Shown here: positions 1 to 64,000 of the stretch, piece after piece
Layout: each line of letters opens with the position of its first letter
Position numbering within the stretch: the stretch's first letter is position 1
DNA from: Antennarius striatus
Lineage: Eukaryota; Chordata; Actinopteri; Lophiiformes; Antennariidae
Assembly (NCBI RefSeq): GCF_040054535.1
Contig: NC_090785.1
Location: 18,043,001-18,107,000 of the forward strand
DNA length: 64,000 bases
Reading direction: 5' to 3'
The notes under the pieces: model-generated
What the model was told of the DNA's origin: nothing
What the model saw: only the letters and a program-made list of their open reading frames with translations
The model's database searches: none
Translations under genes and position numbers: made by a program

Positions 1-2644
1 CATGATTTTCCACACACTCATATGTATTGTGTTTATTGATATACATTTTTCATGTTAGTAGGAACTTGAATTTTCCTCGAAGTAGATATTGATGGTGCAA
101 ATTGTCCAATGTAGATATGTTGTTTTTTTAACGTTAAATGTTTCCATGGACGACTCATGTTGAGAATGATTGTCTGGTATTGTCAAGAAAACAAGTGCCT
201 GATTGTGATTGGTCACGTCATACATCATGCTATGTGCTATGGTGTGATATCTCCTTCCAAAAACAAAGCAGTGAGCTGTGCAGTCAGTATTTGGTGTTGA
301 GTCTTCTAGTTGAATTAGTTTTGCGAGCTGGGAAGAGGCTGCAAAATAAAGAGGGCAAAGTGTCATCAACACTCTGCTCACGCATTTTGATGAAAACAGC
401 TGCAGGTCTTCTGTTACCAGGAGACAGAAGTGGCCAATACGATTCCATTAAGTCAGTCTTATTAAAAAAAAATCCAAATGTACTCTGTGTTCAAGGAGGA
501 AAAAATATTTTCATCATACCTAAGTGTGAGATGATTGCATCAGTGATAATACTGAATCTTTCATTTTATTTGTTAATGTGAATACATTGTTTTGTAAGAA
601 ATGAATGTTGAGGTGAAGAAAACCTGGTTTGTTTTTCGGATCATTTGAGTTAGACTCACCAACAGCCTATTAATGTATTTATGTTTGATGTCTGAATAGT
701 GACCCATAGCAATTTTTCCTCTCAGTGAACTATACCTGCAACATCGTATTAAATTATTTAGGTCATGTTTTTTTTTGTTTTGTAATGCCTATATCTGACT
801 TTGCGGTGTGAGGAAAAGTCATGGATTATACCTGTAGATAAACAGAAAGCTCTTTCTCTATGAAAGAGAAAAGCCATGTGACATTGTATTTTGTATAATG
901 ACAGTAAATCATTCTGGATTTGATGGTGTGATCAGCAAATGTAGCCCAAATACAGATGGTATATTTAAGTCTAAGAGAATAAATTTATAAAGATAAAAAA
1001 AATTGTCATATAGTCATAGATTAATTGACAAGAGAAATCGATGTTTCTTTTTTGGTAATATTTTGGTTACAGTATTCTGCTCGTGATCGATGCTGCTTGT
1101 GCTGTCAGCCAGGTGGCATCATTTCCCTCTATACAACCAGCAGAGGGCGTCCTGATTTAAAGAAACCGCAATGGATAACGTCAAGTGCAGAAACATGAGT
1201 TACTGAAAGCTGAGCAGGACAAGCTCAAGTGTTCTGATTGTGAATATTTCAGTAAAAAGTCTGACATTTCTTGTGTTCTACTGATAATGGAATGATCTCC
1301 ATCCCATGGTTCAGTTGTTTTGCAGTCAAAGCACTAACATAGGTTTAAAATGGTTGACTCTACTAACTATTGAAGTGTCAAACTTCTAAATTTCTCTGTG
1401 GTAGTGTGACGTGTGCCTTGTTTTTCCAGTTAAACCATCCGCCCAGGCCCATTATTAAAATAAAATTTGTCTTGGAGGCTGTCTCCCATTGACTTTTTAA
1501 TCTGTTTACTTAAACTGTGAAACACTGAGGCAAGCCTCTGAGAAATTACTTTTGGGTGAGCCGGATACCAGAGCTGTGTAAACTCAAATCAGTTTGTTGC
1601 GTGAATACAACAATTAAGGTAGAATGGAAGCAAGCATTTCATTGGATTGTTCTCTGAGAGAATGTCACTGCCTGGCCCATAACAGTGGTCTCCATGTTGG
1701 CCTGGCTAACCTAAAGTAGTGTTCTCTACACAGCATTATGTTCCTCCATCAGACCAAGGTTCAGTGTTGTCTGCATCTCCAGGCTAGCAGACAGAGGAGT
1801 TTTTCCTCTTGTACGATCAAAAACTCTTCCCTGAGAATAGAAAGTTATTTTCTGAAAGTAAATTATAGATGTCTATCCCATAGCTGAATAGTTTGGGCTC
1901 TAGATGACTGATTTTTGCATCTAAACGTATTTGACTATCCATATTGTGTGTTTTATTGACATGATTATACACACTTCATAGTGAGAGGTTGTGCCTACAT
2001 AGCATTAAGGAAGCTCCTATTGTATCATGTTTACTTGTATCTATATCGGGTTTGTCGCTTCGTTCACTCTTAACACCACTGAGTGCCAACAGACCTCCGG
2101 TGACAGTAAATTCCACTCGCTGGTATCCCTGTTATGTCTAGGTTATGTAACCCTCACAGCCTCTGGTAGACACACTGTTCTTTCAAGCAAAAATGTTTTA
2201 CAAAGGTGTCAATATTTTTCTCCTACACTCAGTGGTAGAAATGGCAATAGTCTTGTATCAGAAGAAGATGGGTTGTAGGGTGGTGATGCATTTATAAAGA
2301 TGATGTAAATCCGAACTACAGTACCACGGCCTCGCTCTGGGGACCAGTGTCTGCAGAGCACTAGATTGAATTAGGATATGGAAAACTAATTGCATTCAGA
2401 GGAACCATTTTTACTTCTGGGCTATCAGAATAGCAGCCTTGGGAATCATCAGACAGACTGATTGAACAACAGTTCTGTGCTGCATAAATATCAAAAGCTT
2501 TGTCACTGGATCTGACTGCATCTCTGACTCTGACTGGAGTCTAGAGGGTGGGTGGTATCACTGTCAGACCAGCTACATTGGCTATGGAGGGGGGCTTGAT
2601 GATGATCAACGTTGTCACAAGGCTCAATGCATGTTCTTTCGCAG
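1..2644. other. mtus1 upstream intron or 5' flank, no exon recognised
   Basis: No exon, transposon or RNA gene could be supported here. The short open frames at 138-581 and 2027-2278 resemble no family and lack splice context. The stretch must carry, or be spliced across to reach, the exon preceding 2645. A CTCF-like core sits at 1137-1149. Confidence 0.5.
1137..1149 (+). promoter_or_regulatory. CTCF-like core motif
   Basis: The bases CCAGCAGAGGGCG match the core of the vertebrate CTCF consensus in forward orientation. The match is by eye, and motifs of this kind occur by chance and inside repeats, so confidence is low. Confidence 0.3.
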
Positions 2645-5600
2645 TGGACAAGAACAAACCTAAGGCCAGCTCCCACCAGCAGCAAGCATCCCAACAGAAT
2701 GAGCGTAATGGACCTCCGGATGTGGTGCCAGCGAGGGTCACTGGGACTGGGAGGAAAGACCAGAGCATCCAGCAGCTCAGGGAACTCCTGGCAGCCAGTA
2801 ACTGCAGATTTGAGGCAATCGCCATCGTCCTGCAGCAAACCTTGGCAGAGGTAGGAATTTTATTCATGATAGGATGTTATTTACTTTGGTTACTTGTTTG
2901 TTCCTGTTTGGTTTGTTTGTTCCATCTATGTGTTTTGGCAAGATTACATAATAAATCACCCATCCAGTTTCACGACATAAATGCCTCGAGGCATTTATGA
3001 TACTGAAAGGGTGAATAACATTCAGCAAGAAATCATCAAATTTTGTAGTGCCTGTGTATAAATGGACCAATCCATGTTGTTGTTGTCTCGGCATATGTTT
3101 AAAGGTATTCTGACATATCTGAATACCTAAAGCCTAGTATACAGGTATTTGCTCCAAGTAGTCATGACCTTTCTAGGCAACACCAGCCTAGTTTGGTTTG
3201 TGAGTGCTGATGTTTACCAGGTATTGCTCACATCATGTTTGATAAGTATCAAGGAGGTATCACAACAGAAGTAATGCTTATATTTCATAATCTGTAAATG
3301 AGAATCTTTGAGCTCAAATCTCTAACCATATAGAGGAAACATGCCCTCCAATAATTTCACAAGACATTTTTTCCTGCATTTTTTGGTTCTGCCACATATG
3401 AGGAAGTACTCACCAATGCTTAAAAAAAACAGCAGCACAGTCTGCATTTATTATAATTGGTCTCATTGTGGTGTCACTACAGGGTTGCAAAAGGAAATTG
3501 TGTTTTGAAAAAAATGAAGCCAAAAGTCATTTCTGTTTACAGCTGCAACATGCTGAATGATTTATGGGTATGAAGTTGCACACACAGAGATATACTTGAA
3601 AGCTGTGCATGTACAAATATTCAATTAATACAGTACTGAATCAAAGATATTATTTTAGTTATTCAGGCAGGAAAGCTCTCGGGGTCATCTGACATCTTTT
3701 GACATATGGATATTCAAGCCAGTTGTTTGTTTTGGATCTGTTTTAACAGTGAGACCATGCGATTGGCTACCAGGAACTGGATGCCCAAAGGGATTATTTT
3801 GTGCAGTACAAACAGGCTTATCATATCAGGATACCCTCCACAGAACCTAGACTGTCATACTCATTTACTCATTTGGTTCTTGCAAAATCATAATATGGTG
3901 CTTGGATTCAATTAAATCTTTACTTCAGAAGCCCTCAAGGTACAAGTGATTTATGCAGCTAAATGAGATTACTGTATACTGACCTAATGCAAATGGAATA
4001 GAAGCATGTTTGCTTTCCAGTAAGCATACAGGGGAAAAAAAGATGCTCTGTCGACCTGTGGGAGTACATAAAATGTCACATGCTATTTCAGTCTCTGGTT
4101 AACTTTAGAGGTGTCGTTGTCAAGTACTTTCTCATCGTATGTGCTGATTGAGTGAAACAACTGGAATGTACTATCTAAATATAAACGGAGTAAAGTGTGG
4201 ATATGGAGTGGATCCCACTAAATTATTTACCCTGTCTTTACGTCATTCAGGATTATACCGCTTAGCGCTTTGATTCTCTCATATTTTCTAAATGCAGTGC
4301 TAGTGTGATATGCTGTATTGTAAAATGCAAAGAATGGGTAATAGTGCAAAATAATAATGCCTCAAAACAGGAGTATTTCTTGTAATATCCCCAATGACAA
4401 AAAGTGATTTTTTTATTTGCAAGTTTGAGTTTTCCTGCTATAGCACTTTTTAAATTTAAGTACAGTGCGTCCTTGTTACTCGCGGTTAACGCGTTCCAGG
4501 AACCACATGTGGAATAATGAGTTCCGAGATAGAGCGACAAACTATTTATCTTATTACAGTCATTTAAACATTAATGAACCCTCCCCATGCTGATATTAAA
4601 CCACCTTCTATCTCTATTATCCCTTCCACACTCTTTATCGACTGTTTAAAGCACTTTTGTGTCTCATGGAAGTGCGATGTGTTCCGAGACTCACAGAACA
4701 GAGCGCACTACCAGATGCCGTCAGCCAATAGAAGGCGCGTGCAGCATCACGTGACTACCTACCAAAAATCCGCAATAAGGTGAAGTCGCGAATGTTGATG
4801 CACGAGGGCGCACTGTATTGGTAGTGATTACCATAGTTATTTTGAACTTTTTTTTAAAAAGATTAAAAGGACTGTATATTTAGAATGCAGTTAAATGTAA
4901 GCCTTAAGGGACCCATTACTAACACCCGTTACTGTGCTACAGATGCATTAAAATTACAATACACCAGGCTGAAGAGGAAGAACCCCATATTAATGACGAG
5001 TATACCTGCAATCCAACATTCCAGTTAGCAGTGTTTGTTGTGGGTGGATCGTGTATTTATTGCTGCTGTAACAAACCCTTCTGTTTGCTCAAGACATTTG
5101 TGCAGGCTACTGGGTTCTGCATTACAGGATCAGAATACTTTATTGATCCCAGAGTTTACATTTTCTTTTACATGGTCATTGTGAAGTTTGTTGTGACTTC
5201 CTTTTGTTTGGAATGCAAAATATTGACTCCTGATTCACTCCGGAGTTTCACACCTCACAGATCCCTTCTTGCAACCCTCATGCTTCTTTATTTGTAACAG
5301 AGTTCATGTTGCTCCAATTTTAGCCTTGGATCTAAACTATAGGTAATAGTTGTGCAATGGATCATGGTTAATCCATGTTTGGATCAGATGGGAGATTTGA
5401 CCATCATTTACAAAAGTTAAACAGCAATTGTGTGAAAACGGTTCTATGGACAATTTTACATTTTTGAAATGGATTCACAATCTCCATAAGGAGCTGCTGT
5501 GAGAAGATACAAGCTGCACAATTGTGTATCCATGTGAGTGGGATGTGTTAAATTAGTTGATTGGCAGACCTTTGCGGAAATGCAGTCAAGACATTTATTA

Positions 5601-8600
5601 ACCCCATCAAAGCTGAAGTGGCATCTGACCAGGCAGCATTTAAATGCTCTCATGTTGGCAGGATAACCCTAGTGAGTGTTGTCTCTACTGCAGGGGTATG
5701 GTGACAGCAGAGCCCCCCCCCCCTCTCCCCAAGTATTGATATTTTCTTTAAAAAATCAATAACCTCTGGTATACTTATTTTTTATTCTTTTTTTTTGCGA
5801 TTTGTTTTTTCGTCTTTTTATTACAAGGAGACATACCACCCCATGCCACCCTTAACTAGAGAATAATGGATAAAGGGAGAGCAAAGTTGTCAGTGTCTCC
5901 TTTTGCTGATCCTTTAATTGATCTGATCTGTAGCTCAAAAATGTGATCCCAAGAAAATGTAATGTGCACCTCTGAGTAGTAGATATTTAATCTTCCATGA
6001 AAATGCATGCCCAATACCTCTATTATAATTTGGCATTTTGCTTATTGGAATGTTGGGAGCCATCTTGAAAACAAGCTTTCCTGTTGTAACCTGAGTTTAC
6101 ATTCCAAGGATTGAAAAGGCCGTAATAATTTTTCTTGACAATGTGGAAGTCATGGACTATATGCATTGGTCAATTATCTAATGTGACAGCAAGTATTTAT
6201 GAATTGTCACTGATGTTTGGTTGGAAGAATGAATAATAATAATAACTTCATATAGCACCTTTAAAAACAAAAGTTTACAAAGTGGTAAGTAAAGGTAAAA
6301 GCAGGAAACATATGACAGCAAAGAGCCAAAACAGTGAGGCCAAACATAAGCAGGACAAAATTAAGCTAATGAAGTGTGTCGTGAGCAAGTTAAAAGCCTT
6401 GTGTGTTTTTTCCTCTTGGATGGAAAAGCAGTGTTCTTACTCTCACTGACACTGATACCTTGCAGCACATACAGGAGCAGGTTTGGAAATTCAGTTGACT
6501 GTTTGAGGCATGCATGCATGGCTTTGTTACAGGTTGTGTGTGTGCTGCATATTGACTTTTTGAAATTGGATAATTTCTCTAACCAGTGGTGTTTGATGTC
6601 ACATTTTAGTTTGTGCTCTGCCTCTAAGAACCTAAAGGGGACATGTCTGTGTCCATTGTTCATTGACATCGGGCATTCACTCATCAGAGCAGGAACATGA
6701 AGCATTTCTCTTCCATGATTGTAGGAGAATGTATGGTTATGAACTGCAGCCAAACGCTACGTCAGGACTGAGCACTGTTTCTCGTCATCGGTCTGCCAGG
6801 AGCGTGTAAACACTGACCCTGGTTTGACGAGTATTATCTCGTAAAAAATGTTGCAACACAAGTTTAATTTCAGGCCAGGAATGCGAGCACATTCCTTATA
6901 GGAAATTGACAATCTCACTTCACTAACATTACCAGGAAAACTGTAACTGGATCTCAAGCAATTAGTGATTGATCTTAGTCTAGTATCAAGTGTTATTCTA
7001 TACCTGACATATAATCATTGATGTACTCTGGGGACATGTCAACTCTTCCAAATAGATATGTCTTCAGGTTACATGAGCTGTCCCCACTGAGTCAGTGTAT
7101 AAAATGTGCAAAGCCCAACACAGTAGACTATAATTGCCACTATTTATTGTCAAGTATAACTAGAAACACTCTGGGAAGTGAAGACGAGAAGTAGAGCTAA
7201 AGTAAATATCTTGATTCTGTTTACCTAGATGTGGGGAGGACTTCATGTGATCTGTTGTAATAATGGAGCTCTTTGCAAGTGAGTGTTGTTTCTAATGCCA
7301 TCTGAGGAATTGGGTGCATTTGATGTTTAGTCAACAAGTGACATTGCATTTTCTAAAATTCTGCATTGACTCATGCAGATGCACGAAAACCTGTTTGTCT
7401 CAGCATTATGTCATCATTAAACTGAACGATTGTAAAGCCTGAATTCCCCTGGCACATTGTAAGGTATTGGTGCAACCGGGTGATGGGATGATGTGTGGAT
7501 GGGTAGGAGGAGTGGTAGTAACAAAGCACCCTGCATCCATCCCCTGGGAAGGTCACTACTGCACACCACAGGTCCTCCTCCATGAGTCTGATGTCAGACA
7601 GCTCTGTACAATTGATGTTTTCTCTGGCTGCCTGAAGTGCTGTCTTAAAGTGGCCACACCTAACTGACTTGGAAGCTGCAGTAGTGATGTGGTAGCCTGC
7701 CTGTTTCTTAGGTATAATACGGTAATGCATTCTGCAGTCACTCGGCAGCCAGTAAAGCGGCGTTTTTAGTCCTCCCTCAAATGCAGTCAGAACGGTCTGG
7801 GAGGAGGCACAGGAGGTGGTGTGTCCACCTGGACCACTGCTTGTGCTACAGGGTCTCCATAGCCAGTGGGGGACTCCAGCACCCGATCTCCAGGCAGAAG
7901 CTGGATCATGGGTTGTTCTGGCAGCAGAGTGTGCCTCAGTGCTCCCTACACTGCAGACAGGGTAACTGGATTCTATATTCTACTCTGCAGTGAGCAGTAA
8001 TATGTAGATCTGATGTAGGAAAAGACTAGATGGATGATTTAGTTTTGGAAAGTAATCAGTCTTGTGATGTTTGACCTCCTTTATTTTACCTTGGTAAGTG
8101 AATTGTTCAAGTTGTGTGATCTATTACTTCATGCATCTTGTTTTATGTGAATCAGCAAGGTGAGAGGGGGTGGTTGATTTAGTAAAAGAGTTCTTGCGTC
8201 ATCAATGCATCAGTTTAAAATGAGAAGGAAGACTGCAGCAGCTTCAAAAGTCAGGAGAGGAAACATGAATGTGTGAGGCTGACTGAGACTTGTAGTAAGA
8301 CGCACAACATAGAGTTGAACGTCAAGTTCACCTGTCTCTAAAAATATTGGTTTCTTTGCAGCTTCTTTATTGTGTTGTATATGCATTTTGAGGGCGAACC
8401 ACAGGCTGCAGGAAAACACAACACTGCTTTGATGGCATGTGGCTGACCATTCTGTTTTCTTTCTCTCTGCAGCGTGATGAAGCCACAAGGCAATGCAGGG
8501 CTCTGTCTCAGGAGCTGGTCCACCTTCGAGGCGAGCTGGGTAAGTTATGGGAGCCTGGTGAGATACCAGCTCTGTTCAAAGATATTGCTCTAAGTGCACA

Positions 8601-11600
8601 CTCTTGGTTCAAGGTCTTGTTTTACTGTTTATCCATGGTGGATTTTTTTTCCCTATTGATTTAGTTTTGTTAGGAACACAGCGGATCCGTTTGATGTTGA
8701 TATGACAGTTTTCCTGTTTTGGCTGTTGGCGGAGTATGTATTAAGAATAGAGTTGTTCACCCTGCTGATGTTTTTGTGGTACAGCTCCCATTTCTGTGCA
8801 TGACATGTTAAGCATTAGACATTAATGACTGAATCAACAGTTGCTTTGCATGGGATTGGCAGTCATGAAGTTCAGTTTATTTTGTAAACAGTGTGGCAAT
8901 CCAGTGCTATGCCCGTGGGCTGCAGTCTGACAGCATCGCGCTTCTTTTTAGATGGAGCTGTTCTGTCAGCATTTGAATCCAATATTACAACATCTTGCAG
9001 TAGAAGTCATATGTTTGCCCCTATGCTTGGATTCCTCTGTGGTGTTGCACTGCTTTGTCATCTGCTCAATTTGAGCTGCCTATTTGTCAAAATGTACCTG
9101 TTTAAGCGCTGATGAGGAGAGTGGTGTCAACACTATTCTGCAGGGAGTGGCAGCCCGTCGTCAGGCCCCATACAAGAGGATCTTACCGTGATAGAATTCC
9201 ACAACACCTGAGGGCCTGTGAAAGTTTAAGCACACTGAGCGATGGTGGTATCCTGCCTAAGTGCTGTCACACATAGCTGACTTGAGCATGCCAGACCACA
9301 CACCAGCTTTTATCTCTTATTTAAGCTGGCAGTAGTGTTGTGACTCCGCCCCTCTCTCACAGCCTCGGGACTTCCACATGATTGTTCTTTATATACTGAG
9401 CTGTTATTTCTGCACTCGCATTCTTCTTCCCAGAGTGGCTGTGAAACCCACACTGACCTCGGACAGACCTTTTCATATTCTGTAAGAGATGTTTGGTCCA
9501 GAGGCATTCTGCACATTACACACATCCCATGCAGTGCCTCACAAGCAAATGAAAAAGCATGACCTGTAAAACGTTATTATCCTAAGGAAAGTATTCAAGA
9601 AACTACCATTTGCAGTAATACTAGTGAGGATACCCTTTCCTTACCTGTCTAGGTGTATGAGCACTGACGGGGTCACTTATTTAGCTAGTAGAAGAAACCA
9701 GCTCTCTGGTGTTGAGATGCTGACTACACTAGGCCAACATGAGACAACCTCTTTTCTTAATTTACTGACAGTCTACAGACATTTTCACATGCATATTGCC
9801 GCCTACTGTACACAAGGATGTTGAGCTGCCTTGTTTCCATTAGCCTTTCAGCTATTACAGGTATTATTGAGCTTTTTGTGCTTGTTATCATTTTAAAGTA
9901 AATACTGCGTTTTGTTTTAGAAATTTGAGAAAGTTTGAGCTGTAAAATGAGCATGGAAATCATAAATGTTCACAATGACAATCCAAAGATGCCTTTTTAG
10001 TTCAGGTTAGCAGTCAAATATGCTGGCTATCATTTCCTGTAAGTATACTGTAGCAGTGTCAGATCTGATATAGTACTACACTGTTGAAATTTATACACTA
10101 TGAAAACCTGTATAATCACATGCAGTATGCTACACATGATTATGAAAGTGTATGATTGGAAACAGAGCTGTCAGCTCACTCTTGGGTGTTATTGGGCAGG
10201 AGCGATAATTGAACCGGCAATCTTGGAACATTGGACAACCCGCTCTACCGCCCGCTCTACCACTTAGCCACTGCCGCCCCATAGTTATATGGTACACCAA
10301 CTTTTAAGATGATTTTAAAAACTTAATTGAATGTTTGTTTATCCTCAGACAAATTTCTCTCTACTCTCTAAATTTAAGAGAAAGTCCCCTTTACATGCAT
10401 CCAATTTTTGTGTACTGGCCCCTGAAACACAACACACCAGGGGCCTATAAGCATGCAGTTAGTACAGTACAGGGGAGGCAGAGAGACAGGCAGCAACATC
10501 GCTGTGCTCCCAATAGAGCAGCTTGTAAGGGTGACAGCGCCTTGCTCAAGGGCGCCTCTGCAGTGAACGGGAGGCGAGCTGACACCTCCCACTGTCAGCA
10601 CACACTCCGAGGATGGTTGGACAGGAGCGGGAATCAAACTGCTGATCTCTGATCATAGGACGCCCACTCTACCACTGAGCCTCTGCCGCCCCATTTAAAT
10701 AACTGCTCACATCAGAGCCAGAGCAGAATCGGGTGTCCTCCGTCCCTCCCCAGCTAACAATGTTACAGCAGTAGACTGCTGCTTAACAGGGTCGCTTGTT
10801 ATTACAAGCCGCCAATGGCTGTTCAAGTGTTTGTTCCAAATAACAGCAGAGCAAGTGATTATTATTTGACATTTCCAAAAATTAAAAAAGAAATTGCAGC
10901 TTCTGGCACCTCTGGCCTTACTGTATTTCTTCATTCCCTGCAGCTGCTGCTTCTGTACAGCAGCAGAGACTCCACTCCTGAGATGAAACTCGCATAACCA
11001 GTAAACGCCAGCAGCTGCTGTCAACATGATTTGTGCTGAAGCTCTTAAACTAGACAGGCAGTGGATTTGCTCACCGTCACCCACTTCAGAGCAGATATAA
11101 ACACTTGGTTGTGGGCTCTGTGAGGCCGGTTTTGTGCAATACCTGGCTATTGTTTGTGTGTTTTATAAATATTACATGGCAGTAAGTGTGTAGTTATCAG
11201 CTGTAAAGAAGTCTTTTTTTTGTATGTGTTACCAATAATTCTGATTTGCTGTCCATGATTTTAGCGTAGCCCCTGCACCATATCTTAATCTAGCTGTAAA
11301 TGACTGCAGTGTGTTTGGCCCATGCACCATAAGAGGATCCTCCCATTGAAACTCAGTTTTTCCATTCCATTTTAGAGCACATAAAATGTCCCATATTTAT
11401 CTCAGGGGAGAACCTTGCTAGGTTGTCAGTGGACATACCAACTTTATTACTCAAGCAGTTGCTAATAGAATTTTCCAATGCCCTATTTTAAAACTTCGTA
11501 CAGCCATACAGTCACTGAATATTATGCAAATACTCTGTCACCAGTTTATCAGTGTAAAATTGTAGCTGTCTGGTTTGTTGTTTCTTCTCGCAGATTGCTC

Positions 11601-13842
11601 TGTGCAGTCCTCTGAGCTTCTGGAGAAGGAGAAGGAAGAGCTGCGTGTTGCCCTGGAGGGTGCACTCCAGAAACTGCAGGAGCAGCACCAGAAAGACCTG
11701 GTTGAGCTGGAGCAGAGGCTGCAGGCCTTCTACCAGACTGAATGGGACAAGGCCCACCTCACCTACCAGGAGGAGGCCAACAAGTGCAGGAGGTTGATGG
11801 AGCAGCAGGTTTGTCCTACCAAATCTACTTATATGATGACATTTGTGTCACAGTCAGTGTTTTCTTTTTTTCTCTGACCAAAGCCGGTGTCGCATCTTTA
11901 TGACATGCATTACAAGCATTAACACTGTGGTTCTAAATGAAGTCTACTGTGCTTTTGAAGATTGAAGAAGTTCAATCCAATCATGAAGCCATGAAGCAGG
12001 AACTGAAGGACAGCCATGCTGAACAGCTGCAGTGTGTTAATCTTCATTATGAACTGTCACTGGAAGGTAAGTGAACAGCATTCAACAGACTCCCTAATAC
12101 GTCATCTGTTCTGAAACCACCTGTTTGACTTTTATTTCAAACTGATTGTGGTTGAATACATGTCAGACTTATTTAACCCCAGAGCAACTATGAATATTCT
12201 TTACATTTCATCTTGGATCTTTATTGCACTAGTTGATTTTTCTTAAATATTTACTCTTTAGAGCTCAGCAAAGTACACAATCAGGAGCTGCAGTCCAGGG
12301 AAAAAAGTTTGAAAGATACAGAGAGTGCTCTAAATGTAAGCTTGACTTTTATTTTTAACAAAGAAATTTAATAAAAACGGTCTCAGCAACGTAATTTAAC
12401 AACTTTTTTGTACTTTGTACATTGACAGGGACGGATTGAAACGCTGACTGCAGAGAATAACGTGCTGATTGAGAAGTTAACGGCTGAGGAAAACAGGAGG
12501 AAGCAGCTGGCTGAGAACAGCCAGGTACTCTTACCTGCCTGTTTATTAGAACACAGCAACAGGGAATGTCGTGGCTGCAGTGCTGCTTGTCTGTTTGCAC
12601 AAGAAAAAAAATTACCAGAAGTAAATCATCAGCTGTCTGTGAACAAGGCTTTGCCACGTGAACCTTTGTGAACTGAACTTTCTCTTTCTGACTGCAACAC
12701 CTCCTCCCTGTCTGCACAGACTGTATGTTTTAGTTTAGCCTGATTGCTGTGAGGCTGCCATGTCTCATCGGTGTGGCTATTGCTTGCACAGTGGAGTTAA
12801 AAACTACCTGACACATTATTCTGCTATGAATAGAGAAAAAGCAAAAGAACAGCTGACCACTGAATAGTAGTTTAAACACTGTCCTCATTCACGGTTCTTT
12901 ATTTTGGTTGTGTATTTCCCTGAGTCCTGTGAGATGTCAGTGATGCATGGCGCCCTCTGTTGTGTGGGACTGGTTTTATGGCCACATGTTGGACTCCTTT
13001 TAGTCGTGCTGTCTCTCAGAATCTTGGCACTACTTGTTCCCACAGAAGGACGCCCACACGCTGTATTTGGAGCAGGAGCTGGAAAGCCTGAAAGTAGTGC
13101 TGGATATCAAAAACGAACAACTCCACCAGCAGGAAAAGAAGCTGATGGAAGTCGACACACTGGTAAAAACTGAGACACATAAAAGTTGTCACCGAATACC
13201 AAGACGAGCAAAGCTGCTGAAAAGAATGAAAAAAAACCGCGAGTCACTCATGTTTTTATGTTTTCTGTTCCTTTACAGAAAGACACAAACGTGAAGTTGA
13301 ATGAAAGCCTTAATAAGGTCCAGCAGGAGAACGAGGAGCTCAATGCCCGCATGGACAAACATGCTGCCCTGACCAGGTGAGAAGAAACTGATTCTTGTCT
13401 CATGGTGATCACACCTCTGACCCCAAACGTTCATCTTGGCGTATTCAGGGCTGAGAACAGCTTGTCAAAGTGTTGAGGACCAGATGTTTGTATTATTGAT
13501 CCTTGCGTTGATGACAGAATGCTGTTCATGATGGCTCTGTGTATTTGACTCATTTCTGAAAGCACTTCACTTGACGGGCTTCTTTCTTCTAACTTGCCTG
13601 TTCTGTTTTACAGACAGCTTTCCACAGAGCAAGCTGTGCTGCAGGAGTCCCTTCAGAAGGAATCCAAGGTCAACAAGCGTCTGTCCATGGAGAACGAGGA
13701 ACTCCTGTGGAAGCTCCAAAACGGAGATCTGAGTTGCTCCCGCAGGGTGTCCCCCACCTCGACCTCCCCCTCACACTCCTTCAGCCTCCAGTCCCCTTGC
13801 AACTCCAGCCTCTTGTCCAGTCCTCCTATGTCCCCCAGATAA
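2645..13842 (+). CDS. mtus1: Microtubule-associated tumor suppressor 1 (ATIP family), C-terminal exons
   Basis: Nine coding exons are visible: 2645-2850, 8473-8539, 11594-11808, 11961-12066, 12262-12335, 12429-12524, 13046-13162, 13279-13376 and 13614-13842 (stop TAA). All have AG/GT borders and phases that join without a shift. They give 401 residues plus a partial first codon. The protein is almost all coiled coil, with stretches such as [40 protein letters not shown] and [19 protein letters not shown] near the C terminus, which I recognise from the shared C-terminal region of human MTUS1/ATIP. Known family role: microtubule binding and restraint of cell growth. The first exon starts in phase 1, so at least one upstream exon is missing; the large N-terminal part of long isoforms lies before the window, or a short-isoform first exon is in 1-2644 but not recognisable. 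MTUS2 is the main alternative, but pdgfrl next door favours MTUS1. Fish may have two copies, so I give no paralog letter. Confidence 0.93.
2976..2999. repeat. Perfect 24-bp palindrome inside a longer imperfect hairpin
   Basis: CATAAATGCCTC is followed directly by its exact complement. Outside it, TCACCC on the left and GGGTGA on the right continue the symmetry imperfectly, so the whole hairpin spans about 2955-3016. It lies in an mtus1 intron. It could be the core of a small MITE; no target duplication was identified. Confidence 0.6.
4463..4815. mobile_element. Tigger/pogo-like non-autonomous DNA transposon (MITE)
   Basis: The 353-bp element starts CAGTGCGTCCTTGT and ends in the inverted form CAGTGCGCCCTCGT. 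It is flanked on both sides by TA (4461-4462 and 4816-4817), the target duplication of the Tc1/mariner/pogo superfamily. The end followed by a CGCGGTTAACGCGTTCC-type stretch recalls Tigger termini. It encodes no transposase; the frame at 4574-4783 is not a known protein. Confidence 0.75.
5127..5160 (-). mobile_element. Short LINE 3'-end fragment (L2/CR1 type)
   Basis: The sequence AATACTTTATTGATCCC resembles the reverse complement of the conserved 3' end of fish CR1/L2-group LINEs, like the tail seen at 40.5 kb. Only a few tens of bases are recognisable. Confidence 0.4.
6236..6360. repeat. Dispersed teleost repeat fragment
   Basis: An AAT-rich run is followed by TTCATATAGCACCTTTAAAA and a tract resembling a common fish interspersed repeat. 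It is noncoding, and I cannot assign the family. Confidence 0.4.
10168..10280 (-). mobile_element. tRNA-like SINE, partial copy
   Basis: On the minus strand the unit begins GGGGCGGCAGTGGCTAAGTG and continues through a B-box-like GGTTCAAT stretch to a truncated body. It matches the start of the longer copy at 10381-10692 and the plus-strand copy near 35.1 kb. A short internal duplication (CCGCTCTACC twice) lies in the head. Confidence 0.65.
10381..10692 (-). mobile_element. tRNA-like SINE, longer copy
   Basis: The minus strand reads GGGGCGGCAGAGGCTCAGTG, then GTTTGATTCCCGCTCC (B-box-like), then a tRNA-unrelated body containing CTCGGAGTGTGTGCTGACAG and GTGAACTG-type segments. It shares order and sequence with the copies at 10168-10280 and 35126-35400, which shows a dispersed family. 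Exact ends were not fixed by a target duplication. Confidence 0.7.
12949..12963 (-). promoter_or_regulatory. CTCF-like core motif, reverse orientation
   Basis: On the minus strand the bases read ACAACAGAGGGCGCC, containing the AGAGGGCG core. With the forward motif at 1137 it would form a convergent pair. Seen by eye only. Confidence 0.25.
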
Positions 13843-14720
13843 CGATGGACCCCGAGAGCAGACCTCCTTGTCTGAGCAACCCCCCTGAAATGAAGAGCTG
13901 TGTTTTTCTCCTGGCTCAGCAACACCACAGCGTTACCATGGCTGTCAGGATTGGGTGAACTCTTGCTCCACGGAGAGGTTGTAGACTTAATAAAAACTAA
14001 AGTCGCACAGAAGCACTTAAGAAGCAAGGCCACCTTGTTGTTTGCCTTTCACATCTGATTGTTCTGATGGAGAAAAGGAAATCTCAGGACTTTGTATGAA
14101 ACTTTTTTTTTTTTTCTGTTGGCAGTAGTTTTAATTGATGAAGTTTAGTCTATACAAACACACACACACACACACATGTCGATGCAGCAATTACAGGTGA
14201 TTCCTTCGTTTCTGGAAACCACAGCCATCTCTGAATTCAGGGCAGCTATGAACACTGATAATACTGCCCCCACCCCCTCTCCTCAGAGTACCTTTTATTG
14301 GGAATAAAGTGTGGAATTGCTTTGGCGACATTCATTACTGCATAAACTGGTGGTGAAACTGGTTTTATTAACGTCTTCACCAGAGCTGTACATGTCTCAT
14401 CGATGCTTCCTAAAGGAAACGCTTTCCACTGTTTTATGTGTACACTGGCAGTTAAAGCAGGCCTCACACCTGTGTTGTTCTTGTTTGCTTGACCATGGGA
14501 CCAATCCAAGTTGTGTGTGTTTAAGCCTCGTTAGTTCATCCTGACTCAACCTCCCAGTACAGCTTTAAGGGGGGATGTCTTTGCAAAGAGCTTTACATTA
14601 TATGTTGGAGAAACTGCCTCTTGGAAATATCTCCCTAAAGAGTATTTTGTGTTAAAATGTATTATTAAAGTGTTGACCCTGTTTGAAATATGCAATTTAA
14701 ATAAAGTCTTGTAGCTAACC
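13843..14720 (+). other. mtus1: mtus1 3' UTR with two poly(A) signals
   Basis: After the TAA at 13840-13842 there is an early AATAAA at 13989-13994 and a second at 14700-14705. A CA microsatellite lies at 14156-14175. The second signal would give a 3' UTR of about 0.9 kb, ending roughly 400 bp from the predicted 3' end of the convergent pdgfrl gene. Confidence 0.65.
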
Positions 14721-15415
14721 TGTTGTCAGTGTGAGCCTCACCTTTACCTTTACCTGCAGCAGATGTGTGTCTGTTAGATGTGAGAACATGAACCTCCATC
14801 CTGGTGATCGTTTCAGGCCAGCATGTTTGAATGATTCAAAGTGATAAACATTCACATCCAATGCTGGTTTATACTTCAGAAACATGAAGTAACAACTGTT
14901 CAGCAAAGTGGAAACTGCAGCTAGTGTTGCGCTGGACCAAAATAACCTCGGCCTGTAGATCACATTCCACATACGGAGAGCATTATGTCAGCCTGGCGCT
15001 CAGCTCAGCTGAACCAGATTCTCCTCAGTGTCTCGAATCCCACACAAATCTGTGATGGCTGCTCGCATAAAACCCAAACTGCAATTTTTGAATTCAAAAT
15101 AAAAATCGCAATGTTTGACGCAGTGTTTGCTGACTTGTACCTTTTATTAGCATCTGAAAAGAAAAGTTTAAATTCAATGTCCCACGAGAGAAATCGGCAT
15201 CTTTTTCATTGATGACTTTGCTCATTGTTGCATTCAGATTTCATGCATCTAAGTTCATATAGGTTTTCAAAATTAAAACAAGTAAAGTCTATCAGGTCAG
15301 TATAGCTAGACCTCTTATGTACATGTCTGTTCCCTCTGGACTCACTGGTTGGTGTTACAGAGGTATGTGTCAACAGTCGCATCAACCCCCGTGACCTCTG
15401 GAGCCTCTTATGGGG
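14721..15415. other. Tail-to-tail intergenic gap and pdgfrl 3' UTR
   Basis: On the minus strand AATAAA occurs at 15148-15143, about 270 bases after the pdgfrl stop. That fits a short 3' UTR for pdgfrl and leaves roughly 400 bp between the two convergent genes. No other feature is seen. Confidence 0.55.
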
Positions 15416-18400
15416 TTATTTGGAGCTGACGTTGGTCGTCACGATGGTCTCCCCGTGTTGGTTCTTGGCTTTGCAGATGTAGTTTCCGAAGTCGATTGTC
15501 TCCATGTCCTCCACAGTCATGACACTCTGGGAAATCCGCGTGGTGTGATGCATACCTCTGTTCACCAGCCTCCAGGAAGTGTAGATGTGAACTGGGCGCA
15601 GGTCCTACACAGTAAATAAGTTTTTAAAAAGCATAATTTATTTAGATTGTGGTATTTCTTGGTGAATGAAATGCAATAAAAGCATTGATCCATCCTATAC
15701 TGGTGGGTCAAGACCAGCAAGAGTTTCTCTGGGCAGATTGAATCATTAATTCCAAAGAGTCTGACATTTTTAATCAGAGACAAGTGGAAGTTGTTAGAGT
15801 AAGGGTTCTGATGATTTTAGTTTTTTTTATCCTGACTTGGGTTTTCAGCTCAGATTTTCTCCTACCTGTCCAGGATAAGTCCAGGTGAAGCTCACATCCA
15901 TGTCTGGCTCCCCCAAGACCGTACAGGTGACATTAAGGTTCTCACCTCCCCTCACAAACGTGGCTGAAGCCTCAAGGCTCACAAACGGAGGTCCACTAGG
16001 GACTGTCAGAAAGAGAGGGTTAACAATATCAAACATCGTCACAGCGCGTTCCAGTACTCATCAGCAGGCATGCTGTGTGATTGTGCTGCCTTCCTACCCT
16101 CTACATAGAGAAGCTGGTATTTTGTAGAGATCTGGGGGGTGCTTGTAGTCACAGCCTTGCAGTAGAAGACCCCCTGGAGCTCTGGACCGGGACTCCGCAG
16201 GACAAATCCCTTAGTGGGATCATAAGTCACCAGGGAGCTGTTGGTTGGGATCTCCTCTGGAGGGACTTCCCTATGCAGAGACACTTGAGCCTGGGTGGAA
16301 GACACGCGACAGGGCACCACGGCAGGCCTATCCGGACGCAGGTACACAATCTCAAAGTGGATGGCGGACGGTACGAAGAGGTTGTCTTTGTCTGATTCAG
16401 GGACAGAAATGTGGCATTGATATTAATCTGATCGTAAATGAGACTGAAAAGTTTCCTTTCCCACTGGTGTAAGATCTGTGATAATGATCCAGTAACAAGT
16501 GGTGTGTTTGGTGGCTGTATATGTTTAAGGAAAACCTTCACCCTCCACGGACTCATGCAAGAGTTCTTCAATATTAAATTGAGATTTTTACAAGTGGCTT
16601 TATGAATGGATGATGACGGACGTTCTGAGGATTTTAGACAAATGTTCAAACCTGTTTTATGCAGCACACAGAAATAACCTCATGATGCTGACATGCTTCA
16701 ATTTACATGTTTTTTCCAACCATAATTTCTTTAATTTAGTTAATTCATTTATAATCCAATCAGTATTTTCTGACAGATTAGATGCAGCACCTCAAAATGC
16801 AACTTTAAAAACCAATCAAAATGATTTCTCTGTCTGGGGATTGGGGCGTCGAACCCCTTACTGACGACTGCCACCCAATCCACAATGCACCCATCCCCTA
16901 CAGTTTCTTGGTGGTGAGTCCACATCATCCTTTTGGGCTGAGCCCGGCCGGGCCTCGTGGGCAGAGGCCTAGGCACCAGGTGCTCGCATACAAGCCCCAG
17001 CTCCAGGGTGGGGCCCCGGTTCCGCCATACCGGGCGACGTCACAATCCTTGATGTATTTCTTGTTATGGGGGTTTTGTTACTGCTCTTGGTCTGGCACGT
17101 CACCCAGGACCTGTTTGCCAAGTGAGACCCTAGCAGGAGCATAAAGCCCCTGACAACATAGCTCCTGGGATCATTCGGGCACTCAAACTCCCCCACCACG
17201 ATAAGGTGGAAGTTCTCGGAGGGAGAAACTCTGGTCTGGAAGGAGTTTGGGGAGGCCATGGAGGAAAACTATCGGCCAGCCTCGAAGAAATTCTGACAAA
17301 CCATTTGGCGCCTCAGGAGGGGAAAGTGGTGCACAGCCAACACTGTTTACAGTAGAGGGGGAGAGCTGCTGATCTCGACTAAGGATATTGTCCGGCAATG
17401 GAAAGAATACTTTGAGGATCTCCTCAATCCTGCTACCATATCTCACACAGAGGAAGCGGAGGCTGAGGTCTTAGTGGTGGACTCGTTCATCACCCAAGCT
17501 GAATTTACCAAGGTGGTTGCCAAACTCCTTGGTGGCAAAGCACCGGGGGTGGATGAGATCCGCCCTGAGTACCTCAAGTCTCTGGATGTGTGGGGACTAT
17601 CATGGTTTACACTTCTCTGTAACATCGCATGGCAGTCGGGGACAGTACCTTTGGACTGGCAGACTGGTGCGGTGGTCCCTCTTTGCAAAAAGCGGGATCG
17701 GACAGTGAGTTCCAACTACAGGGGGATCACACTCCTCAGCCTCCCGAGGAAAATCTATTCCAGGGTATTGGAGAGGATTAGACCTAGAGTTGAACCGCGG
17801 ATCCAGGAGGAACAATACGGTTTTCATCCCGGTCGTGGAACACTGGACCAGCTCTACAATCTCTATCAAGTGCTTGAGGGTTCATGGGAGTTTACCCAAC
17901 CAGTCCACATGTGTTTTGTGGACCTGGAGAAGGCATTTGATTGTGTCCCTCGTGGTATCTTGTGGGGAGTGCTTCGGAAGTATGGGGTTCTGGGCCCTTT
18001 GCTGAGTGCTGTCCGGCCCCTGTATGACCGAAACCAGAGCTTGGTTCGCTTTACCGGCAGTAAGTCAGACCTGTTCCAGGTGCATGTTGGACTCCAGCAG
18101 GGCTGCCCTCGATCACCGGTTCTGTTCATAATCGTTATGGACATAATTTATAGGCACAGCCAGGATCCGGAGCGAGTCCGGTTTGGGAACCAAAGGATTT
18201 CATCTTTGCTTTTTGCAGTTGATGTTGTCCTGTTGGCCTCATCAAACCTGGACCTTCAGCGTGCACTGGGATGGTTTGCAGCTGAGTGTCACGCGAGTGG
18301 GATGAAGATCAGCACCTCTAAATCCGAGGCCATGGTTCTCGATCGCAAAAGGGCAGTGTGCCCTCTTCCGGTCGGTGGAGCATCCTTGCCCCAAGTGGAG

Positions 18401-21400
18401 GAGTTTAAGTATCTTGGGGTCTTGTTCACAAGTGAGGGAAGGATAGAACGCGAGATTGACAGACGGATCGGTGCAGCTTCTGCAGTGATGCAGTCGCTGT
18501 ATAGGTCTGTCGTGGTGAAGAAGGAGCTGAGTCGCAAGACGAAGCTCTTGATTTACCGGTCAATCTACCTTCCTACTCTCACCTATGGTCATTACCTTTG
18601 GGTCATGACTGAAAGGTCAAGATCCTGGATACAAACATTGAAATGAATGGCTGGGCGCACCCTTAGAGATAGGGTGAGGAGCTCAGTCACCAGGGTGGAG
18701 CCCAGTGTCGAGCCGCTGCTCCTCCGCCTCGAGCGTAACCAGCCGAGGTGGCTCAGGCATCTCTTTTGGATGCCTCCTGGTGCCTCCCTGGGAAGGAGAC
18801 CTCGAGGAAGACATGCTGGAGGGACTATCTCTCTCGGCTGGTCTGGGAACACTTCGGGATCCCGGAGGAGCTCGAAGAGGTGTCTGGGAGAGGGAAGTAT
18901 GGGCATCCCTCTTGAGAATGTTGCCCCCGCGACCCGACCCCGGATAAGCGGTTGAAGATGGATGGATGGATGCATGGATGGATGGATGGATGGATGGATG
19001 GATGGATGGATGGATGGATGGATGGATGAATGATTTCTCAAAGCTGATACTGTGTGTTAATATACTGTATATGCGATAAAATGATCAGTGCATGAGTATC
19101 ATTTATTTGGAGTTTTATTTCTGGAGACTTGACAAATGTGAATCCAGTATTTGCCCTTATGTAAGCACTCTCTGGGTTCTCTGGCTAGGAAGCTGGAGAA
19201 CCCCGAGAGTGCCCATGCAACATTTTAAGTTAGCTTATCTGAAACCAGACAGTTTGATTACATTATTTTAATGCCAACTTCACCCAAGAGGTTCTGTTTC
19301 ATCTGTAGCCCCCAGCAGGTGGGAAGTAAAGTTTTAATATGAGTACAAATACTTTGTTTTCAGATTTTTGTACTTTACCTGAGTATAATTTTTTAAAATA
19401 TTATTTGCTTTTACAATACAGTATGATTGAGCTTTACATCTCAAAGGATAAGTGCATTGTTAGAACAGAAGGTGATAAAACATGAATGTGTCCTGCCACT
19501 GCATCAAAATGAGAATTCGGAGTATTTAATTGAAGCAAACCAACATGGTTTCATTGTTAATAATCTTTTCTTTGTGTTTTATTCAATTACATTTAAGATT
19601 TTAAAGATTTGAAAATCAGTGAACTCTTTTTAATGAGTATACATGAAGCTCCGGCTTTTTTGAAGTGAAACATCTATTAGACATGAATTGAAGTAATGAG
19701 TGACAACATATACATCCCTGATTCTCTTTAGGTTAAGTGTAGGCTGCTTTTCATATACCTGTGAAATAGATGTAGGACTCATAGGTGCGTTCGTGGTCCT
19801 TCTCACACTCGTTGCCATCACACACGATCACCCAGCAGCTGTAGGCCCCCGTGTCGGCAGCAGAGGGCGATGTCAGGATCAGTTGACTGTACTTGTCAGT
19901 CTGTTTGATGCTGGAGTTGGGAAACAATACAAACATGACATTGTCACCTTCATATGAGGTCATTGCATAACAAACAGCTGGCATCCGCTGCTACACCTGA
20001 GGCGTGAGTCATTGAAGGTGTCCAGGTAGGGCGGGTACAACCATCCAATGGAGTTGCCTTTACAGCGTAGTTCCATAATGCTCCCAGGAGTCAGAGTCGT
20101 GGTCTGTCCCAGACGCACAAAATGCCCCTTGTCCAAAACCTGGGTTAATAGGGACTGGCTTTTCCCTCCTCCGTCTTTCAGTTTGGGGTGTTTCACCTTC
20201 ACACGTTTCCCACCTGGACGAATGCGATTCTGGCCTTCATCTTTCCTCCTTTTAGCTTGTTGGCAAGAACCTGGATACCGAAGGAGGATGGAGGAGAGAG
20301 AGAGTGGAAGGTAAGAGAGATGGATGGATGAGAAGAAAATCAAAAAATCAGTTTCTGTACAGTTCAATCCTTTAGAGCAGTGGTTCTTAACCTGGGTTCG
20401 ATTGAACCCTAGGGGTTCGGTGAGTCGATCTCAGGGGTTCGGCGGAGACGGGGGTCAAGACAAAACACCCAACATATCGTGTCGGATGTTTTTGCTGAAT
20501 ATACACGAATCACTGTGCACGTTTGACACATCATGTCAATTCGTGATGACACGCCTCTCTTAGCCATCACTGGATGCAGGTGATCACGATACATTGATTA
20601 GCCTACCTGTGCTACATGGGATTTTGCGCACTCAGTAGGGATGGGCGATACCGGGAATTTTGGTATTGATTCGATACAAAGTAAATACAGGGTAGTATCG
20701 GCCGATACCGATACCGATACGATACCGATACTTTTTGCTTGGAAATGGCATGATCATTGAATATTTGACCCTCCCCCCCTTGACTTAGTTTATTATAATT
20801 GTGATAAACACAGCACAAAGATTTTGTAATCCGTTTGAATTGCCAGAACAATCACTGTACGAAAGGTACAGGTTTTGGGGAAAGGGGTTACATTACATCT
20901 GTCAGCTAATGTAACGCACCGCAACCACGCGCTGACAGTCCCGCAGACAGTGTGCATTGCACTGAGGGTTTTTGCAACAGTTAATATACTGTATTTCTCA
21001 GTGATGTTCGTAATTATTATGATGTCCTTAAATCCCTCGTTGGATGGGTTACAAGCAAGCCACAGATAAAATGCCATTAATCAGTTATTTGTTTAAGCAA
21101 GTCATGGATTGATTCATTCATTCATAGGTACTTTTATGTATTCTGTTGGCAATAACAAAAACCTCGGGAAGAACACAGTATGTAGAGCTATTCATAAAGT
21201 CACGGGGGCTACAATCACATGCCATAACGAAAAATGTTGTACATACATACGTTTATGGAACACACAAATGTTACTGTAGTCAGATATACAAGTGCAGTCA
21301 TAGCGGGGAAGTAATATTGTAATGGCACTAACTTCCGCATTGACAGTCGACAATGTTTTGCCAGCGATCCCTGCGCCGTTTGGCAGCTGCAACTGTGTTG

Positions 21401-22447
21401 CTTTTTGCCTGGATTATTGATTTGTATTGCTTGTATTTATTAATTATCATTGTTTGCTCCTCCGTTGCCGGTTTGTTGCATGTTTGCGATTGGTTGCATG
21501 CAGCGACCTCCGCCCTTTTTATGTGAGCGCGCACAGATCCAGACTGGACAAGCCTGAATTGAATTAGTGAGTTGATAGCTGGCTTTATGGTACCAAAAAT
21601 CCAGAGGGTGGATGTCTTGGTAAGTGAAGCCAGATAAGTAAGAGGAAGCCCGGCTAGGTTAATCAAGCTCTATGGTACATGCCTCTGGTCTCTCAATAAC
21701 AGGAGAAGTCACTCTGATTTGCAGGTAGGTCATTTCATGTGAGTTCATGCACTGTCTTGGTTTTGTTCTTTGAAAAAGGTTACATTAATGCACAATTCAT
21801 TAAATGCACCAGTAAAACATATACTTATGTCTTAAATTTGAAAAAAAAAATCGTATTTTTTTTTTTTTACTAAAGAGGGGTTCGGTGAGTGAGCATATGA
21901 AACCGACAGGGTTCGGTACCTCCAACAAGGTTAAGAACCACTGCTTTAGAGTCAGGACTCGGCTGTGCTAGTCTACCAGCTGCATCAACATCTGAACAGG
22001 AAGTGTGTGTTCCTCAGTTCTGTCATGAGGTACAGAACCCTGTCTCGTTTTCAGCTGGATATTCTCAGTGGATAGAACACGTAATCCAAAGAAAAGAACA
22101 AAATGATTAGCCAGGAGCTGGTTGGGGTTTGTTCTTCTTTCTGTTGGTGCAGCAGCATTAGAGGAAAGGCCAGGACATTTAATTAGAAATGCCTGTTGCA
22201 TGCCTCAGGGGCAGCTGCTTTGAGTTGGTCTGCAGAAATATTTAAGAAGCTTCACGCACTTCTTTCAAACATTTACAATTTACATGCATTTTACATAGAG
22301 ACAAAAGCTTCCAGCCGTCCACTCCGGCCACAATGACATTACTTGTCCTTCACTCGTAAAGACCAGACGTATGTGGAGATAACTTTACTCACCATTGTGG
22401 AGCGTCACACAGAGAAGTGCCAGGCAAAGCACAGCCCAGAGCTTCAT
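15416..22447 (-). CDS. pdgfrl: Platelet-derived growth factor receptor-like protein
   Basis: Six coding exons on the minus strand: 22447-22393 (ATG), 20270-19997, 19910-19759, 16391-16098, 16002-15866 and 15604-15416 (TAA). All borders are AG/GT and phases agree, giving 366 residues against 375 in human. The first exon encodes a signal peptide ([16 protein letters not shown]), so the protein should be secreted. A basic segment ([16 protein letters not shown]) follows, then three Ig-like units with paired cysteines: ELRCKG...AYSCWV, VVPCRV...VFYCKA and NVTCTV...NYICKA. There is no membrane segment or kinase domain, as known for this PDGF-receptor relative; the human gene is a candidate tumour suppressor and its ligand is not settled. 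The intron between exons 2 and 3 is only 86 bp, while introns 1 and 3 are swollen by transposons. Confidence 0.96.
17474..18646 (+). pseudogene. Reverse transcriptase of the Rex3-like LINE, inactivated
   Basis: A 390-codon frame with the RT landmarks in order: [45 protein letters not shown] (box A with its Asp), [13 protein letters not shown] (box B) and then [12 protein letters not shown]. The last should be FADD: the first Asp is Val through GTT at 18218-18220 where GAT is expected, which removes a metal-binding residue. In-frame sequence extends a little upstream of the Met (to about 17362). The frame ends early at 18646, and family-like sequence continues in other frames to about 18950 (for example [16 protein letters not shown]), so short deletions or shifts have followed. 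Confidence 0.88.
18957..19028 (+). repeat. GATG tandem repeat, LINE 3' tail
   Basis: About eighteen GATG units with one interruption (GCATGG), directly continuing the LINE 3' end and stopping at the target duplication. Confidence 0.9.
19165..19212. repeat. 48-nt hairpin, 17-bp arms
   Basis: GCACTCTCTGGGTTCTC at 19165-19181 pairs with 19196-19212 with a single mismatch, around a 14-base loop. It lies in a pdgfrl intron just outside the LINE insertion. Confidence 0.6.
20378..21943. mobile_element. hAT-superfamily DNA transposon, 1.57 kb, decayed or non-autonomous
   Basis: The left end is CAGTGGTTCTTAACCTGG and the right end is its inverted form ending GGTTAAGAACCACTG. Both sides carry the same 8 bases, CTTTAGAG (20370-20377 and 21944-21951), fitting the hAT nTnnnnAn target pattern. 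Subterminal GGGGTTCGGTGAG occurs near both ends in the same orientation. No transposase frame of useful length remains. Inside, at about 20638-20732, AGGGATGGGCGATACC is followed by CCGATA-type tandem units that resemble another fish repeat. The element sits in pdgfrl intron 1. Confidence 0.88.
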
Positions 22448-22720
22448 AATGTTTTGATGGTTTGTTCACAGCCTCCACGGAGTTACAGAACCGGAGAGAT
22501 GAGGAGGGTTTGGAGAGGGACTGAGTAGGACAGGAGGTCCAGTTTAGAACTGGAACTGCACAGTTGCTCAGTTTAGACTTCCAGCTCCATCCTGCTCACA
22601 GACTTTGAGGAAAAGGGAAAATAACTCGTGAGCCCTGCCGTTTCCTCTCTCTCCTCAGCAGAAACGTGAACTCCAGAGCCCTCTGCTGTGTGAAGCCCCA
22701 GACCCTCCTCTCACCTTTAT
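22448..22720 (-). promoter_or_regulatory. pdgfrl: Probable pdgfrl 5' UTR and promoter region
   Basis: This stretch lies just upstream of the pdgfrl ATG (22447-22445). I see no clear TATA box or splice acceptor before the ATG, so the boundary between UTR and promoter is not determined. Confidence 0.35.
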
Positions 22721-22903
22721 CATGGTCTGATGTCCTGAATACTGTTGGAATCAAAAATTATTGTAATTTACATTATAGTCATCTTTGAAAATATAGCAAA
22801 ACTGCAGAAAGAACTGAAGCTCCATTAGCATCAGGAATCTAACAGTTTACTGTTTCAGAATGCTGCAATCCCATAAACCCAATATAGTGAGTACAGTATA
22901 TAC

Positions 22904-22919
22904 TCAATATATACATATA

Positions 22920-22990
<71 letters not shown>

Positions 22991-23027
22991 AGACCAGTTT
23001 GGACACACCTTCCTATTCAATGAGGTG

Positions 23028-23111
<84 letters not shown>
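22904..23111. repeat. Compound microsatellite (TC, TA, TG, TA)
   Basis: TC units at 22921-22946 run into TA units to about 22986. After a unique spacer a TG run (about 23030-23047) is followed by TA units to about 23110. Frames reading YIYIYI across it are artefacts. Confidence 0.95.
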
Positions 23112-23117
<6 letters not shown>

Positions 23118-23172
23118 CACAGACAGACACACAAAATCATTAATCCACCTCTTTATCAAAAGATTAGTGGTT

Positions 23173-23214
23173 GGTCATTATTACCTCTTTTCATTAGTGG
23201 AGGTAATAATGACC
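23173..23214. repeat. Perfect 15-bp inverted repeat
   Basis: GGTCATTATTACCTC (23173-23187) and its exact complement (23200-23214) flank a 12-base loop. It lies between pdgfrl and slc7a2, beyond the first slc7a2 poly(A) signal. Confidence 0.7.
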
Positions 23215-24662
23215 CCAGAAAAGTCTGAATGAGGAGCACCAATCGGGGCCAGGGGGCGTGTCTGATTGAGTGTCAATCACTCAGACGTGTTGCTTCTATC
23301 TTATTGATGATGCTGTGTGGAAGGTGGAACAGACACCAGGTAATGCTTCATAAAGGCCACGTGGTGGCGTTATATGCAATAAAATGAACCCGTTCTTCGA
23401 TTCAACCACATTTAATGGAAACACCAAACATAGCCCGACTGGACAGTACATTTGTCAGTAAAATAAAAGTGATGCTACAAGTTGAAACAATGGTTTCTTA
23501 TCTGTTACCATCACTAGAAGACCGTATACTTGTGATGTGGTTTCAGTTTCTCCACATCAGATGACCAAACACCTGCAGTACAAGTAAATTATCATACAGA
23601 AAAAACAAACTGGTGAATATAACAAAATCTGGATGGGTGAAGTATACAAATACTGAATGTTCTAAATGTTTGAGCTTTTTAAACAAGTTGCATCATGTGC
23701 GTCAAAAAATTATCAAGTGATCACATTCTTGTTTACTATGTCTTACTAGGCAGTGCGTTTTGGTTATCTGTGTTGAGTGACAATAAATTCATGGATGGCA
23801 TGAACATCAACATGTCTGTCAACAAACTAACACAAAATGGAGAAAGAGGAAAGCAAACTCAAATATAGTTGCAAAAAAAAATCTTATATTTTCTGAGAGT
23901 TCTGTTACAACCCATGAACTCCTCATTCAGTCTCCAAGAGTTCATAGATATGAAAGCTATAGATGATGAAAAAGTGAAGGAGACTCACTGGTCTACTTTC
24001 ACATCATTACAACAAGTCAAAACATGATATAAAGTGTCAACAAAAAAATATTTGACATAAAGGATATTGATCTAAATTTGGTGCTGTCTTTATCTTTTTG
24101 TAAAGAAATGAGCATTTAACAAACATGCACAGATTAGTTACTTAACATTACAATATTTACATTTTATAACTGTCATGACATCTTAAACCAAACGATGGTC
24201 CTTATTCAGAATAATTCACAAATGTCAGAGATGAATGAGTGCTTTCACCACAATATGAACACTTATGAAAATCAGACTTTCAATGTAATGGAGAACACTG
24301 ATTACGTTGTCTTCACATTTAAAAATGAACCTTCAATGTAAATGTGTGAAGCACTAGGACGTCATGAAAAAACAGAAAAGCTTTATTGTAGTTTTGGCAT
24401 CGACTACTTCTGAGTTGTGAGAAATCAAATCTTTTTTTCCAGTGTGTTACCTGTCCTTTCCACTCTCCATGCTGTTCATGAAGCACGGTGTGACCTACAG
24501 TATTTTCTTCCATTACAGTGATAGAGCAGCATTTCATTTTGCCACCAATACGGAAAATTGACTGTCCTCACAGAAGCTTTATAAACAGGTGTATGAAGGC
24601 AGCGTTTGCGGTGTGCTTTTATACATCTGTTGCATTAGAGTCTGTGAACGAGCTGCTAAACT
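23215..24662 (-). other. slc7a2 3' UTR and intergenic DNA
   Basis: On the minus strand an AATAAA at 24387-24382 lies about 280 bases after the slc7a2 stop and is the first good poly(A) signal. The rest is AT-rich without recognised repeats or frames. Confidence 0.5.
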
Positions 24663-27600
24663 TTAAAACCGGCTGGTCTTCTCTGGGCAGATGAAACGCT
24701 CCTGGTCTTTTCCTTCTGCATCTTTCTGGCCTTTGTGGTTTTTCTGGGTTCTGATGTTTGCTGGATTTTGGAGTTGGTGCTGGCGTTCCACACTGTGCCA
24801 CATGCCGTAACCAAAGTAGATCATGAAGCCTGGACAAAAAAAAAAAAAGTTCAAATCAATAGCCAGGAGAAGGTTGGCCTAACTAAAATTTGAAGTCTGC
24901 TTACCACTTAATTTATTTGTTACGTTTCTTTCTCTTTTGCTTTTAATGCACCTGTCCCTCCACACGATTGGTGGACAGTAACTGGTGGAAAACTTCTAAA
25001 GGAGATTCGCTACTTCTTTAGTTGCTGTATATGGTTTGTTTAGAAGATAACGGTGGAAATTTATCGATTTGTGAAGTTTACATTCATCCTGAACTTGAAT
25101 TTGTCCTCCTTTCACAATGGGTAATCTAACCGTTTAGAATGTTCAAATGCTCAAAGTCTCACCCACGGCCATCCACACAGAGAAGCGTATCCACGTATCT
25201 CCACTCAGCTGAACCATGAGGTAAATATTGACAAATACGCTCAGAATGGGTAGAAAGGGCAGAAGAGGAACCTGTAAGGACACCACACAACAACAAACAT
25301 TTTGTAATGGATTATTTGAAACCGCAGGGATTAATGTGACGTCGGTGGGCTCTGTTTACCATGAAGGAAACCTTCTTGCTGGTCTGAGGCTGCCTGCAGA
25401 TCATGACGATGCAGCCAATGAAGATGAGCAGACACACTGAGAGCAAAGCTAGGAGCCACACTTCCATACCAACGATGGATTTGTTGTGGTATGTGGTGAG
25501 ATAGCTGAGCACACACACTTCCAGTACTGTGATGTGAAAACATACACTTAATTCTCACACCTCTAGTTGGAGTTGGTGTAAAGATGTAACCGGGGCCTGC
25601 TTACTGAGCACACAGATGGACATGTTGACGACGCTGGAGGAATGCTCAGAGGGGGAGGCAGGAGGGTGTAGGATGGTCTGCAGGGTGGAGCTGTTACCCT
25701 TCAGCATGTTGAGGTGCGACTCGGACTCTGTCAGGTCCGATTCGCTCCCCTCAGAGGACAGATAGTCCTTCTCCCCGGTGCGGGATCGCCGCTCCAGGAC
25801 ACCATCTGGTTGGTACCTGGTTCATAAACACATCAAGGTCAGGAGTCTGCCTTTAACAGCCATAACTCTGTGTTCTTTAGTTAAATATAGTTTATATAAG
25901 TACGTCCGTTATAAAGATTGCTTCACTGAAATAGTGAAGGTGGTTTGGAAAGTCAAGGCCTATAAATCCAATTCAGACCAGGGAGCAAACACAGTGCCTT
26001 TGTTTGTGATGAGTCACCTTGGCGCAGCCAGAAGAGGTGTACCACAGCACTGAAAAGTTCAGTAAACACCATTCACTCAAGTAGCCAATTCACATTCATA
26101 CAGTGGGGGCATTCACGGCTCTTACATCACTAGTGTGATGCAATAGCGTGAGGCGTATGCAACGCCCGCTTTCTGAAGGGCTGTAAGTGATGCTGTCTTC
26201 CAGGTTTGCACAAATAAGCTTTCTTTCAAATGTTAATGGGGATAGTTATAAATGTACCCACCTGAGAATCAGCACGCACACAGCTACCAGCGAGTAGGCC
26301 AGCAGAGTTCCAATGGACATCATGTCCACCAGCGCTTTCAGGTCAAACAGGAAAGCCATGACGGCTGAGGTAAGCAAAGATCACAGTTAACGCAAAATAT
26401 CACCGGTTCACAAGAAAAAGGTGATCATTACTGGTCTAGTCATCACAAATGATATGAAAGCATTCATTTACTACCAGATACAGCAGCACAAAAAATTATA
26501 AATGGAAAGGATGCTTTCCTCAAACCAAAGCACACAACTGCTGTCAATTAAATCTCATGCAGATGTGTTTTCCCTACAAAAAAAAAACACAAACGAGGTG
26601 AACGTTTCTGCATGCCAACAGCTGTAATGACGGCTTTTCTTTTCCTAATGTTGATGTGGAAATACTGTGAAGATCTCCCTCTTGTATCTCAGGACCAGAC
26701 TCCAGTGTTAAGCTGATCTCAGCAGCACAGATCAAACTCTGTTCCTCCTCACAACATTACAATAATAGAAGAATAACAAAGAAAGCGCCGTGCAGAATTC
26801 TACTAATTCAGTTGGAGGTTCTATGGTCTGTGTAGGACTAGTGCTGTATGTTCTTAGTGATGATGAGACCATTAATGTTACACACTCATCCATTTGCAGG
26901 TACTGTATGTGTGCACCCACTCATACTCTTAAGAGTGTCGTTTATTGACCCCACAACAATTATAGCAATCTCCCACTGATATATTTATCAAAATGCCTGG
27001 CTAGAAACAGTTTTATATTACTACTGAAGTATAAAAAACATGTTTTGGAAATTAACAAGGATGGGGACATCATCTCTGATCAGCACTTAAGTATCATGTG
27101 GTTCTTGAATAGAGGGGGGGGAACACTGGCAGCAGGAACCAACATGAGCTTTCTGTGGTTGCAGGAGTGAAGTAAGACAAACACCGTGACTTTTAAAACT
27201 AACTGGAAAGTGTGATGCAAAGAAAAGTTTCAGTGCATCCCGAGAGTGAGAGCTCCACCCACAGACACACACTGGAATACACCACCGCAACAAGACAGCA
27301 ACAAACACAACATTCAAAGAGGTGGAATTAAAATGCTGGTGTTTTGACTAAATGTAAACCTAAAGACTAGTTTGCAAATACTTTTTTATGCATGATATTT
27401 TTTTCCAGTGTTTGAGTTCAAATGAAAGTCTTTAGGTTACATGTCTCTGTGCTAATTTTAAATCTGACATGAGATTGTTATCTAACCAGCACTCTCAATT
27501 GGCCCCAAAATGCTTTGGGAAACAACCCTTACTCTCTTTTGAGGCCAAGTGAAATTCCAAACTGTCGCCATGGAAATTGTCCAAACAAAAATCATAAGGA

Positions 27601-30600
27601 TTTGTAAAAACAGCAACATATACATTTGATTAAAAGTTTATATATACTGAAAACAATGAAAACAAAGCATGCAAAGTCTGTTATCGTCTGAATAACAATA
27701 CGACTGCAGCAGAACTTAAAAACTTTTAAATGCTTTAAAGTTACACACAGAACAATCGATATATGCTAAAAACAGTCAAAACACCAATAGCGACAGCGCA
27801 TCCCCTGCATTATTTTCTCACTTCCCTCTGGAAACACCTGGTTTAACATGCAGCCACAACCACATGTACACACACAGAACCCCCACCACGACACAACCCC
27901 AGTGGTTAACGTCCTGATCTCGGCAGCTTACCCGCAATGGTACCTGCTGCTATGGTGGCAGCCACCGGCGACTGGTGTTTACTCACTTTGGACATAAATT
28001 TGAACAGAATACCGTCTCGTGCCATGGCAAAGAGAATGCGTGGCAGAGGGAACATGGCACCCAACAGGCTAGGCAGAAGAGGGTTCATGGTTAAGGGCAG
28101 ATTGGGAACGAAAGCAAAAACACCTGCACAACTGTGACAGAATCACAAGTTTACAGAGGGAAAAGCTCCTGAAAGTGGGTTGATTACAGATAACTGGGTG
28201 TGCTGATTTAAAGGGGAGAAGAACGACATAATCATGATGTCTGCGTCTTTGTCTTTTACCGCTGACTAGTGGAGAAGTATTAGCAGGAGTGATCTCACTG
28301 CAATCTCACCTGCTACTACACCTGAAGTCATAGTGGCAATAAGTGGGGTCTTCGTCTTAGGATTGATTCGGGCTAAGACTTTGAAAAGCACCCCATCCTC
28401 TGCCATAGCATAGATTACACGAGGCATGGGGAAAATGGAGCCGAGCAGACTGCATGAAACGGCAAGAGACATGCAAAATCAACACATTAGTGGACACACA
28501 CACAGATTTACAGCATGATGAAAGTCAGACAGTCTTTCTTTTCTGTCGGCATTTATCAAATAGAATCATCTTTTTCATTTACTTCAGCCTCAGTGAATGG
28601 AGTAAAATACAATACGTTGCTGCTGCTGCTTTCAATTATGTGATTGGTGAAAATGACCAAGTCTATTTTGATAGCCTTCAGGGAAGAAAGACAGACTTAT
28701 GTCACACCCATATATCACTTTGAAGAAGACTTGAACACCTGATTTGTAACATTGACAGGATAACGAGTGAATTACAGACATGCAGACGTCTGAACTAAAG
28801 CAGACATGAAAACCAAGCCCTGCGCCTGATGTTAGCCAATAAAGACCAGAAATCAATCCAATAAGACATAGACAGAGATGCTGTCAGTTTTTTGATCAGA
28901 TCTCTTTTACCAAGAACACATTTTTTTGTTCCTGTGAGTCAGTCATATGAAAAAGCCACTTAAGTCAAATACTTAAATCTATTATTGAACACAACCCTTT
29001 TCTCCCATTTTTCACAAGCTGGAGAAAAATGAGACTTTTACTTACGCAGAAAACATAATGCTCAATTGAAATGAGATTTGTTGACACTCCAGATTACTGG
29101 CGCACCTCTCCTTTGCTCCAGTAACCCATCCACTTGGCAGGTGAGACGTGCCAAACTGCAGAGAAAACTCTTTATCATTTTATCTTACAAAAGTCTGTGT
29201 CATAGACATGTTTATTTATTCAATCTACTGACATGTCTCACTTGCGTTGGATTAACTTTGCAAGGTGTAAATGTTCATAAACATAACTAAATGTTTTGTT
29301 TGAAATTATATTTTTCTGCATAAAAGTCACTTTTTTTACTTGAACTCATGAAAAATGGGAGCAACAAAAGCATCACATTTATTTTATTTGTTTCTTCTAC
29401 ACTAAATGTTGATATTCTGTCCTCAGGTCATCTTACAAAAGCACATCTGGGGGTTACCTGGTAGAGAGGGCACATAATGAACCTGCTGCCACCACATATT
29501 TGGCAGGTTCCCAGCCCACATATTCAAAGGCCATGGGCAGAGGGCTCTTCTCATCCAGCAGATAGTAGGGCATCATCAGCGTGAGGGCAGCTGACACTCC
29601 GAAGTACGCCAGGAAACACACGGTCAGTGACACCACGATGCCGATGGGAATGGCTCTCTGGGGGTTCCTCACCTCCTCCCCTGCGATGCACCAACAAAAA
29701 CACCTTCACGTTCATTTTTAACTGAAATCATAGAAATCACATCCTGCTACTTGCTAACCTGTAGTTGCAATGCAGTCAAATCCAACAAATGCATAAAAGC
29801 AAGTAGCAGCTCCAGCTAAAGTCCCACTGAAGCCGTAAGGCATGAATCCTCCAACACCAAAGTCGCTGCTCACATTGGCCGTCACTGACAAGTTCCTGAA
29901 AGAGAGACACTGTCAATACAACACCTAAGGAAGAGAGATCTGTGTCAGGCAGACCTCTTTCAGCCACTCAGATCACGAACAAACAGGCACGCTGATGGAG
30001 ACGTTAAACTGAAATGGACCAATCACCTTGCAGCTATGGTGAGGTTTATAAGGGAGTCTTCAGTAATTTGCCAGTTTTGTGTGTCTCCTTTGACAAAGCC
30101 AGAGATGATGACAAACAAAAGCACGAGAACATTGATGGAAGTGAAGATCTTGGTGACCCAGGCCGACTCCTTCACTCCAAACGACAAGAGTCCTACGAGA
30201 AGGTGCCATGGTTTAGTCGTACGAAGTTTGTTGGGTTGTAGCTCACATACCAGCATTGTTCAAATAAATATTTTGTCATGTAATCAATCATCAAAGCCCA
30301 CAGTTAGCCTGCCTGTATCCCCATCATTATATATTAATTATTCTTCACTAGTGTCTACTGACCAAAAAATAAATTGAAAAAAATGCTTGACTGATACTGC
30401 GTTCATTCTGAGCATGTTGCCGTTCAAAGAACACTTGACACTTGAATTTTAGCTGCTAAAATATGAGAATGTGAGGCTGTACTAAAGGTAGAGCTTCTAA
30501 GTGTGAAAACCGCAGTATTTTCAGTTTTTAGCGACCTCTGACAAAATGCTTTCTAGCTCAGCATGTAGCATGCTAGCATTGCTTACATTTGTTCATAAAC

Positions 30601-31635
30601 TAAACTGGGAAAAATCACATTTCTAATCTGAAAGTGATGCTAAATGAAATATCTACAAGCAACCCATTGCTTATATTACTATTATATCAATCCCATTTCA
30701 CCCAACGAATATAGTCATTTCCACATTCCCAACAGATCCAGACTACTAAATCCTCAGCTGACTGAAGAATCCGTATTTGCAGAGGGTAGTGCCCAGCTGT
30801 GGTATCACTGAAAACTGGAAGGATCACCACCAAGCCTGGTAAAGGAAACGGTGATCATGTGCCTGCATTTAAATTCAAACTACTCTCACCTTTTAATGAA
30901 TGTCGGCTTTGCCTGTTGAAAGTTGGTGGTATGACAGGAAATGAAAGTTTTGCTCTGACCTGTTGACCCTCTACAGAGATATCAACTTAGATTTTATGAT
31001 TTTCATCATTTACTTGGAGACTTACCGGAAAGCAGGAGAATCAGGAAGACCGCAAAGAAGTCTGGATATTGAGCCAAACCAGGGGAGTTCATGGGAAAGT
31101 AGGTTTTACAAAATGTCTCTATGTGTCCTCCTATTATTTCATCAAACGTGGCACTCCAAGCCCTCGCTACGGATGAAGTACCTGCGACAAACCAATGAAC
31201 GGAGAGCATGAAGAATTAGGAGCTCCTTTACATTACATACGTTTCAAAGATCATCACTAGCTCACCAATCACGTAGGAGAGGATGAGGTTCCAACCAGTG
31301 ATGAAGGCCCAGATCTCCCCAACAGTAACGTAGCTATAAAGATAAGCTGAGCCGGTTTTGGGAACACGGGCACCAAACTCAGCATAGCAAAGGCCGGCCA
31401 TGACGGAAGCAATGGCAGCAATTAGGAATGAGACAACAATACTGGGGCCCGAGTCGCCCTTAGCCACCTCACCGGCCAGGACATAGACCCCGGCACCCAG
31501 TGTGCTGCCCACACCGAGGGCAATGAGGTCAGCGATTCCCAGGCAGCGGCACAACTTCGAGTCCTCCAGGGTACTCAGGTCAACCACTTTCCTGCGCAAT
31601 AAGGAGCGTCCGAAAAATAGGATCCTCTCCAGCAT
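24663..31635 (-). CDS. slc7a2: Cationic amino acid transporter 2 (solute carrier 7A2)
   Basis: Coding exons, minus strand: 31635-31266 (ATG), 31181-31026, 30192-30027, 29895-29759, 29680-29458, one of two alternative exons (28449-28310 or 28068-27932), 26364-26262, 25816-25605, 25526-25360, 25271-25163 and 24829-24663 (TAA). Phases agree throughout. The product is 649 or 648 residues depending on the alternative exon, against about 658 in human. It is a multi-pass plasma-membrane carrier of arginine, lysine and ornithine. Seen in sequence: [19 protein letters not shown] in the first membrane segment, [20 protein letters not shown] with the conserved Glu near residue 86, [17 protein letters not shown], and a serine-rich loop (exon 25816-25605) between membrane segments that is more divergent. 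The C terminus EKTSRF resembles the human EKTSEF. CAT2 supplies arginine for nitric oxide and polyamine synthesis in other vertebrates. Confidence 0.96.
26365..27931 (-). other. slc7a2 intron without recognised features
   Basis: The 1.6-kb intron after the alternative exons holds only short frames (26920-26732, 27317-27087) with no family match and no splice context. Confidence 0.6.
27932..28068 (-). CDS. slc7a2: slc7a2 alternative exon, CAT-2A type
   Basis: A 137-nt exon encoding [20 protein letters not shown] followed by [13 protein letters not shown]. It has Arg where the other exon has Glu and is one codon shorter at the Asn position, as in the low-affinity CAT-2A form. Using both exons, or neither, breaks the reading frame, so the phases enforce mutual exclusion. 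Confidence 0.93.
28310..28449 (-). CDS. slc7a2: slc7a2 alternative exon, CAT-2B type
   Basis: A 140-nt exon encoding [20 protein letters not shown] followed by [14 protein letters not shown]. It has the Glu of YAMAEDG and an Asn in RINPK, as in the high-affinity CAT-2B form of mammals. It enters in phase 2 and leaves in phase 1, exactly as the CAT-2A exon downstream. It is the upstream member of the pair in transcription order. Confidence 0.93.
28450..29457 (-). other. slc7a2 intron upstream of the alternative exons
   Basis: A 1-kb AT-rich intron in which I see no repeat or extra exon. Elements choosing between the two alternative exons may lie here or in 28069-28309, but none can be named. 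Confidence 0.5.
30193..31025 (-). other. slc7a2 intron without recognised features
   Basis: An 833-bp intron between phase-1 exons. No repeat or coding signal is seen. Confidence 0.6.
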
Positions 31636-33590
31636 GTTGAAGTCTTCTGTCGGAGGGAAGACACCGAAATTACTTGTGCAATTAATTTATGGGATGAGGC
31701 ATTTTACTCTTTGCCAAGACACAAATTTAAATTAAGACTGGAACAAAATTTGATAGATAAGATACTAGAAATGATTTGTGGGAGAGAAGGTCGGAGTGGA
31801 AATTTTTCACATCTCTAAAGTTGAGACGTAAGAGTCAAAAGTGAAAGAGGGGGAAATATGAGTTGTTACAACTGTCCTTTATCATTACAGCAATAGTGTT
31901 TGCACTTTTCAAATCAACAGCTGGTACAAGAATGTGAGACCAAATGTCTGCTCTGTCACATTCAGGTTAAGCAGCCTGAACTATTGAACAATGTTGAACA
32001 GTCAGTTACATATGTGAGGTCCAAAATGGCGGGTAAGGACTACTGAAAGGAACAACAAGCATGAAATCCTCCTGAAATCTTCCACCATAAATGCATTTCA
32101 CTGAAAAAAGATAAAAACTTCTCACTGAACTGATAATTACCGAGGGACACAACACGACCCCACAGACCTCTCAGTATCTCAGATTAAATTCGATTCAGAA
32201 ATATAGTCAAGTATCATTATGAGAAAACAAAAGCCCAGTCCATAGATAGATAGATACTTTATTAATCCCGGAGGAAATTGCATAGTTTGTCAACCAGGGA
32301 AAACTGATCACCACACTGGAAATATTTAGTGTCTTACATCCATCTACTGTCACTTATCTGTCACACTAAAAATATAACAAGAAAAAAATTACAGTTCACG
32401 AGAATCCAACAAGTCAAATGACAAAAAAAAAGCTTAGTGGAATAGTTATTAGGTATTAGTCAGAATGTAATAGTCACTGATCGAAGAGGTTTGGAAAGAC
32501 CAGGTAAAAGCAGTTTTCAACCAGGATGTGACAGAATGGACACTGAAAGTCACCACTAAATTTTAAGACAGTTGATAAATATGGGCATTATACCAAATGA
32601 CTTCTCTCCAGTACATGGCTGTTGTGTAATTTACACTTTGCCATGGACAATAACCCTATGAGTTATGACGTGCATTTTACAAATGCTGCCAAGCATTTAA
32701 ATAATTATACAGTACTGTAATGTCTAGCTAAAGTCTTTTGTTTGAGGTCATGGTACCAATCATCACCCTGAAAGAGGTGCATTCACATGTGACCATTAAC
32801 ATACCACTGACACAATAGACATTCCAGTAACTTTTTTCCTCAATACATTAAAAAGACAAACATTGTCTTGTCTCTAAAAGTGTCTCTTTTCATTATCAGG
32901 ATTGCCGTAGTCTTTTGTGAAGTATTTCAGTGAATGTGATATTACAAAAGAGGAGCAGTTCTAAAGCTTGCTTTTGATGTTCAGCCCTCCTCATGGGGAC
33001 AGAAATCTGAGTATCTTGACCATAAAGTAACACTGACAACCATCAGAATATGCATTGATCTGTTGAAATGTCCTCCCCAGTGAGCTGGGTTTTGATGTGA
33101 CAATTCATAAACATTACAATGTTGGCTGTATTGCCTCAAGTACAGTGGCTTAAAAGTGAAGATCAGAAAGTACAAAAAAAAACCCAAGGGAATCTGGAAG
33201 GTGAACTATTTTGCAGATGTTAATTACTGTATTCATTATTACATAAGCATTTTTACATCAATAATAGCATCTGGACCATATCGGGGAAAAAAAAATTGCA
33301 TTTTTCTTTCACTTCTGACTCCATTCAGCATTTCATGTTCTACATTAAGTCCACATACAAGACTGAAGCTACACGCACCTACCTGCTAAGAATGTTCTTG
33401 TCTGAATGTGATTGGTCCGAGTTCAGCCAGAGACAAGAGTGACAGTGTTCCTTGCGAGTTGCGTCTGATCTACAGCAGATCAGCTACACATGAAGCACAG
33501 GTGAAAGTCAGTTTACATCCACTGATCCCATGAACTGCTGTCTTCAAGTTTTCCTGAAGCAAGCACTGTGCTCAACACGCATTCATAGTT
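31636..33590 (-). other. slc7a2: slc7a2 5' UTR intron with likely noncoding first exon
   Basis: A good acceptor (CTCCGACAG) ends at 31647, 11 bases before the ATG, so the coding exon probably follows a 5' UTR intron. A donor TTAGCAG/GTAGGTGC at 33383-33381 would end a noncoding exon of roughly 33590-33383. The intron contains an LINE-tail fragment at 32241-32285 and otherwise nothing recognised. Confidence 0.45.
32241..32285 (-). mobile_element. LINE 3'-tail fragment, CR1/L2/Rex1 group
   Basis: On the minus strand the sequence GCAATTTCCTCCGGGATTAA then TAAAGTATCTATC is nearly identical to the 3' end of the LINE at 38740-40599. The rest of the insertion upstream is not recognisable, so this is a very short 5'-truncated copy or a SINE using the same tail. 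Confidence 0.7.
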
Positions 33591-33615
33591 TGGTATGCAC
33601 GCTGAGCAAAGCAGA

Positions 33616-33625
33616 GCTTTTATGC
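33616..33625 (-). promoter_or_regulatory. slc7a2: Possible TATA element of slc7a2
   Basis: The minus strand reads GCATAAAAGC, a TATA-like site about 30 bases upstream of the proposed noncoding first exon. Its value depends on that exon being real. Confidence 0.35.
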
Positions 33626-35125
33626 CAGTTTCTTCACAGGAACTGCCCTCACATTGCCACAAGACTCAACTTCCAGTCCCACTGCAGCTGGAGGAGTGAC
33701 GTCCCTGGAGAAGGGAGGCTGGAAAAGAGGAGGGGGCCCAAGGGAATTAGACTTGGAGGTGGAACTAGTTTTCAACCTCATACTCGAGTTTTATGGTGTT
33801 AAAACTCTGGAGAAAATAATAAACAATAAGCTCACATCCTGTGATCACTCAGCAGGGCTTTTTCAGGCTGAGGAAGGCATTGGGGTGATTGAATGTTATT
33901 TTTTATGTTCACTGGGGTCAGATACATCACAGCTGCCCAGATGCCTTCTGACGACTGACAAATGGTTAGGCAACTGGGTTGACAAACATTGAGGCAGACA
34001 CTTGTGTTTACCCAGAGCAGCCCACAGGAGTGCTGCTAAAAGCATGGGTGCTGATTGGTCAGTGAAGGGTGGCCGAGCTACAGGGCTGTGGGGTTAAGTC
34101 CTTTTAATGGTATACAGTATTGCTCAATGTTCCCTCAGCTATTGGACCTGTGGACATTACAAAATCAACATGGGACTACTGTACTACAAAAAATCACGTT
34201 GCAATATTGAAGGTTGGTTTTGCTGCAGAATCAAATTTGTTCCAAGACCAGCTCAAACCAGCTCGGAGCCTCTGTGGGAAGGTGGCAGCTGGCTTGTATA
34301 CCAATCCACAGACCAGAGAATAAATGACATGACAACAGTCAGTTATCTGTTTGTCCATACTGTACAACCGGGTAACATGGTCTGTCGCCTGCCAAACCGG
34401 CTACACCGGCTGGTTATACAACCTGAATGTTAAGGACGAAAAATCCTTCACTTCATAGTGCAAAGGCAGGAGATGCCATTTCAAATACCTGTCAAACGCA
34501 AACAAGAATTTGCTAAACAGATAAAATATTTGTGGTTTGACTCAAGCACAAAAACCTATTTCACTGAAAGGACTTTGAGGGTCCTATCAAATAGTTGAGA
34601 AAAATGACCTGAGACAAAATGAGGAATGTTGTATTGAACAAAAATCCTGTATCGTATTTCTCAAATTTACACTATTAGAAAATAGTGTAAATTTGGCTAC
34701 GGTTTCAATCCGTCCCGCAAAAATTATAAGTCAGGCCTCGGAAAATGACAGGTTAACAGCACCACACCCCAATAAACACAATGTGCCTGTCCTGTAATAT
34801 TATTTATATAGTGTAAAATCCCCCAAGTTATCTCAAGACACTTTCCAGGAAAAGCAGGTCTAGACAGACTCTTTACTGAGACTTAACAGTTTCCCCATCA
34901 AACAGTACAGCACTGAAGAAAACAGGACCTTTAAATGACAAAGTTAGTGACAAGGTTTTCAGAGTGGATGGACTGGTAAAAAAGAAAACTAGACAACAGA
35001 CGTAGCCAAAACTCAGCTGAGGCAAAAACTGAGCAGCTCGGTTTTCCTGTTATGTTGTTTGACATTCATAACAAACCCAAACTACCTAAAGTATCTGAAA
35101 TCATCAAAACTTTGTCCCTTTATTT
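33626..35125. other. Intergenic DNA between slc7a2 and mtmr7, first part
   Basis: It contains a perfect inverted repeat at 34663-34694 and a dispersed fish repeat fragment at about 34797-34915 (ATTTATATAG..., CTCAAGACACTTTCC..., GCAGGTCTAGAC). The frames at 33530-33992 and 34107-34433 match nothing I know. Confidence 0.5.
34663..34694. repeat. Perfect 14-bp inverted repeat with 4-base loop
   Basis: AAATTTACACTATT, loop AGAA, then the exact complement. The arms are AT-rich and would form a tight hairpin. Confidence 0.75.
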
Positions 35126-35400
35126 GGGGAAAGCAGTGGCAGAGGGGGTGGTAGAGCAGCTTGTCCAATGTTCCAAGATTGGCGGCTCAATTCCCCCTCC
35201 TGCCCAGTCACCTCAGAGTGTGAGCTGATAGTGGGAAATGTCAGCTTACCTCCCAAGCACTACCAAGGCACCGTCCCCTTTACAACTTGCTCATCAGGGC
35301 ACACCACGCAGGAACCCGCCAATCTACCTCCCCCACACTGCATGACTACAGGCCCCTTAACTGTGTGCGTTTTAAAACCTGTATACACTGTACTTTACAT
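35126..35400 (+). mobile_element. tRNA-like SINE, plus-strand copy
   Basis: It has the same order of blocks as the minus-strand copies at 10.2 and 10.5 kb: GGTGGTAGAGCAGC, GGCTCAATTCCCCCTCCTGC, CTCAGAGTGTGAGCTGATAG and a GGCCCC-containing end. It has diverged, and the open frame across it is not a gene. Confidence 0.65.
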
Positions 35401-35419
35401 ATGCATGTCTAAAAACTAA

Positions 35420-35993
35420 GGCCCGGTTCAGACTGCAGGCATAACAGATTTCCTTTCCATATCTGATTTTTAGGGATGACTGTTCAGAGCAAGATCACAT
35501 TTGGACACTTGCTGAAAACTGTTCAGACTGGGCCACATTGTCGGCCGATATGACAGGTTGCCGTAGTAACTACGTCAGTGCAGAGTCGTCTTTCAGTGCA
35601 CGTAATGTGTGAGGTTATATAATTGTGACAGCGGCAACAACAACAAGGATGAACATGAAGTTTTGTTACCTAAGCGTATTGGCGATATCACTGTTAAGAG
35701 GTGGAGAAAACACACAGCAGACATTGTCAATTTCTTCCGTGTTTTATTGCTCCATAATACACAACGCTCTTCCTTCTGGCGCCTTCCTCTCGCATCGCAC
35801 TCCTATCTGGAGTGTTTGGAGCTGTTCAGACTGCAGATACATCTGTCCATATCAGACACAAAACTACCTCCCGAATGTGGTTTCTATCCTTCCCGCAAAG
35901 ATCCGATTGGGACTGGTCAGACTACACGAGATATGCGACGTCAATCTGGATGGGATAAAAATCTGATATAGGCGACTAGTCTGAACAAGGTCC
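35420..35993. mobile_element. Possible terminal-inverted-repeat element
   Basis: The left end GGCCCGGTTCAGACT and the inverted right end GGACCTTGTTCAGACT share GTTCAGACT. Inside these, ATATCTGATTTTTA and its near complement repeat the symmetry. No clean target duplication was found, so the family and exact ends are open. Two overlapping frames (35609-35971, 35625-35966) match no known protein. Confidence 0.45.
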
Positions 35994-36121
35994 AACAGTG
36001 TGAAAGAGTGTGCAACTAAGTAATTTCCCTTAGGGGATCAATATAGTATATACAAACAAATAGTTTATTAAAATGTCAATCCACTCCTAAATTTGGTGAG
36101 TGACATGTCCAACCTTAACAG

Positions 36122-36203
36122 TGAATGTGGTGCAGTGGGTATCACTGTCGCATGAAGGTCCTGGGTTCAAATTCACATGGGGCATCTGTGCGATTCCAGG
36201 TTT

Positions 36204-36208
<5 letters not shown>
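36122..36208 (+). mobile_element. Short tRNA-like SINE head
   Basis: The unit TGGTGCAGTGGGTATCACTG (A-box-like) is followed by GGGTTCAAATTC (B-box-like). It is related to the head of the SINE at 40731 and runs into a CA microsatellite. Confidence 0.55.

Positions 36209-36241
<33 letters not shown>
36205..36241 (+). repeat. CA microsatellite
   Basis: About eighteen uninterrupted CA units following the SINE head. Confidence 0.95.
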
Positions 36242-38730
36242 ATTTTCCACATTCAGGTAGTCACTGTTACCATGGAGAGCATGAAAAGGAGTCAGTGGCT
36301 AAGTTTCTTATTGTTGACATGCGCTAATTCTGTGGGGCCAATTGAATGCATTTGACTACCAATGGCTGAGTGACCTAGCTTCAAACAGGTTGATATGGTC
36401 AACAGACTGAGTGGTGTTTGCCTTGTGGACACTGAGGCTGCTCGCTCCAGTTAACACTGGTATCGCCAGGAAATGTTAGAGTGAACAATTACTGATAACA
36501 CTGGCTACGGTTCTGAGTAGAATAAATATGGCAAGAGTGACTTCCAGATGAAAAACTGCAGTCTTCAGTTCACAAAGATATTTAGACATCCATTTGCCAA
36601 AAATAAAACTAGTTTGTGCAGTCTAATAAAAGAAAGCCACAGGTAACTTGGAGCAGATGACAACACAACATCTGATGCCGTTTGTTACCTGTTAAGAAAA
36701 TAAATCAATTTACCTCATCCTGGACGAGAAAAACCCAAGAAAATAAAGGAAAATGTCAGGAAGGTCGGGTCATTTACTAGACAGTAGTCAGAGTCCAAAC
36801 TTCCAATACAGCTTGGATCCAGATCAGTCTTTATTTCAATCTAGCTCACTGAAAAATCTGAAACAAAACCTGAAAGTAGTTTTCAATTTTGTGCAGGAAG
36901 TTACTATTAACCATGGCTTAGATGTTAAATTTAGCGTAATAGTCCAAAGCCTCCTCATATTAGATATTACAAGCTGTCTAGGCATTGATGCCTGAAGACA
37001 GTTCCCATTCTTATTTTGACTAATACTCTTATTAGGTAAGAGGAGGAAGTAATCCTCGGATGAAACCAGTCCCATTGAAGACTGCTGGTGATTTCCTGTC
37101 TCAATATCAGGTCAGTATACAACACTTGCAGATTTTTTTCTGTACAGAGTCTGACTAAAACTAAACTATGGTTTAGGAACCTGCATTCACCAAAGATGTG
37201 GGTCCAGAAATGGATAAAATACACAGCATACTATCAGTGTTTTGTTTAGACAGCTCCTGACTCGGCAGTGACCTCAATCTGTCTTTACACAGTGTCATCC
37301 AAAAGTGAACTCCACACTGAGAAGATGAAAACACGGTTCACTGCCATACCATTTTCACATGTACAACCAGGGGTTGATTTGTTGGTTTTTACATCTCTAC
37401 CTCTGCTGAATGAATTTTATCCTCGAGAGGGGGTGTACAAACTAAGCTAAGCATAAAACCACGGAGGTATTGTTACAACCCTGCCGAATATGACTATGGT
37501 ATGTGAATAAATGGCAGTAACAAATCAAAAACCCAGATGTTAAGTAAACAGGAACTAGAGCAGCTGAAAATGGAAATGAAGTGGGGCAAACAAAAGACTT
37601 TTCAGTTGTAACGGATGTTTTTATATACTTCAACACAAGACTGGAACACAAAACCGGTGAGACTGCCAAACTAAAAATGATGTCACATGGTCTAGGGCAA
37701 TGGATGTTAAAATTAACAAAGATAATCTAAAACAGAAACACAAACAATGCAGGTAACTAAACAAAATAATAACCCTGCCTACCTATACTACCGAGACAGT
37801 CAGAAACTGACCAAAAATACAATAGAAAGACAACATCCTCCTAAGTAGTGTTTCTAGACAGAGGAATACTAAGTGCGGTAATGTATAGAGGCCTCTGTCT
37901 AGCTACCACTAGACCATGGACTAACAACATACAAATAACTAACAAAGGATAACTAAACTAAAATGGCAGTACTCACCACACAACATGAGACCGAGATAGA
38001 CAGAAGGAGAGCTGAGATGAGATGTGACATAGATTCAAGATGTGGCTTTTAGAGATGAGACAGATTCAGATGTAGCTTTTCTCTGAATGGCAAACAGAAC
38101 TTACAGTATGTATCAGATGTGCTTGGGGCGGGACATGCAATTTTAGGTAATTGTGGTAACTGGCTGCAGGTGGAGTGATCAGCAGGTAAATTGGAAGCTC
38201 CTTGTTGGACAGCTCCAGGCAGGCACTGGAGCTGGATTGGGTGCTCTGGGCCTAGAGAAAACAAAACACAGGACACAGACACGCCACACCCATCTCTCTC
38301 ACATACACCCACATGCACATTCACATCTACACACAGTACTCACAAAATACACATGTAGACATACAGTACGTAACAGTATTCTACCACACATAAGTAAATG
38401 ACGCACCTGCATCAGTTGCTGATGTCAATTTATGCTTGATTACTTTTTGATTACTGTTTTATTATTGTTTGATTACTGTTATTTCACTTAAGTTTCTCAG
38501 TTAACGCGATCAAAAGTTAACATCGTATACCAACTGTTAATGCTTCTGGGCAGAAACATAAACCTGGCCAACATTAGTTCCTACTTATGAGCACCAGTTA
38601 TCCCCAACAGACCCAATAAGGTAGTCCTCAACCTACGAAAACAATGGTTCCGAGAACATGTTCGTGAGCTGACTTTTTCACAAGTCTTTATATATTAAAT
38701 TTCCATCTACAATCGTCATTTGAGGTCATT
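36242..38730. other. Intergenic DNA without recognised features
   Basis: Frames here (36753-36995, 38153-38401 and others) are short and unlike known proteins. I see no repeat family and no exon signals. Confidence 0.5.
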
Positions 38731-38739
38731 TAAATGCAA

Positions 38740-40191
38740 TTACTATTACGACAACGCTGAGGAGGCTCCGTCCCTACAAGGCGGCTGGACCAGATAAGGT
38801 CTCCCCAAGACTCCTCCGAGCCTGTGCTTCGGAACTAGGGGACCCCCTGCAACAATTGTTCAACCTCAGTCTGCGGCTGGGGAGGGTCCCGTCACTGTGG
38901 AAGACCTCCTGCATTGTCCCTGTACCCAAGAAAGGACGCCCTACTGAGCTCAACGACCACCGACCGGTCGCTCTTACCTCCCACGTAATGAAGACCCTAG
39001 AGCGACTGGTCCTGGAGCTCATGCGTCCACAGGTGCAGGGTGCAATGGACCCTCTCCAGTTCGCCTATCAGGCCAAGGTTGGGGTTGACGACGCTGTGTT
39101 GTACCTCCTCCACCGCATACTCTCCTACCTGGACGCCGGGGGCTGTGCCGTCAGAGTGCTCTTCTTCGACTTTTCGAGTGCCTTCAACACCATCCAGCCC
39201 CGGCTCCTACAGGACAAACTGACCTCCATGGCTGTGGACCCCTACCTCGTGAGCTGGATCACGGACTACCTAACGGACAGACCCCAGTACGTCCGTATGG
39301 GGGACTGTTTGTCTTCTATGGTGACCAGCAGCACGGGGGCGCCACAGGGGACCGTTCTATCCCCCATTCTCTTCACCCTCTACACATCAGACTTCAAGCA
39401 CAACTCTGATACATGCCACATACAGAAGTACTCTGATGACACCGCGATAGTGGCATGTATCCGGGAGGGTGATGAGGGGGGGTACAGGGCATTGGTGGCT
39501 GACTTCGTGGAGTGGTGCCAACAGAACCAGCTCCAGCTCAACGTCTCCAAGACAAAGGAGATGGTTCTGGATTTCCGGCGGGCACCTCCCTCTCCACAGC
39601 CGGTGATCATCAAAGGCAGTGAGGTAGAGGTGGTAGGAAACTATAAGTACCTGGGACTGGAGCTAGACAGCAGACTGGACTGGTCACTCAACTCGGACTG
39701 TGTGTACAAGAAGGGGCAGAGCAGGATGTACTTCCTGAGGAGGCTGGCCTCCTTCAACATCTGTCCTAAGCTCCTTCTCATGTTCTATCAGTCCGTAGTC
39801 TCCAGTGTGCTGTCATACGCCATTGTGTGTTGGGGTGGGGGGGCCAGGAAAAGAGATATGGACCGTCTGAACAGACTCATCCGCAGAGCGGGTTCAGTGG
39901 TCGGGCTGAGCCTGGACTCTGTGGAGACAGTTCTGGGGAGCAGGACCATGTCTAAAATTAAGGCAATCATGAACAACACCAGGCACCCCCTACACACCAC
40001 CTTCTCCCAGCAGAGAAGCACCTTCAGCGGCAGACTGCTGTCACACAGCGCCTCCACAGAGAGGCTGAGGTCCTCCTTCGTGCCCCTTGCCATCAGGGGG
40101 TACAATGACTCTCTCAGGAGGAACGGGGGGGGGGGGTGGCGAGGTCAGCACGGGGTTGAAAATGGATTTAATTTAATTTTAATTTTATACT

Positions 40192-40241
<50 letters not shown>

Positions 40242-40539
40242 TATTTTTTATACTGTTTTAAATTTTTATTCAATTTTATACTGTTTAGATTTTATTTTAT
40301 ACTGTTTATATTTTAATACTGTAATATTTTTAAATTTTATACTGTTTATATTTTAGTTATAGTTTAGTATATAAGTCCTGTTAGTGCTGCCTGCATGTGT
40401 CTGTCTGTTAGTGTAATGTATGTCTTGTGGTATGTCCTGTGATGTCAGTGTTTCTTTTTCTCCTGGTGTTTATCCAATATTATTTGTTATGTAATGCCTG
40501 AGCAGTGGATATATGCAATTTCCTCCGGGATTAATAAAG

Positions 40540-40600
<61 letters not shown>
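38740..40600 (+). mobile_element. 5'-truncated LINE, CR1/L2/Rex1 group
   Basis: The insertion is flanked by TAAATGCAA at 38731-38739 and 40600-40608. It begins inside the reverse transcriptase (YKAAGPDKVSPRLLRACASE in frame upstream of the Met at 38856) and ends with TCCTCCGGGATTAATAAAGT and an ATCT tandem tail (about 40534-40600). A TA microsatellite (about 40195-40233) lies in the 3' UTR. The near-intact frame and clear target duplication suggest a fairly young insertion. Whether it belongs to Rex1/Babar or L2 needs a tree. Confidence 0.88.
38856..40235 (+). CDS. Reverse transcriptase domain of the truncated LINE
   Basis: A 459-codon open frame with the RT motifs intact: NDHRPVALTS, LFFDFSSAFNTI (box A), GAPQGTVLSPILFTLYTSDF (box B), KYSDDTAIVACI (catalytic YSDD), NVSKTKEMVLDF and YKYLGLELDSRLDW, then the C-terminal LRRLASFN...VCWGG region. 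The endonuclease domain is absent because of 5' truncation, so the copy cannot move by itself. A run of ten G at about 40125 precedes the end, and the last residues (YIYIYI) come from the TA microsatellite, so the true stop may have been lost by slippage in the G run. Confidence 0.85.
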
Positions 40601-40601
<1 letters not shown>

Positions 40602-40906
40602 AATGCAAAATACTTTTCCCTGAGACTTAAAAGAATATATATAATGAAATAAAAATGAGTACCATAATGCAGCTGAATCTAAACAATGTTTTTTGTTTTG
40701 GAAAATTACCAAATTCTATCCGCCACATCCGGCACGGTGGCACAGTGGTTAGCGCTGTCGCCTCACAACACGGCGGACCCGGGTTCGGGTCCCGCTCTGT
40801 GTGGAGTTTGCATGCTCTCCCTGTGTCTGCATGGGTTCTCTCCGGGTTCTCTGGCTTCCTCCCACCTCCAAAAGCATGCGCTTCAGGTTGATTGGCCGGT
40901 CCCAAA

Positions 40907-41754
40907 CAAGGTTATAATCGTTAACAAAAACTAACGAAATAACGAAAACTAAATGTGTAAAAATATTTTCGTTAACTGAAATAAAAATAAAAACGAGGCT
41001 TTGCAAAAAAACGACAACTAACTGAAACTGTATTGTGTGTTTACAAAACTAACTAAAACAAACTGAAATGATTGAGAAAATTTGCTTAGTTTTCGTCTTT
41101 GTCAGAGTATCACTCCGTCGGGCGGCATGGCGGCGAAAGTAGGGAGAAAGCGCCAGAGTCCTATTTGGGAATATTTTGACTATGACTGTGTCTCAGACAA
41201 GAGTAAGTGCCTTGTAGTGGAACATGATAAAATATGTGGAACCTTTCTGAGGGGGAAAAATTCCACGAATCTTAAAGTCCATTTGAAAAGCGCACACAAG
41301 AAGGCTAACCTAGCTTACCCTGAGCAAGTAAGGGAGAACGCCCAGCCTCCTTTCTCCGAAACAGAAGCTAACCCCAGGCCAGGCAGCACGATGCAGCCCG
41401 ACACAACTACTGTTAGGAGTCAGATAGCTTAACTTAATGAGGTACTGGGTTTTGAGTTTTTCATGTTTTTGTTTAAGAAAGATACTACTTGCATCTCACT
41501 TAAGAAACAGAACACATACTGCACTTAATTTTTTTAATCTCTGACAAATATCCCTTACTACCAAAAAAGACTAAAACTAAGACTAAAACTAATAAAAACT
41601 AAACTAAAACTAAGCATTTTCAAAAAATATAAACTAAACTAAACTAGCAAACTAGCATTAAAAACTAATTAAAACTAAACTGAAATTGAAAACAAAGAGT
41701 TACAACTAAATAAAAATAAAAACTAATGAAAAATCCCAAACTATCATAACCTTG
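40907..41754 (+). mobile_element. Internally deleted hAT element with BED-finger gene
   Basis: The 848-bp element begins CAAGGTTATAATCGTT and ends in the inverted form of CAAGGTTATGATAGTT. The flanking 8 bases are identical, GTCCCAAA (40899-40906 and 41755-41762), fitting the hAT target pattern. Both ends are rich in ACTAAAACTAA-type subterminal repeats. It keeps only the N-terminal BED domain of the transposase gene. Confidence 0.9.
41082..41432 (+). pseudogene. BED-type zinc finger, remnant of hAT transposase
   Basis: A 116-codon frame. From about residue 20 it reads RKRQSPIWEYFDYDC, then KICGTFLRGKNSTNLKVHL ending KSAH: an aromatic W/YF start, two Cys and a His-x4-His, the pattern of BED fingers that bind DNA. 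The catalytic RNase-H-like domain and the C-terminal dimerisation region are deleted. The first Met (41082) precedes the more likely start MAAKVGRKR at 41127. It may still be a transcribed short frame but cannot transpose. Confidence 0.75.
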
Positions 41755-41772
41755 GTCCCAAATTGCCCGTAA

Positions 41773-43439
41773 CACATACACAGATATTCACAGACACACA
41801 CACACTCTCACACACACACGCAGCCAAAGAGCGTGTGTGGTGAAAGGTGGGGGGTGCAAAATGTTTTCTTCCTTCTGGGGGGCTGCAGGTGACAATTGAG
41901 CAACACTTCATTAACCTAAAAAGAATTGGTTCTTTTTCCATGATTAAAAAAACAAACATCTCTTCTCTGCTTTTGACAAATCGCACCATGTACAAACATT
42001 ACTAAATATTTGTTTTCACAGCACACTTCTGTACTGCACTGTGCATATGAGGCAATAGCTCGAAACACCTATTATTATACATTATCCAGAGATAAAACAA
42101 CTATCAAACATTAGCATACTGTATGTTGCTATTCAAGGCTGTTTTCTCTCAGTTAATACAGATAATGACTTACTATAAACAAACCAAATTTATCTGATAT
42201 TCTAAAGTTTTAAGTATCAGTATTGAAACCATTTTTTCTAATTATTTGTATATTGAGCTTTTTCAGTACCTCATGTGGTATGAGAGGGTATGGAGTAGAC
42301 CTGTCGGCAACAGCGAGGCACTCTCTTCTGATTAGATCTGTTTTATGTCCTGCAATAGGCAGCTTGTGAAATACTGCAGAACTTTAAAATTCATTTGGTA
42401 TCTGACTTGCTGAATCAGTAATGATGTCATAAGTCTTTAATTAAATAAAACAGGAGGGTGTTCTTGCGTTCAGGTATATTGTTATTGAATTAGACATTGT
42501 TGATATATTCTAACAATAGTTCCAGGCTCTCATTGCTAATAACTAAAAGAGACTTCAAGCATCTTGTATTCATTATCTGCCATAAAATAACAGTTTAAAC
42601 CGTCTACTGGCATGTTTTGTACACATCTGAATTTATGAGATTAAATGACAAATCCATCTAAGTACTTTCTACAATTTCAGAAATTAAAGCTGACCTTCTG
42701 AAAGTTCCCTGATGACAATCAAAATTAAAAAAAGTGAATATCCTTGTTTTGTTTGTCTGACACAAAAATTAATTTAGATTGAGTGTTTCCTCAAAACTTA
42801 CAACCTACGTCCTTCTTTTGTTAACATTCTTAATATCTGATATACAGAACTGGTTGTAAAGCAAACAACTTGACTTAGCGACGTCACATAGATTGTCCTG
42901 AAGATTGTTGCTTTCCACTGTTGGTATAAGTGTGATGAGGCAACTTGTTAATGTTAATATGAGAAGTAAAAATACATGCAGTTTATTCCATACCCAGCAT
43001 AATTCTCTGCATGTCGACTCACCTTCTGCTGCTGTCCCTCTGTAAGAAAGTTTTGTGCATTTTGTATAATTCATTTTGTGCATATCATTTATTTAGTTTC
43101 CAGAGCATGCCTTACAAACTATATATCTATCCTTGTAATATTTTGCACATACAAATGAAGTGAGAAATAATTCAGCCTTTCAGAAATTTTGAAATTTCCA
43201 GTCTGAAAAACTTCTTTTTGGCTTGTCCTCTGAGGAATCGCCAGTGTGTAATCCTTTTTCCATTTTTAGATGAACTCATATTTGTTTGTCAAAGTTTTTT
43301 CATGCTGGATGCCCTTCCTTTCACAACCCTGTGCATTTATCCTGTTTACCCGTAGCTGACCCCAAACACATTTTATTTCTAGATTCCAGGTAGGTAGATG
43401 TATCCACTTTACACAGTAAAAACAAGAACAATTTAGTTT
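41773..43439. other. Intergenic DNA upstream of mtmr7
   Basis: AT-rich DNA. A short dispersed-repeat fragment at about 43297-43345 (ATGCTGGATGCCCTTCC) is the only recognised item. Confidence 0.5.
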
Positions 43440-43870
43440 TGGCTCTTTCTGACTGAACAGCAGCCACAGCCGGCCGGCGGCGGGTTTTAGGACCCGGCGG
43501 TGCCGCGGCTCTCCTCCTGACAGCCCCGACACCACAATGGCCGTCTTTACCTGCGTGTCGCTGGCGAACGCGTCCGTCTAGGCTGAGAGCCGGTGTTCTG
43601 TGGACCGCAGTCCCGTCATGTACCGGCAGGAGTGACGTCACAGGCAACAGCGGTCCGTCCGTCGGCTGAAGATGGAGCACATCCGCCTCCCGAAGGTAAA
43701 GCGGCTCTGATTCAGGGATTAGTCTCCCGCCCATCACGTCACCATGTCTGCGCGCGCGGCGGCGGCGGCGGAGCTTTAATTCACATGAAATCAAACAAAC
43801 AGTTGATGAAAGGGCGCGTGCGGCGTTGGCACGTGGGACAAGCCACGCGCGTTCGGTTTTCCGTCCGTGG
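43440..43870 (+). promoter_or_regulatory. mtmr7: CpG-island promoter of mtmr7 with CRE
   Basis: Base composition changes sharply to GC-rich with many CpG (for example CCGGCCGGCGGCGGG and GCGCGCGGCGGCGG). A full palindromic cyclic-AMP response element, TGACGTCA, sits at 43633-43640, 32 bases before the ATG. No TATA box is seen. The long minus-strand frame over this island is a product of its GC content. Confidence 0.7.
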
Positions 43871-45876
43871 AGAGGTAATGAGGCTGTTTCACGCTGCGAT
43901 TCCTCTTCCTCTTCCTCGTCCAGGTGGAGAACGTCCGGCTGCTAGACAGAGTCACCCCCAGGAGGAGTAGGGTGGGGACCCTCTATCTCACAGCCACGCA
44001 CACCATCTTTGTGGAAAACGAGACTGGAGTGCGCAATGAAACATGGGTAGGCGTCTGGCTGTCAAATGACTGGATGTTTCTGGTGCTGATGCTCCAGGGC
44101 CTCCATCCCACTGCAAGGCGCAGGGTTCCATGCCAGTGGCCACCACGCTCCATGCTGTTCCACTTTTCGCGTTTGCTTTATTAAAGCAGAATAAATTATC
44201 TATGTTTGCTTTTCATTTATCTTGTCAGGTGCTTCACAGTTTGGTGTGTAGCGTGGAGAAACCTTCAGCCTCAGCATCAGGGTGTCCCATAATAATTCAC
44301 TGCAAGAACTTCCAGGTTCTTCATTTCGTCCTACCTCGAGAGCGGGACTGCCACAACGTCTACCTGTCCCTGCAGCGTCTGTCCCAGCCAGGTAACGTAC
44401 CGCCATGTTTGCATGTGGATAACCTTCACATTTCATCATCTGAGTATGTCTGTCCAGTATTTTCTGTCCTATTCTGTTGGATCTTTGCAAAAGGGTATAA
44501 AATATATAACTGAAACCACATGGTGCCTTGCAGAGAGCTACGATGAGCTGTATTGTTTCTCCTATAAACCCAATGTTGATGAAGAGGAGAGAAGACAGGA
44601 GTGGGACTTCCTGGACGTAAGGGGAGATTTCAGGAGAATGGGTCTCCCGAACTCCCTGTGGAAACTGTCCACTGCCAACCAACACTACAAAGTCAGTTAG
44701 CGCCGACATCTGAGGCCATCTGAACTGATAGACCCTAAGACGGGTCTGTTATGGCTTAGATTTGTTTCTTGACTTTTGTGACAGGTGAGTGACACGTATC
44801 CTGCCGACCTGTTCGTCCCTGAGTCAGCCACGCCCCCGGTCATCGTAGGGAGCTCTAAGTTCAGAAGCAGAGGCAGATTTCCTACTCTGTCCTACTACTC
44901 CAAAGAGAACCACGTATGTTGAGTGCTTTTTCTCTCTCAAACTGGGTGATTAATAGACTGTGTAGAAACTCTCATTCAAGTGGTTATTTGCCAGAACATT
45001 AAAACAAACATACAATCACCAAAGGATGAAAAGCATAAAGGTATTTCACCACTGGAGATCCGCCTCACGTAGACATTTCCTGTTTGAGCTGTGGTTCAAC
45101 ACAAACACGTGTAGCTGATGCAGTAGACCTCACTGCTATGAATCTGTTGCCTATGAATGGAGTCAGACCTGGAGAGGAGTCCCAACATGTCAGCTTGATG
45201 CTGATGGATCTGTTGTGATTCCAAGCTATTGGTAGGGTCTGGGGTGTTCCAGGTTGAGATTTGGGACACATGTATTACCCAGATTGCAGCTCGGAGCAAG
45301 TCCTCGGCTTAAAGTCTTCTGAGAATGATGTTTCTCTTGTTTCGCTCAAGCATGGCCTGACTTGTCTTTGGAATGGATGGTGTCAAACAGTTATTAGTCA
45401 GCAAACAAGCCCTCACATTTATAGGCATGTTCCCATGTTGGTCCTACATAATCAAACATTCCCAGATGATGAGCTGTTCTTGCTGTTGCTTTGGTTACAG
45501 TAAAGTCAAACGATCTTACTTTTGTTTTTATTTAGCAGCAACATGATTTTGAGGTCATTTCTATTTTCTCAAAAATAAGTTCCTTTTTTTATTGATAGAT
45601 TGACTCTGAGAATTAGTCAAATGAATGAAGCTGACATGGCCCTAAAGAGGCTGCAGGTTCTGTGTAGTTTGGTGGCAGTGGACTCTGCTTTTGTTTTTTA
45701 TTGGAAGTTGTCATAATTTAATGTCTTTTCTGTCTTCATGTCAAAACATGATTTGTTACCATTTTTCCAGTTCTGAATAAGGAAAGGTCTGAGAAATCAT
45801 AATACATTATAATAATCTTTGACAGGGCAGTTGTGAGTGCTTTATGTGTCTGAGGTCAGCTTCCCAGGATTGAAGG

Positions 45877-45921
<45 letters not shown>

Positions 45922-48900
45922 TGTGTGTGTGTCTCACATTGTACAAAGCGTCTCTACTCTGGTCTTTGAGCCTGAAGGGAGAATAACATAATGGGGTCTG
46001 CCATCGTCCCTTGTGGCTACTAAATGCACAAATGATAAATTCCGTGGTTGGTTTCGCCTTGATTCCCCTGATGTATCCCAACGAGATTTGGCTGCCTGCA
46101 TGTCCGTCCATCTGTTTTTGTCCAGAACATATCTTACAAACGCTTCATCCTGAGTGAAGCTTCTTTAGACTTCACACTTAAAACAACTTGAATGGGAAGT
46201 TGTGCTTTTTGACATTTTGAAATTGCTTTTGTGTTTCCATGGAAACATAATTTTTATGGTGGGCCTCAATGCTGATCGTCTTGTCCAGAGAATGCATTGT
46301 AAACTAGTGGTGCCCAACCTTTTTTGCACCACGAACCAGCTTAACCTAGGACAATAATTCCAAGGAACGGCCTTTAAGGTGTGGTGGATAAAAAATTTTT
46401 TTTCTAAATATAATAGTAAACATGAATCCAACATTTATGTGGTTTTATTAGTAGCGTCCTCCTAACATTGACACATTCGTTTTTTGTTTGTTTTGCTAGC
46501 GAGGGAGTTTTAATGTATTCTCTTTCCGGCCGGAGTAGCCTCTTTAAGAAGGTAGTCATGTGACCGAGTTAAGCATCTAAACAAGCGTTACGAATGAGTT
46601 GTAGACAGATGTGAAGGTGAAAACCCGGTATTTTTACAAAACAAAATTGTTTGAGTCAGATAATAAATAAAACAGAAATAATGTATGTCATTTATTCTTT
46701 CTCTTTCATTCTGACAATCGATCAACAGACTGGTACCGTTTCGGGGCCCTGGAGGTTGGGGACCACAGTTGTGAACTATATTATAGCTTCATCAAACTTT
46801 GCACATAAATTAAACGTAAGACGTTTGGTCTTCATACATGTTTTGGGGTTTTCCATGTTGGGAGGATAAAGTGACTCTTGGGTTGGACATCTGTGCTTAC
46901 CAAAAGAAAAGGATTCACCACAAACTGATGCATTTGTTGCATTTTTTGGAGGAAGCTCTCAGGGGAACATATCATCTCCACATTACTCTTGTTTGATTTA
47001 TTCTTCACCTAAAATGTCAAGTCAAGCAAACATTCCCTTTTGAAGCTGCTCTTGCCTCCTCCCAGGCTGCCATCTGCCGTAGCAGCCAGCCTCTGTCAGG
47101 TTTCAGTGCTCGCTGCCTGGAGGACGAACAGATGCTGGAGGCCATTTTGAGGTCCAATCCCAGCAGCGACTTCATGTATGTGGTGGACACCAGACCAAAG
47201 GTGAGCCCCTCGTGCACACAGTTCCGCCAAAGCCAGTGACAATACAGTTCTTACATCGCTATTCTGTATGTTCAGCTGCATGGACTCACATGGAATGTCT
47301 TGAAAACATCCTGGCTTTGTGTTGACCACGATGAGTGTTGTGTCAGACATGTGAAACCATACTTTCTCAATTTTTTTTTCTGTCTAGCTAAATGCGATTG
47401 CTAACCGAGCTGCAGGGAAAGGCTATGAAAATGAAGACAACTACTCCAATATTAAATTCCAGTTTGTTGGCATTGAGAACATCCATGTTATGAGAAACAG
47501 CCAGCAAAAAATGCTTGAAGGTAATTGCCATGTCTTCCTGGCCTGATTCTTTCACTGATTTTATATTTATCTACTACACAAACAACATTGTGTCACAGTG
47601 CCACGAATGTTCTCCATACCAGTGTTTGTGGAATAAATTGCTCTTTTTTTAGCGTCTTCATGTTACTACAGCAGAACGGGACCCCACGTTACCCCTGTGG
47701 CTTTTATATGCACTCATGCAGACCACACTGTGCTGCACTCAGGCCTCAAGCAAACCCACAGGAGAGTTTCTTGGTATTGTGCAGGGGTGCTCTGAGGAAG
47801 ACTTTGAATCCATCTGGATTTTATTTCTGAGCTATTTCGGTTTCCCAGAGTGAACAGTCCAGGGCCATTTCCTCTAAAGAGAGACTGAGGGCGTGAGAAT
47901 GATATGATTGCAAGTCTGAAAAGTTATAGCTGTTCTTAGTTATGATAACTCTTTGCCCTCTGGCAGCACAATCAAAGTCTATAAATTGTACGGTGCCTGC
48001 CCCGTCAGAGCGCAGCACAACGCAAACACACACTTGAGTAAGTTTTGAAACACCTTTGCAGATTGAATTAGTACAAATAGTTCCTCTTGACCGGAATCCA
48101 CCTGTTAACAAAGATTGTGAAAAAAAAACCTGTCCAGCGTGGCTTCGGAGTGCTGCTCCTGGTCAGCACCCTGCAGCCGCGTTAGATAAACACACTTCTG
48201 TCAACTATTTAACAAGCGGCGAGTCAGCTGATGCTTTGGTGCAGCATCTGAAGTATAAATGTTATTGTGATAAACTGTTCCAAGTAAATGTCAGCTGTTG
48301 AGAAACAGATTAGTGTCACTCTGGACCCCCATTGAACCTTCAAATATTTATGTAGAACCCTGATGAGGGCTAAAAATAACAAGATCAACAGCCCTAAATC
48401 AGTTTTTCTGCTTAAAGAATGGGCTTACTTGACTGGTTTGTTTTTCAAATATAACATTACAAAATAAACTGTTAAGTTATCTATGCAACTATAGTTGACA
48501 CATGGTGGCACGTTTTGGGTATTTGGTTATGTGAGTGCTCATGATTTGATGTTAAACAAATATTATATTCCCCATATTCACCATCCTAGGCTGGTTAAAT
48601 TGGTTGGGTTTTCTGATTCACAATAAATACTGCTAAGGCCTGCAGGAATGATAGTAACTTTATGGGTATTTGTTCATAAATGTAAAGTCAACAAAATTTA
48701 CCTGAAGATGGCTCCAGGTAAAAAGTACATTGAAATTAATCATGAGTGTAGCATATCAATGTAAGATATCACATTTAATCAACATGTATGGAATTTTACA
48801 GTCAGCAATTCTAATTAATTAAAATATAAACATTTTTTTCTCGTGAAAATTGGAATAACTGGTGTAGAACCAGTAAACCTGTTCAATTGATCACTGTTCA

Positions 48901-51900
48901 AACCCAGTTTGTAATTAACACATCACTCACCTCAAAAAACTAGAATAATTTAAAAGGTAATTTAATTCTTACCATAATTTACTTCAACGGTGAATCTTTA
49001 AGATACTTTAATTTATTGCACATGAATTTTAGTATTTTAAGGCTTTTTTATTCAAATTTCGATAATAATGGCTTACATTATTATCAACAAAACTGTAGAT
49101 ATTAAAAACTAATTTTTCATTTGTAAGAAATCATTGACGTGTTTGATTGTGATTTTAACTGCAGATAATGAAATTACATTTCTGATATCGAGAGCACCCA
49201 TCCGTCAATGCATTTGAAACCAGTATAAATTATATTTGTGCTAGAAACCGGTTTATTTCGTTATAATGAATAATAATAAATGAGCTTTTCCATTGAGGAC
49301 CTTATATCAAATGTAAGTAAATTAGTATAGCATGTCAGAAAACATTTCAAGTAGTAGTGACTGTCACTGGTGACATTATTAGCTATGAAAAAAAGAGGTT
49401 GCGCATCAACTATGTGTTTTTACTATAGAGTGCTAGACCAAATAATTAACTATCAAAAATAGGGATAAACTCCCAAAAGCTAGCACATCTAAAAAACACA
49501 AGAGACATAAAAAAAACGCTGTGTGCGGGGGGCAGGGTGAAAGAGAGAATTTTGAATGTGTTGCTTTTGACCAGATTCCCTGTTACTTGATGCACTTTTT
49601 TTAAAATCGCCTTTTCAATAATGGAACATTTCCAGTGGATCTTAAGAATAATATTCACCTACCTATCATCTTTAGCGTCTTCCTCTCTGAGATGTGATTC
49701 ATATTAACTGTTCCCAAGAAACGCACTTACAATGAGTTTTACACTGATTTCAGACTAATCAAGATAGCGGGCCAAAAAGAATATGCAAATTCGGGATACT
49801 GGAATCTGCTCTGCTTTCCCATTCTTGTGCTCATCCAACATTAACATTTCAGCACATGGAAATGTCAATTCAAGTGGACCTCAAGCTGGCGCCAAACTTT
49901 GGAATCTTCATGATTCTTCCTCTGGGAATCATTAAACTGTACAGGATTTTTATTGGAGATGCTCACGAGTGCAAACTTTGGCCTGATAGTTGTATATTCG
50001 ATGTTAGGAGATCACCAAAGTTATTTGATTTGATTCATCATGTTCTTAAGTTCTTGCAAACCATTTAAATTGTTCTGAAGCTATGTCAACATGGGACAGA
50101 CAGACTTTACCATCCCTAGATCCATGCAATTTATAAAGATGTGGATAAAGACATTTACTTTTTCCAAATGAACCGTCACACGAGGCAGAAAAAACAAACA
50201 GCATGCTAGTGTGACCTATATTTTCCCCATAAACCCATATTGATGGATGTTTGTAGTGAAACGTGAGTGAGTTTTAATAAAATCCACTGTTCAGGGATGC
50301 TCCACTCTTCCTGCCAGTGACACAGCTGTGTTGTGATTTCAGTGTGTGAGCTGCGTTCCCCCTCCATGTCTGACTTCCTGGAAGGTCTGGAGAGCTCAGG
50401 CTGGCTGAAGCACATCAAAGCTATTTTGGATGCAGGCATCTTCATTGCTAAGGTCAGTCTGGAGGTTAATCCCTGCTGTCTGCCTCACTACAGCACTCAA
50501 TATTAACTTAGGTGTGTGTGTTGCATCATGTGTAATACAGATATTGTCTGTCCCTACATTCACTGCACAGGAATTAAGCACACCGTGTACTTTGACAGTA
50601 AGTTAAATTTGAATGAAATTCTTTGCACAAACTTGACCAATGAGCTTGAAATTCTGATTCTGACATTTGTCCTGCAGTATGCCACAGGCCAAAGATTCTA
50701 AATTGTCTTAAAATGGCATAAATGCTTCACTGTAGCTGGTGAAGAAAGTCAGGTTAATCAAAGTCAGGTCTTTACTGCCATTGTTACTTCTGACAATTGT
50801 TTAATGATGCTGTCACCTTTTCCAAAGCTGTTTAAGTCAATCCACTGGACTTTAAGAAGGTTTCTTGAAAAAATTTCACCTCTCATCCAAGAGGCTTCCA
50901 CAGTTCTGAATGTGGCTGGTCTTGTCCCAGTTTATTAATCCTTATGGGTGTGGTCAGTGCTATTAACTCAGTGTGGTGTGGTCAGTGCTGTCACCTTGCT
51001 ATTAAGCAGAATATTTGAATAACATTCTATCCTTTGGCTGAACATTTCTGTCTTTCTGATAATGTTCATTCTAAAATATGTGTGCTATAACTACATCTGT
51101 GCAAACAATTTGACTGCGCCTAAGAATCACTTGATGTGTGAAGGATGCAATTTGTGCAGACTTTGTAACAAGATGCATGCTTTCATAGTTCAGCGGTCCC
51201 AGGCTTTGGGTTTCCTGTTTACACTAATATGCTTTTCACCAGTTTTTCCACTTTCGTTTTGAGTTGAAGTAGCTAATTCATTTCTGCATTGCTTTCAAAC
51301 AGCATTTTCATTCTAAATATGAATTTATTTGTGCTAAATATTCATTGATTTCCTAAAATTATGGACAAAATCTTCATCTGGGAAATTCAATCTTAGAATT
51401 CTTCTCTTTGTAGATGATTTGAAAATGCCCATCTCTTTTTTTCAGTGATAGCCTTCTTGCTGTCAGTATTAATGCTACATCTGTCTCTAAGAATGATGGC
51501 ACTGAAATATAGAGGTTGTCATATTTGCTCACATTGACCTGAATGCCTAGATTGATGTAATTGTGGATTGGTGCTGAGAGAGAACCAGGAGGCAGTCACT
51601 ACTGGATCTAAACTCGATTTTGATACAGAGTTAATGGATAGACAGTGCTGCTATTGGAATTTCTGTTACATTCATTTGTATGAACATTTGTATTTTTTGA
51701 TGGTTGGCGTTAAGCTAAATCACAAGAGGATGAGAAGGTGATGACATCATGGTGGACAGGTCAAGACATTTGCGTGGGGGAACTTCAAGAAATTGAACAA
51801 AACGGAATCAGAATGGAATGCATGCAAATAAATCATAACATATCAAGATGAAGCACCATGAAACACAAAGTGTCCAATAACCCGAGGTCTCTAGTATAAA

Positions 51901-54900
51901 CGGGAGTGTTTCTGCATCATACGCAGTAAGCACACACTAAATAAATCTGAGATCTGCAAGGCTTCACATTTGGTTCTCATTTACTAATAATCAAACCAGT
52001 GTCTTGAACATTGTGCTTCTTGGCTTCACTCGCCCTCAAGCTTGACAAGTCAAAACATACGTTTGCAATTTAGGGAACAGTAATTATTGGAATCAAATAA
52101 TGCACTAGGCTTTATGAGATTGCTGCCTAACAGCAAAGAGGTTGTCCAAACATGACAAAGCAATAACTGTCACATTTTTATTGAAGTGACTTTATTAAAT
52201 TATCAAACTTGTCAAGTTTAAAAAATCATAAATAAGATATGAGAAATGATGTGAGTACAATACAATGTAAACACAAGAATAGTAAAACATCTATTTTCTC
52301 AAACTCAAGCAGCAACAACTTCAGGTTCTAGAAAATAGACTGTGATATACTCTTAAACTGTTTCCCATGTTGTCATGGATGTTTTGAGTTGGACTTTGTA
52401 CAAAAATTATTTTATTGATTTCATTGAACATTAATGAATGAATGATAAGCAGGCTTCAGAGGTACGGTATGCCCAAGGAAGGATCCACTAGACTTTGCCA
52501 GTGATCTGGAACATCAAGTGGATCATATTCTAGCTCTGGTGATCCAGAATGTGTGAATTTATGTCTCACAGGAAATTGAGCAATATTAGAGAGTGATAAT
52601 AACACTAAATAATATTGGAAGTATTGGATAGATGTCAGCTTGCCCTGCTGTGCCAAGGTTGATTAACATTAAACTCCATAATTAGCATGAGCTTTAAATT
52701 AGCTAGCTTGGCACCAGCTTGAGATAGTCATAATTATGTGCTAAACTTTGAAATTGTAAGATAGAAAGTCATAAAGTACAAGATCAAACTCTCAGTGATA
52801 AAGTATGACCATTTCATTATATTGTGTAGTTGCGGTTAACTTTATATCATAATTTAGACTTTGTTGTAGAAAACTATAGGAATAATTTTGACCCACATCT
52901 TCCAAGAACCATGAATTATCACCAGGTAGGCCTAAATTATGACTTGGTAACTTGTAATTTTGTGAGAGTATGTATCACATAAAAAGTAAAAACTATGAGG
53001 TAAATGTATGTAATATTAAAGAGGTTTTTTTTTAATCTGATAGTTGCTCCTTCTTGTCCCGTTAGGATTTACTAACTCTTAGTTTCAACCATTTGTCCAG
53101 TAACTATGATCTAGCATGGGGTTAATCAATATTTGCTCTATTCGCTATTAATAAATCATTGCCAATTAAGTTAATTTGTGGGTTTGTGTCTTAATTTTGT
53201 TGTCAGTTTTTAGCATAATGATGAGGTGGTGCAGCACGTAAGTGGCCAACGCCCTATGCCAACATGACGGTTTTCTTCCCTGTTTTGTCAGGATACCTAA
53301 CATATGGACCTGGGCTTTTTTCGTGAATCTAATGAGAGTGAGATTGAAGTAACCCCTATGGTTTTTAAAATATATTTTCATGTGTCAGCTGGGATTTTAA
53401 CAATACATAAATGTCACAGCACGTCTACGTTCCTTGTGTGGCCCCGTAAGGATCAAATTCAAATTAGTTTACTTTGTTTCAAAAACAGCTACGGAAATTG
53501 TACCTCCATAATATGCTTTGCTTTGAATTTTTTACTGAACATTTAAGCCCAAGAACAAAGATATTCACAGAGTAAACATGATGATACTGTGATATTGACA
53601 CAGTTAAATGTACTCCACAATTAACAACAAATGACACACAACACAAAACTGGCTACCTGGAAAATCAGTCACCTGGTGACGTGGTCCAGCTGTGGACCAC
53701 ATCACCAGACTGTGGGCCTTTATAGAGGTTGCCTCACAATACCTGTCTTTACTGAAGGAAAACAGCAGCTACACCCCTGGAACGGTGGCACTACAGCAGC
53801 ACCAGCAGGCTAGCGATCCATTGAATGTGTCACTTGAATTGTGAGGAATAAGTGCACAATCTTGCAATAGCTACCTCTCTCTGCCAGACTACAACTCCAG
53901 GAGAACATCCCTAGTCTGGACTTTAGAAAGTGTGCCTTTCTGCATACCAGAGCAGTAATATCTTCTGCTGGTCCAAAATCTGATCTGATCTTTTTCAGGA
54001 TTGTGATGTCATTGGTGATGTTTTGTAATAACATAACACAGTAGCATCCCATGTCAGGTGTCTGTGCTGTGGCTGCAGTGTCTCTGGGGGGTTGGCATGG
54101 TGCTGTTTCCCCAGCAGCACTGATAGTTCTCCAGTGCTAATGAAGTCAACCACATGGAGATAGGCTTAGTGGAAGAAAACAGGATCATACTGGATCCCCT
54201 GAATGAAAAAACCCTGTATTGTCCACACCATGAAGTCACGGCAACACAGCTTGGGAATATGCATTTGGTGCCACACTTGGTCCATGAAGTTGTGGTGTGT
54301 CTGTGGTGCCATTGTTTCATCCTTTCCCACACTGAGACAGGATGATGGATCTTTGCAGCTTTCAATGACAGAGCAGTCCCTGGCATTGAAGAAGCATTTT
54401 CTTCCCAATGTGCCATCGCCATGGTAATGTTACCATGGTGTCAGGTGATGCTCTGGTCCAAAGGAGCTATGAGTCAGTGATGAACCCTAATGCCTGGAAA
54501 TATATTTAGTATACAGCACTAGTAAACTGTGTAGATTGAACATTTTTTCATTACTATTTTGTTGACAGACCTGGAAGTTGCTATGGTGATCTTGCATCAT
54601 GGATTTGCAGCATTCTTTCTTTTTCCTCATTCAGTTGACCTCATCTGAAAAAAAAAATTAAAAAGCATATAGCGTATAATGTATTTGAATGTGACCAGAT
54701 CTGAATAACGTCGCCTGCCTTCCATAATAAAGTTAAAATGTGTTACATGCTCTCTACAAGGTTGACTTATACTATATGTCTTATACTATACTATATGATA
54801 TGTTTTCTTTAATACCAAGAGCTAAATTGTGTTTTCGAGTGAATGCAGCCAGGCAGTTAATGTCATATAGATAATGTAATCAGCCTGCACAGCATGCATG

Positions 54901-56761
54901 GCTGTCTGGTAAGAACTGTAAAACCTACTTTATCTCCTTTAAAGAATAACTACACTTGATTAAAAAGTCCAGTATGCAGTAGCCAGCCCTAATCGACATT
55001 AAAATAAAATAAAAATTCATATACATTTGGAATAATTAATGATTCTGTAATTTTGTCGATGTAGTGTAGCTCTCCCAATCCTGCCTTCCAGCTGCAATGA
55101 GCCATAATGTCAGTCATCTCTTCTTGTAGTGTGGTCCAGGGGCGTGTTGGGGTTCACCTGCAACTTGTATCACAAATAATAGTAGCTAACCAGATAAAAT
55201 GGTGTGACTTACGATTGAGATCCACATTACAGTGTTTATAGCAGTATATTTACAGTATTTTATTTTCAATCTTCTTAGTGTGACAGAGTGTACCTTCATT
55301 TTGACCCCATGTTTTATTTAATTAGACTACAGGTGTTCACACTGTAAGCGTTACTCAGAGTAAATGCTGTCTTTCCAGGCAAACTGTAATGAACTCGATA
55401 TCATTCTTAGTGCAAATTGTCTCACAATGAGACAAGTTAGCATTAACATTACTTTAGAGATTGTTAACCAGTCAAAAATATTATTGTTGGGATTGTTGTA
55501 AAAGTAAAATACTTTTGAGTGATACTGATAAATTAATAAATTGTGTCTTACCTTTCTTCTGATGAAGTTTTTTTTTTTTTTTAATCCTACGGGTGATGTA
55601 CTTCAGGACAGGGGTTTTAGTCCACAGAGGTAGAACAGATTGTTGTGCTTTTCATTGCTTTGTGTAAGGTAGGCTAAAAATGTATGTACAGTAACAGAGA
55701 ATTGTAGTGACAGCAGTCTGACACAAAGTATTACGTATTTCACAATTTCAGCATACTTGTGTTTGTAGGCAGATCACAAAGATCACAGACCATTGGGTGG
55801 AAATGAACTGATGTCATACTAAACAATGCAATACAATAATAAACACTTATTAAGTTTATTGACCCTGTGCTTGGCTCAATCCTATTTTATGTTATTTATA
55901 TTTAAAATATTTTTTCAAGTCTTACAATCCTCTGTTCCTTTTAAAGTTCTTTTATTTTATTGAATAAAGTATTTATTTTATTTTAGGCCTATTCAAGTTT
56001 TATATCTACTCTCTTTTAGTTTGAAGGACTCAAGTATTCATCAAACATACTGCAGTAATACATCTTTAGCATTATTAAAGGTAAACAATCAGGTTGGTAT
56101 GCGATCATCAATTGAAAAAAATACCAGATCATGTATGTCTAACAGATAAATAAGTAAATAAATGAACGATTAGATAAATAAATAACCAGTCCTTATGTTA
56201 AATCTTCTCTATCTAAAGTCCCACTGTGTGTTCCAGGTAGATTGAAAGGGGTTTGTAGTCCTACTGAGATCTAAGTGCTTGTGTCTTGTACGAAATATAC
56301 TGTTCTTTCCATCTTAGACACCAACATTCACAAGTTCCTCTGGATATTTGGGCTGAGACTGACCATATCTGTCACAGTTGACCTCAAAAGTCACTGAACT
56401 TTCAAAGATAATCACCACACTAATATTTTTCAAATTATAGTATTTGGATTTTGCAGCGTAGGAGTCGTATTTTGAGGGCCAAACGGTCACTTTTAGTAGA
56501 AATGAGACAATGGAAAATCTAAGCTGCCGTAAACGTTTGTGCCGTTGAGTCTTGTTTATACAAAACCACGGTGTCAAACCTTGGTGCAGGTATTTTTTTC
56601 ATGAATTGCTGTCTGTGTGATTACCTTATATCATTACTAACTAGATTCGATAGATTTTGATGTTTTTGCTGTGGGGAAGATCAATATTTAACAAGTAAAT
56701 AACTTCCGGTTCTCTATTCTGTTTGCTGATATTTATAATGTCATGAGATTAGGCTCAGACG

Positions 56762-56838
<77 letters not shown>

Positions 56839-58906
56839 AGTGCAGGCTGTTGCACATGAGGGTGTCAGTGTACTGGTTCACTGTTCAGACGGTTGGGACC
56901 GCACTGCCCAGGTGTGTTCTGTGGCCTGCGTGCTTCTGGATCCTTACTACAGGACCCTCAGGGGACTCATGGTAAGTGCATCTCTTATGTAGCACTATGT
57001 CACATGTACTACTGGTGCAATCTGTGTTATAACCATATATTCAGTTACTTTCTGATATTAGTCCCTACAGGCTACAGGGGCCTCTTGTCTTTGGGTAGAA
57101 AGATTTGTTGTAGCTAACTAAGGATATCCAGATGGCGACAGGGGAAAACTAATATAAGGAGGCTTCCTTTTGGAGTTGTCCCCCTCCTGAAACAAAAAGA
57201 GATTAAAGCAAAATTGACCCCACACAGACGGTGAACAGGTTCATACATCGCTGTAGGATTTTCGGCATTATGTCTGGACTTCCATCAGGAGCATGTAAAG
57301 AGGTCCAGGTCTTTAAGCACTTGAATGACGTTTTTCTGCTCTTAGGTTCTCATTGAGAAAGACTGGATCTCATTTGGACACAAGTTCTCTCACAGGTATG
57401 ACTCCACAATCTTTCTTTCATAGTTTGTATGATTTAGAGTTTTAGATCCAACCATCATGACATTTTTTTTATCAGATGCAACCACCAGGTCGGAGACCCT
57501 AAAGAAGTTTCTCCCATCATCGATCAGTTGCTGGAATGCATGTGGCAACTCACGGAGCAGTTCCCCTGTGCCTTTGAGTTCAACGAGAGGTTTCTCATCA
57601 CCATTCACAGCCACATCTATTCCTGTCAGTACGGCAACTTTGTTGGAAACAACCAGCGGGAGAGGATAGAGCTGGGGTGAGATTTACATGTGTGGCCGCC
57701 ATCAGTTTCTTTTCCTTTTCACTGCACAGACATCTGGTCTGAACCAGTGCTCCGAGAGAAGAATTAGTGCAGCCAGTACGACTTATATCATCAGGCTGGT
57801 AGAAATAGTGAAACCTCTGTGCTAGAAACACTTCATCTTGTCTGTGCTTGTCTTTACATGCTTCCTCCCACTTGAAATTAACACAGACTGCGTGAAAGGA
57901 CTCACTCTCTGTGGAGTTATCTGTGGGCTAATAAGGCAGACTACATCAACCCCCTGTACCGCCCTGACCACAGCAAGACACAGCGGCTTCTCCCAGCATC
58001 TACCGCCCCCTACTGCTTCAAGTAGGTTCTCACACACACACCACTTTAGGGTACAGTCCAGGTTTACATACATGTGTGTTTCCATCCATGAATTAATTCT
58101 CTTAAAGACGAAACAAATACTGACTGCTCTTCAGCCACTTATCTGAATCCAGGCTGTGAGACAACAGCGCTAGCCACCGCATCAACGTGCTGCCCTACAT
58201 ATGTATTTTGTGTAACATAAATGTAAAGAAAAGAAAGGAAAAGGTCAGATTTATGCATTTCAGAAGTAAACCTATATCAATAGAAAAGGAAACCCAACAG
58301 AGTAAGTTCTTAAGCAGGTTGTTAAAAATGTATTGCGCTGTTGAAATCTCTCGCCCCAAATAGGTTTTGGAGAGGGTTATACAACCGCTTTGACAAGGGC
58401 ATGCATCCCCGGCAGTCCATACAGGATTATCTGAGCGCCATCCAAGAGGAGACACAGCAACTGCAGAAGCAACTTGCATCACACAAACAGGTTAGACAGA
58501 AATGTCACATGAAAAAGAAACATACTGCAATGAGTGTAAAGATAATCGTTGTCTTGTGTTACCACAGAAAATTACTCAACTGGAGCAGGAGCTGGGGTGT
58601 AGGAGTGTTACCCAAAGAGAAGCCATGGATAAGAGCCCCACAGCGTGGGCTTATGGGAGTGACCTCGGCGTGGCCAACACCCCTCAGGATTACACAGGGG
58701 GCCTCCTCACCAGCAGCCCCTGTAAGCCCAAAGCGACCGATAGCGGCCTGGTCCTTCCTCATAAAGACCCCAACCCATCTTCGGAAACCAGCCTCTCTAA
58801 TGGCAGCGACCAGGAGTCTGGCATTGACCTGAGCTGCCGTTCCCCCCTCAGCGAGGACAGCACCAGGGATCCAGATTCGGATGAGGCTGCCTACTCAGCT
58901 GCCTGA
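43672..58906 (+). CDS. mtmr7: Myotubularin-related protein 7, phosphoinositide 3-phosphatase
   Basis: Fourteen coding exons: 43672-43695, 43924-44046, 44229-44391, 44534-44691, 44785-44913, 47066-47200, 47388-47520, 50343-50452, 56846-56971, 57346-57395, 57476-57676, 57887-58021, 58364-58490 and 58568-58906 (TGA). All phases join, giving 650 residues against 660 in human. The protein starts [18 protein letters not shown], a PH-GRAM domain over about residues 1-100, followed by the myotubularin phosphatase domain. The catalytic loop [12 protein letters not shown] puts the nucleophile Cys at residue 338 and the Arg at 344, so the enzyme should be active. A coiled coil at about 520-550 ([18 protein letters not shown]) fits the known pairing with MTMR9. 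The acidic serine-rich tail ends SDEAAYSAA. Known role: removal of the 3-phosphate from PI3P, and from inositol 1,3-bisphosphate in mouse. MTMR6 and MTMR8 are close paralogs, but synteny favours MTMR7. Confidence 0.96.
45878..45932 (+). repeat. TG microsatellite
   Basis: TG units interrupted once by TTT. Confidence 0.95.
46305..46768. mobile_element. hAT-type MITE
   Basis: The left end TAGTGGTGCCCAACCTTTTT and the inverted right end CTGTGGTCCCCAACCTCC are hAT-like. The flanking 8-mers TTGTAAAC (46297-46304) and TTGTGAAC (46769-46776) differ at one base and fit the hAT target pattern. The element is 464 bp and has no transposase frame. Confidence 0.75.
47521..50342 (+). other. mtmr7 intron without recognised features
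   Basis: A 2.8-kb AT-rich intron. No repeat family or extra exon was identified. Confidence 0.55.
50453..56845 (+). other. Large mtmr7 intron ending in a TG tract
   Basis: A 6.4-kb intron. A teleost repeat fragment lies at about 50845-50937 (TTCACCTCTCATCCAAGAGG). A richer segment at about 53630-54430 holds overlapping minus-strand frames (54422-54054, 54408-54166) that I cannot assign and that may be a decayed element. The last 82 bases are the GT tract and the splice acceptor. Confidence 0.55.
56764..56837 (+). repeat. mtmr7: Pure GT tract abutting the mtmr7 exon 9 splice acceptor
   Basis: Thirty-seven uninterrupted GT units end 8 bases before the exon starting at 56846. The acceptor reads TGTGTCAGTGCAG/GCTGTT with no polypyrimidine run, so UG repeats fill the place of the usual pyrimidine tract. 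A second AG five bases upstream (56839-56840) would shift the frame. Confidence 0.95.
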
Positions 58907-60400
58907 ATAAATGTAGCATTTCCTGAAAGATTCACACATCCTCAAACTTAATATCGATCAAGTAACAGGAGTATCGGCTATCTGTTCGAGTTACACAACT
59001 GGCTTGCACTTTAGTTTGCATGTAGCATGTTGGACATACTAGTTAGTGGTTCCTTTAAGTAGCTAACAACAATTTACTTAATTTGAAGCTAAAAGAACAA
59101 TATTGCTCTCTGAATATATTATTTAAGGGTGAACACAGTAAGTTCAGGATGGTGAAGAGCATCCAGGGTCATGTTTAATGACACATGTCAAACAAGATTC
59201 TTTTGAGGGGTAATAGCAGCAAAAAAACCCACAAAAAACATTGTCAATTCAGCACATGCAGAAGTTTTCTAACTGCATAGGAAAGTGTGTCTGAGAAGGT
59301 ATCATTTGTTTGAGTCTCCAAACAGTCAACAGATCCAACAAAACAAAACCATCATTTTAGGTCCTTTAATCGTCATGGTAACACATCATTGAATAAATGG
59401 GGACATTAGAACAGAAACAGACATGTTTTCTTGTTAAATGTTAATAATACTGTCGTGTTAATGTCAGCTTTTCAAACGCGTGGTGTCGACGTACAGAGAA
59501 AGTACTCTGAGTGACTGATCTCTACAGCTGCATTTGCAGACATGGATCTTTTCCTTAAGTGTTGTGTTTAAATGGTGGCTGGTCCTCGCAAGATTCAGTC
59601 TCTCTGAAGGAGCACCAGTGATCCTTTTCTGTCCTAACTTTAGTTTACATGGTAATGTAGAAATGCTAAATGACATGTAATGACTGAACCGAGAACACAG
59701 CAGTGACCTTTGGCCTAACTTTTTAGTTCATTGCACTATAAAAGGTTTGTTGTTTGTGTGTTTTATGAATACAAATAATGATCAAAACAGAACTCTTATA
59801 AAGTGGAATTTACTCACATAAAATTGTAAATGTTCTAACAATTAAAGACTGAACCAGCTGTAGTAATCTGGAGTGTAGGACACAAATGTACCATTACTGT
59901 AGGTAATAGTACATTTGTGTCCACTGTAACAAAATACAGTATTCGTGCCATACCTTGATCAAACTTAAATCTAGTAGTAATAATTTAGGATATATCAGTT
60001 CACTGCAATACGGAACAAAACAGAAATCAACAAGCAAAGCATGTTGACATATTTTTGCACTATGACCTATTTTCCTTATATATTGTAAGCTTCTTTAAAT
60101 ACATGTTTTTTTATTTGTATTATGTGGTATCAGGAGGACCTCTGTTGTTGTATAACAGCACTTGTGATCACTGTGTTAATCTGTAGAGATGGGACAAGAG
60201 TATGTCCAAATCAGTTTAAATCTAAAGACTGGTTCAGTTTTATTTCAGGCACTTAAATATATTTTCATGTCAAATTGCTCATAATTATTGCTTTTGTGCT
60301 TATATGTCCTTTCTACAAGCTCACTGTAACAAGAATTAAAAAGAAAAAACAGCATAGTTTCTCATATTTTCTTTTTGTATGGACCAATGCTGATTATTTT
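58907..60400 (+). other. mtmr7 3' UTR and downstream DNA
   Basis: AATAAA overlaps the stop codon (58906-58911), and another lies at 59392-59397; AATTAAA variants occur further on. The 3' end is not certain. A strong hairpin is at 59878-59922. Confidence 0.45.
59878..59922. repeat. 45-nt hairpin, 20-bp arms
   Basis: GGACACAAATGTACCATTAC pairs with 59903-59922 with one mismatch (the innermost 5 bp and outermost 14 bp are perfect) around the loop TGTAG. It may fall in a long mtmr7 3' UTR. Confidence 0.75.
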
Positions 60401-61437
60401 GATTTTATTTGGTAAAGGTTTAGATCTGTGGATAATCTATAGAACAATGCACTGAGTAGTTTTCTTTGGAATCTGTTGGTAGAATGTATTTACAGCAAAT
60501 TAAAGAATTGTTGGTGGAGGTATGATATCCTGGTGAGTGCTTGAGTTTTTGATTATAAAGAAAGTGTTGCTATTGAACTTACTGTATAATTGTCATTTCT
60601 CAATGTTCCAGACATTTCTGATTGCCTCGACAGATAGATCCAAAACCTATGTGACGAAATTTGACCGAATATTGTCTCTAACCAGCTAGTGCTGTTCTTA
60701 AGCAGGTGTCATATCAAATAGATCCCCCTCTCCACTCCTGTCGATTTCATCATCAGATGAGCAGTGGGTGTTTCTGCCTTTGAGGGATTTTTGTGAGCTT
60801 GCCAGCGCTGGGTGGAGTGGTTCTGTGGGACTGTCAATCATGCCAGTCACTGAACTATGATGACACTATTAGTTAATTGATAGGAAGAAGGGACAGGGTA
60901 TGTGGGTTGCATATATTTGCACAGAATGAGACTAACCTGCACTCACTTCACCACATATACTTTGTCAGCTTCTTGTCTAACCCTAAGCTGTGCTTTCAAT
61001 CACACCTGTTGGTTCTACATGAACTGGTTCTCCCACATATGCATGTTCCCAGTTTGACACCTTGTTTATTCTGCTTCTGTTTTTATAGTTACCTCTGTCC
61101 TAAAGTACCATCCTGTTCTGTCATTTTTTATTTAAAATTGAAAGTTTTTTTATAAAACAAGTTCATATTAATTACCTTGTTTAAACCAGAAAGGGCTATT
61201 TTATTGTAGCTTTTCCAGTTCAGTCATCAAACCCCAACAGACAAGGTAAAAATAAAGGTTTCCTGTGCGGACCAGGAGAACAAGATCGTACAATATGTCT
61301 TGCAGGCTGCAGATATATTTTTTGGGCTACAGCCAAAGAAGGTAAATAACAAAGATCATTACACAAGACAGTAAAACAGGGTATAATAAGTTCTCAGCTA
61401 CAATAAGATACACTGGAATGAAATCATTCATTAATTT
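60401..61437. other. Intergenic DNA without recognised features
   Basis: The frame at 60877-61155 has no family resemblance. No repeats were recognised. Confidence 0.5.
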
Positions 61438-61542
61438 TCTGCTGCTTCGTCCGCCGTAGCGGGTCACGGGGAGCTGGAGCCTATCTCAGCTGGCGTGAGG
61501 CGGGGGACACTCCGGGCACGACGCCAGTGCATCGCGGGGAAT
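61438..61542 (+). repeat. Dispersed teleost repeat fragment
   Basis: A GC-rich island in AT-rich DNA, with GAGCTGGAGCCTATCTCAGC and GAGGCGGGGGACACTCCGGG, a sequence I recognise as widespread in fish genomes. No ends could be defined. Confidence 0.55.
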
Positions 61543-61850
61543 GAAATTATTACTTATTTTTAATTATTTACAAATAGGAACCATTATTAAACACTTTTCA
61601 TCAATGTCCATTACTATTTGTATAATACTATACAGCATACAGTACAGCTGAACATACGCCATACAGTATTAAGTATTATAATGAATAGAATTTGCATCAC
61701 TCGAGCACATATTTTGAAAAAATCTGCTTTGTAATTCTATCATCTGACTAAAAACTAAAAACTTTCTACAATTCTTAGGTCCGGTGGATTGCATGCCAGC
61801 TCGCAAAACATTAGAACTGCAAATTTCCCGCTTCATGGGAAAAGGCAGAG

Positions 61851-63104
61851 ATGGCTGGGAAGAAGTGGCTGATAGGATTCATGCAGAGGCACCCAAGACT
61901 GTCTCTCCGATGGCCCCAGCCTTCAAGTATTTTAGAGGCAATGAGTTTCCACAGACATAATGTGGGAATTTTCTTCTCCAACCTACATAATGTTCTGACC
62001 ACATATCATCTAGAGGGACATCAAATCTGGCACACGGATGAAACGGAAATAACAGTCCAAAAAACGCAAAGAGTCACTGATGGCGAGGACATTCAACGGG
62101 TCAAAGAAATAAAATCCAAAGAGAGAAAAACACCAGTAACTATGGCCATAGCTGTCAGTGCTGCTGGGAACATGATCCCTCCACACTTTGTTTTCCCCAG
62201 TAAGCAGTTAGTTCCCCACATGAGTAGCAAAGGCCCACCTGGTGTCATCAGTACCACCAATGGACCTGGCTTGATGCAGGAGGAAGATTTCCTAGTCTTC
62301 CTGCAACATTTTGTCTGTCATACAGGTGCCTCCCACCACCGCAGGGTTCTATTGCTACTGGATAACCACTCTTCCCATGTAACAGCTCAGGGCATTGACT
62401 ACTGCAGGGAGAACGGGGTCATACTTTTGTCTTCCTACCCACAGTGTTCAAATAAGATCCAGCCTCTGAACCGGAAAGTGTTTGGGCGCCTAAAAAAATA
62501 CACCGATCAGCAGATTGATGCATGGATCCAGGAACATCCTGGTGAAACTCTGAGCGTGTATAATGTCCCCAGTTTGGTGGCAGATGTATTACCAAGAGCT
62601 GCATCATGCTCTAACATCACTGCTGGGTTTAAACGCTCTGGTATTTTTCCATTTAATTCCACTGTGTTCACCAACACTGGTGCAACTTCCAGTGTATTTA
62701 CCCGACAAGACGATAGCATCGGCCTTTACACAGTCTCTGCCCAGGCTGCTTCCTCCATTTCCAGTCCAGATGCAGCACCTGGCAGTGGAGCCCTCTCCAC
62801 TTCAACCCAATCTGCTGGACCCACCGTCTCTACAAGCGTGTCACCAACCAGTTGCCTTCTTCTCCCCTCTACCAAGGCCAGTGGTTCTGTCTTCCGTCTA
62901 TGTGTGGAGTCTGTCAGCAGACTTTTGCAGTACACTCCTGCTGTCTCCCTCTTCTGTCCATGTCTGTCACCTATCATTGGTCCCATCCACTCCACCGGCC
63001 AGGCTGCTGGCTCCATCTTGTTTCTTGGGATGGTGTCCAGCGTCCGCTTTATACGTCAGCTGAGGTACACCTCTCCAGTTGTGCAACCTGTTTACATCCA
63101 GTAG
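61851..63104 (+). pseudogene. Pogo/Tigger-type DDE transposase, decayed
   Basis: A 417-codon frame. It opens with the end of the helix-turn-helix region (MAGKKWLIGFMQRHPRLSLR) and then a DDE_1-like domain: IWHTDETEI (first Asp), LLLDNHSSH (second Asp), and SNKIQPLNRKVFGRLKK, where the third acidic residue, normally Asp in QPLD, is Asn (AAC at 62469-62471). KRSGIFPFN near residue 265 matches the family. The N-terminal DNA-binding part upstream is broken by stops (in-frame sequence reaches only to about 61818). The last 130 residues of the frame look out of register. No terminal repeats were found. Catalysis is not expected. Jerky or TIGD-type domesticated genes are the alternative, but the breaks argue against it. 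Confidence 0.8.
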
Positions 63105-63111
63105 CTCTTGT

Positions 63112-63459
63112 CACATTCAAACCTACAAACAAAGCATTACCAAGCAATCGTCTCCTGACGTCGTCAGCCCTCAGAAGATTGGAAGTAGGGGGAGAATGAG
63201 TTATGAAGAGATTCTCACTCACAGTCCTTTAAAAGGTGACTCTGAATCTCTTCAAAATAAGTCTACAGAGAGCTTGCACAGCAATGCATATGAGTCAGTT
63301 AAGACAGATGCACAGAAACATGATTCCTCTTGTCTGGCCTGTAGGAAATCCTTCCAGTCCTCCAAGAGTGGGGAGATGTGGGTTCAGTGTTGGAGCTGTA
63401 AGAACTGGGCTCACCAGGACTGTACTGAAGGGGGGAAACTACAGTATACACGTGCCACA
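63112..63459 (+). pseudogene. PHD-like zinc finger tail of the same transposase gene
   Basis: In a different frame from the DDE domain there is PDVVSPQKIGSRGRMSYEEI, then CLACRKSF, MWVQCWSCKNWAHQDC. The Cys-x2-Cys, W-x-Q-C-x2-C and W-A-H-x2-C spacing is that of a short PHD-type finger that I recall at the C terminus of some fish pogo-like transposases. A frameshift separates it from the catalytic domain. Confidence 0.65.
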
Positions 63460-63699
63460 AATGTTAACTTTATTTTTGTTCATTTTATTGAATGTTTTTT
63501 TTCCTATTCATTTTTATGCATGTATACATGTGTATAGTTTAGAGAGAGACAACGAGCTGAATGTTTCCTTTGACAGGTTCAGCTCACAGCCGTCTGTCTC
63601 CCCCTCACATCCCAACCCTCACGCTACACCTCCACTTCCATCCCTCCCCTCTCTCCCCCTGCGTGGTGGGCAGTCCTGGGCAACACCTTTCCCCCCTTC

Positions 63700-64000
63700 T
63701 ACCTGTGGTTGATGACTTTGTGGAGTGGCCTGGGGCTAATCACCTGAGGTTGAACGTTAGCAAGACCAGAGAGACTGTGATCTACTTCAGGAAGTAGAGG
63801 AACACGTCACAACCACTACACATACTGGGAGAGGTTGTAGAGGAAGTGGAGGAATACAAGTACCTGGTCGTGAAGATCAACAATCCAACACTGACGCTGT
63901 CTACAAGAAGGGGATGAGCAGACTTTACTTCCTGAGGAAGATGAGATCCTTCAATGTGTGCAGGAAGATATTTGAGATGCTCTACCAGTCTGTTGTGGCC
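63700..64000 (+). mobile_element. LINE fragment, CR1/L2/Rex1 group, running off the window
   Basis: VDDFVEWPGANHLRLNVSKT followed by a stop, then in shifted frames EEVEEYKYL, GMSRLYFLRKMRSFNVC and MLYQSVV. It corresponds to the part of the RT after the catalytic box in the LINE at 38.8 kb (VADFVEWCQQNQLQLNVSKT) but is clearly more decayed. Confidence 0.75.

Follow-up and report, generated by a model that had tools for sequence, protein, structure and literature searches.

UG repeats at 3' splice sites have previously been linked to exon skipping, most closely for the present purpose in the human CFTR gene. According to the excerpts of the literature from which all papers are cited here, skipping of CFTR exon 9 needs both TDP-43 bound to UG repeats and hnRNP A1 bound to an exonic silencer (PMC12171016), and TDP-43 represses when it sits near splice sites but can enhance from farther off (PMC13343711). 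TDP-43 binds GU repeats as a lattice with a footprint of 5.5-5.9 dinucleotides (PMC12697283). The same repeats can adopt a pUG fold, for which the threshold is (GU)11.5 (PMC12962679); double folds are described at 24 or more repeats, and occupancy by TDP-43 and folding are mutually exclusive (PMC12962679, PMC12276007, PMC12697283). In vitro, the half-life of pUG folding is in the range of minutes (PMC12276007). Fish introns contain thousands of such GU tracts together with CA repeats, which make U2AF2 dispensable (PMC12962679, also PMC9198270). This class goes back to Lin et al. 2016, reported via PMC9198270 and PMC12962679, with fish introns that carry AC and GT repeats at opposite ends and are spliced without U2AF2.

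The locus investigated here is the myotubularin gene mtmr7a of the frogfish Antennarius striatus. The analysed window is a 64,000-nt stretch of contig C10 of the 548-Mb genome, and the mtmr7a coding region occupies positions 43672..58906 of its plus strand, with 14 exons encoding 650 aa according to the exon model. The translation was identical to the NCBI entry 'myotubularin-related protein 7a [Antennarius striatus]' (P0001; 100% identity over 100% of the length). Pfam domains PF21098 (PH-GRAM_MTMR6-like) and PF06602 (Myotub-related) were both found above cut-off, and the MTMR6 structure 2yf0 matched the protein with an E-value of 1e-223. With PH-GRAM and phosphatase domains and a CSDGWDRT loop, the protein is predicted from its sequence to be an active myotubularin of the MTMR6-8 subfamily.

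Several other open frames were noted in the window. A frame on the minus strand at 31228-31635 carries an amino acid permease domain (PF13520) and looks like a cationic amino acid transporter; as SLC7A2 adjoins human MTMR7, this synteny may be old. About 3 kb downstream of mtmr7a, a 417-aa open frame (61851-63104) with a DDE_1 endonuclease domain reads as a pogo-like transposase. Two further frames with reverse transcriptase domains (PF00078), at 17474-18646 (390 aa) and 38856-40235 (459 aa), are probably LINE fragments.

The catalytic loop is encoded by exon 9 (56846..56971, plus strand), for which the 14-exon model gave a length of 126 nt, phase 0 to 0, and residues 326-367 including Cys338 and Arg344, just as the initial annotation had described it. 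On the same strand, exon 9 is separated from exon 8 (50343..50452) by intron 8 (50453..56845; 6,393 nt) and is followed by exon 10 (57346..57395), so that exons 8 and 10 would be the 5' and 3' partners of a skip junction. When exon 8 was spliced to exon 10 in silico, the frame stayed open for 608 aa with zero internal stops, and the claim that exon 9 can be lost without a frameshift therefore held. The donor of exon 9 (ATG/GTAAGT) agrees with the consensus at 8 of 9 positions and is joint best among the 13 donors of the gene.

The acceptor of intron 8 differs from the others in the gene. A (GT)37 tract at 56764..56837 (plus strand) was identified both by reading the sequence and with Tandem Repeats Finder, in which it was 100% pure and had the top score (148) of the 20 rows in the window. 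Only 8 nt separate it from exon 9, and they end in the CAG (56843..56845, plus strand) that is used by the NCBI frogfish protein P0001. Within the last 40 nt before the exon, the longest pyrimidine run was 2, compared with 4-18 at the other 12 acceptors, and the 20-base pyrimidine fraction of 0.50 was the lowest of the 13, tied with that of exon 4. The proposal that a 37-unit GT run 8 bases before exon 9 takes the place of the pyrimidine tract was thus exact in both its parts. Eight stretches around myotubularin exons of the frogfish genome were compared as a paralog check. Six contained the catalytic motif, and two of these six share the start of exon 9: a copy on contig C8 that resembles MTMR8 and one on C20 that resembles MTMR6, both named from a reading of their exons. 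Both have ordinary pyrimidine tracts, so that mtmr7a was the only gene of its subfamily in the frogfish genome in which the GT tract was seen. Intron 5 of mtmr7a contains another GT tract (20 units, then 6; 45879-45932), distant from both splice sites. In the titles and abstract openings of the papers listed by the literature searches, no description of the mtmr7a exon 9 acceptor was found.

In anatomy, the closest counterpart of the frogfish tract, whose function is putative, is the (TG)m(T)n tract in intron 8 of CFTR. In both genes, UG repeats lie directly or a few nucleotides ahead of the 3' splice site, the pyrimidine tract is poor, and the exon is in frame. The frogfish tract differs in its length (37 units versus about 11-12 in CFTR) and in having no T tract; moreover, its exon lacks a matching hnRNP A1 silencer at the start, and skipping of the frogfish exon is a prediction. 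A scan of exon 9 for hnRNP A1 silencers revealed no TAGR and one weak candidate near the exon end, CAGGGGAC (56959..56966, plus strand), with weak likeness to the CFTR element (CAGGGAU / GGGGAAU). The parallel with CFTR exon 9 drawn in the initial annotation is accordingly sound for the UG repeat and the poor pyrimidine tract, but only in part for the mechanism, as CFTR skipping also needs the hnRNP A1 element. From the published footprint, up to 6 TDP-43 molecules could fit on the 37 units. Compared with known pUG-fold RNAs, the 37 repeats exceed the 11.5 GU needed and leave room for three folds, although here the fold is predicted only.

The reading that we consider best, with a probability of about 0.45, is that of a used acceptor consisting of GT repeats only, with possible minor skipping of the catalytic exon. 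The (GT)37 tract would act as a weak and tunable tract at the acceptor used in the frogfish protein record. Exon definition from the strong donor, together with the alternating uridines, may let U2AF use the site, and most transcripts would probably include the catalytic exon. The minor skipped fraction is predicted to be set by a repressor that binds UG, for example TDP-43: TDP-43 or, to the exclusion of it, a pUG quadruplex could block the site part of the time, and longer alleles would be skipped more. The basis for this reading is the anatomy of the acceptor, the lack of any other pyrimidine tract, the strong donor, and the presence of the exon in the frogfish record. As this record includes exon 9, the repeat would likely only tune the frequency of skipping. 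Against the reading, two paralogs and many vertebrates have the skip annotated with no GT tract known for them, another exon of the gene (exon 6) is missing at least as often, the hnRNP A1 candidate is weak and lies near the far end of the exon, and some tens of tract-bearing acceptors are expected per genome by chance.

To learn more about the skipping of exon 9, we surveyed protein records for it. The skip counts are numbers of database models, and they represent lower bounds that are shaped by the matches listed; introns were read for the frogfish only. Frogfish MTMR7a is represented by one protein, which forms a cluster of its own, contains exon 9, and carries no isoform label, and no frogfish form without exon 9 was seen among the 120 proteins listed in a search centred on the exon 8/10 junction. 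The catalytic loop was present in 117 of the best 120 mtmr7a matches, the exceptions being P0054, which lacks exactly exon 9, P0103, which lacks exons 9 and 12, and P0076, which is scrambled in this region. All 12 matches from the 'lgn' source among these 120 keep the loop; as their contigs, at 2.3-3.7 kb, could not accommodate the gene, they are presumably transcripts.

In the junction search, an exact skip of exon 9 was found in at least 30 proteins, among the 120 matches listed of 676. Its carriers were MTMR7 of birds, mammals, a shark, catfishes, and the two percomorphs already mentioned (P0054 and P0103), and MTMR6 of mammals, birds, and an arowana. P0054 is mtmr7a isoform X2 of Micropterus dolomieu, and one further exact skip, in mtmr7a isoform X2 of Chanodichthys erythropterus (P0204), was found via an exon 5/7 search. 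Altogether, 31 of the 206 fetched proteins had the exact skip, in a set that was biased towards skips by the searches. From shark to mammals, MTMR6 and MTMR7 have annotated isoforms in which exactly the catalytic exon is missing (e.g. P0054, P0122, P0147, P0149, P0204). They lack the identical exon as would be lost in the frogfish, but come from other species and paralogs, with none found for the frogfish itself. That it is possible to omit the exon is shown, at the level of annotated models, by the exact skips in mtmr7a of Micropterus and Chanodichthys.

Exon 6 served as a control. It was absent in at least 42 proteins, among the 120 matches listed of 1,047 in the exon 5/7 junction search, and these included two human MTMR6 isoforms named by NCBI. 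Judged from these sequence records, annotated skipping of the catalytic exon extends across vertebrates without being more frequent than that of another symmetric exon, and the idea of skipping as a special trait of exon 9 was dropped. The skipping suggested by the initial annotation is annotated in relatives in exactly the predicted form, whereas its attribution to the GT tract is weakened, since the same skip is annotated for MTMR6 and MTMR7 of birds, mammals, and a shark and exon 6 is missing at least as often.

These counts also bear on the main rival, a neutral microsatellite that happened to grow at this acceptor. The exon would then be included constitutively at every repeat length, and any skipping would be part of the background of symmetric exons; we regard this as possible but somewhat doubtful. 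In its favour are the 42 annotated exon 6 skips compared with 30 for exon 9, each among 120 matches listed, and the presence of exon 9 in the sole frogfish protein found. To estimate how often such an arrangement arises by chance, we sampled 200 kb of its sequence at 20 places spread over ten contigs of the frogfish assembly. Ten GT or AC tracts of at least 34 units were found, corresponding to ~26 per Mb per strand, and tracts of this length are thus common in the frogfish genome. The chance of such a tract ending 0-8 nt before a given acceptor is ~2e-4, or 0.3% over the 13 acceptors of mtmr7a. With a round figure of 200,000 acceptors taken for the genome, some tens of such acceptors are expected genome-wide by chance. 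The purity of the tract exceeds chance and its position does so only weakly; as such coincidences are expected across the genome, the position alone is no proof of function. In a check for transposon origin, intron 8 and exon 9 had zero matches at E <=1e-5 in this sample, which is a small one, and in the rest of the window. The neutral explanation is countered by the repression that pure UG tracts beside a 3' splice site are known to exert by binding TDP-43, as far as the cited excerpts go, and by stickleback, in which this acceptor likely has a GT tract too, a hint at persistence.

The initial annotation is extended by three aspects, namely AGs that may compete, the place where the branch-point candidates lie, and the comparison with the fish AC/GT intron class; the AGs, the restriction of branch-point-like sites to the region upstream of the tract, and the likely stickleback tract are new leads. 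Sites resembling yUnAy were sought over the 350 nt before exon 9 and are consensus predictions only. All candidates were upstream of the GT tract, the nearest at 111 and 117 nt from exon 9. The latter is a CTGAT at 56726..56730 (A at 56729), and a TACTAAC at 56635..56641 (A at 56640) is 206 nt from the exon, both on the plus strand. The 117-nt candidate is followed by AGs at 56746, 56751, and 56757. Use of the candidate acceptor AG at 56757..56758 (plus strand), before the tract, would add 29 in-frame codons (TACVCV...SVQ) through the tract. The intervening 87 nt (56759-56845) are open in the frame of exon 9 and, if retained, would insert these codons, mostly Cys-Val. A candidate CAG at 56838..56840 (plus strand), 5 nt before the used CAG, would shift the frame, with a stop after 449 aa. 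The region might thus mainly govern the choice among AGs, with the AG at 56757 leading to the Cys-Val insertion and that at 56839 to a frameshift and message decay. We consider this explanation unlikely. Both AGs are present, the 29-codon extension is open, and the 29 nt from CTGAT to the end of the 56757 AG are a distance usual for a branch point; however, the NCBI frogfish protein takes the AG at 56844-56845, the frame of the extension varies with the repeat number, and the sole read-through model, a stickleback protein (P0081) that also lacks exon 8, looks like a prediction error.

This Gasterosteus mtmr7a model contains VCVCVCVCV just before the catalytic exon, which would be the reading of a GT tract of ~13 units, 9 nt before the exon. 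Such a run was seen in 1 of the 206 fetched proteins, and P0081 lacks the start of exon 10 in addition to exon 8. The run suggests that a GT tract is likely present at the same acceptor in stickleback, which belongs to another percomorph order, as deduced from the protein. A bolder and very unlikely proposal is that a long GT tract in percomorph mtmr7a, orphaned from any AC partner and likely found in stickleback too, would be a lasting splice signal of the catalytic exon, in which a switch between TDP-43 and a pUG quadruplex would set active or phosphatase-null MTMR7, inherited as repeat length.

We give slightly less credence still to an aid to inclusion by pUG compaction, in which two or three quadruplexes would bring the AG closer to an upstream branch point, with TDP-43 acting against this. 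The 37 repeats exceed the (GU)11.5 threshold and the 24 repeats of double folds, and the excerpted studies describe TDP-43 and the fold as mutually exclusive. Moreover, the branch-point-like sites in the 350 nt searched were only upstream of the tract, at least 111 nt from the exon, and in fission yeast RNA structure can span a long gap between branch point and AG (PMC9508853, from an excerpt). Against it, the fold forms with a half-life of minutes in vitro, and the ordinary folding of 56715-56880 was matched by 184 of 200 shuffles (z +1.35), calculated with a program that does not include pUG folds. Ordinary secondary structure joining the branch point and the AG, which was no better than the shuffles, was rejected.

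The least probable explanation, that intron 8 belongs to the fish AC/GT class, was rejected. In this class, an AC repeat near the 5' splice site would bridge the intron by pairing with the GT tract and so take over the role of U2AF2. Intron 8 of this fish gene does end in a GT repeat where a pyrimidine tract would be expected, the hallmark of the class (PMC12962679, PMC9198270), but no (AC) run of at least 5 units was found anywhere in the intron, its 5' end included. When the first 250 nt of intron 8 were paired with the tract, the energy (-40.4 kcal/mol) was reached by 24 of 200 shuffles and exceeded by 5 of 11 other introns tested. The intron thus lacks the defining feature of the class.

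If the GT-only acceptor is skipped at times, the product would differ from that first proposed, which was a catalytically dead but otherwise intact MTMR7. A strand and a helix around the P-loop form the heart of a PTP domain. In the predicted model of the full-length protein, exon 9 carries a strand (333-337) and a helix (342-356), and the block means for the stretch 321-370 were 63-77, indicating moderate confidence. In a model of the Micropterus skipped isoform, block means for the flanking core (311-380) were down to 31-48; in the PH-GRAM domain and in the coiled coil, the two models were similar. Both models were poor, with a mean pLDDT of 51.2 for the full-length protein (30-sequence alignment) and 43.1 for the skipped isoform (23 sequences), and other parts of the phosphatase domain were below 50 in both; together with the unequal alignment depth, this makes for weak structural support. 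Since, by this low-confidence model, a core strand, the P-loop, and the helix after it would be lost with the exon, an otherwise intact protein is unlikely. According to these models, the skipped product would lose its phosphatase core, and its folded parts would probably be limited to the PH-GRAM domain and the coiled coil. The pairing with other myotubularins that the initial annotation suggested could survive the skip through the coiled coil. MTMR6, MTMR7, and MTMR8 pair with MTMR9 through the coiled coil, and an MTMR7 coiled-coil peptide acts on PPAR-gamma, as described in PMC7286916.

GT acceptors in fish are known where an AC partner replaces U2AF2, and intron 8, which has no such partner, therefore asks whether a GU tract suffices as an acceptor signal by itself. 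The frogfish acceptor also poses the question of competition between TDP-43 and the pUG fold. The read-out is simple, as a single symmetric exon comprises the entire active site. If inclusion of this exon is length-dependent, a lipid phosphatase would have a natural dial in this repeat.
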